Shown here: in pieces, positions 1-64,000 of the stretch
Position numbering within the stretch: position 1 is the stretch's first letter
Layout of the letters: each line of letters starts with the position of its first letter
Assembly: GCA_937958985.1 (NCBI GenBank)
Contig: CALGLV010000037.1
Location: 1-64,000 of the forward strand
Length of the DNA: 64,000 bases
Reading direction: 5' to 3'
DNA from: an uncultured Aquimarina sp.
GTDB taxonomy: Bacteria > Bacteroidota > Bacteroidia > Flavobacteriales > Flavobacteriaceae
Notes under the pieces: generated by a model
Seen by the model: the letters and a program-made list of their open reading frames with translations, nothing else
The model's database searches: none
What the model was told of the DNA's origin: nothing
Program-made: the position numbers and the translations under genes

Positions 1-945
1 GATACAATCGATTTAAATGGTGTAGCGCCAGGAACTTGTGAAATTTGGGGATGGTCTTATCGAGGAGTTGAAGGAAATGGATTAAACCAAGTAGGTCTAC
101 CATTATCATCATTAGATGATTTAGATTGTTCAGATATTTCAGACAATCAAATTACAATTATCAGAGAAGCAGCAACTGGCGGATCAGTAGCAATTGATTT
201 AGTTGCAACAGGAAATCCAAATGGAACAACAAGTTTTAATGGAGATACAGAAGCTGTAATTTGTATAGATAGTTTAGCCGATCCAATTGTAGTTACACAT
301 AGTAACCCAGGAGCGGAAAACTTATCTTATAGATATGTAATTACGGATGCGGCAACAGGTTTAATTTTAAATGTAATTAATTCTAATTCTATTGATTTAA
401 ACGGAGTAGCACCAGGAACCTGTGAAATTTGGGGATGGTCTTACCGCGGAGTTGAAGGAAATGGATTAAACCAAGTAGGGCAACCATTATCATCATTAGA
501 TGATTTAGATTGTTCGGATATTTCAGACAATCAAATTACAATTATCAGGGAAGCTGCTATTGGCGGAACAGTTGCAATAGATACAGTTAGCACAACCGAT
601 GCATCAGGAACTACAACAGTTACAGATGCAACTACAGCAACTATTATTGTAGGAGATGCGATTGCTAATCCAATTGTAGTTACACATAGTAATCCAGGAG
701 CGGAAAACTTATCATACCGCTATGTAATTACTGATGCAGCAACAGGTTTAATTTTAAATGTAGTTAATACAGATACAATTGACTTAAACGGAGTAGCAGC
801 AGGAACCTGTGAAATTTGGGGATGGTCTTACCGTGGAGTTGAAGGAAATGGATTGAATCAAGTAGGCGAGCCGTTATCATCATTAGATGATTTAGATTGT
901 TCGGATATTTCAGACAATCAAATTACTGTTATTAGAGAACAAGGA
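1..945 (+). repeat. Tandem 384/387-bp coding repeat, at least three copies
   Basis: The codons for 'ID' in the block IDLNGVA lie at 7, 391 and 778, giving periods of 384 and 387 bp (128 and 129 codons). The copies are nearly identical in DNA over the EIWGWSYRG...DNQIT stretch and differ most just after IREA (around 166-260, 550-660). Copy one is cut by the window edge and the third ends near 945, so the array probably continues upstream. Confidence 0.85.
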
Positions 946-1668
946 CCTGCTTTACCAGTACAAAACTTTATAGTTCGTGCTATCGGTGAGAGTTGTGAAA
1001 CTAGTAATGATGGTTCAATTTCAATTAGCGCATCAGAAGAGTTTTCATATACAGCCACTATAAATGGATTGAGTTTAACTAATGTTTCACAAGCATTTAC
1101 AAACGAAATTTCTTTCGATAGTTTAGAAGCGGGTGAATATTCAGTATGTATTACAGTTGCAGAGATTAATGACTTTGAGCAATGCTTTTCACTAGTAGTT
1201 AGTGAGCCTCAAAATTTAGAAGTAATCGAGAATTTTGAAAACAGTGCTAAAGAATTAAATCTTCAATTAACAGGAGGTGAATTGTATGAAATCAATTTAA
1301 ACGGTGAAATTACATTTACTGCTGAAAGTGAAATTACATTACAATTAAGTGAAGGTGAAAATAACTTTACAGTTAAAACAGATAAAGACTGTCAAGGATT
1401 ATTTAGTAGTAAAATTATAATTGAAGCAGAGGATACTTTTAATGTAGTTCCGAATCCAGTTCAAGATAATTTGAATTTAATTTTCACAAATTCTAATAAC
1501 GAATTAGTTTCGGTAACACTATATGATATTTCAGGAAAAAGAGTAGGAACATTTACGACTACTAGAAATAATGAAGAAGCTTCATTTAACGTTTCTGGTT
1601 TATCTGCGGGTATCTACTTCTTGAATGTTGAAGGAACAAGTACTAATGTTAAAATTTTAAAAAAGTAA
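1..1668 (+). CDS. Repeat-containing secreted surface protein, 5' truncated, T9SS type A tail
   Basis: The frame is open from the first base, so the start lies outside the window. The visible part has three copies of a 128-129 residue repeat, each carrying the block GTCEIWGWSYRGVEGNG and then SLDDLDCSDISDNQIT. A unique region follows, and then a C-terminal T9SS sorting domain (from about 1435: VVPNPVQDNLNL, LYDISGKRVG, GIYFLNV, ending in ILKK). Proteins with this tail are exported to the periplasm by Sec and moved over the outer membrane by the type IX system, where the tail is normally removed. Repeat arrays in such proteins often form stalks or adhesins, but no catalytic domain is visible and I assign no function. 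The lipoprotein gene starts 4 bp downstream and is probably cotranscribed. Confidence 0.85.
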   Translation, partial: DTIDLNGVAPGTCEIWGWSYRGVEGNGLNQVGLPLSSLDDLDCSDISDNQITIIREAATGGSVAIDLVATGNPNGTTSFNGDTEAVICIDSLADPIVVTHSNPGAENLSYRYVITDAATGLILNVINSNSIDLNGVAPGTCEIWGWSYRGVEGNGLNQVGQPLSSLDDLDCSDISDNQITIIREAAIGGTVAIDTVSTTDASGTTTVTDATTATIIVGDAIANPIVVTHSNPGAENLSYRYVITDAATGLILNVVNTDTIDLNGVAAGTCEIWGWSYRGVEGNGLNQVGEPLSSLDDLDCSDISDNQITVIREQGPALPVQNFIVRAIGESCETSNDGSISISASEEFSYTATINGLSLTNVSQAFTNEISFDSLEAGEYSVCITVAEINDFEQCFSLVVSEPQNLEVIENFENSAKELNLQLTGGELYEINLNGEITFTAESEITLQLSEGENNFTVKTDKDCQGLFSSKIIIEAEDTFNVVPNPVQDNLNLIFTNSNNELVSVTLYDISGKRVGTFTTTRNNEEASFNVSGLSAGIYFLNVEGTSTNVKILKK

Positions 1669-1672
1669 TTCA

Positions 1673-2410
1673 ATGAAAAAAATCAATAATATAATTATCG
1701 CATTTGCTTCATTAAGCTTATTAATGTCTTGCGGTAGCGACGATGATGGAGGCGCTGCGATACAGCCAAATCCAAATCCAGAAGTACAAGAATTACAGCC
1801 AGGTGCAGCACAATTAATCTTTCCTTTGAGAGATGTAGTGTGCACCACAGGGATTTTTATTTCAGATACACAGAGTAACGTTACGTTTATGTGGTCAGAA
1901 ACTGAAAATACCGATAGTTATGATCTTGTTTTGACAAATCTAAATAACAATTCAATTCAGACTTTAGAAGCGTCTACTAATGAATTGCCTGTAGATTTAC
2001 TACAGAACAATCCATATTCATGGACTATTATTTCAAAATCTAATGCTAGTACCTTAACAGGTACTAGTGCAGATTGGAGATTTTATAACGCATCTCAAGG
2101 AGTATCAAATGCCGCTCCATATCCTACAGTACTTACAAGCCCTGTAAATGGAATAAGTATTGCTTCAGGTTCGGCTCAATTAACTTGGGAAGGTGCAGAT
2201 CCTGATAATGTAGATGGTGTAAATGATATAGTTGCTTACGACGTGTTTTTGTCAGCGACTATGGATTTAACTGTAACTACTGCAAATGTAACGGCAACTT
2301 CGTTTACTTCGGAAGCACTTACTGCAGGAACTTACTATTGGAGAGTAGAAACTATTGATAGCGTAGGTAACAGAACCAGCTCACAAGTTGATACATTTAA
2401 TGTGCAATAA
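1673..2410 (+). CDS. Lipoprotein with fibronectin type III-like segments
   Basis: The protein has 245 residues. A lipoprotein signal is clear: a hydrophobic stretch, then LLMSC with the acylated Cys at about residue 20, followed by an acidic tether GSDDDGG. The rest is rich in Thr, Ser and Val. It contains two beta-sandwich-like segments, one around VTFMWSETENTDSYDLVL (roughly 65-120) and one around AQLTWEGADPDNVDGVNDI to the C-terminal AGTYYWRVETID, which resemble fibronectin type III folds of surface proteins. It starts 4 bp after the repeat protein and is followed by a terminator, so the two probably form the end of one operon. It could anchor or escort the repeat protein, but that is inference from position only. 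Confidence 0.75.
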   Translation: MKKINNIIIAFASLSLLMSCGSDDDGGAAIQPNPNPEVQELQPGAAQLIFPLRDVVCTTGIFISDTQSNVTFMWSETENTDSYDLVLTNLNNNSIQTLEASTNELPVDLLQNNPYSWTIISKSNASTLTGTSADWRFYNASQGVSNAAPYPTVLTSPVNGISIASGSAQLTWEGADPDNVDGVNDIVAYDVFLSATMDLTVTTANVTATSFTSEALTAGTYYWRVETIDSVGNRTSSQVDTFNVQ

Positions 2411-2523
2411 TCCTGTGTAGAGATTAGATTTAGTAAAATTAAAACAATCGATAATTACATTAATAATATTGCTATGAAAGAGAAAATATTTAAAAAGTAA
2501 TGTAGTTTAGTGTTTGTTTTGAA

Positions 2524-2558
2524 GGGGTGATATCTTAATTGATACGCCCCTTTTTTTT
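2524..2558 (+). terminator. Rho-independent terminator after the surface-protein/lipoprotein pair
   Basis: GGGGTGATATC (2524-2534) pairs with GATACGCCCC (2541-2550), with wobble and one bulge, and is followed by eight T. Confidence 0.8.
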
Positions 2559-2822
2559 GTAGTTACCTTCTCGTGAATTAAAAGAGTAACGGGTACGAAT
2601 TAATTATTTATAAATAGAAAGGACCCCGTTTTAAAGATGTAAGCTTACTGTTTTTAGCTTGAAATAAATAAGAGCAAGTGTTTGGGTATTTTGCCTGTTT
2701 TTAAAGGCAATAAGAGGCAGTGAATAAGCCTAAATAAGAAGGGATTAGATTAGAAGCCTAAAGAAGGGCATCATTAAAGTTAATAAAGAGAAGCAAGCAA
2801 ATACCAGTAAGAGATAAATAGC
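2559..2822. other. Gene-free spacer, nothing recognised
   Basis: The stretch lies between the terminator and the convergent DUF6048 gene. I see no open frame with a credible start, no strong hairpin and no repeat in it. Confidence 0.5.
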
Positions 2823-3584
2823 TTACTGCTGTAAATTATCTAGCTTTTGCTCATCAAGTTTTTTGGGCTTTAATTTCTTTTTATAAAGAGGAATATAATA
2901 GCTTACAAAATAGTTGAAACCAGCGCTAAAGTCACTAAAATCGTTGGTTGTTCCAAAACCAGGAATATATAAGTTGTCAAACCCGTCTGGCTTATCCTCT
3001 ATAAACTTATATTGTACAGCAACCGACATTCCTAAAAAGAGTCCATCTAAAACCTCAACTTTTAGTCCTGCTAAAAATTCTAGCCAGTGAGTACTTAAGC
3101 CACTTTGATCGAATGTACCTGCGATTTGTTGGGAAGGAAAAAAAGAATCTTCTGTAGCAATGCTAAAACTATCTAACCTTTGAGAGAATGAAGCCACACC
3201 ATAACGAGCTCCAACAAAAATAAGATTTCGCATACCAATAAGGTTTTTATGTACATTGGCATCAATTCCAACTTTTATGTAACTCCCATCGGTTGTGGTA
3301 CCAAGACTTGTTTCAGAAATGCTCTTTTTTTCGTTTCCTATTTCCCCTGCGAGGTATAATTTTTTGGTTAAACGATAATCGCCAACAACTTCAAAACCAC
3401 GGTAATCATCATCGGCAATAGTTTGAATTATTTTTTTTAAATCTAACCCCACCCGAAGGCCATAGGTGTCATTTCGCCTTTTAGAAGTATTTGTAATGGT
3501 GTCTTGAACTTGTGCTTGTATACAAACACCGCTTAGTAGCAACGTACTAATGAAACAAGCGAATATGCGTATTTGGTTCGTCAT
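2823..3584 (-). CDS. DUF6048-like outer-membrane beta-barrel protein
   Basis: The protein has 253 residues with an N-terminal signal peptide ending near VCIQAQ. The body has the alternating polar/aromatic pattern of a small outer-membrane barrel (GLRVGLDLKKI, GDYRLTKKLYLAGEIGNE, FVGARYGVASFSQ, WLEFLAGLKVEV). Its C-terminus is Lys-rich. It overlaps the 3' end of the upstream lipoprotein gene by 38 bp, and rlmD lies just beyond. In flavobacteria I recall DUF6048 and DUF6452 genes next to rlmD, which matches this order. The role is unknown. Confidence 0.7.
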   Translation of the reverse strand: MTNQIRIFACFISTLLLSGVCIQAQVQDTITNTSKRRNDTYGLRVGLDLKKIIQTIADDDYRGFEVVGDYRLTKKLYLAGEIGNEKKSISETSLGTTTDGSYIKVGIDANVHKNLIGMRNLIFVGARYGVASFSQRLDSFSIATEDSFFPSQQIAGTFDQSGLSTHWLEFLAGLKVEVLDGLFLGMSVAVQYKFIEDKPDGFDNLYIPGFGTTNDFSDFSAGFNYFVSYYIPLYKKKLKPKKLDEQKLDNLQQ

Positions 3585-4071
3585 TAATAGTGGTGTTAAT
3601 AATTTCTAGTTGTTGTATCCAGTTGTTGTCGGAGGTGTCAAGTGAATCTCTATCTTCATTAATTTCTGCCGACAATTCATTGTAAAAAGTTTTAAAACCA
3701 CAAGCCCTATTTACAAATACATTTTCGGTAGTATACGAAAAACTTAAAGTGTCGGTAGCGGTATTGGCTACATTGGCATCTCCTACATTTCGAGTAAATT
3801 GAAAAATAGTTCTGTTAGTTAATGTATTCAATGGAATACTTATAGTGTCTTCCGAAATAGGAGTAGTAAAAACAGTACTGTCATTTTCAATAAGAGTAAC
3901 TTGTAAATTGGTTACTACTCTAGGGGTATTAAAATTAGGATCGTTATTTTGAAAAGCAATCGTCATAAACGGAGTTATGGGAGCATCCACGCAAATATCA
4001 TCTCTTTCGCAAGCAATAGTTGCCGCTAAAATGCTAAATACAATTACAAAATAGGCGATTCCTTTTTTCAT
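3547..4071 (-). CDS. DUF6452-like lipoprotein
   Basis: The protein has 174 residues with a signal peptide and lipobox (ATIAC, Cys 21). The mature part has more Cys than usual for this genome's envelope proteins (CERDDIC, RACGF). It sits 3 bp after rlmD and overlaps the DUF6048 gene, so the three are likely translated from one mRNA. The function is unknown. The family name rests on gene order and general appearance rather than on a search. Confidence 0.65.
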   Translation of the reverse strand: MKKGIAYFVIVFSILAATIACERDDICVDAPITPFMTIAFQNNDPNFNTPRVVTNLQVTLIENDSTVFTTPISEDTISIPLNTLTNRTIFQFTRNVGDANVANTATDTLSFSYTTENVFVNRACGFKTFYNELSAEINEDRDSLDTSDNNWIQQLEIINTTINDEPNTHIRLFH

Positions 4072-4074
4072 TTA

Positions 4075-5484
4075 CTATTTCAATTCTAATAAAACTACAT
4101 TTTCAACATGATGCGTTTGTGGAAACATATCAACAGCTTGAGTTTTTGTAACTCGGTATAGGCTATCTAATAACGCTAAATCTCTTGCTTGTGTGGCACT
4201 ATTACAACTCACGTAAACAATTTTTTTGGCTTTAATGTTCATTAATTGTTCTACTACATCTTTATGCATACCGTCACGAGGTGGGTCGGTAATAATTACA
4301 TCGGGAATACCGTGCTGATCTACAAAGCCTGCAGTAAACACTTTTTTCATATCTCCAACGTAAAACTCGGTGTTTTCAATATGGTTATTTTGTGCATTAA
4401 GTTTAGCATCTTCAATAGCTTCGGGTACGGATTCCACACCAATTACTTTTTTCGCTTGGCGCGAAACAAACTGTGCTATAGTTCCGGTTCCTGTATATAA
4501 ATCATAAACAAGTTCCTCGCCAGTAAGTCCAGCAAAATCACGAGTAATTTTGTATAATTCGTAGGCCTGATCGGAATTAGTTTGGTAAAAAGATTTTGCA
4601 TTTATTTTGAAACGCAAACCTTCCATTTCCTCTTCAATATGGTCTTTTCCACTAAAGCAAATTACCTCCTGATCGTAAATAGTATCGTTACCTTTACTAT
4701 TAATTACATATTGTAGTGAAGTAACTTCCGGAAAAGTATCTTTAATATGATTCAGAAGTAGTTCTCTTTTTGTAACATCTTCTTTATAAAATTGAACCAA
4801 TACCATCACTTCTCCTGTAGAGGTGGTTCTAAGCATTAAGGTTCTAAGAAGCCCTTCTTGATTTCGAGCATTAAAAAAAGACAGGTTATTTTTAATTGCA
4901 AAATCTTTTACAGATAAGCGAATACTATTACTAGGCTCCGCTTGTAAATGGCAATTATTTAGATCTAAAATTTTATCCCACATTCCAGGAATGTGAAAGC
5001 CTAAGGCATTTCGCTCAGTAATTTCGGCATCACTTTTAATTTCTTCTAAAGACAGCCATCGACTATCACTAAACGAAAATTCCATTTTATTACGATAATA
5101 ATATTGCTTTTCACTACCAAAAATAGGAGTAACCTCCGGCAATTCTATTTTACCTATACGCGTAAGGTTGTTGGTAACCTCTTGTTGCTTGTAAAACAAT
5201 TGATGTTCATAGCCCATTTCTTGCCATTTGCAACCACCACAAGTACCAAAATGTTCGCACTTAGCAGTTACACGTTTCTCTGAAGCTTTAATAATATTTT
5301 TGGCATCTCCCTCATAGTAGGAGGTCCTTTTTTTGGTGGTTTGTACATCAACAACATCTCCGGGGACTGCATTTTTTATGAAAATAACTTTACCATCGGG
5401 CGCTTTAGCAATGCTTTTTCCTTTAGCACCAGCGTCAGTTACTTCTATATTCTCAAAAAAAGGTTTTGTTTTTTTTCTTGCCAT
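4075..5484 (-). CDS. rlmD: 23S rRNA (uracil-5-)-methyltransferase RlmD/RumA family
   Basis: The protein has 469 residues, usual for the family. It has an N-terminal TRAM domain (about 10-70), the four Cys of the [4Fe-4S] cluster (C76, C82, C85, C178), a SAM-dependent methyltransferase fold with DLYTGTGTIAQF and TDPPRDGM, and the catalytic Cys in YVSCNS (about C427) with the later HHVEN motif. RlmD transfers a methyl group from SAM to C5 of a uridine in 23S rRNA (U1939 in E. coli). The related RlmC/RlmCD activity cannot be separated by motif alone. The -7 box is only a few bases before the ATG, so the mRNA leader must be very short. Confidence 0.9.
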   Translation of the reverse strand: MARKKTKPFFENIEVTDAGAKGKSIAKAPDGKVIFIKNAVPGDVVDVQTTKKRTSYYEGDAKNIIKASEKRVTAKCEHFGTCGGCKWQEMGYEHQLFYKQQEVTNNLTRIGKIELPEVTPIFGSEKQYYYRNKMEFSFSDSRWLSLEEIKSDAEITERNALGFHIPGMWDKILDLNNCHLQAEPSNSIRLSVKDFAIKNNLSFFNARNQEGLLRTLMLRTTSTGEVMVLVQFYKEDVTKRELLLNHIKDTFPEVTSLQYVINSKGNDTIYDQEVICFSGKDHIEEEMEGLRFKINAKSFYQTNSDQAYELYKITRDFAGLTGEELVYDLYTGTGTIAQFVSRQAKKVIGVESVPEAIEDAKLNAQNNHIENTEFYVGDMKKVFTAGFVDQHGIPDVIITDPPRDGMHKDVVEQLMNIKAKKIVYVSCNSATQARDLALLDSLYRVTKTQAVDMFPQTHHVENVVLLELK

Positions 5485-5488
5485 AGCG

Positions 5489-5496
5489 CAAAAATA
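5489..5496 (-). promoter_or_regulatory. -7 box (TATTTTTG) for rlmD operon
   Basis: The minus strand reads TATTTTTG, matching TAnnTTTG, 4 bp before the rlmD ATG. A TTTG lies further upstream (5510-5513). The transcript would be nearly leaderless. Confidence 0.55.
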
Positions 5497-5583
5497 GCTT
5501 TTTTAATAGCAAATTGTACTATTTTTGGGTGTCGAATTTGTGTTTGAATAGGGTGCTTTTAAAAGTTGCTAATTGTAAAAAGA

Positions 5584-5772
5584 ATGAAGAAATACGGTAT
5601 TTATATTTTATTTATAATTGGAGTAGTGCTTATTTTCGCTCCTTTTAAAGTGTCTTTTTCAGAAGTCTATTTTAAAATAATAGGGATTAGCTTTTGTATG
5701 TACTCGTTGTATGTAGTTTCTTCAAAATTAAACTCTAAAGAACCTCACGATAATCAAAATTTAAAATTTTAG
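5584..5772 (+). CDS. Small two-helix membrane protein
   Basis: The protein has 62 residues from the ATG at 5584. A TTG 18 bp upstream in frame is possible but gives no extra recognisable sequence. It has two hydrophobic helices (YGIYILFIIGVVLIFAPF and IIGISFCMYSLYVVSS) and a short hydrophilic tail. It ends 2 bp before the Smr-domain gene, so it is probably cotranscribed. I do not recognise the family. Confidence 0.6.
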   Translation: MKKYGIYILFIIGVVLIFAPFKVSFSEVYFKIIGISFCMYSLYVVSSKLNSKEPHDNQNLKF

Positions 5773-5774
5773 TT

Positions 5775-6329
5775 ATGAGTAAATTTACTATTGGTGATTA
5801 TGTAATGGCACTGGATGATGATATCGAAGGAAAAGTAGTTAAGGTGGCTAGTAGTACATATACATTATTATCTAGAGATGGTTTTGAAGTTTCTTATGAA
5901 GAAAATGAACTTGTTTTGGATAAAAGTAAACAAGAGCGGTTAGATTTTACAGATAATTTTTCAGTTTTAGCTTCTCAAAATACCGAGTTTAAAAAACGAC
6001 CAAAACAAGCTGCGATTAAAAAGAAAGAAAAATTAGCGCCACCTATGGAGGTAGATTTGCATATCCATAAACTGATTAAAAATCAAAAAGGGATGACAAA
6101 TTACGATATGCTAACCATTCAAATGGATACCGCTAAACGACAGTTGGAATTCGCTATATCAAAACGCATACCTCGCTTAGTTTTTATACATGGAGTTGGG
6201 CAAGGAGTATTACGTGCAGAGCTCGAATATTTATTTCGTAGGTACGAATCGATTCGTTACCAAGATGGGGATTATAAAAAATATGGAGTAGGCGCTATAG
6301 AAGTTAATATACTTCAAAACGTACGCTAA
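5775..6329 (+). CDS. Smr-domain protein (DUF2027-like N-terminus)
   Basis: The protein has 184 residues. The N-terminal 50 form a small beta domain (IGDYVMALDDDIEGKVVKV, VSYEENELV). The C-terminal 90 are a Smr domain as found at the end of MutS2: EVDLHIHKL, then FIHGVGQGVLRAEL, which is the HGxGxGxL motif. Smr domains bind or nick nucleic acids. Stand-alone versions in Bacteroidetes have no settled role. The usual LDLHG motif reads VDLHI here, so one Gly is replaced. The downstream neighbour is convergent. Confidence 0.85.
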   Translation: MSKFTIGDYVMALDDDIEGKVVKVASSTYTLLSRDGFEVSYEENELVLDKSKQERLDFTDNFSVLASQNTEFKKRPKQAAIKKKEKLAPPMEVDLHIHKLIKNQKGMTNYDMLTIQMDTAKRQLEFAISKRIPRLVFIHGVGQGVLRAELEYLFRRYESIRYQDGDYKKYGVGAIEVNILQNVR

Positions 6330-6356
6330 TATTAAATTCACAAAGGATAATATGAT

Positions 6357-7340
6357 TTAAGGAGTTTCTTCTTCACTCATAGTCATAGGCACATTAAATT
6401 CGCCAAAACGAAGTATATCTCTTGTAATCGTGGAAGAACCGTCGGTAAGGCCTACAAATAATCCAATTACAGAGGTTCTAAAAGTAGTTCTAAAAGTGTT
6501 TAAAATTAATATATCAGCAACAATTTCATCGGATATTTGATCATTCAAATAATGAGGTAATTCATCAGGATTTCTATTTTCAGGGCTATTTGGTAAAGGG
6601 CCTGTTTCTGTAATTTCATTCCTTGTGATTATTCCATCACCATCATCATCATCATCTAAATGATCGGGGATTGAGTCTCCATCAGTATCCATAGGAACTC
6701 TTGTGTTTGTAGTGCTATCCAGTTGTAGTTCTGCAGCAGTAATTACATTGTCATTGTCATCATCAATATCTCTAAAATCAGGAATTCCATCGGAATCGGT
6801 ATCCCTAAAAATGGATAAATTAGTTCCTACAGGTATAGAGCCGTCAGCTAAAGCAGTAACGTTTTCTGGTAAAAAGAATCCTTCTGCTTCATTGGATAAA
6901 CCATCACCATCTTCATCACCACTTAATGTGGTTATATTTCTAGTTTGAATTTGAATATTTCCTCTGTCCCCTGTTAATTCTGATAAAATTTGAATTGAAG
7001 AATCTGGAATTCCTGAACAAAAGTAATCGCTTGTAACTGTAGAGTCAAAATCACGTAACGATAAATTAAGTTGTTCTACAGCTCTAATTTCAGAAGCGGC
7101 TACACTTTCCTGAGTAGGGATAAATGCGTTATTAATTTCAAAAGACAATACCTCGTTTGTAGTATTGTTAATATTAAAAAATACAGTGCTTTGAACATTT
7201 CCAGCGTCATCATTAATAGTGCAAAAACTTAAGCTTGATGTGTCAAAACTAATATCCTCATTAAGTATAATGTCACCATCATCACATGATGATGCTATAA
7301 GCATAAAAGGTAAAAGCACTATTTTGAAAATTTTATTCAT
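6357..7340 (-). CDS. Lipoprotein with Asp-rich calcium-binding (TSP3-like) repeats
   Basis: The protein has 327 residues, with a lipobox at IASSC (Cys 19) followed by DDGD. Its middle contains consecutive Asp-rich loops of the thrombospondin type 3 kind: DEDGDGLSNEAEG, DTDSDGIPDFRDIDDDND and DTDGDSIPDHLDDDDDGDGI. These loops bind calcium in other surface proteins. The gene is divergent from the T9SS type B gene, 124 bp apart, which suggests both act at the cell surface. No enzyme motif is visible. Confidence 0.75.
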   Translation of the reverse strand: MNKIFKIVLLPFMLIASSCDDGDIILNEDISFDTSSLSFCTINDDAGNVQSTVFFNINNTTNEVLSFEINNAFIPTQESVAASEIRAVEQLNLSLRDFDSTVTSDYFCSGIPDSSIQILSELTGDRGNIQIQTRNITTLSGDEDGDGLSNEAEGFFLPENVTALADGSIPVGTNLSIFRDTDSDGIPDFRDIDDDNDNVITAAELQLDSTTNTRVPMDTDGDSIPDHLDDDDDGDGIITRNEITETGPLPNSPENRNPDELPHYLNDQISDEIVADILILNTFRTTFRTSVIGLFVGLTDGSSTITRDILRFGEFNVPMTMSEEETP

Positions 7341-7464
7341 GGTAAGGAATTATCAGTCGCAAATTTCATAAGAAACGAGCGAAAAAAATTATTATTTCAA
7401 AATTAAAATAATAATGTCGTAAATTGTTATTAAAATTTTATTTAATCTATATTATTTATTTTCA

Positions 7465-9366
7465 TTGAAAAATAGTTTTTTGTGTTTAGTTTTTTTGTTT
7501 CCGATACTTGCATGGGCACAATTAGATGATTTTTGTAAAGGAGGAAAAGGAGATCCTATATTTTTAGAAACATTTGGGGATAATCGAACACTAGCTGATA
7601 GGGACGCTATTGGTACTACCACATATACTTATATTGAAGATGGACAGCCAGATGATGGTGAATATACTATATCTAGTAGGTTCAATTGGTTTCCTGGTTG
7701 GTTTGATACTACAGACCGTACAGAAGGTGATGTTGATGGGAGGGCTTTGATTGTAAATGCAGATGATAATATGGCAGGTGAATTCTTTGAAAGAAATATT
7801 ACAGGTTTGTGTCCCAGCACTACTTATGAATTTTCTACATGGTTACTTAATATTAGTTCGTTGCCGTTATCTCTTTTCTGTTTTGATTCAACAGGTATAC
7901 CAGGAGGAATACCAATTAACGTTCGTTTTGAGATTTGGGATGAAGCGGATACTAGAATTTTAGCATCTGGTGATACAGGTGATATTTTTGCTTCAGATCA
8001 ACCTTTATGGGAACAATATGGATTAACATTTACTACTTTTTCTGGGCAAGAAGGTGTTATTTTAAGAATTTTGAATAATGGACGTGGCGGTTGTGGAAAT
8101 GATTTAGCTTTGGACGATATACAATTTGTAACCTGTGGCGATCGAACAGAAATAATTACAACCAATCAAGAAAGAAGCCCTTTACAATTTTGCGATGTAC
8201 CAGCCGGAGAGGTTGAGTTAATAGTAAATACTATTTTAAGTGTATTTACGAATCGTTTCTACCAATGGGAACAAAGCTTGGATGGAATAACTTATACAAG
8301 CATTCCAAATGAAAATGGGGAAAGTTATGTGACTGAAAATTTAACAGATACGGGTAATTATTTTTATAGAGTTCGAATAGCAGAAAGCAACATTAACTTA
8401 TCTAATAATTCATGTAATTCATTGTCCGATGTTTTTTTGATTCAAATATTGGAAAAAGTAGAGGAGCCGGTGACGGATCAAGTACTTAATTTTTGTAGTG
8501 GAGATCCAATTGTATTGGAAGGTTTACCGAAACGAACAGGTGATGGTATTCGATGGTATTCTCAGCCTGTAAACGGTGATTTATTGTTTGAAGGGACTCG
8601 GTATGAAGTCGGAGTTGCTAGGCCAGGAAATTCTCGGTTTTTTGTTGAAGCTTTCAGTCCAGGTTTTGATTGCCCAAGTCAAAGGTTAGAAGTGTCAGTA
8701 CTTGTTTTTAATGAGTTTGAAAATTTACAAGATGAAAGCGTATTAATTTGCCCTACTGAATCGACCATATTAACAGCGACTACAAGTGCTTCCACTTATT
8801 TGTGGAGTACAGGTGCGACAACTCAACAAATTGAGGTTTCAATACCAGATTTGTACACTGTGGAAATCACCAACAGTGATGGCTGCCCTGGGGTAGAGCA
8901 GTTTCGCGTAAACTTATTTGTTGCAGAAGCTGTAATTTCAGAAATACAAACAGTAGAAGAGGATATTGTAGTAAGTACTGAGGGCCCAATAGCGGACTAT
9001 GAGTTTTCGTTGGATGGAATTAGTTTTCAAAAGTCACCTGTTTTTAATAATATTGAAACGGGCAATTATACTATTTTTATTAGAGATATTTTTTCTTGTA
9101 ACACTTCAGATCAAAGGGATTTCTTTCATTTGAATATACCGAAACATTTTTCTCCAAATGGAGATGGCTTTATAGATGAGTTTGTAATAAATGAAGTAGG
9201 TAGGGTATTTATATTTACACGTTTTGGAAAATTAATAGCTCAAGGCGAAAATGGAATTCAGTGGGATGGTACATATAATGGTAAAAATTTACCTTCAGAC
9301 TCTTATTGGTATTTAATAGAAGTTGAAGATTCTGTTTTTAGAGGGCATATTTTATTAAAACGATAA
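7465..9366 (+). CDS. T9SS type B (gliding-motility C-terminal domain) surface protein
   Basis: The protein has 633 residues. I chose the TTG at 7465 because it starts a signal peptide directly (KNSFLCLVFLFPILAWA, mature QLDD) and no ATG precedes it in frame. Residues about 25-215 form a Cys-containing jelly-roll domain (FLETFGDN, LDDIQFVTCGD). Several Ig-like or PKD-like segments follow (FYQWEQSLDG, TYLWSTGATTQQI). The last 85 residues are the gliding-motility-associated CHU_C domain: PKHFSPNGDGFIDEF, RFGKLIAQG, WDGTYNGKNLPSDSYWY, GHILLKR. This tail directs export by T9SS and attachment or release at the surface. The cargo function is unknown. Confidence 0.85.
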   Translation: MKNSFLCLVFLFPILAWAQLDDFCKGGKGDPIFLETFGDNRTLADRDAIGTTTYTYIEDGQPDDGEYTISSRFNWFPGWFDTTDRTEGDVDGRALIVNADDNMAGEFFERNITGLCPSTTYEFSTWLLNISSLPLSLFCFDSTGIPGGIPINVRFEIWDEADTRILASGDTGDIFASDQPLWEQYGLTFTTFSGQEGVILRILNNGRGGCGNDLALDDIQFVTCGDRTEIITTNQERSPLQFCDVPAGEVELIVNTILSVFTNRFYQWEQSLDGITYTSIPNENGESYVTENLTDTGNYFYRVRIAESNINLSNNSCNSLSDVFLIQILEKVEEPVTDQVLNFCSGDPIVLEGLPKRTGDGIRWYSQPVNGDLLFEGTRYEVGVARPGNSRFFVEAFSPGFDCPSQRLEVSVLVFNEFENLQDESVLICPTESTILTATTSASTYLWSTGATTQQIEVSIPDLYTVEITNSDGCPGVEQFRVNLFVAEAVISEIQTVEEDIVVSTEGPIADYEFSLDGISFQKSPVFNNIETGNYTIFIRDIFSCNTSDQRDFFHLNIPKHFSPNGDGFIDEFVINEVGRVFIFTRFGKLIAQGENGIQWDGTYNGKNLPSDSYWYLIEVEDSVFRGHILLKR

Positions 9367-9394
9367 AAAAAAGGCCCTCAGATATGAGAGCCTT
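9364..9394 (-). terminator. Rho-independent terminator of the threonine operon
   Basis: AAGGCTCTC pairs with GAGGGCCTT on the minus strand (9371-9394) and is followed by a run of T into 9365. It lies between thrC and the convergent T9SS gene. The plus side lacks a good T run, so it mainly serves thrC. Confidence 0.8.
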
Positions 9395-9417
9395 GATCGT
9401 GTTTTAAATAGTAAAAA

Positions 9418-10725
9418 CTAATTTTTATAGTCGGTTTCGTCTAATAAATATTGTTTTAGCTCTTTATATTCGGAGATTGATTGAAATACTTTTTCTTTGT
9501 CAAGAACACTTTTAATTTGTTCAGGAATTGCAACTTTAGTGTTTAAAGTTTCTTCTACAATATCTGAAAATTTAACAGGGTGAGCAGTTTCTAAGAAAAT
9601 ACCATATTCGTTATCTGAAAGCTTATAGTCTTTCAAGCCTAAATAACCTACAGCTCCATGTGGATCTGCAACATAACCATTTGCAGCTTTAATTTCTTTC
9701 ATAGCTTCACGGGTTTGTTCATCGTTAAAGCTAACTGAAGAGAAATTTTTCTTAAGATCTTCAAAGTTATTATCAAACAATTGTTGAATACGAATAAAGT
9801 TACTTGGGTTACCAACATCCATAGCATTAGAGATGGTAGCTTTAGATGGTTTCGGTTCGTATTTTCCAGTGTTTAAATAATTAACCACGGTATCATTTAC
9901 GTTTACTGAGGCTATAAATTGTTTTACAGGCAATCCCAGTTTATTGGCAACTATACCAGCACAAATATTTCCGAAGTTTCCGCTAGGAACCGAAAACACA
10001 AGATCTTTGCCTAGTTTTTTTGTTTGCTTGTAAGCGAATAAAAAATAGAACAGTTGAGGTAGCCAACGAGCAACGTTTATGGAGTTTGCAGAGGTTAGCG
10101 CTCTTTCAGAAGTAATACTTTCATCTAAAAAAGCAGTTTTAACCATTTCTTGACAATCATCAAAAACACCATCGACTCTTAAAGCTTTAATGTTTTTTCC
10201 TAAAGTAGTTAATTGCCTTTCTTGTATATCACTTACCGCACCATTTGGATATAATATTACAACATCTACACCTTTAACACCTAAAAACCCTCTTGCAACG
10301 GCACCACCAGTGTCGCCAGAAGTAGCCACTAATACGGTAACATGGCCATCATTATTTCGGTTGAAATATTCTAAACTACGCGCCATAAAACGCGCCCCTA
10401 CATCTTTAAATGCCATGGTTGGACCATGAAAAAGTTCTAGGGTTGCTATGTTATCGGTAATAGGTACTACAGGGAATTCAAAACTTAATACATCAGCTAA
10501 AATATCTCTAAGGTTTGCTTCAGGTATCTCATCGCCAACAAATTGTTTAATCGCTTCATAAGCGATGTCTATATTATCCATTTTTTCGATATTTTCGAAA
10601 AATGAAGTAGGTAATGGCGTAATGTTTTCAGGAAAATACAAACCTCTATCAGGAGCTAATCCTTTAACAACAGCTTCAGCATAAGAAACATTAGGGGCTT
10701 TTTTATTAAGACTATAAAATTGCAT
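9418..10725 (-). CDS. thrC: Threonine synthase
   Basis: The protein has 435 residues. It converts O-phosphohomoserine to threonine with PLP, the last step of the pathway. The N-terminus is typical (FYSLNKKAPNVSYAEAV, GLYFPENI). The PLP-binding Lys is in HGPTMAFKDVGARFMA (K107). The phosphate-binding and catalytic regions ATSGDTGGAVA and VPSGNFGNICAG are intact. It is the last gene of thrL-thrA-thrB-ridA-like-thrC and is followed by a terminator. Confidence 0.95.
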   Translation of the reverse strand: MQFYSLNKKAPNVSYAEAVVKGLAPDRGLYFPENITPLPTSFFENIEKMDNIDIAYEAIKQFVGDEIPEANLRDILADVLSFEFPVVPITDNIATLELFHGPTMAFKDVGARFMARSLEYFNRNNDGHVTVLVATSGDTGGAVARGFLGVKGVDVVILYPNGAVSDIQERQLTTLGKNIKALRVDGVFDDCQEMVKTAFLDESITSERALTSANSINVARWLPQLFYFLFAYKQTKKLGKDLVFSVPSGNFGNICAGIVANKLGLPVKQFIASVNVNDTVVNYLNTGKYEPKPSKATISNAMDVGNPSNFIRIQQLFDNNFEDLKKNFSSVSFNDEQTREAMKEIKAANGYVADPHGAVGYLGLKDYKLSDNEYGIFLETAHPVKFSDIVEETLNTKVAIPEQIKSVLDKEKVFQSISEYKELKQYLLDETDYKN

Positions 10726-10800
10726 GTAGTTTTGATTTAAGAAAGAAGCATAGAAAAAAGATAAAAAAATCTGAATTCAAACTTATATTTCTATTCTTTA

Positions 10801-11166
10801 TTATTCGCTAATTACTGCTGTAAATTCAATTTCAATAACGATAGCAGGGTCTATTAATTTAGAAATTTCTACCATAGTAGTTACAGGTTTAATATCTCCA
10901 AAATACTTACCGTGAACATCTCCTATTTTTTCCCATTGAGAAATATCGGTGGTAAAAATACGAGTACGTACAACGTCTTTTAAGCTGCTTCCGTTTTCTT
11001 CTAAAACTTTTTTAGCCAATTCAATTACTCCTGTAGTTTGCTCTTCTAAAGTTTCGCCAGGTGAAGTTGTTCCAGAAAGTTCGATAGTATTTCCAATGCG
11101 TACCGCTCTTGAATAACCGATTTTATCTTCCCAAGGAGATCCAGATGATATGTTTTCTCTTTTCAT
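10801..11166 (-). CDS. RidA-like (YjgF/YER057c) protein lacking the usual substrate arginine
   Basis: The protein has 121 residues with the full Rid fold. RidA enzymes hydrolyse reactive enamines and imines such as 2-aminoacrylate released by PLP enzymes. The gene lies between thrB and thrC, which fits protection of amino-acid metabolism. However, the segment that in RidA reads ARSCVEVARL, whose Arg binds the substrate carboxylate, reads VTTMVEISKL here. The Arg is therefore replaced by Thr, as in Rid subfamilies without shown imine deaminase activity. The fold assignment is firm and the activity is uncertain. Confidence 0.8.
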   Translation of the reverse strand: MKRENISSGSPWEDKIGYSRAVRIGNTIELSGTTSPGETLEEQTTGVIELAKKVLEENGSSLKDVVRTRIFTTDISQWEKIGDVHGKYFGDIKPVTTMVEISKLIDPAIVIEIEFTAVISE

Positions 11167-11235
11167 TTTATTATTTTGTGGATTGATATATTATTTGAAA
11201 GAACTATTCCTAGGTTCAATGTATAGTAATAAGTT

Positions 11236-12159
11236 TTAAATAGCAGTTACTCCATTAGCATTGATACTGGCTACGTGGATATCAAATGCGATACCAGTAG
11301 TTGTGTAAATAGCTTCAATAGCTTTTGCTACCTTATTTGCGTTTTCTTTTCCTTTACTTAAAGCAAATATAGAAGGACCAGATCCTGAAATACCCGCGCC
11401 TAAAGCACCATTTTCAATAGCAGTGGTTTTAACTTCTTCAAATTTTGGAATAAGTATGCTGCGCATAGGTTCAATGATTACGTCTTCTAAGCTGCGACCT
11501 AATAAATCATAATCATTAGTATATAGTCCGGCAATAAAGCCACCTAAATTACCCCATTGAGTAATTGCTTTTTTTAATGAAACATTAGGTTTCACTACTT
11601 TTCTAGAGTCTGCTGTTTTTACTTCTATCTGCGGGTGAATAATAGTCATGTACAAATCCTCGGGTGTATTCAGTTTCAAAACATCTAAGGGGTTATAACT
11701 TCTAACTAAAGTAAAGCCACCTAATAGGGCAGGGGCTACATTATCAGCATGGGCATTACCACTTGCTAAACGTTCACCTTCCATAGCAAATTTAACTAGT
11801 TGGGTAGCGGTAAAAGGATTGTTTAAAAGTTCGTTAGTGGCCCAAACAGCACCAGCACTACTGGCGGCGCTACTACCAATGCCACTACCGGCTTTTATTT
11901 TTTTATAAATTTCAATTTCTATACCTGTAGTGGTGTCTTTTAATTCTTTTAAAAGAGCAACGACAGCTACTCCAGCTACATTTTTATCAGTTTCTAAGGG
12001 TAAATCAGCACCATCTATTTTAGTAATTCGTACTCCAGGAGTATCAGAAAGACTAATAAGCATTTCATCGCCAACACCATTAAGGCAACACCCTAATACG
12101 TCGAATCCGCATGAAATATTAGCTACTGTAGCTGGAGCAAAAACTTTTAAGCTTTTCAT
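11236..12159 (-). CDS. thrB: Homoserine kinase
   Basis: The protein has 307 residues and belongs to the GHMP kinase family. It phosphorylates homoserine for thrC. The ATP-binding motif is GSGIGSSAAS (91-100), the N-terminal FAPATVANISCGFDVLG is typical of homoserine kinases, and the C-terminal GAGISGSGPSIFAL is the third GHMP motif. It lies 3 bp after thrA, so translation is probably coupled. Confidence 0.95.
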   Translation of the reverse strand: MKSLKVFAPATVANISCGFDVLGCCLNGVGDEMLISLSDTPGVRITKIDGADLPLETDKNVAGVAVVALLKELKDTTTGIEIEIYKKIKAGSGIGSSAASSAGAVWATNELLNNPFTATQLVKFAMEGERLASGNAHADNVAPALLGGFTLVRSYNPLDVLKLNTPEDLYMTIIHPQIEVKTADSRKVVKPNVSLKKAITQWGNLGGFIAGLYTNDYDLLGRSLEDVIIEPMRSILIPKFEEVKTTAIENGALGAGISGSGPSIFALSKGKENANKVAKAIEAIYTTTGIAFDIHVASINANGVTAI

Positions 12160-12162
12160 GAC

Positions 12163-14607
12163 TTATTTTTTACCAATTCGAATAATATCTGCAAAAATAC
12201 CAGAGGCTGTAACATCGGCACCAGCACCAGCTCCTTTAACAATTAACGGCTGCTCTGGGTAGCGGTCTGTAAAAAACAAAACGATATTATCACTTCCTTC
12301 TAAGTTGTAGAAAGGATGATCGCTTGGAATATGTTGTAAACCTACAGAAGCCTTGCCATTTTCATATTGAGCTACATATTTCAAGCGGCAATCTTTATCA
12401 AGAGCTTCTTGTAAGATGCCTTCAAAATGGGCTTCGTTATTTTTTAAGCTTTCAAAAAAGTCAGGCACATTATCAGTGTCTAAACTTTCTTGTGGTAAAA
12501 AGGCATTGTTTTCGATATCAGAAAGCTCCATTATATTTCCACTCTCACGAGCTAGAATTAAAATTTTACGAGCTACATCTACACCACTTAAATCAATTTT
12601 AGGATCAGGTTCTGTGTAACCTTGCTCTTGTGCTTGTTTTACGATGTCGAAAAAAGTAGCTCCTTTCTTATAATAATTAAAAACAAAATTTAAACTACCT
12701 GAAAGTACAGCTTGTATTTTACGTACTTGATCACCTGAAGCAATTAAGTTATTAAGCGTATCTATTATAGGTAATCCTGCGCCTACGTTAGTTTCAAATA
12801 AAAATGAAGCACCATATTCGCGAGAAAGTTGTTTTAATTCGTTGTAATTAGCATAGGTGTCTGCACATGCAATTTTATTACAGGTAACCACACTAATGCT
12901 ATTGGCTAGGTAATCTTTGTAAACCGACGCAATTTTATCCGTAGCGGTGTTGTCTACAAAAATGCTGTTTCTTAGATTTAAGCTATTTGCTTTTTCAAAG
13001 AAAGATTGTGGAGTGGCGCTTTCACCATTTTCAAGCGCTTCTTTCCAATTGTTTAAATCAATACCATCGGCATTAAAAACCATTTTTCGAGAGTTGGCTA
13101 ATGCGACTACATTAATTTTTAAACGTAAATTATCTTTTAAGAAATCTGCTTGCTTTTGTAATTGTTCAATTAATTTTCCGCCAACATTACCAACTCCTGT
13201 AATAAATAAGTTCAATTGTTTTGAACTTACCTCAAAGAAGGCTTCATGTAACGAGTTTAAAGCTTTATCTATATCCTTTTTTGTAATTACAATAGAGATA
13301 TTTTTTTCTGAAGCTCCTTGGGCTATAGCTCTTATATTTACGTTGTTTTTCCCAAGGGTACTAAACATTTTTCCACTTAAGCCTTGGTGGTTAACCATGT
13401 TGTCACCAACTAAAGCTAATATAGCTACGTCGGATTCTATTTTTGTAGGAAGTACTTTTCCTTTAGTAATTTCAAACTCAAAAGCAGCATCAATTACCGC
13501 CTTAGCTTTGTTAGCATCTTTACTTTCTATAGCTAAACAAATAGAGTGTTCAGATGAAGCTTGAGTAATTAAAATTACATTTATCTTTTCGGCGAATAGA
13601 GTTTCAAATAAACGTTTAGAAAAGCCAGGGATACCAACCATACCACTACCTTCTAAAGTAATTACATCAATATTTTCAATATGACTTATACCTGTTACAG
13701 CCTGTTTTCTGTCGGTAACTTCACGAGTAATTAGAGTTCCAAAATCTTCAGGAGCAAAAGTATTCTTAATGTAAATAGGAATATTTTTTTCTAATACAGG
13801 TTGAATAGTAGGAGGGTAAATAACCTTGGCACCAAAGTGCGAAAGTTCCATGGCCTCCTGGTATGAAATGTGCGAAACGGGTTTAGCTTGTTTAACAACT
13901 CTAGGATTTGCTGTAAACATACCGCTTACGTCAGTCCATATTAATAATTCCTCAGCTTCAACTGCAGCTGCTAAAATTGCCGCTGTAAAATCAGAACCAC
14001 CTCGCCCTAATGTTGTAGGCTCGCCAGCTTCTGTTTTTGCAACAAAACCAGGGAATAACACAACTTTATGGCTGTTGTTTTTAGCAAATTCTTGGATTTT
14101 ACTATTCGTTTCTAGGTAGTTTACAGTTACTTTCTCTGCTTCAATAGTCGTAATATATTCTCTTGAATCTTGAAGTATTAAATCTAAGCCATTAGCTTTA
14201 GCAGCTTCGGATATGATATATGAAGAAAGTATTTCTCCAAAACTAGCGATTACAGAAGCGGTTTTTGGAGAAAGTTCGCTTAATAAATAAGCACCTTCAC
14301 ATAACGACTCTAAATCATTAAGTTTTGATTTAACAGTACTAATAACAGCACTTTGATTTGTTATCGGAATTAATTCTCGAACAGTATCAAGGTGTCTTTT
14401 TTCAATAGTAACTAAAGTGTTTTTGTAATCGTTATTATTAGAAGCAGCTTGGTCTCCTGCTTTTAGTAATAAATCAGTAATTCCGCCAAGGGCAGAGACT
14501 ACAACAAAAAGATTGTTTTTTTTACTGTGATTGGCTACTATTTGTAGTACTTGTTGTATAGTCTGCGCTGATGCTACAGAAGAACCTCCAAATTTTAGAA
14601 CGTTCAT
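12163..14607 (-). CDS. thrA: Bifunctional aspartokinase / homoserine dehydrogenase
   Basis: The protein has 814 residues, usual for the fusion. Residues 1-455 form the aspartokinase: KFGGSSV (5-11), GRGGSDFTAA and two ACT regions (VITLEGSGMVGIPGF, ILALVGDNMVNHQGLSGKMF). Residues about 460-814 form the homoserine dehydrogenase: ITGVGNVGGKL for NAD(P), CNKIAC, ETNVGAGLPIIDTL and PDPKIDLSGVDVARK. It makes aspartyl phosphate and reduces aspartate semialdehyde to homoserine. The ACT regions suggest feedback by threonine. The upstream leader peptide indicates attenuation control. Confidence 0.95.
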   Translation of the reverse strand: MNVLKFGGSSVASAQTIQQVLQIVANHSKKNNLFVVVSALGGITDLLLKAGDQAASNNNDYKNTLVTIEKRHLDTVRELIPITNQSAVISTVKSKLNDLESLCEGAYLLSELSPKTASVIASFGEILSSYIISEAAKANGLDLILQDSREYITTIEAEKVTVNYLETNSKIQEFAKNNSHKVVLFPGFVAKTEAGEPTTLGRGGSDFTAAILAAAVEAEELLIWTDVSGMFTANPRVVKQAKPVSHISYQEAMELSHFGAKVIYPPTIQPVLEKNIPIYIKNTFAPEDFGTLITREVTDRKQAVTGISHIENIDVITLEGSGMVGIPGFSKRLFETLFAEKINVILITQASSEHSICLAIESKDANKAKAVIDAAFEFEITKGKVLPTKIESDVAILALVGDNMVNHQGLSGKMFSTLGKNNVNIRAIAQGASEKNISIVITKKDIDKALNSLHEAFFEVSSKQLNLFITGVGNVGGKLIEQLQKQADFLKDNLRLKINVVALANSRKMVFNADGIDLNNWKEALENGESATPQSFFEKANSLNLRNSIFVDNTATDKIASVYKDYLANSISVVTCNKIACADTYANYNELKQLSREYGASFLFETNVGAGLPIIDTLNNLIASGDQVRKIQAVLSGSLNFVFNYYKKGATFFDIVKQAQEQGYTEPDPKIDLSGVDVARKILILARESGNIMELSDIENNAFLPQESLDTDNVPDFFESLKNNEAHFEGILQEALDKDCRLKYVAQYENGKASVGLQHIPSDHPFYNLEGSDNIVLFFTDRYPEQPLIVKGAGAGADVTASGIFADIIRIGKK

Positions 14608-14648
14608 ATGTTTTTTTTTAATAATTATATAATTGAAAAATTAGCGAA

Positions 14649-14673
14649 ATATCGCTGTAATAAGGGTTTAAAA
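14649..14673 (-). terminator. Candidate attenuator hairpin between leader peptide and thrA
   Basis: On the minus strand AGCGA-TATT-TCGCT is followed by AATTTTTC, a short terminator-like hairpin between the leader stop codon and thrA. Upstream, GGGTT at the end of the leader can pair with AACCC just before this hairpin, which could form a competing structure. The stem is short (5 bp, 8 with a bulge), so this is a candidate only. Confidence 0.4.
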
Positions 14674-14680
14674 TGAAAGT

Positions 14681-14779
14681 TTAATAACCCAAAAGGGTAG
14701 TGGTAGCAGTAGTTAATGAGGTTGGGAGGTTTCCTAAAATCATTGGTGTATTTAATACATACTTCGTACTGTTTTTCAT
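14681..14779 (-). CDS. thrL: Threonine operon leader peptide
   Basis: This 32-codon frame runs from ATG (14779) to TAA. Its second half is packed with threonine: residues 20-28 read TSLTTATTT, with further Thr at 5 and 11 and one Ile at 14. It ends 73 bp before thrA and begins about 30 nt after a -7 box. Thr-rich leaders stall the ribosome when charged tRNA-Thr is scarce and so allow transcription into thrA. E. coli thrL works this way but has a different sequence. It is not a shadow of thrA, and an overlapping 61-codon frame (14625-14810) has no such bias. Confidence 0.75.
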   Translation of the reverse strand: MKNSTKYVLNTPMILGNLPTSLTTATTTLLGY

Positions 14780-14807
14780 CGTAAAAATATTTTTCAATTT
14801 TAATGAG

Positions 14808-14815
14808 CAAAAATA
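14808..14815 (-). promoter_or_regulatory. -7 box (TATTTTTG) of the threonine operon
   Basis: The minus strand reads TATTTTTG, matching TAnnTTTG, and would start RNA roughly 20 nt before the leader ATG. The box is formed by the 3' foot and T tract of the helicase terminator. I found no clear -33 TTTG at the usual distance. Confidence 0.5.
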
Positions 14816-14861
14816 GGGATTTTTATGGTTTTATTTTAATTGGCAACCATAAATCCCTATT
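14808..14861 (-). terminator. Terminator of the DEAD-box helicase gene
   Basis: A long stem forms between AACCATAAATCCCTATT (plus 14845-14861) and AATAGGGATTTTTATGGTT (plus 14812-14830), with a 14-nt loop. Read on the minus strand it ends in TATTTTTG, a T tract. It lies about 33 bp after the helicase stop codon. Confidence 0.75.
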
Positions 14862-14894
14862 GTCTAGTATTCAATCTAAACACTTTCTAATTTC

Positions 14895-16163
14895 CTAGCG
14901 TCTTTGGTTTCTTTTATTGCTACCGCCTTTAGTGTTTTTAGAGGCTTTTCTGTTAGCAAAAAACTCTTGCTTACGACGTTGCTTTTCTTTTTCAGCTTCT
15001 TTTTTTTGTGCTGCAGTCATCGGCTTATCAGTCTGTGGGTAAGGATTATCTTTGATAACCTCTACCTTCTTTTTAATAAGTTTTTCAATGCTTTTTAAGT
15101 AAGCATTTTCTTCAGGTTCGCATAACGAAATAGCAGTACCTTCCTTACCTGCCCTTCCAGAGCGACCAATACGGTGTACGTAAGTTTCGGAAATATTTGG
15201 AATGTCGTAATTGATTACATATTTAAGTTGATCAATGTCAATTCCTCTTGCCGCAATATCAGTCGCAACTAAAACACGAATGTTTCCTTCTTTGAAATTA
15301 ATTAAAGCTTTTTGACGTTGATTTTGAGCTTTGTCACCATGTATTGCAGCTGCAGTAATGTTTTCTTTTTTTAAATTTTTCACAATGCGATCGGCACCAT
15401 GTTTTGTTTTAGAAAAAAGTAAAACCTGATCTAGCTTTTCGTCTTTTAGTATGTGAAATAATAAATCCTTTTTACTAGATTTATTAGTCATGTATATATA
15501 TTGCTGAATAGTATCTGCTGTTGATGAAGTAGGGCTCACCTCTACCTTTTTTGGATTACTCAAAATAGAATTAGAAAGTTCTTTAATACTATCGGGCATG
15601 GTTGCAGAAAAGAATAGAGATTGCCTTTTTTGAGGAATAATTTTAACTAGCTTTTTTACCTCATGTACAAATCCCATATCTAACATGCGGTCAGCTTCAT
15701 CTAGGATAAAAAATTCAATATGTTTTAAGCTTATAAAACCTTGATTCATTAAATCCATTAATCGTCCGGGTGTGGCAATTAAAATATCGATTCCATTTTT
15801 TAATACCCTTACTTGAGAGGCTTGGTTTACTCCACCAAAAATCACGGTATTCCTTAAAGAGGTGTATTTACTAAATTCGGTAAAGTTTTCTTGAATTTGG
15901 ATGGCTAACTCTCTTGTAGGAGTAAGTATTAAAGCTTTTATTACTTTCTTTTTACTTTGGTCATCAGCGGCTATTAAATGTTGAATAGTAGGAATTGCAA
16001 AAGCGGCTGTTTTACCAGTACCTGTTTGCGCGATACCCAAAATGTCGTTTTTTGCAAGTGCCAATGGTATTGCTTTACTTTGGATAGGAGTGGCGGTAGT
16101 GTATTTTTTTTCGTTTAACGCTTTCAAAATAGAAGCGTTAATATTTAGATCTTCAAATTTCAT
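14895..16163 (-). CDS. rhlE: DEAD-box RNA helicase (RhlE-like)
   Basis: The protein has 422 residues. All core motifs are present in order: Q motif (ATPIQSKAIP), Walker A AQTGTGKT (45-52), PTRELAIQI, TPGRLMDLM, DEAD (155-158), SAT, ATDIAARGIDI and HRIGRSGRAG. The C-terminal 50 residues are very rich in Lys and Arg, as in RhlE-type helicases that bind RNA non-specifically. These enzymes unwind RNA during ribosome assembly and cold adaptation. DeaD/CsdA-type is less likely because the long C-terminal domain is absent. The 5' untranslated region contains a strong hairpin. Confidence 0.9.
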   Translation of the reverse strand: MKFEDLNINASILKALNEKKYTTATPIQSKAIPLALAKNDILGIAQTGTGKTAAFAIPTIQHLIAADDQSKKKVIKALILTPTRELAIQIQENFTEFSKYTSLRNTVIFGGVNQASQVRVLKNGIDILIATPGRLMDLMNQGFISLKHIEFFILDEADRMLDMGFVHEVKKLVKIIPQKRQSLFFSATMPDSIKELSNSILSNPKKVEVSPTSSTADTIQQYIYMTNKSSKKDLLFHILKDEKLDQVLLFSKTKHGADRIVKNLKKENITAAAIHGDKAQNQRQKALINFKEGNIRVLVATDIAARGIDIDQLKYVINYDIPNISETYVHRIGRSGRAGKEGTAISLCEPEENAYLKSIEKLIKKKVEVIKDNPYPQTDKPMTAAQKKEAEKEKQRRKQEFFANRKASKNTKGGSNKRNQRR

Positions 16164-16175
16164 TCAATAAAATTA

Positions 16176-16213
16176 TTTCGTGTATTAATTAAGAGTACTC
16201 CGAATACACGAAA
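16176..16213 (-). promoter_or_regulatory. Hairpin in the 5' untranslated region of the helicase mRNA
   Basis: TTTCGTGTATT (plus 16176-16186) pairs perfectly over 11 bp with AATACACGAAA (16203-16213). The stem lies between the -7 box at 16236 and the start codon, ending 12 nt before the ATG. It is placed to control translation or stability. Confidence 0.5.
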
Positions 16214-16235
16214 ATTCGAAGATGTTATTTGCAAA

Positions 16236-16243
16236 CAAATATA
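16236..16243 (-). promoter_or_regulatory. -7 box (TATATTTG) for the DEAD-box helicase
   Basis: The minus strand reads TATATTTG, a TAnnTTTG match 72 bp before the ATG, giving a leader of about 65 nt that includes the 11-bp hairpin. Confidence 0.5.
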
Positions 16244-16427
16244 CTGCACAATTGTACTTGCATTTATAAAATAAGATAATAACTCGTATTTTATTGGTAG
16301 TTAATAGTGTTTTTATGAATTTAAGTTCATTAATTAACGGTTTATTCTTTTTAAGCTTTTGATGACTAGTTTTTGTCTTTATTTGTTCAATTTGTAGCTT
16401 ATGCTTACATTAGAAAAAAGGTAGCTA

Positions 16428-17228
16428 TTGCTGAAATATTTTTTTCTGCCTGTAAAAATAGAAACATTGGATTATACAAAGAAAGAGCATTCCTTACTTG
16501 TAGTTGAAAGAGATATTAATTTAAATAATTATCTTAAAAAAGAACTAGGTCCTAGTTATGATATTACTATTGTCGGAACTGCTAAAATAGCAATACAACG
16601 TGTGCAGTTAAATCATCCAAGCTTAATTATAATTGATTTTGATTTACCTGAAAGCGAAGGTGTTTCTTTAGTTAAATATTTTAAATCTATAGAGGCAAAG
16701 AAACACATACCAATAATGGCATTTTCAAAAAATAATTTGATTGAAGCAAAAATTGAAGCTGTAGATTTAGGGGTAGAAGCTTATTTCGAAAAGCCATTTA
16801 GTATAAAGCTACTGAAGTCAACGATTAGGCAAATACTTGTGAGTCGAAAAATTTTATTAGAAAAATATTCTTTGGGACTTACCAACGCGAGTATAAAAAC
16901 AGAAGAAACAGACCGGAATTTTATGCAAAGTGTTTTGGTGTATGTTCAAGGGAAACTAAATGCACAAGATTTGAATGTTGAAATTATGGCTTCTCATTTT
17001 TTATTAAGTAGAAGCCAGTTTTATAGGAAAATAAAAACGCAAACAGGTTTCTCACCTAATGAATTTATAAGAAAAGTTAGGTTGGAAAAAGCAAAATCAT
17101 TGCTAATAAGCAATGATTTGAATGTAAATGAGGTTATTTATGAGGTCGGGTTTTCATCTTCTTCTTATTTTGCTAAATGCTTTAAAAAGGAATTTGGCTA
17201 TTTGCCAATGCAAATAAAGAAAAAGTAA
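16428..17228 (+). CDS. Response regulator with receiver and AraC-type DNA-binding domain
   Basis: The protein has 266 residues. The receiver domain covers about 20-140 with the phospho-acceptor Asp in LIIIDFDLPE (D70) and the conserved Lys in AYFEKPF. The AraC/HTH_18 domain covers about 170-266 (LSRSQFYRKIKTQTGFSPNEFIR, VNEVIYEVGFSSSSYFAKCFKKEFG). There is no ATG in the N-terminal half and an in-frame stop lies just upstream (16422), so a TTG at 16428, or at 16467, must be used. No kinase gene is adjacent, so the partner is unknown. Flavobacterial receiver/AraC regulators often derive from hybrid sensor kinases, but I see no remnant upstream. Confidence 0.8.
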   Translation: MLKYFFLPVKIETLDYTKKEHSLLVVERDINLNNYLKKELGPSYDITIVGTAKIAIQRVQLNHPSLIIIDFDLPESEGVSLVKYFKSIEAKKHIPIMAFSKNNLIEAKIEAVDLGVEAYFEKPFSIKLLKSTIRQILVSRKILLEKYSLGLTNASIKTEETDRNFMQSVLVYVQGKLNAQDLNVEIMASHFLLSRSQFYRKIKTQTGFSPNEFIRKVRLEKAKSLLISNDLNVNEVIYEVGFSSSSYFAKCFKKEFGYLPMQIKKK

Positions 17229-17253
17229 ACAAATAGCAGCTTTATTTCGTTGT

Positions 17254-18231
17254 TTAAACCCTACGATTCATTAAGTAAGTTCCAAAATTAATAAGCATTT
17301 CTTTGCTTTCGTTTGGAATATCTAACTTCTTAGCAACTTCAAAAGCCTGTTCCGTATATTCTTGAATAGCTTTTTTTGTAGCTTCAGAAGCACCAGATTC
17401 ATTAAAAATCTGTTTTGTGATTGTTATTTTACCGTTTGTATCTACTTGGTCTTTATTGGAAAATAATTGGTGTAATTGTTCTTTTTGAGAACTATTTCCT
17501 AGTTCTTTTGCTTTAAGGAAAAGGAAGGTTTTTTTATTTTCAATAATATCTCCTCCAACTTGTTTACCGAAAGTTTCAGGATCCCCAAAAGCATCTAAAT
17601 AGTCATCTTGAATTTGAAAAGCAATACCCAATAACTTACCGTATTTGTAAATTTCTTTTTGAGCTTCTTTGGTTTGATTGGCAATAATAGCCCCCATTTG
17701 AAAGGCGCAACCTACTAAAACAGAAGTTTTATAAGTAATCATTTTAAGATATTCATTGGTAGAAACATCGTTGCGTGTTTCAAAATCGATATCATATTGT
17801 TGTCCTTCGCAAACCTCTAAAGCGGTATTTGAAAAAAGCTTTACTAACTGAGAAAATAATTTAGCATCATATATTTCAAAACACTGATATGCTTGAATAA
17901 GCATAGCGTCACCAGAAAGTATTCCTGTATTGGTATCCCATTTGGTATGTACGGTATCTTTACCTCTTCTAAGCGGAGCGGCATCCATAATATCGTCATG
18001 AACCAAGCTAAAATTATGAAATATTTCAATAGCTAGTGCAGCAGGTAAAGCCTCTTCGGGCGTAGCACCAAAAATTTCAGCACCAATTAATGTTAATATA
18101 GGACGTATGCGTTTTCCTCCTAATTTTAAAATATAATCTATTGGTTCGTAAAGGTTTTTAGGTTCAGGAACGCGAGTATTTTGTTGTAGGTATTCTGTAA
18201 AAAGTTGATTGTAATGTGCTATTTTATCCAC
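17254..18231 (-). CDS. Polyprenyl (octaprenyl/geranylgeranyl-type) diphosphate synthase
   Basis: The frame extends to 18318, but I prefer the GTG at 18231. It gives 325 residues, a usual length for the family, starting DKIAHYNQLF, and avoids overlap with polA. The first Asp-rich motif is HDDIMDAAPLRRG and the second is QDDYLDAFGD, with GGKRIRP for binding isopentenyl diphosphate. The enzyme extends allylic diphosphates with isopentenyl diphosphate for the quinone side chain (menaquinone in this group). Chain length cannot be read safely from the residues before the first motif. Confidence 0.85.
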   Translation of the reverse strand: MDKIAHYNQLFTEYLQQNTRVPEPKNLYEPIDYILKLGGKRIRPILTLIGAEIFGATPEEALPAALAIEIFHNFSLVHDDIMDAAPLRRGKDTVHTKWDTNTGILSGDAMLIQAYQCFEIYDAKLFSQLVKLFSNTALEVCEGQQYDIDFETRNDVSTNEYLKMITYKTSVLVGCAFQMGAIIANQTKEAQKEIYKYGKLLGIAFQIQDDYLDAFGDPETFGKQVGGDIIENKKTFLFLKAKELGNSSQKEQLHQLFSNKDQVDTNGKITITKQIFNESGASEATKKAIQEYTEQAFEVAKKLDIPNESKEMLINFGTYLMNRRV

Positions 18232-18292
18232 AGGATTAATTTTTCTTAAATAAAAGGAAATGTTTTTATCAGGCAAAGATTTTAAGAGCAAT

Positions 18293-21127
18293 TTAATGCG
18301 CTTCCAACCAATTGTCACCTACTCCTATTTCAACATCAAGTGGAACATCTAATTTAAAAGCGTTTTCCATTTCATCTTTAATTAAAGTTTTTATCGCCTC
18401 TAATTCTTCTTTAGGAACATCAAAAACTAATTCATCATGAACTTGAAGTAACATTTTGGTTTTAAAATTGCCCTTATTTAGTTTGTCAAATATATTGATC
18501 ATTGCAATTTTAATAATGTCGGCAGCACTACCTTGAATAGGTGCATTCACGGCATTTCTTTCAGCAGCTCCTCTTACCACTGCATTTGCGGAGTTAATAT
18601 CCTTTAAATACCTACGGCGGCCCAATACGGTTTGAACGTATCCATTTTCGCGAGCAAAATTTACTTGCTCACCCATGTAAGATTTCAGCTTAGGGTAGTT
18701 TTCGTAATATGCTTCGATAAGTTCTTTAGATTCGGCTCTCGAAAGATTAGTTTGGTTGCTTAGTCCAAAAGCAGATACTCCGTATATAATTCCAAAGTTT
18801 ACCGTTTTTGCGTGACTACGTTGTTCGCGTGTAACTTCGCTTAAATCTACTCCAAAAACTTTTGCAGCAGTAGTGGCATGAATATCTTCCCCTTTTTGAA
18901 AAGCTTCCATCATAGCTGTTTCATTACTTAGCGCAGCTATAATCCGTAATTCAATTTGCGAATAATCGGCAGCAAGCAATACGTGGTTTTCATTACGAGC
19001 AATAAATGCTTTTCTTACCTGCCTGCCTCTTTCTGTTCGTATGGGTATGTTTTGCAGGTTAGGGTTGTTGGAGCTTAGTCGTCCTGTTGCTGCTACAGTT
19101 TGAATATAATCGGTATGGACGCGCTGTGTTTTTGAATTTACTTGTGCTGGTAGGGCATCAATGTAAGTGCTTTTTAATTTAGCCAAACCGCGGTATTCTA
19201 GCACATCGGCTACTATTTCATGATCTTTTGCTAAATAGGACAATACATCTTCGGCAGTAGAATATTGCCCTGTTTTTGTTTTTTTAGGCTTGTCTACTAA
19301 TTTTAGTTTTTCAAAAAGTATACTACCTAATTGTTTTGGTGATCCTATATTAAACTCTTCTTCAGCTTGTTTGTATATGTTCTTTTCAAGAGAATCTATA
19401 TCTGTTGTAATATCTGTAGATAGGCTTTTTAAGAAATTAATATCAAGATTAATACCTTCCAGTTCCATATCAGCCAATACGCGTAGTAGGGGTAACTCAA
19501 TATCTTTAAAAAGCGAAGTTGTGTTGGCTGCTTTTAATTCAGGAGTAAAATGTTTAGCAAGCTGAAGTGTAATATCAGCATCTTCAACAGCGTATTCCGT
19601 TTGTTGGTCTAAAGGAACTTGGCGCATCGAAAGCTGATTTTTTCCTTTTTTTCCGATCAATTCAGTAATTGAAACAGGGGTGTAGTTTAAATAAGTTTCT
19701 GATAATACGTCCATATTGTGACGCATATCAGGGTTTATTAAATAATGAGCTAGCATAGTGTCGAAAAGAGGCCCTTTTACAGTAACCTCATATTTACGAA
19801 GCACTTTAATATCATATTTTAAATTTTGCCCAATTTTTTGAATTTTTTCATTTTCAAAGAAAGGGAGTAGTTCTTTAATTGTGTTTTTAGCTTCCTCGAA
19901 ATCTTCAGGAATAGGCAGGTAAAAACCTTTTTTTTCTTCCCAACTAAAAGCTATTCCTACCAATTCTGCTTCAAGCGTATTAAGGCTAGTAGTTTCGGTA
20001 TCAAAGCATACAGAAGTTTGGTTATTCAGTTGTTGTAAAAACAATTGAAAAGCCATCCCTTTTTCAATAGTTTGGTAATGATGACTTACCGAGCTTATTG
20101 TTTGTCTGGAATTTACAATTGTAGTTTTGTTATCATTACTAGGTGTGTCAAATAAAGAAAACTGACCAGAGCCAGCGGTATCTTTTTCTGTATTCACTTT
20201 TGATGGAGTTAGCGTAGCTTTAGTAGCAGGCTTTCCATCAGCATCAAATAATTTAAAAAACTGATCTTTCATTCTTCGAAATTCCAATTCTTCGAACAAT
20301 GTGGTTACTTTTTGAGCATCGGGAGCTGTTAATAAGTAGGATGCGGCATCAAAAGTAACATCACAATTAATGTCTATAGTTGCTAATGTTTTTGAAAGTA
20401 AACCTAATTCGGCATTAGCAATTACTTTTTCTTTCATTTTGCCCTTCAGTTTGTCGGTATTGGCTAAAAGCCCCTCCATACTTCCGTAGGCGGCAATAAA
20501 CTTTTTAGCTGTTTTGTCACCAACGCCAGGTAATCCAGGGATGTTATCAACGGCATCTCCCATCATTCCTAAATAGTCTATAACTTGTTCGGGTTTTTCT
20601 ACTTCAAACTTTTTTTGAACAGCTTCAACATCCCAAATCTCTATACCATTACCCATGCGTGCCGGGCGGTACATGAAAATATTGTCAGAAACCAGTTGCG
20701 CATAATCCTTATCGGGAGTAACCATGAATACTTTAAAACCTTCTTTTTCGGCTTGTTTGGCTAAAGTTCCTATTAAATCGTCTGCCTCAACCCCTACTTG
20801 TTCAATAATAGGAATGTGCATTGCTTTTAAAATATCTTGGATATAAGGCACAGCAATTTTAATAGCCTCAGGAGTTTCATCTCTGTTGGCTTTATATTCT
20901 GGGAATATTTCAGTTCTAGAAGCACTTCCTCCTTTATCAAAGGCAACGGCTAAGAATTCTGGTTTTTCACGTCTAATAACGTCTAACAAAGAATTTGTAA
21001 AGCCCATTATTGCCGAAACATCCATTCCGGTACTAGTAATTCGAGGGTTTTTTATTAGGGCGTAGTAGCCTCTGAAGATTAGCGCGAATGCATCGAGTAA
21101 AAACAGCCTTTTGGTGGTTGATTCCAT
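18293..21127 (-). CDS. polA: DNA polymerase I
   Basis: The protein has 944 residues with three domains. The 5'-3' exonuclease covers about 1-290 (FLLDAFALIFRGYYAL, VEADDLIGTLA, GLPGVGDKTAKKF). The 3'-5' exonuclease covers about 340-530 with the metal residues kept (CFDTETTSLN, LKYDIKVL, YAVEDADIT), so proofreading should work. The polymerase domain has motif A DYSQIELR (Asp about 721), motif B KTVNFGIIYG and motif C QVHDE. It is a repair and Okazaki-fragment polymerase. It lies upstream of the polyprenyl synthase with a 61-bp gap if the GTG start there is right. Confidence 0.95.
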   Translation of the reverse strand: MESTTKRLFLLDAFALIFRGYYALIKNPRITSTGMDVSAIMGFTNSLLDVIRREKPEFLAVAFDKGGSASRTEIFPEYKANRDETPEAIKIAVPYIQDILKAMHIPIIEQVGVEADDLIGTLAKQAEKEGFKVFMVTPDKDYAQLVSDNIFMYRPARMGNGIEIWDVEAVQKKFEVEKPEQVIDYLGMMGDAVDNIPGLPGVGDKTAKKFIAAYGSMEGLLANTDKLKGKMKEKVIANAELGLLSKTLATIDINCDVTFDAASYLLTAPDAQKVTTLFEELEFRRMKDQFFKLFDADGKPATKATLTPSKVNTEKDTAGSGQFSLFDTPSNDNKTTIVNSRQTISSVSHHYQTIEKGMAFQLFLQQLNNQTSVCFDTETTSLNTLEAELVGIAFSWEEKKGFYLPIPEDFEEAKNTIKELLPFFENEKIQKIGQNLKYDIKVLRKYEVTVKGPLFDTMLAHYLINPDMRHNMDVLSETYLNYTPVSITELIGKKGKNQLSMRQVPLDQQTEYAVEDADITLQLAKHFTPELKAANTTSLFKDIELPLLRVLADMELEGINLDINFLKSLSTDITTDIDSLEKNIYKQAEEEFNIGSPKQLGSILFEKLKLVDKPKKTKTGQYSTAEDVLSYLAKDHEIVADVLEYRGLAKLKSTYIDALPAQVNSKTQRVHTDYIQTVAATGRLSSNNPNLQNIPIRTERGRQVRKAFIARNENHVLLAADYSQIELRIIAALSNETAMMEAFQKGEDIHATTAAKVFGVDLSEVTREQRSHAKTVNFGIIYGVSAFGLSNQTNLSRAESKELIEAYYENYPKLKSYMGEQVNFARENGYVQTVLGRRRYLKDINSANAVVRGAAERNAVNAPIQGSAADIIKIAMINIFDKLNKGNFKTKMLLQVHDELVFDVPKEELEAIKTLIKDEMENAFKLDVPLDVEIGVGDNWLEAH

Positions 21128-21230
21128 TAATTAAGTAATTTTAATATAATTTTAATAGGGTATGAAGATACAATTCTTAATTTTCAAGGAAGAAATAATT
21201 GCTTGGGTTTTACAAAAAGTTATAAAACAG

Positions 21231-21255
21231 AAATGCTGTCGTTAAGACAGCATTT
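21231..21255. other. Perfect 10-bp hairpin between divergent polA and phosphoesterase genes
   Basis: AAATGCTGTC (21231-21240) and GACAGCATTT (21246-21255) form a 10-bp stem with a 5-nt loop. On the minus strand it is followed by a moderately T-rich stretch. It lies upstream of both genes, so it terminates neither, and I cannot assign it. Confidence 0.5.
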
Positions 21256-21358
21256 CACCCCAAAATAAAAATTGAAAGTATCACTACTCTCAATATGTTT
21301 CAATACTGTAAAGCTAACATTTATTTTCCACATTTCTTAAAAACTTACCTAAAGGTTA

Positions 21359-22594
21359 GTGGTTAAAATTAAAATAATTACGAATTTGATAAGATTTTTT
21401 CTTCCTGTAGTGGCCTTTTTAGTACTTGAAGTACTTTTTTTTATGTTAACGATAAAGTTGTTCAGAATCAATAGGTGGTGTGTTTGGTTTTTTTTAGGGT
21501 ATACACTGTTTAGTTATTCGTTTTTTGTTTATCAAATTTTAAAATATGATAGGTCTAGTGGGCCTTCTCACATTTTTTATGGGGCTATTGGGGCTATGGT
21601 TCTTCATTTAGTTCCAAAATTAGTGACTCTTTTATTTTGGCTAGTCGCTTTAGGGGTTAATTTTTTAGTTTCTATAAATGCAACTAAGGAAGTAGTTTCG
21701 GACAGAAGGAATTTTATAGGTAAACTAGGGTTAGGATTAGCTGCTATTCCTTTTTTAGGTATTATTCACGGTATGTTGAAGGGAAAATATAATTACAAGG
21801 TAATTACTAAAACGCTGTTTTTTGACGATTTGCCCGAAGATTTTGATGGTTTTAAGATACTACAGATATCGGATTTACATTCAGGAAGTTTTGATAACAA
21901 AGAAGCGATAGTGCATGCTGTAGATTTGATTAATGAGCAAAAGGCAGACGTGTTTTTGTTTACAGGAGATATTGTTAATACCAAGGCAGAGGAATTTATT
22001 CCGTGGATAAATACATTTAAAGCTATTAAAAATTTCCCTTTTGGAAAGTATTCTGTTTTAGGGAATCACGATTATGGTGAATATGTAAGCTGGCCATCGG
22101 AGAGTTTAAAGCAACAAAATTTTGAAGATATAAAAGGACTTCATGAAAAAGTAGATTTTAATTTATTGACAAATCAAAATGTTACTCTGAATAAAGGTAA
22201 TGCTTCAATAAAGTTAATCGGGGTGGAAAATTGGGGTAGAAACTTTAAACAAGCCGGAGACTTGAGTTTGGCTTCAAGTGGAGTTCATAAAGAAGATTTT
22301 AAAATATTAATGAGTCATGACCCATCTCATTGGGATGAAGAAGTACAACATCACGATCATAATTATCACTTAACTTTAAGTGGTCATACCCATGGTTTGC
22401 AATTTGGAATTGAAATTCCAGGTTTTTTTAAATGGAGTCCGGTTCAATATGTGTACAAGCAATGGGCGGGGCTGTACAAGAATTTAAACCGTTACGTGTA
22501 CGTAAATCGAGGTTTTGGGTTTCATGCTTTTCCGGGTCGTGTAGGTATTTGGCCTGAAATTACTGTATTAGAGTTGAAACGAAAAGAAGTATAG
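21359..22594 (+). CDS. Membrane-anchored metallophosphoesterase (YkuE/YaeI type)
   Basis: The protein has 411 residues from a GTG start. There is no in-frame ATG before the first helix. Three to four transmembrane helices occupy about residues 8-110. The calcineurin-like phosphoesterase domain follows from about 155: LQISDLHSG, LFTGDIV, VLGNHDYG, MSHDPSHW and SGHTHGLQ, i.e. all the metal-binding Asp, Asn and His residues. Related proteins act on lipid A precursors or other phospholipid substrates at the membrane. The substrate here cannot be told. Confidence 0.85.
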   Translation: MVKIKIITNLIRFFLPVVAFLVLEVLFFMLTIKLFRINRWCVWFFLGYTLFSYSFFVYQILKYDRSSGPSHIFYGAIGAMVLHLVPKLVTLLFWLVALGVNFLVSINATKEVVSDRRNFIGKLGLGLAAIPFLGIIHGMLKGKYNYKVITKTLFFDDLPEDFDGFKILQISDLHSGSFDNKEAIVHAVDLINEQKADVFLFTGDIVNTKAEEFIPWINTFKAIKNFPFGKYSVLGNHDYGEYVSWPSESLKQQNFEDIKGLHEKVDFNLLTNQNVTLNKGNASIKLIGVENWGRNFKQAGDLSLASSGVHKEDFKILMSHDPSHWDEEVQHHDHNYHLTLSGHTHGLQFGIEIPGFFKWSPVQYVYKQWAGLYKNLNRYVYVNRGFGFHAFPGRVGIWPEITVLELKRKEV

Positions 22595-22603
22595 CTGTAG
22601 TTT

Positions 22604-22631
22604 TTTGCAACTTATTAAACACGTATCTTTG
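22604..22631 (+). promoter_or_regulatory. Promoter for the pseudouridine synthase-like gene
   Basis: TTTG (22604-22607) and TATCTTTG (22624-22631), 16 bp apart, match the flavobacterial -33 and -7 elements. The ATG follows 16 bp after the -7 box. Confidence 0.65.
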
Positions 22632-22647
22632 CACAAAATTACAACTC

Positions 22648-23487
22648 ATGAGTACTTCGAAAAAAACACCTAGTAACCCTAATAAAGGTAAACGCGTAGG
22701 AAAAAGTGTAAAGGAACAAATACCTTCAGCACCTAAATCGAAACGTCCTGTTGCCGCGAAGTCGAAACTTAGCAATGATAAAGGGGGAATACGTTTAAAT
22801 AAATACATTTCTAACTCTGGAGTTTGTACGCGTCGCGATGCAGATTTATATATTTCTTCAGGAAATGTTTGGGTTAACGGTAAGGTAGTTACCGAAATGG
22901 GGTACAAAGTAGAGTTAACTGATGAAGTTAAATTTGACGGGCAATTAATCAACCCTGTGAAAAAATCGTATATTTTATTAAACAAGCCTAAAGGATTTAC
23001 AATTTCAGCTTCGACTACTAACGAGAAAAAATCGGTACACGCCATTACTCAAAATGCAGCAAAATCACCTTTAAAGCCTGTTGGTAAAATGGAGCGTAAT
23101 ACTTCTGGTTTGGTATTACTTTCTAATGACGACACTTTTTTAGGAGCTATGAATAGTTCAGGAAGGTTACGTCAGATATACCATGTGGAATTAAACAAGA
23201 ATTTTTCAAGAATAGATTTCGATAAAATAATCGAAGGAATTCGTATTGATAATAATGTGGTGAAGGTTCACGACCTTCAGTACATTGAAGATTCAAAAAG
23301 AGAATTAGGAATTCAAATCAATTCTCAAAAAAACAGAATTGTTACTCGTATTTTTGAAAAGTTAGGATATACTATAGAAAAGCTTGATCGAGTAGTCTTT
23401 GGAGAACTAACAAAAAAAGACTTGCCTCGTGGTCGCTGGCGCGATCTCACAAAGCAAGAATTAATTAATATTAATATGATGTCCTAA
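22648..23487 (+). CDS. RsuA/RluB-family pseudouridine synthase-like protein with altered active site
   Basis: The protein has 279 residues. A basic N-terminal tail of about 45 residues is followed by an S4 RNA-binding domain (IRLNKYISNSGVCTRRDADLYI) and the synthase domain (ILLNKPKGFTIS, VFGELTKKDLPRGRWRDLT). In this family the catalytic Asp lies in PVGRLDxNTxGLLLLTNDG. Here it reads PVGKMERNTSGLVLLSNDD, so the Asp is Glu (codon GAG, checked in the DNA) and the Arg is Lys. The basic patch after it is also lost (GAMNSSGRLRQIYHV). It may have weak activity or none and act only as an RNA-binding protein. A functional paralogue presumably exists elsewhere. Confidence 0.8.
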   Translation: MSTSKKTPSNPNKGKRVGKSVKEQIPSAPKSKRPVAAKSKLSNDKGGIRLNKYISNSGVCTRRDADLYISSGNVWVNGKVVTEMGYKVELTDEVKFDGQLINPVKKSYILLNKPKGFTISASTTNEKKSVHAITQNAAKSPLKPVGKMERNTSGLVLLSNDDTFLGAMNSSGRLRQIYHVELNKNFSRIDFDKIIEGIRIDNNVVKVHDLQYIEDSKRELGIQINSQKNRIVTRIFEKLGYTIEKLDRVVFGELTKKDLPRGRWRDLTKQELININMMS

Positions 23488-23498
23488 AAAACGGAGGT

Positions 23499-24368
23499 CT
23501 ATCTACGTTTGTAGGTTCTGTTATTAGTAGTATTACTAGCGTAAGTACGTCTTGGTGTATATGCTCGCTTAATTACCTTTTTAGTGGTATTTGAAGATCG
23601 ATTACTATAACTTTTGGTTTGCTTACGCACAGGTTGCCTTTGTGTATACTTTTTTGTATTGTTACTATAGCTTCGGTTATAGTTAGTTTTTCTACTAGGA
23701 GTTACATTTTTTTTGTAATTCCTGCTACTATAGTTTCTTTCAGCTTCATAGTGTACGCGCTTACTCCTTTGGTTGTAATACCTAGGTCTTTCAGCATAAC
23801 GTCTTGAATAATTATTATAGTTATACCTGCGTGGCGTATAATTTCTTCTGTAAGGAGAAGTATTTACAACACATCTGTTTCTAGAAGGTAAGCTATAGTA
23901 ATTGTGTCTTGGACTAAAATTACATTGGTACGTATTTATAGCTCCTCTATGTCCGTTATATATACCATAATTGTTATAGCTAATATATAAGTTACCTATT
24001 CTAGAAGCATAACCAAGGTTATTATAGTACATACGAGTTGCTCCGATCCTAGTTACTCTGCCGAAGTTGTCGTAAAAAACAGGGGTGTTTTCTATTTGTA
24101 CTACAGCACCGTAGTTGTCGTATTGTACAAATGCGTTGTAATTATGTCCCGTATTGAAACTGAAGTTTATGTTTCGGGTATTTACATTGAAATTAACATT
24201 GTTTGAATTAATAATGTTAAAGTCGAATTGCCCATCGTTGAAAACAGCAAATTCAATTCCGTTTTCTATAAAAATGAATGGTTTTTCGTATCTATTATAA
24301 GTAGTCGAAGATGCTGATGCTATCGAGCTAAATAATACTGCTGCTATAAGGAAGAATATCTTTTTCAT
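23499..24368 (-). CDS. Secreted Tyr/Asn/Arg-rich protein
   Basis: The protein has 289 residues with a signal peptide ending near SIASAS. The N-terminal half has the segment IFIENGIEFAVFNDGQFDFN, seen in uncharacterised flavobacterial secreted proteins, and short repeats of the form YDNYGAVVQI, YDNFGRVTRIG and YNNLGYASRIG. The C-terminal half is a low-complexity run of Tyr, Asn, Arg and Ser, strongly basic. The basic tail could bind envelope polymers or nucleic acid, but that is a guess. The gene is convergent with the pseudouridine synthase-like gene, 11 bp apart. Confidence 0.7.
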   Translation of the reverse strand: MKKIFFLIAAVLFSSIASASSTTYNRYEKPFIFIENGIEFAVFNDGQFDFNIINSNNVNFNVNTRNINFSFNTGHNYNAFVQYDNYGAVVQIENTPVFYDNFGRVTRIGATRMYYNNLGYASRIGNLYISYNNYGIYNGHRGAINTYQCNFSPRHNYYSLPSRNRCVVNTSPYRRNYTPRRYNYNNYSRRYAERPRYYNQRSKRVHYEAERNYSSRNYKKNVTPSRKTNYNRSYSNNTKKYTQRQPVRKQTKSYSNRSSNTTKKVIKRAYTPRRTYASNTTNNRTYKRR

Positions 24369-24492
24369 GGCTCTTGTATTTGGTTACACATATAGTTTCT
24401 GTAAAAGAAACCATTATAACTCTAAGATACCAAAAGCGTGCCAAGTTTTATAAACTTGATTAATGATGCGTTCAATACGGGCTTAAATTGGT

Positions 24493-25494
24493 TTAATTTA
24501 AGCTAATTGCATCGGATAAAAAATCTTTTACTTGGTATCTAAATTTCCCATCAAAAGTATAGCCGTAATTTTTAAAGAAACTTTTTTCAACAGTATATTT
24601 TTTTGAATTAGTTTGTCCGATAGACTCGATTATATAAAGAGTGTTTTTATCTGTAAAAGCGCGAGTATCTGACCCCAGTCTATCTATTTTGTTTTTTTCA
24701 ACTAACTGTCCTTTTTTAAATTTATTAGTAACATCTTTAGTTATAATATAGGATTCATTAATTATTCTAAAGTCACCTGTTAAGTCATATACTTTTTCAA
24801 TTTTATTTCCTAATGTTAAGTAATTAGAATAGGTTTTTTTTGCAGGACCATTAATGTATATATAAGGCTTGGTTTTTTGTAATTTATTTCGAAGTAATTC
24901 TAATTCCGAGTTTTTTGGACTTTGAAATGGCTCGGGCTTTATATTGATTTGTTGTATGCGTGAGACCACTCTTTTTAAATGAATTTTCAGTTCTATTTTG
25001 TTTAATGAATAGACTAAAAACCGGGACTTAAAACTTGGGTTGATGCTATGATCTCCGTAAAATTTTTCGTTTATTTTGTTTTCAAAAGCTAATAATTGGG
25101 CCTCTTTAAGGAAGGCTTTTTTTATTTCAAAAGGCTTTTGAGAGGTTAAGTAGGTGTTTATTTTTTCGACAATAGTATTTATATTATTGTATTTATCTAA
25201 ACTTACTTCGTAGTTTTTTTTAAGTTCACGAACTTCTGTGTCAAGAGTTTTGATACTCGATTTCAGGTTTAGGTATTTTTGAGAAGTTTTTTTTACGGTG
25301 GTGGGCTCTATGTTAACATATTGTTTTGTGATTATTGTATGAACAGCAGGAGTGCTTTTTAGTCGTAAAATTCTATTTTTTGTAAAAGCCTTATCAAGGC
25401 CATATACAGATATGTTTTGTGCGCTTGAAAAAAGACCGCAAGCTAAAAACAGCATAGAAGCAAATAGTTCTTTTGAGTTTAGTTTTTTCATCAT
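24493..25494 (-). CDS. Exported protein of unknown function in the amtB operon
   Basis: The protein has 333 residues with a signal peptide (MLFLACGLFSSAQN). A Lys-rich segment, about residues 65-125, is predicted by eye to be a coiled coil. The C-terminal third has beta-strand character (YDLTGDFRIINESYIIT, TLYIIESIGQTNS). No known domain is recognised. It is the last gene of a three-gene set with amtB and a lipoprotein gene, with gaps of only 31-34 bp, so it is probably expressed with the ammonium transporter. Confidence 0.65.
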   Translation of the reverse strand: MMKKLNSKELFASMLFLACGLFSSAQNISVYGLDKAFTKNRILRLKSTPAVHTIITKQYVNIEPTTVKKTSQKYLNLKSSIKTLDTEVRELKKNYEVSLDKYNNINTIVEKINTYLTSQKPFEIKKAFLKEAQLLAFENKINEKFYGDHSINPSFKSRFLVYSLNKIELKIHLKRVVSRIQQINIKPEPFQSPKNSELELLRNKLQKTKPYIYINGPAKKTYSNYLTLGNKIEKVYDLTGDFRIINESYIITKDVTNKFKKGQLVEKNKIDRLGSDTRAFTDKNTLYIIESIGQTNSKKYTVEKSFFKNYGYTFDGKFRYQVKDFLSDAISLN

Positions 25495-25525
25495 ATATGG
25501 CTTTGATTAAGGTTAATAATTAATG

Positions 25526-26380
25526 TTACTTTTTTGTAATATTGATTTTAGATTTAATGCTTTTTTCAGCATTCATAAAAGCAAAAGCGTCTAATACATT
25601 GCGTATAGCTAGTAATTGTTGCTCACTAATATCTCTTTTTTTGTAAGAGTTAGGTCCTACGTAAAGTGCAGTTACATTTTCTCCGTTAGCAATGCTGCTT
25701 ATCATCTTAAGGTCTTGCGAAGATGTAATTGGCTTGTCAAGCAATTCCACTTTGTATTTCTTTTTTCCCTTAGTTTCCGACTTTGTAATATCTCCAATAA
25801 TAGTTTGATCTAATTGGTTAATAGTTACTATAAAGCTTTCTATGTTTAACCACTCAGTGTCGATATACCTAATTTTGAAAAATAATTTAGCTCCGTAAGC
25901 ATCTTTTTTTATGTAAGCATAAAAACATTCTTTCGTATCAAATTTTGGGCTTGTTTTATCTTTGTAGATAGTAAACTTGCCTTCGTTTGTGATTTTCATT
26001 TTGTCTAACGAACCTATTAGTCTGGTGTTTCTTTCTAGGTTTGCAATTTCTTGTTTATTGTCTAGCTCCTTTTTTAATTCAGCATCAATTTTTCGTTTTA
26101 ACGAATTAATATTTACCCCATTTAAAGTGTCGGGGTATGATTTCATTAAATAGGTTAGTTTTTCTTTAGCTACAGAATATTCATCCAAGTCATAATGAGC
26201 TTGAACTTGACGTAGCAATTTAGAAGGAGCTACGCTGGAATAATCCGTTGTCGAATTACCAGCCTTTACATGGCTTGAGTTATCTTTAATTGAAGGTGCC
26301 GATTTTTTAGAACTATCTCCACAGCTTAGTATAGATAGCATTAAAATACTTAAGGATGTTGTTGTAATTAACTTTTTCAT
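25526..26380 (-). CDS. Lipoprotein in the amtB operon
   Basis: The protein has 284 residues with a lipobox at SILSC (Cys 20). A TPR-like helical pair is visible around 55-85 (LLRQVQAHYDLDEYSVAKEKLTYLMKSYPDT is split by helix breaks). A beta-rich C-terminal half follows (FTIYKDKTSPKFDTKECFYAYIK, WLNIESFIVTINQ). The downstream exported gene is 31 bp away and amtB is 34 bp upstream. The role is unknown. The operon position suggests a link to ammonium uptake or just shared control. Confidence 0.65.
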   Translation of the reverse strand: MKKLITTTSLSILMLSILSCGDSSKKSAPSIKDNSSHVKAGNSTTDYSSVAPSKLLRQVQAHYDLDEYSVAKEKLTYLMKSYPDTLNGVNINSLKRKIDAELKKELDNKQEIANLERNTRLIGSLDKMKITNEGKFTIYKDKTSPKFDTKECFYAYIKKDAYGAKLFFKIRYIDTEWLNIESFIVTINQLDQTIIGDITKSETKGKKKYKVELLDKPITSSQDLKMISSIANGENVTALYVGPNSYKKRDISEQQLLAIRNVLDAFAFMNAEKSIKSKINITKK

Positions 26381-26414
26381 TTCGTTATATTTTTATAAGT
26401 TGGTTACGGTTTTG

Positions 26415-27671
26415 TTAGGCTGATGCCTCAGTTTGTATTATTTCTTTATTTGTTTCGTTTTCCTCTTTTTTTGAAGAGTCGAAATAAATATTATGTTCAG
26501 AATTATCCAAACCATCAATTTCGTGTTGCAGAGAAACTCTAATGCCTACAGTGTATTTTAATATAGATACTAATATTGCTGTAATAATAACAGCCCATAA
26601 GGCTACAGAAAAAGTACCAATCGCTTGTATTTTAAGTTGTTCAAAACCACCTCCAAATAATAAACCAGTTTCGGTAGAGTAAACACCTACTAATAGCGTT
26701 CCTAGAATACCCGATACACCGTGCACAGAAAAAGAAGCAACGGCATCATCAACTCTTAATGTCTTTTCTATAAACTCAGTACTCAAAGTTGTTGCAATAC
26801 CACAGATACCACCAATACATATAGCACCTAAAGGATCTACAGAAGCACAACCAGCAGTTACCCCAACTAAACCAGCTAGTGTACCGTTTAGTGTCATCGA
26901 AATATCTGCTTTTTTGTAGCGTATCCAGGTAATTAATAATGCACTTATTCCACCCATTGCTGCCGCTAAATTGGTGTTAAGTATAATTAAAGGAACAACA
27001 TTTGCACTTTCACCTGTTATAGCCAAAGTAGACCCCGCATTAAAGCCGAACCATCCCATCCATAATATAAACACTCCAAGTACTGCAAATAAGTTATTGT
27101 GACCAGGTATATGGTTTACCGATTTATCAGTATTGTATTTTCCGTCTCTTGCTCCTAATATGCTTGCATACACAAGTGCGGCAAACCCCCCCATAACATG
27201 TACCGCAGTAGAACCTGCAAAATCAACAAATCCCATTTGTGTTAACCATCCATCGGTTTGCCATATCCAATGTCCTGCAATAGGGTATACAAATGTTGTG
27301 AAAGCAAAAGCAAATATTACATAAGTAATAAACTTTGCGCGTTCAGCAATAGCACCCGATATAATAGTAGTTGCTGTGGCGCAAAATACCATTTGAAAAA
27401 ACAGGTTATGCATATCGTTGTCATCGATGTAAAAGGGTGTTATTTCGCCAACAAACCCACTAATAGAATTACCGTACATTAAGGAGTATCCCACTGCCCA
27501 AAAAGCGATAGCTCCTACAAAAAGGTCTACTATGTTTTTCATGGCAATATTTGCCATATTTTTTGAACGAGTCAATCCCGCTTCAAGTAGTGTAAAGCCC
27601 GCTTGCATAAAGAAGACTAATATTCCGGATATAATTACCCATAAAATATCTAGTGTAGTTGATAAATCCAT
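26415..27671 (-). CDS. amtB: Ammonium transporter (Amt family)
   Basis: The protein has 418 residues with eleven transmembrane helices. It conducts ammonia/ammonium through a trimeric inner-membrane channel. The two pore histidines are present: AVHVMGGFAAL (about H158) and SVHGVSGILG (about H318). Other hallmarks are EAGLTRSKN, WMGWFGFNAGS and DPLGAICIGGICG. The cytoplasmic tail is about 35 residues. No glnK (PII) gene accompanies it, which is unusual. Two envelope genes follow it instead. Confidence 0.95.
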   Translation of the reverse strand: MDLSTTLDILWVIISGILVFFMQAGFTLLEAGLTRSKNMANIAMKNIVDLFVGAIAFWAVGYSLMYGNSISGFVGEITPFYIDDNDMHNLFFQMVFCATATTIISGAIAERAKFITYVIFAFAFTTFVYPIAGHWIWQTDGWLTQMGFVDFAGSTAVHVMGGFAALVYASILGARDGKYNTDKSVNHIPGHNNLFAVLGVFILWMGWFGFNAGSTLAITGESANVVPLIILNTNLAAAMGGISALLITWIRYKKADISMTLNGTLAGLVGVTAGCASVDPLGAICIGGICGIATTLSTEFIEKTLRVDDAVASFSVHGVSGILGTLLVGVYSTETGLLFGGGFEQLKIQAIGTFSVALWAVIITAILVSILKYTVGIRVSLQHEIDGLDNSEHNIYFDSSKKEENETNKEIIQTEASA

Positions 27672-27763
27672 ACGTTACTTTTTTTAATGTGTTAAGTTGA
27701 TTACTTACTTTTATTTAAAGCCTTATGCCACAATTATTTATTGCGATTGCATAGCTTTCAATA

Positions 27764-27771
27764 CAAATGTA
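27764..27771 (-). promoter_or_regulatory. -7 box (TACATTTG) for the amtB operon
   Basis: The minus strand reads TACATTTG, a TAnnTTTG match 93 bp before the amtB ATG. No convincing -33 element is seen. A small palindrome AAAAGCTTTT lies just upstream. Confidence 0.4.
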
Positions 27772-28100
27772 TTTTAATAGAAAAGCTTTTCGTTGAGGTA
27801 ATTGTATAAAAAAACATTTTTTTAGATTAAAAGCGTTTTTTTTAGATAAAATGTAATTTCGAAAGAATAATTGGTGTAGGAATGTTCTTTTTTAGGGGGT
27901 TAAAAGTCTTTTTTGTGCTCTTTAATAGAATAAAAGAACAAAGGTTGATAAATATACCTTAGAGGTAAAGACCTTATTTTTTAATAGAACAAGCGCTTAC
28001 AGGCGTATTTAAGATTGAGGTTTTTAAATGAATGTAAAGGTTTGCTGGGATGGTTTGTTTGTGAAATATTTATAGCCGGTAGCTGTATTCTTTTATTGGA
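27772..28100. other. Gene-free spacer between amtB promoter and leuB terminator
   Basis: I see no open frame with a credible start and no strong hairpin in this AT-rich stretch. It may hold further amtB control sites, but nothing is recognisable. Confidence 0.4.
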
Positions 28101-28133
28101 ATAAAAAAAAAGGTTTTAAAATGAAATTTTAAC
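28101..28133 (-). terminator. Candidate terminator of leuB
   Basis: On the minus strand GTTAAAAT-TTC-ATTTTAAAAC (two-base bulge) is followed by nine T. The stem is AT-rich and therefore weak. Confidence 0.5.
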
Positions 28134-28157
28134 AGCAAGGAAAAGTTACTAGTTTAA

Positions 28158-29273
28158 CTATATAATAGTAGATTGCCCTAGGTAAATGTTTTCAATATTA
28201 AAGTTCGTAAGATCTGGATTGCAAATATAATCAGCTATAAAATCACCAATTTTTTCTGTGCTTAATGGTTTTTGCTTATTAAGATCAGGGGTGGTAAGGT
28301 TTAATTCCATGGCTTTAGTAACAGCGCCTTTAATCGCATTTGCTTCGGTACTTAGGTCAAAGTGATCTAAAAGCATTGCTGCCGATAGTATTGCGCCGAT
28401 AGGATTGGCAATACCTTTATTAGTAGCGACGGGATAAGATCCGTGTATGGGTTCAAATAAGCTGTATTTTTTACCTAAAGAAGCCGAAGCCATAATTCCT
28501 TTTGAACCTACTAAAGCACTAGCTTCTTCAGAAATAAAATCACCAATTAAATTTGCGGTAAGGATTACATCGAAACTCTTGGGGTTTAAAATTATTTTTG
28601 CAGCGGCTTGGTCCACGTACATTAATTCAACAGTAACATCGGGGTATTGTTTAGACATTGAGATTACTGTACGCCTCCATAAACGAGAGGTTTCAAGTAC
28701 ATTGGATTTATCAACTAAAGTAAGTTTCTTTTTTCTGCCTTGAGCAGCTTTAAAAGCACTGTGAGCTATACGCTCAATTTCCTCAGTGTTGTAGGTACAA
28801 GCGTCAAATGCAGATAAGCCATCATCGGAAGTCCCTTTACTTCCAAAAAAAATACCAGCGGTAAGCTCGCGGTAAATTGAAATATTGGTTCCCCTTGCGT
28901 TTTCAGGTTTTAAGGGGGAGTTGTTTAAAAGATAATTATAAACGATTACAGGCCTAATGTTTTCAAACAACTCTAACTCTTTACGTAAATTCAAAAGTCC
29001 TTGTTCAGGATATACTTTCGTATTGGGGTCATTATCAAAAGCCGGATCGCCTATCGCTCCAAAAAGTATGGTGTCGCAATTTTTGCAAATTTCAATAGTT
29101 TCTTGCGGAAGCGGACTTCCTGTTTTGTGAATAGCAGTAGCGCCTACTAAAGCTTCATGAAAAGAAAAATCATGGCTAAAATATTCGGCAACAGCGTTTA
29201 AAGCTTTTACCGCTTGTTCGGTAACTTCAGGGCCAACACCGTCTCCAGAAAGTACTGCTATTTTAAGTCTCAT
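28158..29273 (-). CDS. leuB: 3-Isopropylmalate dehydrogenase-like protein
   Basis: I chose the ATG at 29273 (371 residues, RLKIAVLSGDGVGPEV) over one at 29294, because the -7 box overlaps the longer start and RNA would begin between the two. The protein has the family features: LFGAIGDP, PEQGLLNLRKEL, YRELTAGIFFG, LVDKSNVLETSRLWRR, YVDQAAAKIILNP, NLIGDFISEEAS and EPIHGSYP. It oxidises and decarboxylates 3-isopropylmalate with NAD in leucine synthesis. It stands alone here, without leuA, leuC or leuD. Some positions differ from typical LeuB (GTNISIYREL instead of GVDILIVREL), so a specialised paralogue is possible. Confidence 0.8.
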   Translation of the reverse strand: MRLKIAVLSGDGVGPEVTEQAVKALNAVAEYFSHDFSFHEALVGATAIHKTGSPLPQETIEICKNCDTILFGAIGDPAFDNDPNTKVYPEQGLLNLRKELELFENIRPVIVYNYLLNNSPLKPENARGTNISIYRELTAGIFFGSKGTSDDGLSAFDACTYNTEEIERIAHSAFKAAQGRKKKLTLVDKSNVLETSRLWRRTVISMSKQYPDVTVELMYVDQAAAKIILNPKSFDVILTANLIGDFISEEASALVGSKGIMASASLGKKYSLFEPIHGSYPVATNKGIANPIGAILSAAMLLDHFDLSTEANAIKGAVTKAMELNLTTPDLNKQKPLSTEKIGDFIADYICNPDLTNFNIENIYLGQSTII

Positions 29274-29291
29274 AAGGTATGCGTCTATACT

Positions 29292-29299
29292 CAAATGTA
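29292..29299 (-). promoter_or_regulatory. -7 box (TACATTTG) for leuB
   Basis: The minus strand reads TACATTTG, a TAnnTTTG match. It overlaps the upstream candidate ATG (29294), which supports the downstream start at 29273. Confidence 0.5.
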
Positions 29300-29393
29300 G
29301 TATTTTTACATTGATAAAGGAAATGAACTAGAGTTTTAAATTTTAATTAAAATTTTTGAATTCTCTAAATTAATTTAATAACAATAAGGTACA

Positions 29394-29957
29394 ATGAAAA
29401 TTATTTTAGCTTCAGGTTCCCCAAGGCGACAACAATTTTTGAAAGATTTAGAATTGGATTTTGAAATTCAGCTAAAACCCGTTGACGAAGTGTATCCGCC
29501 ACATTTAAAAGCAGAAGAAATCACTGACTTTTTATCGGAATTGAAAGCCGATAAATTCAAAGAAAATGTGAAGGATGATGAAGTGGTAATTACCAGTGAT
29601 ACTATTGTTTGGCATAAAGGAAAAGCATTAGGGAAACCAAAAAATACAGCTCAGGCCGAAGAAATGATTTTGAGTTATAGTGATGATTGGCACGAAGTAA
29701 TCTCGTCGGTTACATTTACAACAGCGAAACAACAAATAACTAAAAGTTTTACAACCAAGGTTCATTTTAAAATACTTACAAAAGAAGAGGTTTCGCATTA
29801 TGTGGAAAAATATAAGCCTTTAGATAAAGCAGGGGCTTACGGTATTCAAGAGTGGATTGGGCTTATCGGAATCGATAGGATCGAGGGAAGTTATTTTAAT
29901 GTAGTAGGTTTACCTACGCATTTAGTTTACGAAACCTTAAAAAGTTTAGAACTCTAA
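29394..29957 (+). CDS. maf: Maf-family nucleoside triphosphate pyrophosphatase
   Basis: The protein has 187 residues. The N-terminal ILASGSPRRQQFL motif, SDTIVWHKGKALGKP, and KAGAYGIQEWIGLIGIDRIEGSYFNVVGLP define the Maf/YhdE type, which hydrolyses dTTP/UTP and modified nucleotides to keep them out of DNA and RNA. The Glu and Asp expected to bind the metal are kept. It is the first of a run of plus-strand genes and is divergent from leuB. Confidence 0.9.
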   Translation: MKIILASGSPRRQQFLKDLELDFEIQLKPVDEVYPPHLKAEEITDFLSELKADKFKENVKDDEVVITSDTIVWHKGKALGKPKNTAQAEEMILSYSDDWHEVISSVTFTTAKQQITKSFTTKVHFKILTKEEVSHYVEKYKPLDKAGAYGIQEWIGLIGIDRIEGSYFNVVGLPTHLVYETLKSLEL

Positions 29958-30018
29958 ATTTCTTCAAATTGAATTTAAATTATAATATTAGAGTTCATAA
30001 AATAGAGGGCAAAACGCT

Positions 30019-30026
30019 ATTTTTGC
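30019..30026 (+). promoter_or_regulatory. -7 box (TATTTTTG) before the Gfo/Idh/MocA gene
   Basis: TATTTTTG lies 15 bp before the ATG at 30042. Confidence 0.5.
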
Positions 30027-30041
30027 TTAAAACACATTTAT

Positions 30042-31001
30042 ATGCTTAAAGCAGGAGTACTAGGGGCAGGACATTTAGGTAAAATACACTTACGCTTATT
30101 GGCTCAATCTAAAAATTACGAATTGGTAGGTTTTTATGATGCCGATGAAATTCATGCACAGCAAATTGTAAAGGAATTCGGATATACCTATTTTAATTCT
30201 ATTTCTAAATTAATTGAAGCTGTAGATGTTGTAGATATTGTCACTCCAACTTTTGCCCATTTCGATACTGCAAAGCAAGCAATAATTGCGGGTAAACATG
30301 TGTTTATAGAAAAACCAATTACCAACACTGTGGAAGAGGCAAATGAGTTAATTGCTTTAGCGGCTAAATATCAAGTGAAAGGGCAAGTAGGGCATGTAGA
30401 GCGTTTTAATCCTGCATTCACTTCGGTAAACTCAAAAATCAAAAACCCGATGTTTATTGAAACACACCGTTTGGCAGAGTTTAATCCTCGCGGAACAGAT
30501 GTGCCTGTGGTTTTAGATTTGATGATACACGATATTGATGCTATTTTAAGTGTGGTAGATTCCGAAGTAGCAAAAGTTTCAGCAAATGGAGTTGCCGTAA
30601 TTAGCGAAACTCCTGATATCGCTAATGCTAGAATTGAATTTGAAAATGGTTGTGTAGCCAATTTAACAGCAAGTAGGATTTCGTTGAAGAATATGCGAAA
30701 AAGTCGTTTCTTTCAAAAAGACGCTTATATTTCAGTAGACTTTTTTGAGAAAAAATGCGAGGTGGTTAAAATGAAAGAAGCTCCTCAAACTCCAGGCGAT
30801 TTTGATATGATTTTGCAAAATGCTGAAGGAGTGAAAAAACAAATTTATTTTGATAACCCAGCAGTGGGGGCAAACAATGCTATTTTAGATGAATTAGATG
30901 CTTTTGCCGATGCGATTAATAACGATACTACACCAATAGTTAGTTTACAACAAGCCACGAAAGCACTAGAAGTTGCTATAGCTATAATCAACGATTTTTA
31001 A
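30042..31001 (+). CDS. Gfo/Idh/MocA-family NAD(P)-dependent oxidoreductase
   Basis: The protein has 319 residues. The N-terminal Rossmann fold has AGVLGAGHLGKIHLRLL (GxGxxG). The EKP motif (HVFIEKPITNT) marks the catalytic Lys of the family. The C-terminal half is the usual beta-sheet domain (FNPRGTDVPVVLDLMIHDIDAIL). Substrates in this family are sugars or related polyols and cannot be predicted from sequence here. The next gene starts 1 bp after this stop, so the pair is cotranscribed. Confidence 0.85.
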   Translation: MLKAGVLGAGHLGKIHLRLLAQSKNYELVGFYDADEIHAQQIVKEFGYTYFNSISKLIEAVDVVDIVTPTFAHFDTAKQAIIAGKHVFIEKPITNTVEEANELIALAAKYQVKGQVGHVERFNPAFTSVNSKIKNPMFIETHRLAEFNPRGTDVPVVLDLMIHDIDAILSVVDSEVAKVSANGVAVISETPDIANARIEFENGCVANLTASRISLKNMRKSRFFQKDAYISVDFFEKKCEVVKMKEAPQTPGDFDMILQNAEGVKKQIYFDNPAVGANNAILDELDAFADAINNDTTPIVSLQQATKALEVAIAIINDF

Positions 31002-31002
31002 A

Positions 31003-31668
31003 ATGAGTATTGCCGAAAATATAAAGCAACTAAAAGCTATATTACCTAAAGAGGTAACCTTGGTAGCAGTTTCCAAAACAAAACCTATTGAGGATTTACA
31101 AGAAGCTTACCACTGCGGACAACGGATTTTTGGAGAGAATAAAATCCAAGAAATGACTCAAAAATGGGAAGATCTTCCTAAAGATATTGAGTGGCATATG
31201 ATTGGGCATGTACAAACTAATAAAGTGAAGTATATGGGGCCTTATGTAAATACAATCCACGCTGTAGATAGTTTTAAACTTTTAAAGGAAATTAATAAGC
31301 AAGCTCAAAAAAGTAATCGAAGTATCAATTGTTTGTTACAGTTAAAAATAGCTGAAGAAGATTCGAAATTTGGATTGTCAAAAGAAGATTTAATAGCTCT
31401 TTTACATAGTGAAGATCTCAAATCATTAGCGCATATAAAAATCACAGGTTTAATGGGAATGGCAACTTTTACCGATAATCAAAATCAAATAAAAGAAGAG
31501 TTTCAAAAACTAAAGAAAACTTTTGAAAGTTTTAAAGGCCAGTCTTTGGCAACAAATACTCAACTCAAAACAATATCGATGGGAATGAGTGGCGATTATA
31601 AAATAGCCATTGATTGTGGAAGCACCATGATTAGAGTGGGGAGTTCCATTTTTGGGGCTAGGAATTAA
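31003..31668 (+). CDS. PLP homeostasis protein (YggS/PROSC family)
   Basis: The protein has 221 residues and a single PLP-binding barrel. The Lys for PLP is in VTLVAVSKTKPIEDL. Typical motifs follow: FGENKIQEM, EWHMIGHVQTNKVK, GLMGMATFT, SMGMSGDYKIAI and GSTMIRVGSSIFG. The family binds PLP without known enzyme activity and affects vitamin B6 and amino-acid balance. It follows the oxidoreductase with a 1-bp gap. Confidence 0.9.
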   Translation: MSIAENIKQLKAILPKEVTLVAVSKTKPIEDLQEAYHCGQRIFGENKIQEMTQKWEDLPKDIEWHMIGHVQTNKVKYMGPYVNTIHAVDSFKLLKEINKQAQKSNRSINCLLQLKIAEEDSKFGLSKEDLIALLHSEDLKSLAHIKITGLMGMATFTDNQNQIKEEFQKLKKTFESFKGQSLATNTQLKTISMGMSGDYKIAIDCGSTMIRVGSSIFGARN

Positions 31669-31706
31669 ATAATTCAATGTTAATAAACCTAATCAATATT
31701 AAATAA

Positions 31707-33074
31707 TTGTACGCAATACTAGACATAGAAAGTTCTGGAGGGAAGTTTAACGAAGAAGGAATTACCGAAATCGCTATTTACAAGTTTGATGGACATGAGG
31801 TTGTCGATCAATTTATAAGTTTGGTAAATCCTGAACGGCCTATAGACCAGTATGTAATTAAGCTTACGGGAATTAATAACAATATGTTACGTACGGCACC
31901 TAAGTTTTATGAAGTAGCCAAACGTATTGTTGAAATTACAGAGGGTTGTGTTATCGTTGCTCATAATGCACAATTTGATTACCGAATATTAAGTACGGAA
32001 TTTGGACGTTTAGGATTCGATTTTAAACGAAAAACATTATGTACGGTAGAGTTGTCTCAAAAATTAATGCCCGAGCAACCTTCACATAGTTTGGGTAAAT
32101 TAGTACGTTCGTTAGGAATTCCTATTGCCGATAGGCATCGGGCAAATGGAGATGCTTTAGCTACGGTAGAGTTGTTCAAATTATTACTTATTAAAGATTT
32201 AGATAAAGAAATAATTTCTGAAAACATACGAAGTTTAGAAATGGAGTTCAATGCGAAGCTTCACAACTTAGTGCGAGATTTACCTACTAAAACAGGGGTG
32301 TATTATTTGTATAATGAAGAAAATAAAATTATTTATATAGGTAAGAGTAAAAATATTAAAAAGCGAATAAATCAGCACTTTACAGGGAGTGATAGAAAAT
32401 CAATGTCTTTACAAAAAGAAGTGGAACGCGTAACTTTTGAAATTACGGGCATGGAAATGATTGCTTTATTGTTAGAAAATGAAGAAATCAAAAGACATAA
32501 GCCAAAATATAATAAGGCTTTAAAAAAGAATATTTTTACACACGCACTTTATCCAATTACGGACGATCACGGCTATGTGAATTTAAAATTAACTAAAGCC
32601 GACGGACGTAAAAAGCATATAATGACTTTTAGCAACCGAGATTCCGGCAAAAGTTTTTTGAGACGCATTAGTGAAATAAACGGTTTGTGCGAAAAATTTA
32701 CAGGAATATATACAGGTAAAGGCAGTTGCTTTAAAAACGAAATTCAAGAGTGTGCAGGTGCTTGCGTTGGTAAAGAAGATAAAGATGCTTACAATGCTAG
32801 AGTGCGCGCTATTATTGAAAAGTACACTTTTAGAAATAAAAATATGCTATTAATTGGCTATGGTCGAGAAAAAGCAGAACGGAGTGTCGTTCTTATTGAA
32901 GATAGTGAATTTAAGGGTTTTGGTTATTTTAAATTAAATCATCAAATTTCAAAATTATCGATTATAAAATCTATAATTACCCCTATGCAACACAATAAAG
33001 ATGCACAACATATTATTCAATCTGAAATGCGAAGAAATAGGAAATTGAAAGTATTAGAGTTGCCTAAAAATTAA
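31707..33074 (+). CDS. DnaQ-like exonuclease fused to a GIY-YIG (UvrC/Cho-like) nuclease domain
   Basis: The protein has 455 residues from a TTG start, which is required because the exonuclease motif begins at once (YAILDIESSG). Residues 1-170 are a DEDDh 3'-5' exonuclease (ILDIESSGG, VAHNAQFDYRIL, HRANGDALAT). Residues about 190-275 are a GIY-YIG nuclease (GVYYLYNEENKIIYIGKSKNI, EMIALLLENEEIKRHKPKYN), and a Cys-containing UvrC-like linker follows. It resembles Cho-type or polymerase-epsilon-subunit/UvrC fusions and is likely a DNA-repair nuclease. It lacks the C-terminal UvrC endonuclease domain. Confidence 0.8.
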   Translation: MYAILDIESSGGKFNEEGITEIAIYKFDGHEVVDQFISLVNPERPIDQYVIKLTGINNNMLRTAPKFYEVAKRIVEITEGCVIVAHNAQFDYRILSTEFGRLGFDFKRKTLCTVELSQKLMPEQPSHSLGKLVRSLGIPIADRHRANGDALATVELFKLLLIKDLDKEIISENIRSLEMEFNAKLHNLVRDLPTKTGVYYLYNEENKIIYIGKSKNIKKRINQHFTGSDRKSMSLQKEVERVTFEITGMEMIALLLENEEIKRHKPKYNKALKKNIFTHALYPITDDHGYVNLKLTKADGRKKHIMTFSNRDSGKSFLRRISEINGLCEKFTGIYTGKGSCFKNEIQECAGACVGKEDKDAYNARVRAIIEKYTFRNKNMLLIGYGREKAERSVVLIEDSEFKGFGYFKLNHQISKLSIIKSIITPMQHNKDAQHIIQSEMRRNRKLKVLELPKN

Positions 33075-33211
33075 CAGCAGTTAAATTTATATTGAAATAC
33101 TTATCTTTAAAATAGTATAAAACCCTATTTGTTATCAAAAAAGTAAAACAAAAAATACACGATATTATTTTTAAAACGGACTCTAAAAGCGGTTATGTTT
33201 TCGATATTTTA

Positions 33212-33949
33212 TTGCTTGTGTTTATTTTATTGAGTGTGCTTTTAGTAATGCTCGAAAGTGTTGAAGAGCTTAATAATAAGTATCACGAATATTTCGCTAT
33301 AGCAGAATGGGTAATTACCATTTTATTTTCTATTGAATATGTATTAAGGCTCTTTGTAAGTGAAAAGCCATGGAAGTATTTTTTTAGTGGATTAGGTATG
33401 GTGGATTTGCTTTCTACACTTCCTAAATATTTAGCTTTTATAGTTCCTGGGTCCAATGCATTGTTGGCCATTAGAGCATTCCGATTATTACGCGTTTTTA
33501 GATTATTAAAATTAGCGCGCTACATAGGGGAGTCTAATAAATTAGTAAATGCATTAAAAGCGAGTAGAATTAAAATTTCTGTTTTTTTATTATTTATTGT
33601 AATTCTGTGTATTATTCTGGGTACAGTAATGTATTTAATAGAAGGTTCCGAAAGTGGTTTTACGAGTATACCACGAAGTATTTATTGGTGTATAGTAACC
33701 ATGACAACAGTAGGCTTTGGTGATATAGCACCACAAACTCCTTTAGGGCAACTATTAGCATCGGTTATTATGGTTTTGGGTTATGGTGTTTTAGCAGTAC
33801 CTACAGGTATTGTTAGTGCTGAATATGCGGAGCTTGGTAGCGATTCTGAAAAAGATGATATAAAAAAATGTATGCGCTGTAAAACTATAGTTATTGTTGA
33901 AACAGCCGCTTACTGCCATGTATGTGGAGAAGCTTTTGCACATGAATAA
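33212..33949 (+). CDS. Voltage-gated potassium-type ion channel with C-terminal zinc ribbon
   Basis: The protein has six transmembrane helices. S4 carries regularly spaced arginines (RAFRLLRVFRLLKLARY) and the selectivity filter is TTVGFGD. The C-terminus has two CxxC pairs (CMRCKT, CHVCGEAF), a small zinc ribbon. The coordinate given uses the first canonical start in frame (TTG 33212), but this cuts into S1. The frame is open from 33116, and codons from 33134 encode a basic segment KKVKQKIHDIIFKTDSKSG that looks like the natural N-terminus, with no ATG, GTG or TTG before it. The gene overlaps miaA by 8 bp. Confidence 0.8.
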   Translation: MLVFILLSVLLVMLESVEELNNKYHEYFAIAEWVITILFSIEYVLRLFVSEKPWKYFFSGLGMVDLLSTLPKYLAFIVPGSNALLAIRAFRLLRVFRLLKLARYIGESNKLVNALKASRIKISVFLLFIVILCIILGTVMYLIEGSESGFTSIPRSIYWCIVTMTTVGFGDIAPQTPLGQLLASVIMVLGYGVLAVPTGIVSAEYAELGSDSEKDDIKKCMRCKTIVIVETAAYCHVCGEAFAHE

Positions 33950-34859
33950 AAAAACACTTATTGTAGTTGTAGGACCCACTGCCATTGGAAAAACAGCTAT
34001 GGGAATTCAATTAGCCAATCATTTTGAAACAGAAATAATTTCGGCAGATAGCCGCCAGTTTTTTAAAGAAATGGCTATAGGTACCGCGGTTCCCAATCCA
34101 GGAGAACTTGCCGCAGCAAAACACCATTGCATTCAGCATATTAGTATTCAGCAAAAATACAGTGTGGGCGATTTTGAAAAAGAAGCACTATCCATAGCTG
34201 AAACCATTTTTAAAAAAAATGACTTCGCAATTATGGTTGGTGGCTCGGGTTTGTATGTAGATGCCGTGTGTAATGGATTAGATGTTTTTCCAGAAGTACT
34301 TCCGGAAGTTAAAGCAGAGGTGGCTTTAGTATTCGAAACAGAAGGGTTAGAAGCTTTAGCGGCTATTTTAAAAGAAAAAGATCCTAAATATTACGATAAA
34401 GTAACACTTCAAAATCCGCAACGAGTAATACGTGCCGTTGAGGTTTGTTTAAGTAGCGGAAAACCTTTTTCAAGTTTTTTAAATAAAAATAAAGGGAAGC
34501 GCCCTTTCAATAGCATTAAAATAGGTTTAAATGCCGATAGACAAGTAATATACGATCGTATTAATAAACGTGTAGATATTATGATGGAAAACGGTTTGTT
34601 AGCAGAAGCAAAACAAGTATATCCTCAAAAACATTTAAATGCATTAAATACTGTTGGTTATAAAGAATTATTTAAATATATGGACGGTGAATGGGACTTG
34701 GATTTTGCTGTTTCTGAAATTAAAAAAAATACCCGACGCTTTGCAAAACGTCAACTTACGTGGTATCGAAAAGACGAAGCCGTTAAATGGTTTGATTTTG
34801 AAACAGTTTCAACAGATGTTATTTCTTATATAAATTCATATACAGAGAAGCAAGATTAG
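33942..34859 (+). CDS. miaA: tRNA dimethylallyltransferase
   Basis: I chose the ATG at 33942 (305 residues, NKKTLIVVVGPTAIGKTAMG), which puts the Walker A near the start and overlaps the channel gene by 8 bp. A frame to 33894 is open but adds only channel-gene sequence. MiaA transfers the dimethylallyl group to A37 of tRNAs that read U-starting codons. Motifs are GPTAIGKT, ISADSRQFF, GGSGLYVDAV, QNPQRVIRA and RFAKRQLTWYRKD. Confidence 0.95.
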   Translation: MNKKTLIVVVGPTAIGKTAMGIQLANHFETEIISADSRQFFKEMAIGTAVPNPGELAAAKHHCIQHISIQQKYSVGDFEKEALSIAETIFKKNDFAIMVGGSGLYVDAVCNGLDVFPEVLPEVKAEVALVFETEGLEALAAILKEKDPKYYDKVTLQNPQRVIRAVEVCLSSGKPFSSFLNKNKGKRPFNSIKIGLNADRQVIYDRINKRVDIMMENGLLAEAKQVYPQKHLNALNTVGYKELFKYMDGEWDLDFAVSEIKKNTRRFAKRQLTWYRKDEAVKWFDFETVSTDVISYINSYTEKQD

Positions 34860-34925
34860 TGAATAGAATATGTATTTCTACTAAAAAACAATTCATAATT
34901 CATAATCCATAACTCATAATTTCAG

Positions 34926-34933
34926 TATTTTTG
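34926..34933 (+). promoter_or_regulatory. -7 box (TATTTTTG) for aroC
   Basis: TATTTTTG lies 14 bp before the aroC ATG. Confidence 0.55.
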
Positions 34934-34947
34934 CTAAAAATTTTATT

Positions 34948-36015
34948 ATGGCAGGAAATAGCTTTGGAAAATTATTTAAACTAACCACTTTTGGAGAATC
35001 TCATGGAGTAGGTATTGGAGGAGTAATTGATGGTTGCCCCGCTGGTATTGCTTTAGACTTTGATGAAATTCAAAAGGAACTAGATCGAAGAAAACCAGGA
35101 CAATCTGCTATTGTTACACAACGAAAAGAACCAGATAGCGTAGAATTTCTTTCAGGTATTTTTGAAGGAATTACTACAGGTACATCCATTGGATTTTTAA
35201 TTCGTAACGCCAATCAAAAATCCAAAGATTACTCACACATAAAAGATTCATTTAGACCTTCACACGCCGATTATACCTATTATAAAAAATATGGTGATGT
35301 TCGTGATTATAGAGGTGGCGGGCGATCTTCAGCTCGAGAAACTGCTTGTAGAGTGGTTGCTGGTGCAGTAGCCAAGCAAGTACTTAGCGGAATTTCGTTT
35401 CAAGCTTATGTAAGCGGTGTAGGGCATATAAAATTGAATAAGCCATATACAGCATTAGATTTATCGCAAACTGAAGCAAACATAGTACGTTGCCCAGACC
35501 AAGCAATGGCTTTGGAAATGGAAAATTACATCAAACAAATTCGTAAGGAAGGAGATACTGTTGGTGGTATTGTTAGTTGTGTAATAAAAGGTGTTCCAGT
35601 TGGGTTAGGAGAGCCTGTTTTTGATCGTTTACATGCGGAATTAGGAAAGGCAATGCTGTCTATAAACGCAGTCAAAGGGTTTCAATATGGGAGTGGTTTT
35701 GAAGGTGCCGTATTAAAAGGAAGTCAGCATAACGATCAATTCAATGCAGACGGAACTACGCAGTCAAATTACTCGGGCGGTATACAAGGTGGAATATCAA
35801 ACGGAGAAGATATTTATTTTGATGTAGCGTTTAAACCTGTAGCTACCATTATGCAAGATCAGGAAACGATAGATAAAGAAGGAAATAAAGTAGTAATGTC
35901 TGGTAAAGGACGTCACGACCCTTGCGTAGTGCCAAGAGCAGTTGCCATTGTAGAATCTATGGCAGCACTGGTTATTGCAGATTACCTATTACAAAATAGA
36001 GCGAGTAGAATGTAA
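34948..36015 (+). CDS. aroC: Chorismate synthase
   Basis: The protein has 355 residues. It converts 5-enolpyruvylshikimate-3-phosphate to chorismate, using reduced FMN. Signatures are [50 protein letters not shown] and the C-terminal [22 protein letters not shown] -7 box and a terminator flank it, so it is probably transcribed alone. Confidence 0.95.
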
Positions 36016-36042
36016 ATATTTACTCATTTTTAATGATTTCAT

Positions 36043-36073
36043 AAAAAGCTTTCGGTTTCGAAGGCTTTTTTTT
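36043..36073 (+). terminator. Rho-independent terminator of aroC
   Basis: AGCTTTCG (36047-36054) pairs with CGAAGGCT (36059-36066), extended by A/T pairs, and is followed by a run of T. Confidence 0.85.
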
Positions 36074-36250
36074 ATGGACTAAATTTTAGTTGAGACGCTT
36101 ATTGTTGGTTAAGTTTTAGAAAAATGAAAACATGATTATTTTTCAAACTTTAGAATAATTTTCACACCTTAATGAAACCTTTTTTATAATATGCAGTTCT
36201 TTAAAACGTTAAAGACTTATTTATATTAAATTTTAAGCAAAACCTTACGA

Positions 36251-39085
36251 ATGAAATATCTGCAATTACTTTTTTTATTGTTGTCAAGCTTGATTTTTGC
36301 ACAAAAAAATATGGGAGAATTAAATTTTGAAAACTCAATTCCTAACGATACTGCTGTGGTAAGAGGGCAGTTAGACAATGGATTGAAATATTACATACTA
36401 AAAAATGACCGCCCTAAAAAAACAGTCGAAATGCGTTTGATGATCAAAGCGGGTTCGCTACAGGAGGAAGCGGATCAGTTAGGGTTAGCACATATTTTAG
36501 AACACCTTTTGTTTAATGGTACTAAAAATTTTCCGAAGCATAAAATTATTGACTATTTGGAGAGTATCGGTCTTAAGTTTGGCGCAGACCTTAATGCACA
36601 TACGGGGTTTGATGAAACGGTTTATAAATTAAGTATTCCTACAGAAGATATAGAAAAGGTTGATACAGCTTTTCAGATTTTAGAAGATTGGTCGCATAAT
36701 GCACTGTTAGAAGATGAGGAGATCGAAGCCGAACGCGGTGTGGTAATGGAAGAGTATCGATTGCGATTAAAAGGACTTACAGAACGTATTTGGAATGGTG
36801 CCTTTGATGCTTTTTATAAAGACACTAGAGAGCGAAATAGATTGCCTATAGGTACGGAAGAAAGTATTCTGAATTTTAAACCACAGCGTTTACGAGATTT
36901 TTACACCACTTGGTACCGACCTAATTTAATGTCTATTGCCATAGTAGGGGATATTGATGCGGCTTACGCAGAAGAAAAAATTAAAAAACATTTTTCGAAA
37001 CTTGTTAATCCAGAAAATGCAACCAAACTACAACAGTATAACAACAATTTATTTCATGCTGAAAAAAAGATTAAAATAATTACCGATCCTGAATTAACCT
37101 CTACAGGCATTCAAATAGGTTTTTTAGATAAAGAAAAACAAGAAGTTGATGGAGCCTTAATTAAAGAGCTTCAATCAGCAGTGGTAGACGATATTTTAAT
37201 GCAAATGCTTAATAATCGTTTTCAAGAGTTATCATTTAAAAAAGATCCTCCTTTTTTAGGGGCGGGAGCATACAGATCGGGAACATTAGTGACGAATTTG
37301 AAAAGTTTATCCGTAGGGGCGGGCATAGCCGAAGGCAAAGTAATTCGAGGAATTAAATCGTTGTACACCGAGTTAGAGCGTGCTTATAGATTCGGATTTA
37401 CTGCTACCGAATTAGCAAATGCAAAGAAAAATGTACTTTCGGATAACGAAACAACTATTAATCAAAAAGACGAGCGCTATTCAAAAGCATTAATAACAAC
37501 ATTGCTGTCTGAATATAAAGAAAATTGGGCATTGACTTCTGTAGACTGGGAATACGAATTTAAAAAAAACATTGTGCCTTCTGTGAATTTGGAAACTATT
37601 CAAAATCAATTGAAAGAATATTACCATAGAGAGAATCAAAATATTTTAATACTAGTACCTAAAAAAGAAGGTATTGTAGCACCTAAAGAACAAGAAGTTT
37701 TACAAGCGATTACCGAAATTGAAAACAATACTGCTATTACGGCCTATGAAAGTAAATTGTTGCGCGATTCACTATTAGAAACATTCCCAGCCAAAGGGAG
37801 TATTACTTCTAACGAAAGTTTGGCTTATAATATTAGTAAAATAGTATTGAGTAATGGGGTTGAGGTATTTTATAAAAAAACAGATTTTGATACCGATTAC
37901 ATCGGTTTTAAAGCATTTAGTTATGGAGGGACCTCATTATTCTCGGATAATGAAGCAAAGGGAGTAGCTAATTTATTGAGTTATGCCAGTAGCACAGGGG
38001 TAGGTGGTTTTAAAACTTACGAGCTTCAAAAAGTACTATCGGGCAAACAAGTAAGTTTAAATAGTTACGTAGCTGCTTATGATGAAGGTTTTGTTGGAAA
38101 CTCTAAAGTTACCGATATGGAAACCTTATTTCAATTAATACATTTGAATTTTTTGAGTGTTAATAAAGATGAAGAAACATACAATACGGTATTAAGCCGA
38201 AGTAAAGAATGGTTAAAAAATCAATTACTTAATCCGAAACGTGTATTTCAAAATAGAATTTCGAATATATATAATGAAGGTAATCCTAGGTATATAAATG
38301 TATTTGAAGATAATAATTTTGAAAAAATAGCGGATAGCATTTCGTATGAAAAAGTGTATAATAGTTATGTAGAGCGATTTGCAAATACGGGTGATTTTAA
38401 ATTCTTTTTTATTGGAGATTTTGAAGAAGAGAAACTAAAAGATTATGCAGAATTATACTTAGGGTCATTACCAGGCACTACTCAAAAGGAAGTATTTAAA
38501 CTTCATGAATTTGATAAAAAATTAAGTACTAATACACTTACAGTGTATAAGGGTATTGCCGAAAAAGCACAAGTACAAATTAATTTTAGTCATAAGGCGG
38601 CTTATAACCCTAAAGAAAGTAAAGCAATAGCTGTTTTTTCTGCGATTTTAGAGCGTAAATTAAGAAATGCTATTCGCGAAGAAAAAGCAGGAACCTACGG
38701 TGTGCAAGTTTCATTTGGTCATAACAAGCGACCTATCGAAAAGTACGAAGGAGGTATTCGTTTTGAATGTGATCCTAAAAATGTTGAAGATTTAAAGGTC
38801 GAGGTGCTGAAAGTTTTAAAAGCTTTTTTAAAAACAGGCCCTTCCGCGGAAGAGGTAAAAAGTGTAAAAGAACAGTGGGCTTTAGCGCGTAAAAAGCAGT
38901 TACGACAAAATGGATTTTGGTTGACTCAAATGTATAATAAAGTGTATTGGGAAAAGCCAATGGAGACCTTGTTTGAAAACGATAAACTCAACAAATCGAT
39001 TACAGCTAAATACGTTAAAAAAACAGCTTCAAAACTAATTGATGAACCCGAAATGGTAGCAACATTATTGCCCGAAAAAAAGTAG
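36251..39085 (+). CDS. Secreted M16-family (insulinase-type) zinc peptidase
   Basis: The protein has 944 residues with a signal peptide (MKYLQLLFLLLSSLIFAQ). The active-site motif HILEHLLFNG (HxxEH) lies near residue 85, with the downstream Glu in EEIEAERGVVMEE. Two peptidase halves are visible. The first is catalytic and the second (from about 520, SKIVLSNGVEVFYKK) is the inactive structural half, as in PqqL and similar proteases. These enzymes degrade peptides in the periplasm or at the surface. A hairpin lies in the following gap. Confidence 0.9.
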   Translation: MKYLQLLFLLLSSLIFAQKNMGELNFENSIPNDTAVVRGQLDNGLKYYILKNDRPKKTVEMRLMIKAGSLQEEADQLGLAHILEHLLFNGTKNFPKHKIIDYLESIGLKFGADLNAHTGFDETVYKLSIPTEDIEKVDTAFQILEDWSHNALLEDEEIEAERGVVMEEYRLRLKGLTERIWNGAFDAFYKDTRERNRLPIGTEESILNFKPQRLRDFYTTWYRPNLMSIAIVGDIDAAYAEEKIKKHFSKLVNPENATKLQQYNNNLFHAEKKIKIITDPELTSTGIQIGFLDKEKQEVDGALIKELQSAVVDDILMQMLNNRFQELSFKKDPPFLGAGAYRSGTLVTNLKSLSVGAGIAEGKVIRGIKSLYTELERAYRFGFTATELANAKKNVLSDNETTINQKDERYSKALITTLLSEYKENWALTSVDWEYEFKKNIVPSVNLETIQNQLKEYYHRENQNILILVPKKEGIVAPKEQEVLQAITEIENNTAITAYESKLLRDSLLETFPAKGSITSNESLAYNISKIVLSNGVEVFYKKTDFDTDYIGFKAFSYGGTSLFSDNEAKGVANLLSYASSTGVGGFKTYELQKVLSGKQVSLNSYVAAYDEGFVGNSKVTDMETLFQLIHLNFLSVNKDEETYNTVLSRSKEWLKNQLLNPKRVFQNRISNIYNEGNPRYINVFEDNNFEKIADSISYEKVYNSYVERFANTGDFKFFFIGDFEEEKLKDYAELYLGSLPGTTQKEVFKLHEFDKKLSTNTLTVYKGIAEKAQVQINFSHKAAYNPKESKAIAVFSAILERKLRNAIREEKAGTYGVQVSFGHNKRPIEKYEGGIRFECDPKNVEDLKVEVLKVLKAFLKTGPSAEEVKSVKEQWALARKKQLRQNGFWLTQMYNKVYWEKPMETLFENDKLNKSITAKYVKKTASKLIDEPEMVATLLPEKK

Positions 39086-39112
39086 ATAAATAGTGGTTTT
39101 TTGTAGAAGAGT

Positions 39113-39133
39113 GTACTTTAGCATTTAAAGTAC
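39113..39133 (+). other. Intergenic hairpin after the M16 peptidase gene
   Basis: GTACTTTA pairs with TAAAGTAC around a 5-nt loop. There is no T run after it, so it may be an mRNA processing or stability element and not a terminator. Confidence 0.4.
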
Positions 39134-39171
39134 AGCCACTGGGCAATTCAAACAAATAAAGAGTATAAGGG

Positions 39172-40488
39172 ATGAAAAAAATAGCACTACATTGGCAAAT
39201 TCTTGTGGGAATGCTTTTAGGTATAATCCTAGGTTTTGTATTAACTTTAGTGCATTGGGGGCCTAGTTTTATAAGTGATTGGGTTAAGCCTATTGGGACT
39301 ATTTTTATTAATTTATTAAAACTAATTGCGGTCCCGTTAATTATAGCTTCCTTAATAAAAGGAATATCGGATTTAAAAGATATTTCAAAGTTCAAAAAAA
39401 TGGGGGGTCGAACGGTACTTATATATATAGCCACAACAGTGGTAGCTATAATTATAGGGTTGACTTTAGTAAATATTTTTCAGCCAGGCGCTGGAATTAC
39501 AAGCGAAACTATTGAAAAGCTAACCAATACTTATGCAGGGAATACCAAAATTTCTTCGCGTATAGCGGAAGCTTCCAAACAACAAAGTAGTGGGCCATTA
39601 CAGTTTTTGGTAGATATGGTTCCTAAAAATGCAATACAAGCAATGTCTAATAATAAGATGATGTTGCAAGTAATTTTCTTTTCTATTTTATTAGGAATCT
39701 GTATGCTTTTAGTACCTGAAAAAGAAAGCAAGCCTTTAAAAAAGTTTTTCGATAGCTTAAATAGTGTTATTCTAAAAATGGTGGATGTTATTATGTTAAT
39801 GGCACCTATTGCCGTTTTTTCATTACTAGCAAACGTAGTAGTTACTGCCGATGATTCAGATATTTTATTAGCATTATTAAAATATGCTTTAATTGTGGTT
39901 TCAGGATTAATTTGCATGGTGTTAGTTTACATGTTGTTAATTAAATTTTATGTAAAAAAATCTCCTTTATGGTTTTTAAAACAAATTAGCCCTGCCCAAT
40001 TGCTTGCATTTTCTACAAGTTCAAGTGCGGCAACGCTGCCTGTAACTATGGAAAGAGTAGAAGAGCATGTGGGGGTGGATCAGGAAGTATCTAGTTTTGT
40101 ATTGCCTGTGGGAGCAACTATTAATATGGATGGAACAAGTCTATACCAAGCGGTAGCGGCAGTTTTTATTATGCAAGTTTTATGGCCCGAAGGCTTAACT
40201 TTTTCAAATCAACTAACAATTATTCTTACAGCTTTATTAGCATCAATAGGATCTGCAGCAGTGCCTGGTGCAGGAATGGTAATGCTGGTGATTGTTTTGG
40301 AAACGGTGGGCTTTCCCCCAAGTAGTTTGCCTATTGGTTTGGCTTTAATTTTTGCTATGGATAGACCTTTGGATATGCTGCGAACAACCATTAATGTTAC
40401 TGGTGATGCCACCGTGGCTACAATCATAGCAAAAAGTTTAGGGAAAATAAAAAAACCTGTACCTAAAAACAGGGACGATGAGTTGTAA
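39172..40488 (+). CDS. Dicarboxylate/amino acid:cation symporter (DAACS)
   Basis: The protein has 438 residues with eight transmembrane helices and two re-entrant hairpins. The family's Ser-rich hairpin is FSTSSSAATLPVT, the cation site NMDGTSLYQAVAAVFI, and the substrate region GAGMVMLVIVLE followed by DRPLDMLRTTINVTGD, whose Arg near the end of the domain favours acidic substrates. It takes up glutamate, aspartate or C4-dicarboxylates with protons or sodium. The exact substrate is unknown. Confidence 0.9.
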   Translation: MKKIALHWQILVGMLLGIILGFVLTLVHWGPSFISDWVKPIGTIFINLLKLIAVPLIIASLIKGISDLKDISKFKKMGGRTVLIYIATTVVAIIIGLTLVNIFQPGAGITSETIEKLTNTYAGNTKISSRIAEASKQQSSGPLQFLVDMVPKNAIQAMSNNKMMLQVIFFSILLGICMLLVPEKESKPLKKFFDSLNSVILKMVDVIMLMAPIAVFSLLANVVVTADDSDILLALLKYALIVVSGLICMVLVYMLLIKFYVKKSPLWFLKQISPAQLLAFSTSSSAATLPVTMERVEEHVGVDQEVSSFVLPVGATINMDGTSLYQAVAAVFIMQVLWPEGLTFSNQLTIILTALLASIGSAAVPGAGMVMLVIVLETVGFPPSSLPIGLALIFAMDRPLDMLRTTINVTGDATVATIIAKSLGKIKKPVPKNRDDEL

Positions 40489-40528
40489 ATTCATATTAAA
40501 AGATCGAGGTTTGTACCTAAATTAAAAA

Positions 40529-41590
40529 ATGATGCAAGACTTTTTATCTACAGTTATTTTAGGCAATTCAATACAACAACTATTAATTGCAGTTGCTTAT
40601 ATTGTGGGAGGTTTTTTTGTAGCTAAAATCATTTTTTTCATTCTAAAGAAAATAATAAAGGGTTTTGTTTCAAAATCAAAATCACAATTGGATGATATTA
40701 TTTTTACAACAATGCATCGCCCTCTGTTAATAGGAATAGTAGTCATTGGTTTCTATTTAGGTGTTGAGCAATTGAGTATAGGTGATAAATTACGATCCGT
40801 TAATGATAAGTTATACCACATCATTATAATTTTAATGATTACTTGGTTTTTAGTACGATTAATAAAAGCGCTAATAGATCAGTATGTAAAATCAATAGTT
40901 CTAAAAACAGAATCGACTTATGATGATCAATTAATGCCAGTAATAAAACAACTGGTTTTTGTGGCTGTATGGTCTATGGGGATTATTATTAGCTTAAATT
41001 ATGCGGGCTATAATGTAAGTGCACTTGTTGCAGGTTTAGGAATTGGGGGATTAGCTTTCGCTTTAGCAGCTAAAGATTATATTGAAAATATTTTTGGAGG
41101 AATGTCTGTTTTTACAGACAAGCCATTTCAAACAAAAGATAGAATTCGTATCGATGGTTTTGATGGAACTGTTGAAGAAATAGGGATTCGTCGTTCGCGT
41201 ATACGTACTTTGGGCGGGACTCTAGTAACCATACCTAATGCAAAATTCATACATAATAGTGTTGAAAATGTAGCGCTAGAATTAACCCGGAAAATTGTAT
41301 TACAACTCGGGTTGACTTACGACACTTCTTCCGATAAAATGGAAATGGCTTTAGAAATTTTGAGGGATATTAATGCAGCTAATCAAGAATTGGTAACCGA
41401 AGAGGCGGTTACTTTTTTTGCAGGATTTGGAGCTTCTTCTCTTGATATTACATTTATTTATTACATCCGTAAAGGAGCTGATATAGCTAAAACACAAAGT
41501 GTAATGAATTTGGAAATTTTAAAACGTTTTGAAGTGGCAGGACTAGAATTTGCATTTCCTACGCAAACGGTTCATTTGGCTAAAGATTAA
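40529..41590 (+). CDS. Mechanosensitive ion channel (MscS family)
   Basis: The protein has 353 residues. Four to five helices occupy the N-terminal half. The pore-lining helix and beta domain follow: NVSALVAGLGIGGLAFALAAKDYIENIFGGM, then DKPFQTKDRIRIDGFDGTVEEIGIRRSRIRTLGGTLVTIPNAKF, which is the MscS signature. It opens under membrane tension to release solutes. The gene starts 40 bp after the symporter and may share its mRNA. Confidence 0.9.
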   Translation: MMQDFLSTVILGNSIQQLLIAVAYIVGGFFVAKIIFFILKKIIKGFVSKSKSQLDDIIFTTMHRPLLIGIVVIGFYLGVEQLSIGDKLRSVNDKLYHIIIILMITWFLVRLIKALIDQYVKSIVLKTESTYDDQLMPVIKQLVFVAVWSMGIIISLNYAGYNVSALVAGLGIGGLAFALAAKDYIENIFGGMSVFTDKPFQTKDRIRIDGFDGTVEEIGIRRSRIRTLGGTLVTIPNAKFIHNSVENVALELTRKIVLQLGLTYDTSSDKMEMALEILRDINAANQELVTEEAVTFFAGFGASSLDITFIYYIRKGADIAKTQSVMNLEILKRFEVAGLEFAFPTQTVHLAKD

Positions 41591-41681
41591 GGGCGATTAG
41601 GATATATTTAACAGAATTTAATATAATGAATATTTTTATTTGTTTTAGCTTTACTTATACACACTAAATAAAAACCGTAAA

Positions 41682-42293
41682 ATGGTTGAGATTTTAACAA
41701 CAATATTTTTTGTGTTTGCAGTTATCGACCCGATTGGTTCTGTCCCTGTATACCTTGAAGGAACTAAAGAGTTTGATGCTGCTCATAAAAAGAAAATTGC
41801 TATTCGAGCTTCGGTAATAGCCTTTTTAATTTTGTTGTTTTTTATAGTTATAGGGCAATTAATTTTAGAGGGAATGTCAGTGTCATTAGATGCTTTTCAA
41901 ATTTCGGGAGGAGTAATATTATTTTTATTTGCGTTAACAATGATATTTGGAGACGGAAAACCTGAACTTGAAAAAAACCGAATTACCGACTATAAACATG
42001 TTACTATTTTTCCAATTGCAATACCATCAATAGCTTCTCCTGGAGCAATAATGGCAGTAGTTTTAATGACAGATAATCACTTGTATACTATTGGACAGCA
42101 GTTTGTAACTACTGTTATTGTTATGTTGGTTATAGCAATTACATGTATAATTTTACTAGCAGCTAACCATTTTCAAAAGCGAATTGGTAATTACGGAATT
42201 ACTGTTATAAGTAAAATTATGGGGCTAATTTTAGCATCTTACGCAGTGCAGAGTATTTTGACGGGAATTAGTAGTTATTTTTCTAAGATCTAA
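41682..42293 (+). CDS. MarC-family integral membrane protein
   Basis: The protein has 203 residues with six helices. The MarC/UPF0056 pattern is VIDPIGSVPVYL near the start, then FQISGGVILFLFALTMIFG and FPIAIPSIASPGAIMAV. The function of the family is not established. E. coli MarC was once linked to antibiotic resistance, but this was not upheld. The gene is convergent with the DCC-family gene. Confidence 0.85.
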   Translation: MVEILTTIFFVFAVIDPIGSVPVYLEGTKEFDAAHKKKIAIRASVIAFLILLFFIVIGQLILEGMSVSLDAFQISGGVILFLFALTMIFGDGKPELEKNRITDYKHVTIFPIAIPSIASPGAIMAVVLMTDNHLYTIGQQFVTTVIVMLVIAITCIILLAANHFQKRIGNYGITVISKIMGLILASYAVQSILTGISSYFSKI

Positions 42294-42315
42294 ATCAAAC
42301 CTTCAGGTATAACTA

Positions 42316-42744
42316 TTAATTGTCTAAAAACAATTCCTTAAGCTCTGGAGTCGGAATCCAGCACGCTTCTTTTTTTCCAAACCATCGGTAACGGTTTTTA
42401 GCTATAAAATCATATATCCAATCTCTAATTTGCGCAGGGATAAATAGCAAGAAACTCAAATAAGAATAAGGACCACTCAGTTTTTTTGCGGCTTGCAAAG
42501 CAGCTGACGATTTTATATAATAAGCTATATTAGGTTTAATAAGTATTATAGAGTCAATTTTTGAGGGATCTATTTGTCGTTCAGCTAATAGCTGTTTTCC
42601 GATGTCACTTTGTAAAGAAGCATAGCGAAACACCTTATTTTTATCTCTTTCGATAATAAATTGAACCGCACCATTACATAAATTACAAACACCGTCAAAG
42701 AGAATGATTTGTGTGTTTTTAGGAAGGTTATCTATGGCTTTCAA
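42316..42744 (-). CDS. DCC-family (DUF393) thiol-disulfide oxidoreductase-like protein
   Basis: The protein has 142 residues. It begins with the diagnostic ILFDGVCNLCNGAVQFIIERD, where CNLC is the redox-like CxxC. FRYASLQSD, IILIKPNIAYYIKSSAAL and WIYDFIAKNRYRWFGKKEACWIPTPE complete the family. The role is unknown. It is flanked by convergent marC-like and divergent pcm genes. Confidence 0.85.
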   Translation of the reverse strand: MKAIDNLPKNTQIILFDGVCNLCNGAVQFIIERDKNKVFRYASLQSDIGKQLLAERQIDPSKIDSIILIKPNIAYYIKSSAALQAAKKLSGPYSYLSFLLFIPAQIRDWIYDFIAKNRYRWFGKKEACWIPTPELKELFLDN

Positions 42745-42877
42745 TAAGATTGATTTTTAAGGTTAAATATACTAACTTAAAGTAGTTAAAAGTTCTATTT
42801 ATTGCAGTCCTTGTTCAATTGTTATTAACTAAACGGTTTATTGCAATTACAACAGGACAATTCATGATTTTCTTTAT

Positions 42878-42885
42878 TATTTTTG
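42878..42885 (+). promoter_or_regulatory. -7 box (TATTTTTG) for pcm
   Basis: TATTTTTG lies 19 bp before the pcm ATG. Confidence 0.5.
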
Positions 42886-42904
42886 AAGTATAAGGATATA
42901 CACA

Positions 42905-43552
42905 ATGCTTCAAAACGATACCACCAAACATCAAGGGATGAGACGAAAATTAGTTTCAGAACTTAACAAAAAAGGAATTACAGATGAAAAAGTTTTGAAT
43001 GTGATAAATAAGGTGCCACGTCATCTTTTTTTAGATTCCTCTTTTGAGAGTCATGCATATCAAAATAAAGCATTTCCTATTGGAGCAGAACAAACTATTT
43101 CACATCCTTATACAGTAGCTTTTCAATCGGCTTTATTAAAAGTTTCACCAGGTCACAAAGTGTTAGAGATTGGTACAGGTAGTGGTTATCAAACTGCAGT
43201 ATTGTGTGAATTGAAAGCTCAAGTATATTCAATTGAACGCCAACATGAATTGTTTAAAACTACAAAAAAACTGTTGCCAAAACTAAATTACAATCCCAAG
43301 CAATTAATTTTTGGAGATGGTTATAAAGGATTAGCAGCTCAAGCTCCTTTTGATAGTATTATTGTAACAGCTGGCGCACCTTATGTTCCTAAAGATTTAA
43401 TGGCGCAATTAAAAATAGGGGGTAGGTTAGTTATTCCTGTGGGAGCAGACCCACAAATTATGTATTTGTATGTACGAAAAGATGCCAAAACATTTACCAA
43501 AGAGGAGTTTGGGGAATTTAGGTTTGTGCCTCTTTTAGAAAGTAAAAACTAA
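42905..43552 (+). CDS. pcm: Protein-L-isoaspartate O-methyltransferase
   Basis: The protein has 215 residues. It methylates isoaspartyl residues with SAM so that damaged proteins can be repaired. Motifs are VPRHLFLDSSFESHAYQNKAFPIGAEQTISHPY, where the first part is the substrate loop, and VLEIGTGSGYQTAVL for SAM. IIVTAGAPYVPKDLMAQLKIGGRLVIPVG closes the fold. It is convergent with the nitrate-type histidine kinase, 12 bp apart. Confidence 0.95.
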   Translation: MLQNDTTKHQGMRRKLVSELNKKGITDEKVLNVINKVPRHLFLDSSFESHAYQNKAFPIGAEQTISHPYTVAFQSALLKVSPGHKVLEIGTGSGYQTAVLCELKAQVYSIERQHELFKTTKKLLPKLNYNPKQLIFGDGYKGLAAQAPFDSIIVTAGAPYVPKDLMAQLKIGGRLVIPVGADPQIMYLYVRKDAKTFTKEEFGEFRFVPLLESKN

Positions 43553-43564
43553 AGCGTTGTTTTT

Positions 43565-45376
43565 CTAATCAGTAATAGAAGCAACTCCGAGTGGGAAGTT
43601 AATAACAACTCTTGTTCCCGAAGAAGAGGAGTTAATAAAAACCCTACCATTAATATATTCCATTCGCTCTTTCATAAAGAATAACCCCATACCGCCTTCG
43701 CTTCCGCCTTTTGGTTTTTTAGCAGTTTTTTCAATATCAAACCCTTTACCATTATCGGTAACAGAAATACTTAAAAGATCCTTAGTTTTCTTAATGGCAA
43801 CTAGTATATAAGTAGCTTCGGCATATTTAATAGAATTATTAATACATTCCTGAGTAACTCTATATAAATTAGTTTCAACTAAGGTGTTAAATCGAATGTT
43901 TTTATCAATAGTATTTTCGCAAATAATTTCAGCATCACTAAATTTATTTAACTGAGTAACCATTTTTTGAATAGCCGTAGTAATTCCATAATCCAAAAGC
44001 TCAGGAGGGGTTAAATTAAAGGTGGCCATTCTAACTCCCAGGATTATATTTTTGGTATGTAGCTTTAATAAATCAATTTTAGATTCTAAGGTGTCGGTTT
44101 GTTGAATATTTAAAGACTCTAAATTAAATTTTAAAGCTGTTAGCATTTGGCCAATACTGTCGTGAATATCTTTAGCAATACGTTTGCGTTCTTCCTCTTG
44201 TGCTTCTACAATTAAGCTTGCTTTTGATTTTTGAAGCGCCCTCTCGGTTTCCATTTTTTCGAAATTTAAAGCTTCTACTTTATATTGCGCTTTTTTTCGT
44301 TTAGTAATGTCTAAGCAAACAAAGAGGTATTCGGTTACACCTTTGGATTTAATAAAGGGAAATACCGATATATCTAACCATTCAATTTTAATAGCATCTA
44401 ATTTTACTTTAAATTCATGATGTAGTAAAGCTCCTTTTTCAGCGATAATCAAGTCTTTTAAAACCCGTTGATCGCTTTCACTTAATCCTAAATTCTCAAA
44501 AATAATATGTTTATGTCCGCCATGTTGTTTATCTAAAATTTCTTGCATCCGTTTCCCTAAAGAAAGAATGGTTCCATTTTTGTCGATACGAGCAAAAAAT
44601 AGTGTTTGATTTATTGCTTTTTGTAATAACTGAAGCTCAGCCAGCGTTTCATTTTTTTGCTTTACAGCCATATTTGCCTTGTCGGCAAAATCAAAAGCAT
44701 CATCTTTAGCGGCAATTAATTCTCCTATGGTAGTTTTTATTTTTCTTGCAGCGGGTTTGAATAAAAATAATATTTCAAAAAGTAGCAAAACCAAAACCAA
44801 CACAAATGTTATAGATTCTACAGCCTTGATATTTTTTATTTTCTCAGAGGCATAGGTTTCATAACCATAAACATAAGCATTCATTTTTTTTAGGAAAGAA
44901 GATTCTTTCTCTAGAAAAGATTTGGTAGCAACGTCAGAGACATTCTTGTTTTTTACAATTGCACTTTTTATAATTTGACTAAGGTTAAAAAGCTCCTTAA
45001 TTTCTAGATCTACTTCTTTGTAGAGTTTTTGGAGTGTTTTTTTTCCAGCCGTTTTTGGTAAATTAATAAGATTATTACGCAAAAGGTTGTGAGAGCTTAT
45101 CCATTCGTTTAAAGCCGTGTTTAATTCTTTTTCAACATTTCTTTCTACAGGTATATCTGTTTTTAATAATAAAATGCACTTACTTATTTTTTGACTCAAC
45201 ATACGCTGTTTGCCAGCAATATTTATTATTTGGGCATCATAATCATTAGCAGATAATGCACGTTGAATAAATATTTGAGAAATTAATATCAAAAAAGCAA
45301 TAATACCCAAGGCCAGTAAGTATATTTTACTGAGGGAAGAAAAAGTTTTTACGTCTAACGAATCTTTAGAACTCAC
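43565..45376 (-). CDS. Sensor histidine kinase with PilJ/NarX-type periplasmic P-box domain and PAS domain
   Basis: The protein has 603 residues from a GTG. Two transmembrane helices (about 17-37 and 187-208) flank a periplasmic sensor of the PilJ/NarX type, whose P-box reads IINIAGKQRMLSQKIS (about 51-66). In NarX the equivalent segment binds nitrate and nitrite through conserved Arg. The first Arg is kept and the second is Lys. A coiled linker and a PAS domain (about 255-365) follow, then HisKA_3 with the phospho-His in AKDIHDSIGQ (H405) and a HATPase domain (ECINNSIKYAEA, DNGKGFD, GMGLFFMKERM). The start overlaps the stop of the DUF4202 gene (TAGTG), so translation is coupled. The likely partner is the NarL-type regulator at 52.4 kb. 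Confidence 0.85.
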   Translation of the reverse strand: MSSKDSLDVKTFSSLSKIYLLALGIIAFLILISQIFIQRALSANDYDAQIINIAGKQRMLSQKISKCILLLKTDIPVERNVEKELNTALNEWISSHNLLRNNLINLPKTAGKKTLQKLYKEVDLEIKELFNLSQIIKSAIVKNKNVSDVATKSFLEKESSFLKKMNAYVYGYETYASEKIKNIKAVESITFVLVLVLLLFEILFLFKPAARKIKTTIGELIAAKDDAFDFADKANMAVKQKNETLAELQLLQKAINQTLFFARIDKNGTILSLGKRMQEILDKQHGGHKHIIFENLGLSESDQRVLKDLIIAEKGALLHHEFKVKLDAIKIEWLDISVFPFIKSKGVTEYLFVCLDITKRKKAQYKVEALNFEKMETERALQKSKASLIVEAQEEERKRIAKDIHDSIGQMLTALKFNLESLNIQQTDTLESKIDLLKLHTKNIILGVRMATFNLTPPELLDYGITTAIQKMVTQLNKFSDAEIICENTIDKNIRFNTLVETNLYRVTQECINNSIKYAEATYILVAIKKTKDLLSISVTDNGKGFDIEKTAKKPKGGSEGGMGLFFMKERMEYINGRVFINSSSSGTRVVINFPLGVASITD

Positions 45377-45960
45377 TATACTAATGCTTTTTGAATTAAA
45401 GAAAGGCCTTTTTCGGAATAAGCTATTTTAAGCGCAGCTGCATGTCCATCTTCCGACATTTTTTTCCACGTTTTTTGAATAATATCAATTACTTTTTCAT
45501 CGGTATGTTTAGCGCTAAAAGCTTCGTAATAGTATTCAAGAAAAACCAAACAAATTACATCTTCAAGGGTTTGTGTTTCGTCGTCTCTTTTAAGTTGTTT
45601 TTTCTGAAGTAAAAAAGCAACACGGTCTATGGTTTCAGCATCAAAACCTAATTCCGATAAAATATCAGAGGCTTTTTTTGCATGGAATTTTTTAAGATCG
45701 GCACGCCATTTTAAATAACCTACACGATTCATTTCATAATCACTACGAGGACTTTCCCACCTACAAATATGTTGACAACGAGCAGCAAGTTGAAGTGATG
45801 TAGAAGCGGCTGGTTCAAAATTATTCAAAACCTTGGTCATACGTTGCCCGTATATTAACTCTTTTGGAATGTCTTTTCCGTCAACAACTTCGATATTGGG
45901 GTCTTTTGAATTAGCAAGATCAAAAGCTTGCAAAGCTTTTTCTGTAAGTATATTATCCAT
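45376..45960 (-). CDS. DUF4202-family protein
   Basis: The protein has 194 residues. It is cytoplasmic, with no signal or membrane helix. Conserved-looking segments are YGQRMTKVLNNF, LAARCQHICRWESPRSDYEMNRVGYLKWRADLKKFHA and VAFLLQKKQLKRDDETQTLEDVICLVFLEYY. I recognise it as DUF4202, a family I associate with nitrate and sulfate assimilation clusters. The conserved His, Cys and Asp residues suggest a metal-binding helical fold, which is inference. Its stop TAG shares the G with the kinase start GTG. Function unknown. Confidence 0.8.
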   Translation of the reverse strand: MDNILTEKALQAFDLANSKDPNIEVVDGKDIPKELIYGQRMTKVLNNFEPAASTSLQLAARCQHICRWESPRSDYEMNRVGYLKWRADLKKFHAKKASDILSELGFDAETIDRVAFLLQKKQLKRDDETQTLEDVICLVFLEYYYEAFSAKHTDEKVIDIIQKTWKKMSEDGHAAALKIAYSEKGLSLIQKALV

Positions 45961-45987
45961 AAAGCAAATTTAACAGAAAGTATGGCT

Positions 45988-46028
45988 TAAAAAAAGAAGA
46001 GACTGCTAAATCCAATTAGCAGCCTCTT
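45988..46028 (-). terminator. Terminator of the nirBD operon
   Basis: AAGAGGCTGCTAA pairs with TTAGCAGTCTCTT on the minus strand (one mismatch) and is followed by TCTTTTTTT. It lies 22 bp after nirD. Confidence 0.85.
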
Positions 46029-46049
46029 ATTAATTTTTTTGTATTTGAG

Positions 46050-46427
46050 TTATTCATCAAATCCAATAAGTACTTTATCACCTTCTATACGAACAGGGTA
46101 TGTAGCTATAGCATCCATATCACCATTTAAATTTTCTCCATTTTCAAGAGAAAAAGTTTTTTTATGTAAAGGACAAGCTACTTTAGGAGCTCCTTTATGA
46201 TCTCCAATCATACCTCTACTAAGTACCATTTCCATTTTATGCGGACATAAATTTTGGCAAGCATACCATTTGCCAATTCTATCAAAATTGAAAACAGCAA
46301 TTTGTTTTCCTTTATATTTTACACAAGCGCCTCCATCTTTAGGGAATGAAGATACATTAGCAGCTTCATACCAAACGGTAACATTCTCTATAGTTGTGGT
46401 TTTATATTGTTTTAGAATTTCTTCCAT
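46050..46427 (-). CDS. nirD: Nitrite reductase small subunit (Rieske-type NirD)
   Basis: The protein has 125 residues. The Rieske-like ligands are C61-P-H63 in NLCPHK and C85-PLH88 in VACPLHKKTF, though in NirD proteins they do not always hold a cluster. It partners NirB, which reduces nitrite to ammonium with NAD(P)H in the cytoplasm. It follows nirB with a 65-bp gap, and the operon ends at the hairpin just after it. Confidence 0.9.
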   Translation of the reverse strand: MEEILKQYKTTTIENVTVWYEAANVSSFPKDGGACVKYKGKQIAVFNFDRIGKWYACQNLCPHKMEMVLSRGMIGDHKGAPKVACPLHKKTFSLENGENLNGDMDAIATYPVRIEGDKVLIGFDE

Positions 46428-46492
46428 TTCTGATTCTTTTTTTAATTTCTCAAAGGAGAAAAAATTGTTTTTAGATTTAGGTTTTAGAAATC

Positions 46493-49012
46493 TTATTTCC
46501 AGTGTTGAGGCATTTTTTGATCCCTCAAAGGAACAAAAACTAAATTATCATCCGCTTCTTCACTATTTACAAAATGACTAAAACGACTCATCATTTCAGG
46601 ACTCTCAATAGCTTGTTTCCATTCGCATTCGAATTTGTTGACTAAAGTTGACATTTCCTTATCTAAATCATCAGCAATTCCAAGTTTGTCGTTAATTACG
46701 ATTTCTTTTAAATGCTCTATACCGCCATCTAAACGATCTAGCCAAGCGGCAGTACGTTGTAAGGGCTTAGCAGTACGCATATAATACATTAAAAAACGAT
46801 CGATGTATTTAATTACCGTTTCATTATCAATTTGCTCGGCAAGTAATTCAGCATGGCGTGGTGTAGCACCACCGTTTCCACCTACATATAAATTCCAGCC
46901 TCCGTCAACGGCAATTAAACCGAAATCTTTTCCTCTCGCCTCAGCACATTCACGAATACAACCCGATACACCACCTTTAATTTTATGGGGAGAACGCATA
47001 CCTCGGTAACGATTTTCAAGTTCAATACCAAAACTTACACTTTCGTCCATACCATAACGACACCAAGTAGAACCCACACAGGTCTTAACGGTTCTTAATG
47101 ATTTACCATAAGCATGTCCGCTTTCGAAACCATTATCAATTAATTCTTTCCAAATTTTAGGAAGTTGGTTTAAAGTAGCTCCGAAGAAATCAATACGTAC
47201 CCCACCAGTTATTTTAGTGTAGAGGTCGTATTTTTTACCGATTTCACCTAATATTATTAATTTTTCAGGAGTAATTTCTCCACCAGGAATACGAGGTACT
47301 ACTGAGTAAGTACCATTACGTTGTATGTTTGCTAAAAAACGATCGTTAGAATCTTGAATAGCATATTCTTTATTAGCAGTATCAGCATATATTGTTGCCA
47401 TTAAAGAAGCCACAAGTGGCTTACATAATTCGCAACCGTGTCCGCCGTTTCCATGCTTGTCTAATACTTCATTAAAGGTGGTGTATTCCTTAACCTGAAT
47501 TAAATCATATAATTCTTGACGGTTGTGGTCAAAATGTTCGCAAACACTGTCTTTTACCACTCTACCTAAAGATTTTAATGTAGCATCTACCAAATCTTTA
47601 ACCATAGGTTTACAACCTCCACAACCTGTACCTGCTTTTGTGCAGCCTACAACATCACCTAAATCATTAGCTTCACCACTTTCAATAGCGTTACAAATTT
47701 GACCTTTGGTTACGCTTTCGCAAGAACATATTTGAGCTTCGTCTGGTAAATCCATAACGTCACCTAACAATCCTTCGCCATCACCACCGCGGCTTCCTAA
47801 AATTAAATCTTCAGGATCTTCAGGTAATTTCATTCCATTACTATAAATCTGGAAAAGAGAATTGTAATCAGAAGAATCACCAACTAAAATACCACCTAAT
47901 AATTTTTTTCCGTTTTTAGTAACATTTATTTTTTTATAAACACCATTACGTTTGTTAACATAAGTAATTTCATCTACTGCTTCTTTAGCATCATTTAACG
48001 CATCACCAAAACTAGCTACTTCTGTACCAATTAGTTTTAATTGGGTAGACATATCTATATATTCAGGCATTGCGTTGTCTTTACCTACAATATTATCAAC
48101 GGCAACTTCCGCCATATCGTAACCAGGGGCAACCAAACCGTAAATCATGCTATTTAATAAAGCACATTCACCAATAGCAAAAATATTAGGATCTGAAGTT
48201 TGCATTTTTTGGTTAACAACAATACCACCACGAGTACCTACTTCTAAACCACATTCACGCGCCACTTCGTCTCTAGGGCGAATACCTGCCGACACAACAA
48301 GCATATCTACCTTTAATTCAGTATCATCTACATATTGTAATCCTTCAATTGCTTTATCACCTTGTATATGCTGTGTTTGTTTTGATAAGTGCACTTTTAG
48401 ACCTAAGCTTTCTATTTTAGCTTGAAGCATATCACTGGCTCCTTTGTCTAATTGTCTCGGCATTAAGCGAGGTGCAAATTCAACTACGTGTGCGTTTAAA
48501 CCTAAGTTTTTTACAGCATTGGCAGCTTCTAAACCTAAAAGACCACCACCTAAAACAGCAGCCTCAAGTTTACCTTCAGCTTTAAGCTTTTTAGCATAAG
48601 CTTCAGTAGCTTCTAAATCTTCTATAGTTCTGTACACAAAAACACCTTCTTTTTCGACTCCCGGAATAGGAGGTACGAAAGCAGAGGATCCTGTAGCTAA
48701 AACTAAGTAATCATAACTGTATTTAACTCCTCGGTGATTTGCAACCGTTTTATTTTCTCTATCAATTTCAGTAATCATTTCTGCTACATGTAAATCGATA
48801 TTATTTTCTTCATACCATGTTGCTGAAGACATACTTAAATCTTCTGCAGATTTACCATCGTAAAATTCACTTAAATGAACTCTGTCGTAGGCTCTGCGTG
48901 GTTCTTCTCCAAAAACGGTAAGTTTAAAATTGGCATAATTTTCATTAGCTACAAGTTTTTCGCAAAACTTATAACCTACCATTCCATTACCAATTACAAT
49001 TATATTTTTCAT
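46493..49012 (-). CDS. nirB: NAD(P)H nitrite reductase large subunit
   Basis: The protein has 839 residues, usual for NirB. An FAD/NAD-binding half (about 1-410: IVIGNGMVGYKFCEKL, VLATGSSAFVPPIPG, AVLGGGLLGLEAA, AIGECA) is followed by a BFD-type [2Fe-2S] domain (CSCESVTKGQIC, GCTKAGTGCGGCKP). The sulfite/nitrite reductase half follows, with the [4Fe-4S]-siroheme Cys in TCVGSTWC and SGCIRECAEARGKDFG. It makes six-electron reduction of nitrite to ammonium for assimilation. A TAAGTATTAATACTTA palindrome and a TACTTA-fused -7 box lie upstream. Confidence 0.95.
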   Translation of the reverse strand: MKNIIVIGNGMVGYKFCEKLVANENYANFKLTVFGEEPRRAYDRVHLSEFYDGKSAEDLSMSSATWYEENNIDLHVAEMITEIDRENKTVANHRGVKYSYDYLVLATGSSAFVPPIPGVEKEGVFVYRTIEDLEATEAYAKKLKAEGKLEAAVLGGGLLGLEAANAVKNLGLNAHVVEFAPRLMPRQLDKGASDMLQAKIESLGLKVHLSKQTQHIQGDKAIEGLQYVDDTELKVDMLVVSAGIRPRDEVARECGLEVGTRGGIVVNQKMQTSDPNIFAIGECALLNSMIYGLVAPGYDMAEVAVDNIVGKDNAMPEYIDMSTQLKLIGTEVASFGDALNDAKEAVDEITYVNKRNGVYKKINVTKNGKKLLGGILVGDSSDYNSLFQIYSNGMKLPEDPEDLILGSRGGDGEGLLGDVMDLPDEAQICSCESVTKGQICNAIESGEANDLGDVVGCTKAGTGCGGCKPMVKDLVDATLKSLGRVVKDSVCEHFDHNRQELYDLIQVKEYTTFNEVLDKHGNGGHGCELCKPLVASLMATIYADTANKEYAIQDSNDRFLANIQRNGTYSVVPRIPGGEITPEKLIILGEIGKKYDLYTKITGGVRIDFFGATLNQLPKIWKELIDNGFESGHAYGKSLRTVKTCVGSTWCRYGMDESVSFGIELENRYRGMRSPHKIKGGVSGCIRECAEARGKDFGLIAVDGGWNLYVGGNGGATPRHAELLAEQIDNETVIKYIDRFLMYYMRTAKPLQRTAAWLDRLDGGIEHLKEIVINDKLGIADDLDKEMSTLVNKFECEWKQAIESPEMMSRFSHFVNSEEADDNLVFVPLRDQKMPQHWK

Positions 49013-49031
49013 AGGGAAATGTTTACTTCAA

Positions 49032-49076
49032 CAAAAATAAGTATATTATCTTAAAATAACTAAGTATTAATACTTA
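49032..49076 (-). promoter_or_regulatory. nirBD promoter with palindromic operator
   Basis: On the minus strand the perfect palindrome TAAGTATTAATACTTA (49061-49076) precedes a composite ATACTTATTTTTG (49032-49044), in which the half-site ATACTTA overlaps the -7 box TATTTTTG. The TACTTA starts are 23 bp apart. The ATG is 20 bp after the -7 box. Confidence 0.75.
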
Positions 49077-49088
49077 ATTTATTATGTG

Positions 49089-50486
49089 TTATGTCAGTTG
49101 AACTTTTAAATTTGAGGATGCTTCTTTTTCATCTTCTGTTGAGAATTTTATAGCTAATGATACTAAAGCAGTACCTATAACAAGAAAACCGATAATCATA
49201 TAGCCACTTGAAACAGCGCTAGATGAAGCTAAAGATTGAGCAGCTTCAACAACTTGCTCGCTAGCACCTTGGTTACTTAAAATAGCTTCTTTTTCGGCTA
49301 AAGCAGATTTAGATTTTAATAAAATAGCTGCTAAAAAAGCACCTACATTACCACCTGCTCCTACAATACCACTTATAGATCCAATTGCCTTTTTGTTAAT
49401 AAACGGTACCACAGAAAATGTAGCCCCTTCTGCCATTTGAACAGATAAACTAAATCCGATTAAAAATATAAAGGCTACAATAAAATTAGTACCGGCAGAA
49501 GAAAAGCAAGTAAGCATAATTCCTTCAACCACTAAAATACCAGCCAAGAATAATACACGCCCTCGAAGCCCTTTAGAGTTTCCAAATTTATCTCCAAAAT
49601 AACCACCAAGTGTTCTTGCAAAAATATTCATTAATGCAAATGATAAAACTAAGTTACCAGCAGTTGTTCTTTTTAGATTAAAGGTGTTTTGAAGGTAATC
49701 GTCCATGGTTCCGTAAACGGTTAATTCCATGCCAAAACACGATGCATATACTACAAATAAAATCCATACTCTATAGTCTTTTATTGCAGAAGAAAAGCTA
49801 GCTTCATCTTTTTTAGTCTTGGGGAGTTTTCCTTCAGCTCTTAAGTCAGCATAATTTCCTTCGGGAGTATCTTGAGTAAAATAAAAATAAACGATACCCA
49901 TAAGGAAACAAATACATCCCGCGATAATCATGGAATACCTCCATGCATCTTCTTGCGCAATTCCAAAGCTAATAACGACTGCAGCAATTAAAGGCATTCC
50001 TAAACGGTTGGCACCACCACCTAAATTACCCCATCCGGCCGATGTTGCATTTGCGGTTCCTACAATGTTCGGAGCAAACATTAATGTGGTATGAAATTGA
50101 GTAATCACAAAGGAAGCTCCTATAAATCCTATAAATAATCTACAAATTAAAAATTGAAGAGGAGTTTGTACAAAACCTATTGCAATTACAGGTAAAGCAC
50201 CAATTATAAGTAACCAAGTATAACAAAGTCTAGGGCCATATTTGTCGCACAACTTACCTATTAAAAGTCGCGCAAAAACGGTACCAGTAACTGCTAAAAT
50301 TATGGAATTCCATTTTTGATCTGGAGTCATCCCAAGATCTTTAACAACGTAAGGCATAAAAGGAACAATTCCGAACCAAGAGAAAAAGCATAGGAAAAAT
50401 GCAATAGAAGTAATCCAAAATGTACGGGTTGGAATAGTTTTAAAATTAAGTAATTGTAGTTTTGTGGCTTTTGTAGCTGTATTCAT
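49089..50486 (-). CDS. Nitrate/nitrite transporter, NarK/NasA-type MFS protein
   Basis: The protein has 465 residues and twelve helices. Family marks are FFSWFGIVPFMPYVVKDLGMTPDQ near helix 1 and AGWGNLGGGANRLGMP, a Gly-rich nitrate signature seen in NarK/NasA. A second signature, GIVGAGGNVGAFLAAILL, lies in the later half. It moves nitrate and/or nitrite across the inner membrane. The stop lies 76 bp upstream of nirB with no terminator between, so readthrough into nirB is possible beside the internal promoter. Confidence 0.9.
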   Translation of the reverse strand: MNTATKATKLQLLNFKTIPTRTFWITSIAFFLCFFSWFGIVPFMPYVVKDLGMTPDQKWNSIILAVTGTVFARLLIGKLCDKYGPRLCYTWLLIIGALPVIAIGFVQTPLQFLICRLFIGFIGASFVITQFHTTLMFAPNIVGTANATSAGWGNLGGGANRLGMPLIAAVVISFGIAQEDAWRYSMIIAGCICFLMGIVYFYFTQDTPEGNYADLRAEGKLPKTKKDEASFSSAIKDYRVWILFVVYASCFGMELTVYGTMDDYLQNTFNLKRTTAGNLVLSFALMNIFARTLGGYFGDKFGNSKGLRGRVLFLAGILVVEGIMLTCFSSAGTNFIVAFIFLIGFSLSVQMAEGATFSVVPFINKKAIGSISGIVGAGGNVGAFLAAILLKSKSALAEKEAILSNQGASEQVVEAAQSLASSSAVSSGYMIIGFLVIGTALVSLAIKFSTEDEKEASSNLKVQLT

Positions 50487-50514
50487 TTTTTAGGGAGTTT
50501 GAATATTAAGTCAG

Positions 50515-50557
50515 CGAAAGTAAGTATTTAATTCAGATAGCTAAGTATGTGTACGTA
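50515..50557 (-). promoter_or_regulatory. narK-type gene promoter with degenerate operator
   Basis: The minus strand has ATACTTACTTTCG, the half-site fused to a near -7 box (TACTTTCG at 50515-50522). Upstream is a degenerate palindrome TACGTACACATACTTA (50542-50557, 12 of 16 matches). The TACTTA starts are 21 bp apart, about two helical turns. A further half-site lies at 50565-50572. Confidence 0.6.
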
Positions 50558-50577
50558 ATTAAATTAAGTATTGGTAA

Positions 50578-50616
50578 TAAAAAAAGCAGGCTACTCATTA
50601 CGAATAGCCTGCTTTT
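50578..50616 (-). terminator. Terminator of the porin gene
   Basis: AAAGCAGGCTA pairs with TAGCCTGCTTT (11 bp; 50583-50593 and 50605-50615), followed on the minus strand by a run of T. Confidence 0.9.
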
Positions 50617-50636
50617 AAAGTTATTAAGTATTTTTA

Positions 50637-52097
50637 TTACTTAGTTTCTACAGGTTTTTTCCATTTAAATAAGTTAGGTTTTATGGTTAACATAACCCAA
50701 CCCCAGTTTTGAACACTGTCAGCTTCTAAAGCAACATTACTTCCTCTACTAGCTCTAGCGTCAGCAAAATCACTATTCAAGAAAGACTGTGAATAACCTA
50801 CTTTTACATTAGCATAGCTATTAATTTTTTGAATGTAAACTAAATCAATAGAGGTTCCTATATATCCATCATATACAGCTCCTTCAGCAGCAGTAGAAAA
50901 ATAATGAAGTTTCGTAACTAGCTTAGATTTTTCTCCAGTTTTAAAAACTGCTTTAGCGTTAAGATCAATTAAACCTTCTGCATTTGCATGTCTACCTACA
51001 AAGAAGAAATCTTGGAATCCATTAAATTTGTGATTAGTTCCAAATAGAGGAAAAAACGCTTCTTGATCATCACTATCAAGATCATTACCACTCAAAATTT
51101 CAAATCCTAAACCAAGTAGTGTTGTACCTGTTTTGTAGGTTGCATTAGCTGCTATATCAAAAGCATTAACTTTAGTTCCAGCACTTCCTATTTCTCCAAA
51201 TTGGTAGTATCCACTAAAATCTAAACCAAATTTACCATCTTTATATTTTCCATAAATACCTGTGGTTTGTCTAGAGTTTACTCCAGGAACAGATGAAGTT
51301 GATGTAACCGCATCGGAAGCTTCAACAGCTTCAACAGCTTCTGTAATAATTATTTCTTGCGGTACGTTAGCATCGTCAGTAATTGTTGTTGTTACAGCAG
51401 GTATTGCATCAACAGCCTCTACAGCAGGTGATACAACTGTTGTTGCACTATCTTGGAATTGGTTACTCATAAACAAGAAGCTACCAGAAAACTTATCGCT
51501 AAATTTTTTGTTTATATGTAAAAATTGCATTGCTTTATATTGAAATACTGGTTGTGCAGCTCCTGAGGGAGTGAAAACGTTATTAAAGTTGTTAGGACCA
51601 TTCTGATTAAAAGCGAATCCAATGTCCATTTTAAAACCATCTTTATTATATTTTAGTAAAGCCGCATCGTGAGTTCTCTGTTGGTCAGCCCAGCCTAAAG
51701 CTCCTAATATACGTTGGTCGTCGTAGCTTAAGAACTGTCTACCTACTTTAGTAGCCCATCCTTTTCCAAGTCCAATTTGCGCCCAAGCTCTATTTACTCT
51801 AAAACCTCTACCACTACCACTACCGTCATCGGTTGATAATTGTGATCTATCTCCCCAAACACTAGTATCTTGTAGGTCTAAAAAAGTAGTGATTTTAGAA
51901 TCAGAATATTTTACTAATAAGGATGAGCGTTGAAAAACAAATGAAGAACCTTCAGCGTCTTTAGGAAGTACATCTTGAAAACCATGACGGTATTCAAATC
52001 GAGGTCTAATCATAGCATCAATACTTAATTCTTGTGCTGTAACACTAAAAAAACCTAAACCTGATAAGGCTCCTATAAGTAATTTTGATTTTTTCAT
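50637..52097 (-). CDS. Outer-membrane porin (alginate-export-like beta-barrel)
   Basis: The protein has 486 residues with a signal peptide ending at FFSVTAQ. Barrel features are RPRFEYRHGFQDVL, FLDLQDTSVWGDRSQLS, FRVNRAWAQIGLGKGWATKVGRQFLSYDDQRILGALGWADQQRTHDA, and an aromatic C-terminal strand. This matches the alginate_export-type family often found beside nitrate genes in Bacteroidetes. It probably lets nitrate or nitrite through the outer membrane. An unusual low-complexity insert (about residues 217-272, repeats of AVEAVDAIPAV and AVEAVEASDAV) sits in what should be an external loop. Confidence 0.8.
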   Translation of the reverse strand: MKKSKLLIGALSGLGFFSVTAQELSIDAMIRPRFEYRHGFQDVLPKDAEGSSFVFQRSSLLVKYSDSKITTFLDLQDTSVWGDRSQLSTDDGSGSGRGFRVNRAWAQIGLGKGWATKVGRQFLSYDDQRILGALGWADQQRTHDAALLKYNKDGFKMDIGFAFNQNGPNNFNNVFTPSGAAQPVFQYKAMQFLHINKKFSDKFSGSFLFMSNQFQDSATTVVSPAVEAVDAIPAVTTTITDDANVPQEIIITEAVEAVEASDAVTSTSSVPGVNSRQTTGIYGKYKDGKFGLDFSGYYQFGEIGSAGTKVNAFDIAANATYKTGTTLLGLGFEILSGNDLDSDDQEAFFPLFGTNHKFNGFQDFFFVGRHANAEGLIDLNAKAVFKTGEKSKLVTKLHYFSTAAEGAVYDGYIGTSIDLVYIQKINSYANVKVGYSQSFLNSDFADARASRGSNVALEADSVQNWGWVMLTIKPNLFKWKKPVETK

Positions 52098-52131
52098 AAA
52101 TAATAGTTTAATAGTTTGAAAGAATGTTTTA

Positions 52132-52170
52132 CAAATGTAAGTATAAATACTTAGTTAATACTTAAGTATT
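52132..52170 (-). promoter_or_regulatory. Porin promoter with two overlapping palindromes
   Basis: The -7 box TACATTTG (minus, 52132-52139) is fused to a half-site (ATACTTACATTTG). The palindrome TAAGTATTTATACTTA spans 52138-52153 (minus orientation) and AATACTTAAGTATT spans 52157-52170. A site at the spacing seen before nrtA also aligns (11 of 16). Confidence 0.7.
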
Positions 52171-52384
52171 GTTAAATAATTTTACATTTAATTTTTAATT
52201 AATTGATATTTAAGTATTTATGAGTGTTGTTTTTTTTGTGTGTACTTAGTTTTTGCTTGGTAGAAAGCAAAAAAAACGAATAACAATACTCTTAAAAGTT
52301 GTTTCTTTAGTAAGAAAATCTTGCCTTTTGTTTAAATAAAATAATCTCATGCATATAATAGATGAAAAAATTTCATATCTTGAT
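52171..52384. other. Spacer between divergent porin and regulator genes
   Basis: This part of the 321-bp gap is AT-rich. It holds one extra half-site TAAGTATT (52211-52218). I see no open frame or strong hairpin. Confidence 0.5.
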
Positions 52385-52401
52385 ATACTTAGTTATTTTT
52401 G
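52385..52401 (+). promoter_or_regulatory. Promoter of the NarL-type regulator gene
   Basis: A half-site ATACTTA (52385-52391) immediately precedes TATTTTTG (52394-52401). No full palindrome is present. The ATG is 17 bp downstream. Confidence 0.5.
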
Positions 52402-52418
52402 TTTAAATATTAATTTCA

Positions 52419-53129
52419 ATGAGCAGTATGTATAGAATTTTATTGGTTGACGATCACTCTTTGGTTAGGGATGGTATTAAATCTTTATTGGCTGACGTGT
52501 CTGGTATGGAGGTAGTCGGAGAAGCTTCAAATGGAGAAGAGGCTATTCAAGTTACAGAAAACTTAAAGCCAGACTTAGTTATTTGCGATATACGTATGCC
52601 TATAAAAAATGGTATTGAGGCGGTTTCTGAAATGTCCAAATCAATTTTAGGGACTAAGTATATTATGTTATCGATGCACGATTCGGAAGAATACATAATT
52701 CAATCGGTACAAGCAGGCGCTCATGGTTACTTATTAAAAGATGCTGGAAAAGAAGAGTTTTTAAAAGCAATACATACTGTTAAAGATGGCGGTAAGTATT
52801 ATAGCGGAGATGTATCTTCAATATTAGTAAACAGTTTATTGGAAGGAGGGAGTTCTAAGTTCTCAAACACATTAACCAAGACTGAGCTGCAAATAGATTC
52901 TAAAAAAGAAGAGAATATTGATACTACGGCTAATTATAGTTTAACAAAAAGAGAGCACCAAATATTAGAAAAAGCGGTTGCAGGCTATAGTAATAGAGAA
53001 ATTGCGGAGGCTTTAGGTATTAGTAAAAGAACTACTGAGGTACATCGCTTTAATTTAATGAAGAAATTAAATGTTAAAAATATTTTGGACTTAAGTAATA
53101 AAGCCAGGAAATTTGGATTAATTGAATAG
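52419..53129 (+). CDS. NarL/FixJ-type response regulator
   Basis: The protein has 236 residues. The receiver domain covers 1-120 with the acidic pair DD (11-12), phospho-acceptor D57 (VICDIRMP) and K107 (YLLKD). The LuxR-type helix-turn-helix covers about 172-230 (LTKREHQILEKAVAGYSNREIAEALGISKRTTEVHRFNLMKKL). It lies divergent from the porin gene inside the nitrate island and is the only regulator there, so it is the best candidate to bind the TACTTA sites and to be phosphorylated by the P-box kinase. A half-site adjoins its own -7 box, which suggests autoregulation. Confidence 0.85.
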   Translation: MSSMYRILLVDDHSLVRDGIKSLLADVSGMEVVGEASNGEEAIQVTENLKPDLVICDIRMPIKNGIEAVSEMSKSILGTKYIMLSMHDSEEYIIQSVQAGAHGYLLKDAGKEEFLKAIHTVKDGGKYYSGDVSSILVNSLLEGGSSKFSNTLTKTELQIDSKKEENIDTTANYSLTKREHQILEKAVAGYSNREIAEALGISKRTTEVHRFNLMKKLNVKNILDLSNKARKFGLIE

Positions 53130-53152
53130 TAATTTTTTAATTTCAAACATAT

Positions 53153-53191
53153 AAAAAGCCCCTATTTTAATATTAAAATAGGGGCTTTTTT
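53153..53191. terminator. Bidirectional terminator between the regulator and the first P-box gene
   Basis: AAAAAGCCCCTATTTTAA (53153-53170) and its near-perfect complement up to 53191 form a long stem with T runs on both strands, between convergent genes. Confidence 0.9.
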
Positions 53192-53227
53192 GAGAGAAAA
53201 ATTTAATATTCAATGGGGTGAAATGTA

Positions 53228-54049
53228 TTATATACTAGCTAACTCTTCGTATTCAGAAGTTAATATTCTGAAAAGTTTGTTTAATTTATTAGTAGTGGTA
53301 TAAATAGTATTCATAGTAGGCTTACCATCTAAAAAATCGGTTTTGTTGGTGCGGATATCATCAAAAGCAATTAAGGCATCATTAATTATTCTAACAGTAA
53401 GCGGGTTATTTACGTTTGTTTTTAAAAGAACAATTAATTGTTTATCCAGTCTCTCCATAACTGATTTAAGAGTGCCTAGTATTTTTTGATTTTGCTCAGG
53501 AGCAATAATATTTATTTTTTGAGCTACAAAATACAAACACAAGCGTTCCGAAGACACTTCTTGTTTTTCGCTAATTTCTAATAAATTTTCAATACTTGAA
53601 TTCGAGGAGTTAAAAGAATCATTAGCTTCGGCTTTGAATGCACTATATACTAAATGTGATTTTTTTAATAGAACGTTAGATAATTCAACTACTTCATTCA
53701 AATTTTTAGTTGTTGGTTTAATAGTCACGTTTTTCTTAAGGGCATACCATGCTACAGCTTCTTTTGTAATAATATTATTAGCAATAGGTGAAAATTCGTT
53801 GGGACCTTCAGTTTGTAATACATTAAGATTGTTCTCAAAAAGAATAATACTTGTTTTTATTTCAGACCTTATTTGATAGAAGTTAGCTCCGTAAGCCAAC
53901 AACAAATAAGATTTAGCAATTTTTTGAGATAAAACGCGTTGCTCTCTTGCGATATCAATCAAATTACTTTTCATATTATTCGCAAAAAGAGAAGTTCCGC
54001 TAATAAGAAGAAAAGAAAAGGAGGCAATAAGTTTAAGTGTTGCTTTCAT
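53228..54049 (-). CDS. Secreted PilJ/NarX-like P-box protein, second module degenerate
   Basis: The protein has 273 residues with a signal peptide ending near GTSLFANN and no other membrane helix, so it should be periplasmic. The N-terminal module has the P-box LIDIAREQRVLSQKIAKSY (about 31-49), similar to the kinase sensor. A second copy near residue 155 reads LLEISEKQEVSSERLCLYF and has lost the Arg-Met pair. There is no kinase, HAMP or chemotaxis domain. It may bind nitrate/nitrite in the periplasm, as a ligand buffer or co-sensor, but this is inference. I found no operator palindrome before it. Confidence 0.75.
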   Translation of the reverse strand: MKATLKLIASFSFLLISGTSLFANNMKSNLIDIAREQRVLSQKIAKSYLLLAYGANFYQIRSEIKTSIILFENNLNVLQTEGPNEFSPIANNIITKEAVAWYALKKNVTIKPTTKNLNEVVELSNVLLKKSHLVYSAFKAEANDSFNSSNSSIENLLEISEKQEVSSERLCLYFVAQKINIIAPEQNQKILGTLKSVMERLDKQLIVLLKTNVNNPLTVRIINDALIAFDDIRTNKTDFLDGKPTMNTIYTTTNKLNKLFRILTSEYEELASI

Positions 54050-54281
54050 ATCTAAATATTATTAGGTTACAATGTAAAGATAACACATTTTTACATTTAA
54101 ACCTTGTTTTTAACACTTAATCGAGTACTACAACATTATAGTTGTTTTTTGTTTTGTATTAAAAAAACCATAATGTAGGAATAAACCTACTTTTTAGTTA
54201 GTTGTTGGAATTATTATAGTTTTTATGAGTATTTAAGGGGGCATATGTAATTTTATACTACCTTGTTAAGGTTATTTAAAT
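54050..54281. other. Spacer upstream of the first P-box gene
   Basis: The stretch is AT-rich. I see no full palindrome, no clear TAnnTTTG for the downstream gene and no open frame. The next gene's terminator begins at 54282. Confidence 0.4.
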
Positions 54282-54323
54282 AAAAAAAACATCTAATTAG
54301 CTAAAAGCAATTAGATGTTTTTT
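54282..54323 (-). terminator. Terminator of the second P-box gene
   Basis: AAAAAACATCTAATT (54284-54298) and AATTAGATGTTTTTT (54309-54323) form a perfect 15-bp stem, with a T run on the minus strand. Confidence 0.9.
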
Positions 54324-54347
54324 AAGTGAGTTTTTCTTTATGATTTT

Positions 54348-55184
54348 CTATAAAGAAGTGTACTGTCCTGTTATTACGTTATAAAGACTTGTGATTTTAT
54401 TAGTTTTGCTCATAATATTTGTAAGAGGTAATTTGTTGTTGAAAAAATCTCTTTTATTGTTTTCAATATCCTCAAATAAACTTAGCACTTTTCCTATATT
54501 ACCTTCAATACTAAAAGTATTTAGGTCGCTAATTAATAAGTTGTTTAAGGAGTTATTCATTTCGCCATAAATTTCTTCAACCTTATCACACATACCTTTA
54601 GAGTTTAGTTTTTCTTTACGATATAGTCTACAAGCAACATAATACAAGCAAAGCCTTTGTGATAGCATTCGTTGTTTTCCTGATAAATTAATTGTAGTAA
54701 CTTTAGATTGTTCAGATTCTTCTTCATTTAAAAACTCTTTATTGTATTTCGAATCTTCTTCAATAGCAAGTACTAAGGCGTGGCATGTTTTTAATAATAA
54801 GTTAGATGTTTCCATTATGGCATTTACGTTCGCTAAATTCCTATTTCGTAATACCTCTTTAAATTGTTCAAATAAATTATTTTCTTTTTTAATTAGTGTT
54901 TTTACTTTGGCAGAGCTGTTCTCAGAATTAGCTTTCAGAATGGCTAAATTTCGTTGAAACAATTGTATGCTAGAAGTAAATTCACTTGAAAGTTCTGAAC
55001 CAGAAGCCCCTGCAAGTCTTATTAAATGAACTTTTGCTATACGTTGGGAAAGCATGCGTTGTTTTCCTGATATATTGGTAGCCTTTTTGAAGCTAATTTT
55101 ACCGTAAGAAGTGTTTTGTGCACTTAGGTCAAAAACCGCTAGTATACTTAGTAAGTAAAATGAAAGTGTTGTTAATTTTTTCAT
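54348..55184 (-). CDS. Secreted tandem P-box (PilJ/NarX-like) protein
   Basis: The protein has 278 residues with a signal peptide (LAVFDLSAQN) and no further membrane helix. It holds two well-preserved P-boxes about 127 residues apart: ATNISGKQRMLSQRIAKVHL (about 35-54) and TINLSGKQRMLSQRLCLYYV (about 162-181). Both keep the two Arg that line up with the ligand Arg of NarX. Each box starts a four-helix-bundle-sized module, so the protein looks like a monomeric equivalent of the dimeric NarX sensor. It has the same promoter type as nrtA, from which it diverges. A soluble nitrate/nitrite-binding role is inferred. Confidence 0.75.
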   Translation of the reverse strand: MKKLTTLSFYLLSILAVFDLSAQNTSYGKISFKKATNISGKQRMLSQRIAKVHLIRLAGASGSELSSEFTSSIQLFQRNLAILKANSENSSAKVKTLIKKENNLFEQFKEVLRNRNLANVNAIMETSNLLLKTCHALVLAIEEDSKYNKEFLNEEESEQSKVTTINLSGKQRMLSQRLCLYYVACRLYRKEKLNSKGMCDKVEEIYGEMNNSLNNLLISDLNTFSIEGNIGKVLSLFEDIENNKRDFFNNKLPLTNIMSKTNKITSLYNVITGQYTSL

Positions 55185-55215
55185 AACAGAATATTTTAGG
55201 GATTATTGTATGGTA

Positions 55216-55248
55216 CAAATATAAGTATATCTAAGTATTAATACTTAG
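55216..55248 (-). promoter_or_regulatory. Promoter of the tandem P-box gene with perfect 18-bp palindrome
   Basis: CTAAGTATTAATACTTAG (55231-55248) is a perfect palindrome. On the minus strand it is followed by ATACTTATATTTG, the half-site fused to the -7 box TATATTTG (55216-55223). The TACTTA starts are 10 bp apart, one helical turn. Confidence 0.75.
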
Positions 55249-55369
55249 GTTTTTTTGTTTTTTTTACATTTTTTATTGTTTGTTTATTTTTAAAACAAAG
55301 TCTATGTGATTGATAATCATTGATTAGTAGTCTGTATTAAGTGTTTTTTTAAAAAATATAAGTATTTAC

Positions 55370-55402
55370 TAAGTATTAATACGTAATTAATACTTATATT
55401 TG
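55370..55402 (+). promoter_or_regulatory. nrtA operon promoter with palindrome and fused half-site
   Basis: TAAGTATTAATACGTA (55370-55385, 15 of 16 matches) is followed by ATACTTATATTTG with -7 box TATATTTG (55395-55402). The TAC starts are 11 bp apart. Extra half-sites lie just upstream (around 55359). Confidence 0.75.
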
Positions 55403-55436
55403 TACTGTCAACAAAATAATAATAAACAGTATTCTT

Positions 55437-56816
55437 ATGAAAAATAGGTATTTGAAAATATCAGCAAGTGTTTTTGCAGCAGTTTTGGTTTCTTGTGGAG
55501 GAAAGAAGAAGCATGAGGCAGCTCAAGGAGAAGTTGAAGCAGCTCCAGCTATTCCTACTTTGGAAATAGAAAAGCCACAATTAAAATTTGGTTTTATAAA
55601 GCTAACAGATATGGCTCCTTTGGCAATTGCTAAAGAAAAAGGATTTTTTGAAGATGAGGGATTGTTTGTTTCGGTAGAAGCACAGTCTAATTGGAAAAAT
55701 ATTTTAGATAGAGTAATTGATGGTCAGTTAGATGGATCGCATATGTTGGCAGGTCAGCCGATTGCTGCTCAAGCAGGTTTTGGTCGTCAGGCGGAGCTTG
55801 TAACAGCTTATTCTATGGATTTAAATGGAAATGGAATTACAGTATCTAATGATGTGTGGGCAAAAATGAAGCCTAATGTTAAAAAGGATTCAGAAGGTAA
55901 GCCTGTTCATCCAATTTCAGCGAAAGCTTTAAAGCCAGTAATTACGGAATATAAAAAAGAGGGGAAGCCTTTTAAAATGGGAATGGTATTTCCGGTATCA
56001 ACTCATAACTACGAAATTCGTTATTGGTTAGCTGCAGCAGGTATACACCCAGGAATGTATACGGCTAGTAATATTCAAGGTCAGGTAGATGCTGAAGTTT
56101 TATTGTCTGTAACTCCACCGCCACAAATGCCAGCAACTTTAGAAGCGGGTACTATTTACGGATATTGTGTAGGAGAGCCATGGAATCAGCAAGCTGTGTT
56201 TAAAGGTATAGGTGTTCCAGTGACAACTAATTATGATATTTGGAAAAACAATCCAGAAAAAGTATTTGTAATGACTAAGCAATTTATGGAGAAATATCCA
56301 AATACTTCAGTTGCTGTTACGAAAGCTTTAATTAGAGCAGGAAAATGGTTAGATGAGCCAGGAAATAGAAAAGAAGCGGTGCAGATTTTATCTAAGCCAG
56401 GTTACGTTGGTGCGCCAGTAGATGTATTAGCAAATTCTATGACAGGTACTTTTGAATTCGAAAAAGGAGATAAAAGAGAAATGCCTGATTTTAATGTGTT
56501 CTACAAGTACAATGCAACGTATCCTTTCTACTCGGATGCAGTATGGTTTTTAACTCAAATGAGAAGATGGGGACAAATTCCAGAGGCTAAATCGGCAGAT
56601 TGGTATGCCTCAAAAGCAAAAGAAGTTTACCGCCCGGATGTTTGGTTGAAAGCAGCTAAATTATTAGTAGCCGAAGGTAAAATACCTGCAACAGATATTC
56701 CTGATACTGATGGTTTCAAACCAGCAACACAAGATTTTATTGATGGTAATAAATATGATGGTAAAGATCCTATAGGATATATCAATAGTTTTAAAATTGG
56801 TAATAAAGATAAATAA
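55437..56816 (+). CDS. nrtA: Nitrate/nitrite ABC transporter substrate-binding lipoprotein (NrtA-like)
   Basis: The protein has 459 residues with a lipobox LVSC (Cys 20). It matches the NrtA/CmpA family: [80 protein letters not shown] and [14 protein letters not shown]. It captures nitrate (or bicarbonate in CmpA) in the periplasm. Nitrate is favoured by the neighbours. It is the first gene of nrtA-nrtB-nrtC-nrtD, with an intercistronic hairpin after it. Confidence 0.85.
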
Positions 56817-56854
56817 GATTAGGGAGTGTTGAATTTTTTTGACACGGAGTTAAA

Positions 56855-56875
56855 GGGGGGCTTTTTAAGCTTCCC
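56855..56875 (+). other. Intercistronic hairpin between nrtA and nrtB
   Basis: GGGGGGCTT (56855-56863) pairs with AAGCTTCCC (56867-56875), with two GU pairs and a 3-nt loop. There is no T run, so it more likely stabilises nrtA mRNA or lowers downstream expression than terminates. Confidence 0.5.
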
Positions 56876-56960
56876 TATACTCTTAACCTCCCATCCCATA
56901 AAACAACAATTAAAAGTAAATCAAAAGAAAGCATTTCAATACATCAATCCCTAAAGTATA

Positions 56961-58052
56961 ATGATTATGAAAGACAAATCAATCAATATATTAAAATTTA
57001 TTGGTTTAGGATTTTTTGAGCCCATCGTGCGCCTAGCAGCTGGTGAAGAGGTGAAAAAAAACCTTACCGAATTAATAAAAAAAGTAGTATTTCCATTAGT
57101 GTCTATTTTCTTGTTTATTATTTTGTGGAGTGTAGGCTCAAGGGCTTTATACAATACTGAAAGAAATTATAAAATTGAAACCGCACGTACTGCAGGTGGA
57201 GAGGAAGCGGTTACAGCTGAACTAGCTAGAATGGAATCTGGACAGAGTACTATAAACTCGTTACCAGCCCCTGGAGCTGTTTGGGAAGCCTTTAAAAATT
57301 TAATAGCCGACCATAATGCTATTAGTGCTAAAAAAGAGGCTTTTTATGAAAGAGTATCCGCTACTAATGAAAAATTAGCAGCCCAAGGAAAAAAAGAAAT
57401 CACTTATACAGGACGACCGTCTTTTGTAGATCAAGTAATGACTAGTTTAAAAACGGTATTTGCAGGATTTATTTTAGCCTTGTTTTTGGCAGTTCCTATA
57501 GGAATGGTTTTAGGATTAAGCGAAACCTTACGATCTTCATTCAATTGGTTTATACAAATATTCAAACCAGTATCGCCTGTTGTTTGGTTTTTGTTAGTAT
57601 ATATGATTGTAAAAACACTTACACTTACTTATGATGGTGATGTGTCGTTTGTAATATCTTTTATCGCTGTAGGTTTGTGTGCTATGTGGGCAACACTAGT
57701 GAACACAACGCTTGGAGTAGCGTCGGTAGATAAAGATTATATTAATGTAGCCAAAGTACTTAATTTAAGTGTAGGTCAAAAAGTATTTAAAATAGTATTG
57801 CCATCAGCATTTCCGTTAATTTTTACAGGTTTACGCATAACGGTGTCGGTAGCTTGGATGGTATTAATTGCCATTGAATTATTATCTCAAAGTCCAGGAT
57901 TAGGAACATTTGTATGGGAAGAGTTTCAAAATGGAGCTAATGATTCTAACGCCAAAATTATTGCAGCGATGTTTGTAATTGGTTTAATAGGTTTTATGTT
58001 AGATCGCATTATGTTTTCGATACAAAAATTAATGACATTCACTGAAGCTTAA
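56961..58052 (+). CDS. nrtB: ABC transporter permease (NrtB-like)
   Basis: The protein has 363 residues. An N-terminal helix (FPLVSIFLFIILWSVGSRAL) is followed by a periplasmic Glu/Lys-rich segment, then five to six helices of the binding-protein-dependent permease type. The coupling loop is around NVAKVLNLSVGQKVFKIVLPSAFPLIFTGLRI, the EAA-like motif. A second ATG 6 bp inside is an equally likely start. The unusually long insert between helix 1 and the permease core (about 60-145) is not seen in all NrtB proteins. Confidence 0.85.
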   Translation: MIMKDKSINILKFIGLGFFEPIVRLAAGEEVKKNLTELIKKVVFPLVSIFLFIILWSVGSRALYNTERNYKIETARTAGGEEAVTAELARMESGQSTINSLPAPGAVWEAFKNLIADHNAISAKKEAFYERVSATNEKLAAQGKKEITYTGRPSFVDQVMTSLKTVFAGFILALFLAVPIGMVLGLSETLRSSFNWFIQIFKPVSPVVWFLLVYMIVKTLTLTYDGDVSFVISFIAVGLCAMWATLVNTTLGVASVDKDYINVAKVLNLSVGQKVFKIVLPSAFPLIFTGLRITVSVAWMVLIAIELLSQSPGLGTFVWEEFQNGANDSNAKIIAAMFVIGLIGFMLDRIMFSIQKLMTFTEA

Positions 58053-58140
58053 ATAGGTTTACGGTTTTAAAGTTTCAGGTTTAAAGTTGTTATAAATAAT
58101 AAGCCCAAAACAGTAAACTACAAACCATAAACCAAAATTT

Positions 58141-58995
58141 ATGGCACATATAGAATTAAAAAACGTTTCAAAATCATACGGAACGGGAGCAAATAAAATA
58201 GAGGTACTTAATAATATAAACCTTAAAATAGAAGAAGGCGAATTTGTTGCAATTGTAGGTTTTTCAGGAAGTGGAAAAACGACATTGATAAATCTTATTT
58301 CAGGACTTGAATTTCCAGATGAAGGAGAAGTGCTGTTCAAAGGAGAACCTGTAACAGGTCCAAGTCACGAAAGAGGGGTTATTTTTCAAAACTATTCATT
58401 ATTACCATGGCTAAACGTTCATAATAACGTAAGCATGGCGGTAAAAGAAAAGTTTAAAAAATGGTCAAGAACCCAAATTAGTGATCGTGTAAAAGATTAT
58501 GTGAAAATGGTGGGCTTATCACACGCAATCACAAAATTACCCAAAGAACTTTCAGGAGGAATGCGCCAGCGGGTATCGGTAACTAGAGCATTGGCTATGA
58601 GTCCGGAAGTTATTTTAATGGATGAGCCATTAAGTGCTTTGGATGCTTTAACGCGCGGGACATTACAAGATGAGATTCTAAATATTTGGAATAAAGATAA
58701 AAGAACCGCTTTGTTAATTACCAACGACGTTGATGAGGGTATTTATATGGCTGATAGAATTATACCATTACGACCAGGCCCTAAAGCTACTTTAGGGCCA
58801 GAATTTGTGATAAATATAGATCGTCCTAGAGATAAGATTGCGTTGAATAATGATGATAATTTTAAAAAATTACGTAATTCAATCTTAGAATTTTTAATTC
58901 AGATAGGAAAGGAGCGAAAGGCAAAAGCTTCTAAAGAGTATATTTTGCCTAATATTAAGCCTATACTTAGAACAAAATTAGGAACACGAGTTTAA
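58141..58995 (+). CDS. nrtC: ABC transporter ATP-binding protein, nitrate type (first)
   Basis: The protein has 284 residues. The Walker A is GFSGSGKTT (40-48), the signature ELSGGMRQR, the Walker [13 protein letters not shown], and the switch region reads [17 protein letters not shown]. The last 40 residues are basic and extend beyond the core. It lacks the substrate-binding-like C-terminal domain of cyanobacterial NrtC, so the symbol refers to position only. It pairs with the next ATPase. Confidence 0.85.
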
Positions 58996-59005
58996 AACGA
59001 AAGTT

Positions 59006-59824
59006 ATGGAAACAAAAGAAATTAAAGACACTCGTGAACACAATGGATTGTTTCGTCATGAGTATATGTTAGATATATCTGGGTTAAACAAAACTTACCC
59101 TACTCCTAATGGAGATTATGTAGTTTTGGATGATTTGGACTTAAAAGTTAAAAAAGAAGAATTTATTTCAATTATCGGTCATTCGGGTTGTGGCAAGAGT
59201 ACGCTACTAACCATGATTGCAGGTTTAAATGAAATATCAAAGGGAACTATAATTGCAGGTAATAAAACCGTTAAAGGGGCAGGGCCCGATAGGGCAGTGA
59301 TTTTTCAATCGCCAAGTTTGTTTCCTTGGATGACGGCTTATGAAAATGTAATGATTGGGGTAAAGCAAGTTTTTGCTCATGGGAGTAAAAAAGAACGCGA
59401 CGATATTGTAAAATATTATTTAGCAAAGGTTGGTTTAGAGGACTCCATGTTTAAAAAAGCTAAAGATCTTTCGCAAGGTATGCAACAACGGGTAGGTATT
59501 GCACGAGCATTTGCTTTGAAGCCTAAAGTTTTGTTGTTAGATGAGCCGTTCGGAATGTTAGATTCCCTAACTAGAGGAGAGTTACAAGATGTTTTGGTTG
59601 AAGTTTGGAACCAAGAAAAAATTACTGCAGTAATGATAACACACGATGTTGATGAATCTATTTTGTTAGCAGACAGAGTAATTATGATGACATCGGGACC
59701 AAGGGCAAAAGTAGGCGATATTTTAGAAATCGATTTTGAACGACCTAGAGATAGAGCTGCATTGTTAGATCATCCCGATTACTATAAATATAGAGAGCAT
59801 TTAATTAATTTTTTAGAACATTAA
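59006..59824 (+). CDS. nrtD: ABC transporter ATP-binding protein, nitrate type (second)
   Basis: The protein has 272 residues. The Walker A is GHSGCGKST (58-66), the Walker B VLLLDEPFGMLD, and the switch VMITHDVDESILLADRV. The signature is LSQGMQQR in place of LSGGQ. It follows the first ATPase by 10 bp. Together they probably form a heterodimer on NrtB. A terminator follows after 46 bp. Confidence 0.85.
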   Translation: METKEIKDTREHNGLFRHEYMLDISGLNKTYPTPNGDYVVLDDLDLKVKKEEFISIIGHSGCGKSTLLTMIAGLNEISKGTIIAGNKTVKGAGPDRAVIFQSPSLFPWMTAYENVMIGVKQVFAHGSKKERDDIVKYYLAKVGLEDSMFKKAKDLSQGMQQRVGIARAFALKPKVLLLDEPFGMLDSLTRGELQDVLVEVWNQEKITAVMITHDVDESILLADRVIMMTSGPRAKVGDILEIDFERPRDRAALLDHPDYYKYREHLINFLEH

Positions 59825-59869
59825 TTAATAAAAGTAACTAGTTTAATTAATATTAGTTTTTTTCGATTG

Positions 59870-59904
59870 AAATCCAATGTTTCTTGTAAATATTGGATTT
59901 TTTC
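59870..59904 (+). terminator. Terminator of the nrt operon
   Basis: AAATCCAAT (59870-59878) pairs with ATTGGATTT (59892-59900), followed by TTTTTTC. Confidence 0.75.
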
Positions 59905-60046
59905 TTGTTTCATATTGAAGATATGAAAACTTTACGGGAATAATAATTTCCATAAATACAACAAAATAACAAAAAGTGAATATAAAAATCACAGAGTATT
60001 GATGATTAGTAAATTAATCATAAAAAAAGAAGAAGAATAGAATTTA

Positions 60047-60109
60047 TAAGTATTAATGCTTAAATTAGCTAAAAATATCTAAGTATATTTAAAAAATACT
60101 TACTTTTCG
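60047..60109 (+). promoter_or_regulatory. Orphan nitrate-type promoter/operator cluster
   Basis: TAAGTATTAATGCTTA (60047-60062, 15 of 16 matches), a half-site TAAGTATATTT (60080-60090), and a composite AATACTTACTTTTCG (60095-60109) that closely resembles the narK-gene composite. A last half-site lies at 60111-60118. No gene follows on the plus strand. Confidence 0.5.
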
Positions 60110-60114
60110 GTAAG

Positions 60115-60211
60115 TATTAAAAAGAAAGAGCTCTTAATTTTATCAACAAATATTGTTAGTATTATAAAGACAGTTAAACTTCTTCTCGTGTTGATAATTT
60201 TGGGAGCTCTT
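60115..60211 (+). ncRNA. Candidate nitrate-responsive non-coding RNA or structured element
   Basis: AAGAGCTCTTAATTTTATCA and three more bases (60126-60148) can pair with the segment 60189-60211 through about 23 positions with a few mismatches and GU pairs, closing a 40-nt loop. It begins 17 nt after the orphan composite promoter. There is no T run on the plus strand. On the minus strand a T-rich tail follows, so it may instead terminate the arsC operon. Confidence 0.3.
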
Positions 60212-60284
60212 ATAATATAAATGACTGCAAGTATAATAATTAATTTTTTAAACTAAATAAAGATTTGTTTAATTAACAATTGTA

Positions 60285-60899
60285 CTAGGTGATTTCTATT
60301 TTAGAGAAAACGTATTTTAATTCGGTTGCAATTTGTAAGCTTCGTTCTAAATACTTCTCTTGTTGTTGCGGCGTATTATCAAAAGCTTTAGGATCTTCAA
60401 AAGTTAAAGGAATTCTTTTTTCTGCACCAGCAATAAAAGGGCAGCCTTTGTCTGCCGACGAGCAGGTAAGTATAGCGGCAAAATTGCTTTGTGGGTTAAA
60501 AGAGTTGTCAAAAGTTTTTGAAAAACCTATAATAGGAGCATTGTTCAGGCCTAGCTTAATAGCATATATAGGATTTTTACTATCACAAATTGTTCCTACA
60601 ACAAATCCATTAGTTTCTAGTGTTTTTGCTGCTACAGGAAAAAGAGCAGTAGCTTCGGTACCGCCAGAATAGCTATATACATTCGGAATATTATAAAAAG
60701 CTGCCATTGCCTGTGCCCAAACTTGCGATAAATGACTACGTCTTGAATTGTGCGTGCATATAAAATTAAGATTTACAACTTGTTTAGAATCAATTTTTGA
60801 TTGGATAAAATCAGTTAATTGCTGTAATATCTCTTTTCGGTCGTCACTAATACTAGCTTCCTTTAAAGATAATATTGTTTTTTTTATTTTGTCGAACAT
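60285..60899 (-). CDS. arsC: Low-molecular-weight phosphatase / arsenate reductase-like protein
   Basis: The protein has 204 residues. The active-site loop is CTHNSRRS (C48 to R54, CX5R), and the later Cys region CSSADKGCPFIAG resembles the resolving Cys of thioredoxin-linked ArsC. DPKAFDNTP is the downstream Asp region. It probably reduces arsenate, or dephosphorylates protein tyrosine. The ars neighbour DUF6428 favours the first. An N-terminal helical extension of about 40 residues precedes the fold. Confidence 0.75.
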   Translation of the reverse strand: MFDKIKKTILSLKEASISDDRKEILQQLTDFIQSKIDSKQVVNLNFICTHNSRRSHLSQVWAQAMAAFYNIPNVYSYSGGTEATALFPVAAKTLETNGFVVGTICDSKNPIYAIKLGLNNAPIIGFSKTFDNSFNPQSNFAAILTCSSADKGCPFIAGAEKRIPLTFEDPKAFDNTPQQQEKYLERSLQIATELKYVFSKIEIT

Positions 60900-60911
60900 A
60901 AAAAGAATAGG

Positions 60912-61364
60912 TTAACAGCACCCTGATCCAGGAGTGCATGCGTTAGCTGCGTTTTCAGTTTTTGCAGGTTCAGCAATACCACAATTGTCTTTAGCTAAAC
61001 AATCGGTGACTTTTGAGGTAAGTACAAAATTGTTACCCTTAATTTCTAAACCATATTTACCAATGGTTTCACCTTGGTATTCTACTTCAATTTCATCGTT
61101 AGAAATATGGAGTACATTTTCGGCAATAGTAATAATGTTTAGTAATTTATCAGGATTTAACCTGTGGTCATAATCATCAGCTTCCCAAAGTTGAAAATTA
61201 ACAACACGTTCCTTTCGTAGCACGCCACCACAATCAATAAAATCCTTAGTTACTTTACCTACTTCGGTAACATGAAAATGTTTGGGCACTAATTGCCCGT
61301 TAGGAAGTTCAAAAGCTATTTGAGATAGGTTTTTGAGTGCGGTTTTAAATTCTTCTAACTTCAT
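60912..61364 (-). CDS. DUF6428-like protein of ars operons
   Basis: The protein has 150 residues and is cytoplasmic. It has VPKHFHVTEVGKVTKDFIDCGG and VNFQLWEADDYDHRL, which I associate with DUF6428 next to arsenate-resistance genes. The tail is Cys-rich (ACTPGSGCC), possibly a metalloid-binding site. It lies 12 bp upstream of the arsC-like gene. An ArsR repressor, usual in such operons, is not present here. Confidence 0.7.
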   Translation of the reverse strand: MKLEEFKTALKNLSQIAFELPNGQLVPKHFHVTEVGKVTKDFIDCGGVLRKERVVNFQLWEADDYDHRLNPDKLLNIITIAENVLHISNDEIEVEYQGETIGKYGLEIKGNNFVLTSKVTDCLAKDNCGIAEPAKTENAANACTPGSGCC

Positions 61365-61409
61365 AATATTTTGAAATTTATTGAAGTAAATTTAAGGGAT
61401 AATAATCAA

Positions 61410-62702
61410 TTATTCTAATACCTTACGAAGGGCTTTTACTTTTAGTAAGCATTCTTCATATTCATTATCAATATCAGATTTATTAGTAATAGCACCACCT
61501 ACAGATAAGGAAACGTATTTTTTTTCTTCATTGTATAAAATACTGCGAATAACCACATTAAAGTCAAAATCACCTTCGGGAGTAAAATAGCCAATGCTTC
61601 CACTGTATAAACCTCTTTTTGTAGCTTCTAAATTTTCTACAATTTTCATAGCAGAAATTTTAGGAGCCCCAGTCATACTTCCCATAGGGAAAGTAGATTT
61701 CAAAACATCTACAGGTGAGGTGTTATTAGCGACCTTACTAGTAATCGTAGATATCATTTGGTGCACTTGTTCAAACGAGTAAACTTTGCAAAGTTCATGT
61801 ACTTTAACACTTCCTTTAAGGGCTGTTTTTGACAAATCGTTTCGAACCAAATCAACGATCATAATATTTTCCGAACGCTCTTTTAAATCGCTTCCCAAAT
61901 TTCGGGCAAGTATTTGATCTTCTTTTATTGAGTTCGCTCTTTTGGCAGTCCCTTTAATAGGTTGCGAAGTAATTAAATTTCCGTTTTTTTTCAGGTACCT
62001 TTCTGGTGAAGCACAAAGCGCATAAAGATTATCAGTTTTTAAAAAACTAGCCATTGGTGGCTTGGAAATAGCATTTAAAGATTTGTATGTAGATAATGGA
62101 TTTATTGTTGTGTTTTTGGCATAAAATTCTTGACAAAAATTAGCTTCATAAATATCGCCTTTAGCGATGTATTTTTTTATTTGCCCTATTTTTTCTTTGT
62201 AAGTGTCTTTAGTAATTTTAAGCTCAATTTTAGCTTTTTTGAAAGAAGCGGTTTCTTCAAAAATCGCCTCGTTTGTTAGTGCGTTAAAATCAGCGTCAAT
62301 TTCATCGTCCACCACATTTAAATAATCAAAATATACAGTACTACCAATTATGCGGATTAATTTTTTAGGTTGAAAAAAAAATAAATCCGGAAAATTCAGT
62401 TCATCACTGTTTGTTGAAGTTAATTTTTCTACGTCGTTTTTAAGGTCATAAGTTAGGTAACCAAAAAGCCAATCCTTAGAAAGGTTTTGATATTCTTTTA
62501 ATTTTTCAAAAGCATCGGTAGTATCCGTTTTTAATAAAGTAAAAGCATCTACAGCTAAAACAGCTTCGTACTCGCCAGCGGTTTTGTTTAGGTAGCTATT
62601 AGAGTCTAGCCATACTACTTCCTCGAACTGTTGTGCCCACGATAGTAATTGAGCTTTTAGCTTTGAAAGATTGTTAAATGAAAAGGACTTAGAAGTACGC
62701 AC
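61410..62702 (-). CDS. pabB: Aminodeoxychorismate synthase component I (PabB-like)
   Basis: The protein has 430 residues from a GTG. It has the chorismate-binding core: YEANFCQEFYA, SPERYLKKNGNLITSQPIKGTAKR, ERSENIMIVDLVRNDLS, STFPMGSMTGAPKISAMKIVE and GLYSGSIGYFTPEGDFDFNVVIRS. PabB makes 4-amino-4-deoxychorismate for folate with glutamine amidotransferase PabA. Anthranilate synthase TrpE is the alternative, but the short N-terminal half and PIKGTAKR motif fit PabB. No pabA or trp gene is adjacent. Confidence 0.85.
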   Translation of the reverse strand: MRTSKSFSFNNLSKLKAQLLSWAQQFEEVVWLDSNSYLNKTAGEYEAVLAVDAFTLLKTDTTDAFEKLKEYQNLSKDWLFGYLTYDLKNDVEKLTSTNSDELNFPDLFFFQPKKLIRIIGSTVYFDYLNVVDDEIDADFNALTNEAIFEETASFKKAKIELKITKDTYKEKIGQIKKYIAKGDIYEANFCQEFYAKNTTINPLSTYKSLNAISKPPMASFLKTDNLYALCASPERYLKKNGNLITSQPIKGTAKRANSIKEDQILARNLGSDLKERSENIMIVDLVRNDLSKTALKGSVKVHELCKVYSFEQVHQMISTITSKVANNTSPVDVLKSTFPMGSMTGAPKISAMKIVENLEATKRGLYSGSIGYFTPEGDFDFNVVIRSILYNEEKKYVSLSVGGAITNKSDIDNEYEECLLKVKALRKVLE

Positions 62703-62712
62703 TTTTTTTCGG

Positions 62713-62720
62713 CAAATATA
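62713..62720 (-). promoter_or_regulatory. -7 box (TATATTTG) for pabB
   Basis: The minus strand reads TATATTTG 10 bp before the GTG start, which supports that start and implies a very short leader. Confidence 0.55.
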
Positions 62721-62736
62721 AAGCCTTTAAGCCGAT

Positions 62737-63246
62737 TTATATGCCTTTACGTTGCTCAATTGGTGTTGTAGGGTTGTACCCAAATCCTTTTACGGTGTGT
62801 TGAATGTTTAACTGATGTAAAAGGTAGCCTATAGTTGCAAAATGATGTATGGCGTGGCTATGAGCAAAAGCCATTATGCTTTCCAAGGTATAGCTAACCG
62901 TAACTTCTCCCTGCCCCAAATCATCGGTTACATGTATAATATAGTCGGTATTAATATCTGTAAAATGAACAAAGGTTTCTTGAATTTCTCGAATTTTAGA
63001 AATGGCTATGTCTTTATCATTCGCTATAGTTTCATCCCTTTTGCGTTGGGTAAGATTTATTGCATTGGCATCTAAACCATCGATAATACATTGAAAAAAA
63101 TCGAGCGTATGGCGTAAATGCGAACCAATACTTGAATGATAAGGGCCAACTGTAGTATTCGTGTATGAGCTGTTTTCAATAGTATTTAAAAGAGAAATAG
63201 CTTGGTTTAAATTTTGGTTTATAGCTGAGATTATAGATGACTTCAT
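62737..63246 (-). CDS. DinB-family protein
   Basis: The protein has 169 residues with a four-helix bundle. The metal-binding His are in SIGSHLRHTLDFF (about residue 50) and FAHSHAIHHFATIGYLL near the end. DinB/YfiT-like proteins bind divalent metal and some act as thiol transferases, but this one's substrate is unknown. The downstream C-terminus GFGYNPTTPIEQRKGI is conserved-looking. The pabB gene follows after a 34-bp gap with its own -7 box. Confidence 0.8.
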   Translation of the reverse strand: MKSSIISAINQNLNQAISLLNTIENSSYTNTTVGPYHSSIGSHLRHTLDFFQCIIDGLDANAINLTQRKRDETIANDKDIAISKIREIQETFVHFTDINTDYIIHVTDDLGQGEVTVSYTLESIMAFAHSHAIHHFATIGYLLHQLNIQHTVKGFGYNPTTPIEQRKGI

Positions 63247-63404
63247 TTATTTTCAAATTAAATACTTATAAGTAATAAATATAAACAATTATTAATTTCT
63301 TTTTCAAACTTAGTTTGGTCAAGCTTTTGATACATTTGGATTAAATGCTATATTTCACGATATATTGCACATTATAATTTTATGTAGAACCCAAACCAAT
63401 TTTT

Positions 63405-64000
63405 ATGAAAAACTTATTTTGTCTTTCAGTAATTATTCTTCTTTCAATACAAACATATGCTCAAAAATGCGATACTGCTTTTAGTTCTGCAAATTACGCT
63501 GTGGCAAATACAAATAAAGCCTATGAAGGAAATAATACAGAACATGTTAAAGAGTGGACGGAAAAAGCAATGGAAGCTTTCACCGAAGTTGAAGAAATTA
63601 CAGCAAATTGTGGATGTACCCAAGTTTCAGAATTAGCTTATCAAGGTTTTGAGGCTTGTGATAGGGCTCAAATAGAAAATACGTACGAACGCGCTCGATT
63701 TTTTGCAAAACGTGCTCGCGAAAAAGCAAAGCTAATGATTGATGCACTTTCAAAGTGTACAAACATACCTGTTAATGATATTGAAGCGAGGCAAAATGCA
63801 GGTAATGATGACTACAACGAGTCTAATTACGAGAAAGAAAATTACGATAATGATTTGAATGCGCAACAAGAAAATTTGTTAGCCAAACAAAAAGAATTGT
63901 TAGAACAGCAGCGTTTACTCCAAAAGCAAATTGCAGATCAGCAAAAGCAAGTTACAGCACTAAAGCAACAAAGAGCCAATGAATTAGTACAACAAAAAAG
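63405..64000 (+). CDS. Secreted coiled-coil protein, 3' truncated
   Basis: The frame is open from ATG 63405 to the window end (198 codons seen). A signal peptide ends at IQTYAQ. The mature part has several Cys (QKCDTAF, NCGCTQ, EACDRA, LSKCTN) and a helical segment with EVEEITANCGC and FFAKRARE. The last 60 residues seen are a Gln/Lys/Glu-rich heptad-like stretch (QQENLLAKQKELLEQQRLL), so a coiled coil begins near the cut. I recognise no family. Confidence 0.75.
   Translation, partial: MKNLFCLSVIILLSIQTYAQKCDTAFSSANYAVANTNKAYEGNNTEHVKEWTEKAMEAFTEVEEITANCGCTQVSELAYQGFEACDRAQIENTYERARFFAKRAREKAKLMIDALSKCTNIPVNDIEARQNAGNDDYNESNYEKENYDNDLNAQQENLLAKQKELLEQQRLLQKQIADQQKQVTALKQQRANELVQQK

Follow-up and report, generated by a model that had tools for sequence, protein, structure and literature searches.

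In E. coli, sensors of the NarX/NarQ type switch NarL-type regulators on with nitrate, and the regulators recognize inverted heptamers separated by 2 bp (the 7-2-7 arrangement), of consensus TACYYMT, with residues K188 and K192 of NarL reading bases. In cyanobacteria, the boxes of NtcA, a Crp-family protein, read GTA-N8-TAC and precede nitrogen-assimilation genes, while RcsB, a NarL/FixJ-family regulator with a role in envelope stress, uses a 14-bp box, TAAGAATATTCTTA. The RcsB half-site TCTAAGA is contacted by K180 and S184 (PMC5829831). Within the Bacteroidetes, a cluster of nitrate-sensing kinases has been described (PMC8199190): that work places nitrate genes near almost all the examined members, including those of Joostella marina and Indibacter alkaliphilus, assigns a PAS domain to the members from Flavobacteriales and Cytophagales, and gives the NSHK P-box motif as A-I-N-x-A-G-S-L-R-M-Q-S-Y-R-L, with G-x-x-R as the nitrate-binding core; the parts consulted give no DNA site or regulon for this cluster.

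The window analysed here, i.e., the whole stretch of 64,000 nucleotides from an uncultured Aquimarina sp., contains a nitrate island with a sensor kinase and a response regulator (RR) (Table 1). The kinase, a candidate nitrate sensor, matches PilJ (E 1.6e-10), and its P-box (I-I-N-I-A-G-K-Q-R-M-L-S-Q-K) retains N, A, G, R, M and S together with G-x-x-R, as in the NSHK motif; it is neither NarQ nor NarX proper (93.1 bits against a cut-off of 553, and 69 against 578), the nearest NCBIfam models (MctS, UhpB, NarQ and NarX) all lying far under their cut-offs. Pfam gives no HAMP, GAF or PAS match for it up to E 0.1: the lack of HAMP and GAF distinguishes it from the E. coli sensors and is shared with the Bacteroidetes cluster as portrayed in PMC8199190, whereas the missing PAS match differs from what that work gives for the Flavobacteriales and Cytophagales members. 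RR carries Response_reg (E 5.3e-29) and GerE (E 4.5e-19) domains, which place it in the NarL/FixJ (LuxR-HTH) family, and its closest solved relative is NarL (1a04, E 1.5e-33); with a NarL equivalog score of 155.6 against a 250-bit cut-off, it is not NarL proper.

The features shared with NarXL/NarQP are the P-box (PilJ/NarX-like) sensor, the HisKA_3 kinase, the NarL/FixJ-family regulator, the nitrate-metabolism targets and the inverted heptamers 2 bp apart. In contrast, the heptamer here is TA(C/A)GTAT, with G at position 4 in place of the Y of the NarL consensus, K188 and K192 of NarL align with E207 and F211 of RR (alignment read by hand), the operators overlap the Bacteroidetes -7 element, and the regulon is assimilatory. 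The RcsB box has in common the outward TAAG...CTTA ends and a regulator of the same family, but it is 14 bp long without the 2-bp gap, and RR scores far under the RcsB model cut-off (46.4 against 235 bits). NtcA boxes are likewise GTA...TAC palindromes ahead of nitrogen-assimilation genes, although with N8 spacing instead of the N4 found here, and the Crp-family candidate known from related loci is largely excluded as general binder (see below).

Table 1. Genes, operator copies and associated elements of the nitrate island, in window positions.
Feature	Position	Strand	Basis or remark
Sensor histidine kinase, 603 aa: PilJ/NarX-like sensor, P-box IINIAGKQRMLSQ, HisKA_3, HATPase_c	43565..45376	-	Pfam
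DUF4202 protein, operon-internal	45376..45960	-	Pfam
nirD, nitrite reductase small subunit, operon-internal	46050..46427	-	TIGR02378 101.9 bits, above cut-off
nirB, nitrite reductase large subunit	46493..49012	-	TIGR02374 1021.5 bits, above cut-off
Second degenerate 16-bp site before nirB, TAAGATAATATACTTA	49038..49053	-	Final TA shared with the -7 element TATTTTTG (49032-49039)
Exact operator before nirB, TAAGTAT-TA-ATACTTA	49061..49076	-	Centre about -41.5 if TAnnTTTG is -12 to -5
narK-type nitrate/nitrite MFS transporter	49089..50486	-	TIGR00886 297.1 bits, just under cut-off of 311.7; MFS_1
Half-site TACTTACTTTCG fused to imperfect -7 element before narK	50515..50526	-	Read from sequence
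Operator before narK, TACGTACACATACTTA (minus strand)	50542..50557	-	12/16 to palindrome, 1 mismatch to TAMGTATNNATACKTA
Outer-membrane porin-like protein, Alginate_exp PF13372	50637..52097	-	Pfam
Operator before porin, TAAGTATTTATACTTA, fused to -7 element TACATTTG (52132-52139)	52138..52153	-	Centre -18.5
Single half-site TACTTA before RR, just upstream of TATTTTTG (52394-52401)	52386..52391	+	Read from sequence
RR, response regulator, 236 aa, receiver and LuxR/GerE HTH	52419..53129	+	Pfam
PilJ-domain protein without kinase	53228..54049	-	Pfam
Tandem P-box (PilJ) protein	54348..55184	-	Pfam; operator also in 3/3 relatives
Exact operator before tandem P-box gene; third half-site (55222-55227) fused to -7 element TATATTTG (55216-55223)	55232..55247	-	
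nrtA operator array, half-sites starting at 55359, 55370, 55380 (TACGTA) and 55391 (steps 11-10-11)	55359..55396	+	16-bp site 55370-55385; last half-site fused to -7 element TATATTTG (55395-55402)
nrtA-type nitrate ABC binding protein	55437..56816	+	NCBIfam SsuA_fam, under cut-off; name from context
nrtB-, nrtC- and nrtD-type transporter genes, operon-internal	56961-58052, 58141-58995, 59006-59824	+	Names from context
Orphan 1-mismatch site TAAGTATTAATGCTTA, convergent gap after nrtD	60047..60062	+	Three more hexamers at 60080-60116
Conserved single-copy hairpin directly downstream of orphan array	60126..60211	+	Predicted -28.2 kcal/mol

Geometry and placement of the operator

The initial annotation had described a 16-bp palindrome at the island's promoters, and its six positions proved correct: exact before nirB and the tandem P-box gene, with one mismatch before the porin, before nrtA and after nrtD, and with four before narK. 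That the window holds no further full copy also stands, the next best places having three mismatches (15923 and 38052). The geometry, however, had been misread as unlike the NarL/NarP 7-2-7 arrangement. Across 204 sites the operator is TA(A/C)GTAT-N2-ATAC(T/G)TA, i.e., inverted heptamers 2 bp apart with their TA ends outward; T occupies the inner seventh position in 79% of them, whereas the base required by the outward TACTTA(T) reading is T in only 27% of 173, and flanking base 17 shows no conservation. The idea of a distinct Bacteroidetes-type site holds for the heptamer sequence (G at position 4 in about 100% of the 204 sites, all picked because they match the pattern with no more than 2 mismatches) and for placement, and fails for spacing. 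A search with no preset motif retrieved GTA-N4-TAC in 118 of 127 non-redundant upstream regions, against 8.0 expected. Additional half-sites, absent from the earlier description, follow in steps of about 10 bp, one of them fused to the -7 element, and TAnnTTTG is commonly overlapped or abutted by the last half-site.

In the window, five copies have at most one mismatch, whereas 200 dinucleotide shuffles average 0.01 and never exceed 1; at up to three mismatches the excess is modest (7 against 2.43 expected, with 7 reached in 3 of 100 shuffles). The whole 2.12-Mb assembly holds nine places at up to one mismatch; of the four outside the window, three precede other genes (glnII, a cyanate ABC operon and the gene of an exported protein, which sits at the end of a contig) and one is within valS. 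At up to two mismatches the genome-wide excess over the reversed control is small (17 against 10), so that such matches mean little by themselves. The generalised site TAMGTATNNATACKTA, in contrast, has eight exact matches and none in the reversed control: four copies are in the window and four, on other contigs, precede glnII, nasA, the cyanate uptake and cyanase genes and a Tll0287-type operon (about 160 bp ahead of its start), all eight standing before regulon or redox-operon genes. The site is consequently not confined to the nitrate island, contrary to what had been proposed; the globin gene, on another contig, also has a 2-mismatch match upstream.

Among 80 related loci, which were selected by RR and are non-independent observations, a site with at most one mismatch lies within 200 bp upstream of nirB in 42/44, narK in 41/43, nrtA in 37/38, nasA in 52/63, globin in 10/17, RR in 16/80, porin in 13/73 and the tandem P-box gene in 3/3, at most 0.15 per gene being expected from single-base shuffles. 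None was found at that distance and stringency before nirD (44), DUF4202 (36), the kinase (35), nirA-like (61), nrtB (42), nrtC (44), nrtD (44), Tll0287 (16) or the first PilJ gene (2); allowing two mismatches yields still none upstream of nirD, DUF4202 or nrtD, two for nrtB and one for nrtC. This position at operon heads bears out the claim of a coherent nitrate regulon. Of 227 matches with at most 2 mismatches to TAAGTATNNATACTTA, 30 precede no listed gene. Among the non-listed genes, 12 of 76 TAnnTTTG elements carried TACKTA at -13.5/-15.5, and all 12 sequences resemble uroporphyrinogen methyltransferase (both of the two checked score above the model cut-off).

The predicted regulon is made up of nasA, nirBD, narK, nrtABCD, the uroporphyrinogen (siroheme) methyltransferase, the porin and the globin, joined by the Tll0287 operon in the window's genome and by a Crp/Fnr regulator where present; glnII (in the window's genome and G180) and cyanate use (in the window's genome) would be lineage-specific additions. 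In the window, the RR promoter has no palindrome and one half-site only, suggestive of possible autoregulation, and no operator lies upstream of the PilJ-domain gene without kinase. The tandem P-box protein is a possible accessory nitrate-binding protein, and the hairpin, with no Rfam match, is a candidate small RNA or terminator.

The candidate regulator and its possible action at the promoter

Of the family genomes sampled (249), the same 60 have nirB, nasA and the sensor kinase (sets compared by eye), and 59 of these have RR; the 60th, G030, encodes a diverged RR (45% identity) whose recognition helix is nearly the same, and this genome has a 1-mismatch site before nirB fused to the -7 element. 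The exact site is present in all 59 RR-positive genomes and in 25 of the 190 others (Fisher p 1.6e-37, uncorrected for kinship), being absent from 165 genomes without an RR match at the cut-off, G030 included. The 190 hold 42 sites against 23 in the reversed control, a mild unexplained excess, and none of the 16 fetched lies in a nitrate locus. RR is the sole DNA-binding family among the ORF clusters present in at least half of the 80 loci, and in its recognition helix (alpha-9) S202, R204, T205, E207, H209, R210, F211, N212, M214 and K216 are identical in 82 of 82 RRs, and K203 in 79. Since the nitrate genes and RR always come together in this sample, co-occurrence cannot separate RR from another factor travelling with the pathway; by co-occurrence and exclusion, the island's NarL-type regulator, already put forward in the initial annotation, is the best candidate binder. 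The palindrome is very probably the operator of this NarX/NarQ-like kinase and NarL-family RR pair, governing nitrate assimilation in Flavobacteriaceae and in Algoriphagus (family Cyclobacteriaceae). By binding to the PilJ/P-box sensor, nitrate would govern how RR is phosphorylated; an RR dimer would occupy the 7-2-7 site, and the further half-sites about 10 bp apart may recruit more RR on the same helix face.

Relative to TAnnTTTG (n=123), 36 palindromes are centred at exactly -18.5, one at -20.5, 42 at -26.5 to -30.5, seven at -38.5 to -41.5 and 37 at +5.5 to +13.5, and TACKTA is found at -13.5/-15.5 in 88; an exact TAnnTTTG at a counted distance is missing from 75 of the 198 promoters that bear the palindrome. 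A register of about 10 bp is suggested by the clustering (R 0.70 at 10 bp and 0.64 at 10.5, yet 0.59 at 13), the -7 element having been picked with a preference for a 15-bp distance.

How does RR act from such positions? As a repressor, it would cover the -7 element or the start and block RNA polymerase until relieved by nitrate, a reading that is possible but rather doubtful. It fits the palindromes at -18.5, whose last half-site shares the TA of the -7 element, and those near +10, but not the expectation that NarX/NarQ-type sensors activate NarL-type regulators in response to nitrate; a TTG placed at the usual distance before TAnnTTTG is also, if anything, rarer than in the other promoters of the loci (10/131 against 9/53), which fits activator-dependent promoters, although this test is weak (p 0.067, non-significant; post hoc 0.018). 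The register is more natural if RR contacts the polymerase, yet compatible with repression. E. coli NarL sets a precedent for both (PMC4549865), repressing frdA through a 7-2-7 site near the start but activating napF and yeaR when bound to 7-2-7 sites placed at about -38 to -49, a class found here too.

We consider it fairly probable that phosphorylated RR activates weak promoters with nitrate from sites whose centres lie at -18.5, near -28.5 and near -40.5, while at Maribacter-type nrtA and globin promoters, with the palindrome near +10, it would more likely restrain transcription. Only tentatively can it be proposed that a helically phased ladder of half-sites, from about -66 to the one fused to the -7 element, replaces the missing -33 contact, with RR touching sigma at -13.5/-15.5. 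No less speculatively, this might constitute a Bacteroidetes-specific control, as E. coli NarL leaves those positions unused in the cases compared, and the ladder, extended to about +15 at other promoters, might work with opposite sign.

Other candidate binders

A general nitrogen regulator encoded elsewhere and kept in all nitrate assimilators could bind the site, the linked pair controlling something else. This is unlikely: the site does precede glnII and the cyanate genes in the window's genome and, in its congener G177, lies between two divergent genes, one of AraC type and the other an MSMEG_0572/Sll0783 nitrogen-starvation gene, but of 17 genomes that have glnII only two carry the site there with at most one mismatch (2 of 14 among the pathway-positive genomes searched), and no site was found in 25 amt loci, so that the conserved core is nitrate use and not general nitrogen status. 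The absence of exact sites from most genomes without RR also speaks against it.

More improbable still is that the palindrome, read as xAAGTA-N4-TACTTx, is bound by a Crp/Fnr-family protein whose gene lies next to nrtA, globin or moeA in many relatives. The F-helix of this protein retains the E...R pair that is the rule in Crp/Fnr proteins, a 16-bp CRP frame places a G where CRP and FNR read one, and the palindrome precedes its own gene in three loci (L160, L161 and L163). However, orthologues (E at most 2.4e-83, the next matches starting only at 2e-40) are present in 43 of the 249 genomes, all RR-positive, and 16 of the 59 RR-positive genomes lack one yet carry 1-8 sites (mean 2.5 against 3.2), which largely refutes it as general binder. 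No match at E 1e-25 exists in the window's genome (8 sites) or in G177 (5 sites), completeness being only 80.5% for the former (G000) and 99% for G177, and direct-repeat half-sites 11 bp apart would suit a response regulator better. Lastly, chance in AT-rich flavobacterial promoters, in which 2-mismatch matches are indeed common, is practically discarded by the operon-head specificity and by the counts of exact and near-exact sites given above.

Nitrate use in marine Bacteroidetes

A literature search by titles and abstract openings, with most subscription papers outside its reach, retrieved no description of such an operator. Its changed heptamer apart, the site can now be tied to the 7-2-7 class already known for NarL, and it raises a mechanistic question: how does a regulator act if some bases of its operator also belong to the -7 element? 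For nitrate use in a group of marine Bacteroidetes, there is now a matrix that can be put to the test, along with a set of targets and candidates for the sensor and the regulator. Many marine Bacteroidetes share a common palindromic site at their nitrate-use promoters, with the adjoining nitrate-sensing two-component-type regulator as the best candidate to bind it.

The proposed operator in the window and its genome

Re-scanning the window bore out all six positions of the 16-bp palindrome reported in the initial annotation, and five of these six sites are within one mismatch of it, against an average of 0.01 in 200 dinucleotide shuffles of the window. Across the whole assembly (2.12 Mb in 52 contigs, 80.5% complete) the palindrome is found at this tolerance in nine places, five of them in the window; those outside it are listed in the table. 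Allowing two mismatches leaves only a small excess (17 in total versus 10 for the reversed motif scanned as a control), in which two-mismatch palindromes lie before nasA (contig C9) and before both a redox operon of the Tll0287 type and a globin gene (contig C29), three others being coding. The degenerate consensus learnt from relatives, TAMGTATNNATACKTA, has eight exact sites and none in the control, so the palindrome does not recur at random across the genome, the outcome that was to count against a regulon. Four of the eight are in the window, and one each precedes glnII, nasA, the cyanate operon and, about 160 bp upstream of its start, the Tll0287 operon. These last lie on other contigs, so the regulon extends beyond the nitrate island to which it had been confined. 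The half-site TACTTANNTTTG alone is not enriched in this genome (11 and 14 matches versus 9 and 13 in the control) and is therefore informative only in context.

Coordinates and settings of sites and associated features
Feature	Location	Remarks
nrtA array, half-sites TAAGTA, TAAGTA, TACGTA, TACTTA	window, starts 55359, 55370, 55380, 55391	
Site with at most one mismatch	contig C8	before glnII
Site with at most one mismatch	contig C28	before cyanate/nitrate-type ABC operon with cyanase
Site with at most one mismatch	contig C10 (locus L045:9619)	about 50 bp before exported-protein gene running off contig end
Site with at most one mismatch	inside valS	coding; once in assembly
Predicted hairpin	window 60126-60211	single-copy; predicted -28.2 kcal/mol; directly after orphan operator array, in convergent gap behind nrtD
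Crp/Fnr-family regulator	loci L160:7912-8661, L161:4202-4963, L163:4012-4794	N-terminal Cys cluster; beside nrtA, globin, moeA

The consensus of 204 sites, chosen at no more than two mismatches to the pattern, reads T-A-(C 64%/A 36%)-G-T-A-T(79%)-W-W-A(79%)-T-A-C-(G 64%/T 36%)-T-A, and most copies in the window carry the TAAGTAT variant. The NarL heptamer consensus is TACYYMT, from which the commoner heptamer here, TACGTAT, departs at position 4 only. Written as TA(C/A)GTAT-N2-ATAC(G/T)TA, the operator has the 7-2-7 arrangement, the one preferred by E. coli NarL according to the available text of PMC4549865. The initial annotation had taken the inner TACTTA as the heptamer and had concluded that the arrangement was not 7-2-7, a parse that fails on its seventh base, where the required T is found in just 27% of the 173 sites compared (the set without identical contexts).

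Probable target genes among relatives

The window's response regulator (52419-53129) shares 95% identity with its counterpart in an uncultured Aquimarina, so that the host is probably Aquimarina or a near relative. A search with this protein provided 80 loci, the best 80 of at least 477 relatives, from Aquimarina, Maribacter, Arenibacter, Zobellia, Cellulophaga, Algoriphagus and others. Nitrate genes are present at nearly all of them, in shuffled order. Gene matches had to cover at least 40% of the query (the kinase excepted), and the placement counts comprise genes with at least 150 bp upstream and, where a limit was set, at least 55% identity for nirB, 60% for narK, nrtC and nrtD, 37% for the kinase and 45% for the regulator. 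In these counts, which favour genes near the regulator and rest on non-independent relatives unweighted by tree, 42 of 44 nirB, 41 of 43 narK, 37 of 38 nrtA and 52 of 63 nasA genes have a site, one mismatch allowed, no more than 200 bp away, as do globin (10/17), porin (13/73), tandem P-box (3/3) and regulator genes (16/80). No such site was found within 200 bp of nirD (44 genes), DUF4202 (36), the kinase (35), nirA-like (61), nrtB (42), nrtC (44), nrtD (44), Tll0287 (16) or the first PilJ gene (2). The low porin count is probably due to the many porin genes that follow nrtD. In a scan of the 80 loci with a narrower pattern and up to two mismatches, 197 of 227 matches precede a listed gene and 30 do not. 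When spaced dyads were searched for with no motif given in advance, registers of the same motif ranked first, with GTA-N4-TAC in 118 of the 127 non-redundant upstream regions (of 188, once near-identical rows were removed) where 8.0 were expected. A chance origin of the site is thus excluded by the shuffles, the genome control, the placement at operon heads and this search.

Some features of the loci deserve separate mention. At locus L043 (6260-9781) nasA encodes a 1173-aa protein in which a molybdopterin nitrate reductase is fused to a NirB-like flavin domain, and the protein encoded after it combines a rubredoxin with a sirohaem reductase half domain. Two PilJ-domain proteins without a kinase are encoded in the window (53228-54049 and 54348-55184), the operator preceding only the second, and among the 80 loci their relatives are restricted to Aquimarina (L052, L053, L054, L055). 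The hairpin behind nrtD is conserved in L052, with 97.9% identity over 94 bp (89% for the whole gap), and absent from the sampled genomes G177, G250 and G251; it is a candidate nitrate-regulated small RNA or terminator. Rfam returned a single weak match on 48900-61000, sau-19 at 53140-53194, taken as chance at 30.3 bits, far under its gathering score of 80.

Register with the -7 element and sign of control

In Flavobacterium psychrophilum the -7 promoter element TAnnTTTG is located at -12 to -5, as given in the available part of PMC9723704. An exact copy at a counted distance is present in 123 of the 198 palindrome-bearing promoters, each represented by one pair (the one with the fewest mismatches and, among equals, with a distance nearest 15 bp), and the palindrome keeps register with it: its centre is at -18.5 in 36, at -20.5 in one, at -26.5 to -30.5 in 42, at -38.5 to -41.5 in seven and at +5.5 to +13.5 in 37, and in none of the 123 between these classes. 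The clustering measure of the centres, computed without a null, reaches 0.70 for a period of 10 bp and 0.64 for one of 10.5 bp, yet 0.59 for 13 bp. Hexamer half-sites accumulate around -66, -56, -45, -35/-33, -25/-23, -15/-13, +5 and +15. A TACKTA half-site at -13.5 or -15.5 occurs in 88 of the 123 promoters: in all 37 of the -18.5 class, where it is part of the palindrome itself, in 27 of 49 upstream-class and in 24 of 37 downstream-class promoters.

Elsewhere in these loci, 12 of the 76 TAnnTTTG elements before genes outside the listed set have TACKTA at the same positions. Since all 12 genes look like the one for uroporphyrinogen-III C-methyltransferase (two were tested, both scoring over the model cut-off), an enzyme needed for siroheme, this gene is counted as a target. 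A site with one mismatch or none lies within 170 bp of it in 30 of 31 cases. Where it diverges from nirB, the two genes may have a site in common.

What would binding at these positions do? Sensor and regulator families of this kind work by activation, and TTG at -33 is not enriched in the palindrome promoters; for both reasons activation is moderately favoured at the -18.5, -28.5 and -40.5 classes. The missing -33 element is not taken as a proof of activation, since the comparison behind it fell short of significance, and a post hoc p of 0.018 was given no weight. Repression would be the better fit for sites that overlap the -7 element or lie at +10, as at E. coli frdA in the available text of PMC4549865.

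The response regulator as candidate binder

Among 249 sampled family genomes, nirB, the PilJ/NarX-like kinase (43565-45376 in the window) and nasA each occur in 60, which by eye are the same genomes, and the regulator search (E below 1e-40) found 59, the weakest at 4.2e-62. The exact degenerate site co-occurs with the regulator in all 59 (178 sites versus 6 in the control), while 25 of the 190 genomes without a match hold 42 sites versus 23, a mild excess. The surroundings of sixteen of these 42, from eight of the 25 genomes, were compared with 19 regulon proteins, and no match to them lay nearby except a 29% receiver-domain match; some are TACGTA-N4-TACGTA before genes resembling secreted or lipoproteins. 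The remaining pathway-positive genome, G030, was rejected as a natural experiment with nirB and no regulator, as it encodes a diverged one (45% identical) adjoining its kinase and has a one-mismatch site fused to TATATTTG before nirB; it supports the link between regulator and site rather than testing it. In 82 aligned regulators S202, R204, T205, E207, H209, R210, F211, N212, M214 and K216 show no variation, and 79 have K203, as one retained operator would predict. Five of the 60 genomes with the pathway (G002, G237, G082, G180, G228) have a kinase match that begins only at query residue 178-190, which would fit a loss or replacement of the PilJ sensor.

Of the 178 sites, 25 outside or beside islands, hand-chosen rather than random (20 stretches, 12 genomes), were examined: seven belong to nrtA, eight to globin (one within an over-extended ORF start), one to narK, three to Crp/Fnr genes, one to a NarK-like MFS gene at 27% and four to unrelated genes. 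The remaining one, an exact copy (locus L166, G177:C72, position 4013), separates an AraC-type gene from a divergently oriented nitrogen-starvation gene (MSMEG_0572/Sll0783) and hints that further nitrogen sources come under this control in the window's genus. As the core, a conserved general nitrogen regulon is unsupported by glnII and amt in 18 genomes, 14 with the pathway and 4 without it.

Could the Crp/Fnr-family protein be the general binder instead? Its gene adjoins nrtA or globin and is itself preceded by the site. However, its orthologues are confined to 43 genomes, all with the regulator, and the other 16 of the 59 hold one to eight sites, with a mean of 2.5 per genome versus 3.2 where the orthologue is present. 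This mostly excludes it, and the protein is better read as a target of the operator, whose position before its gene suggests a regulatory cascade in which the two-component pair stands above this second regulator.

The response regulator is the best candidate to bind the operator; the kinase would phosphorylate it, and its P-box, compared with the accessible part of PMC8199190, points to nitrate as the signal. No description of an operator of this type was found in titles and abstract openings, a coverage that mostly leaves aside subscription papers. Because neither the equivalog cut-offs nor the heptamer of NarL proper is matched, the system is distinct from it, a variant of the NarXL/NarQP kind.
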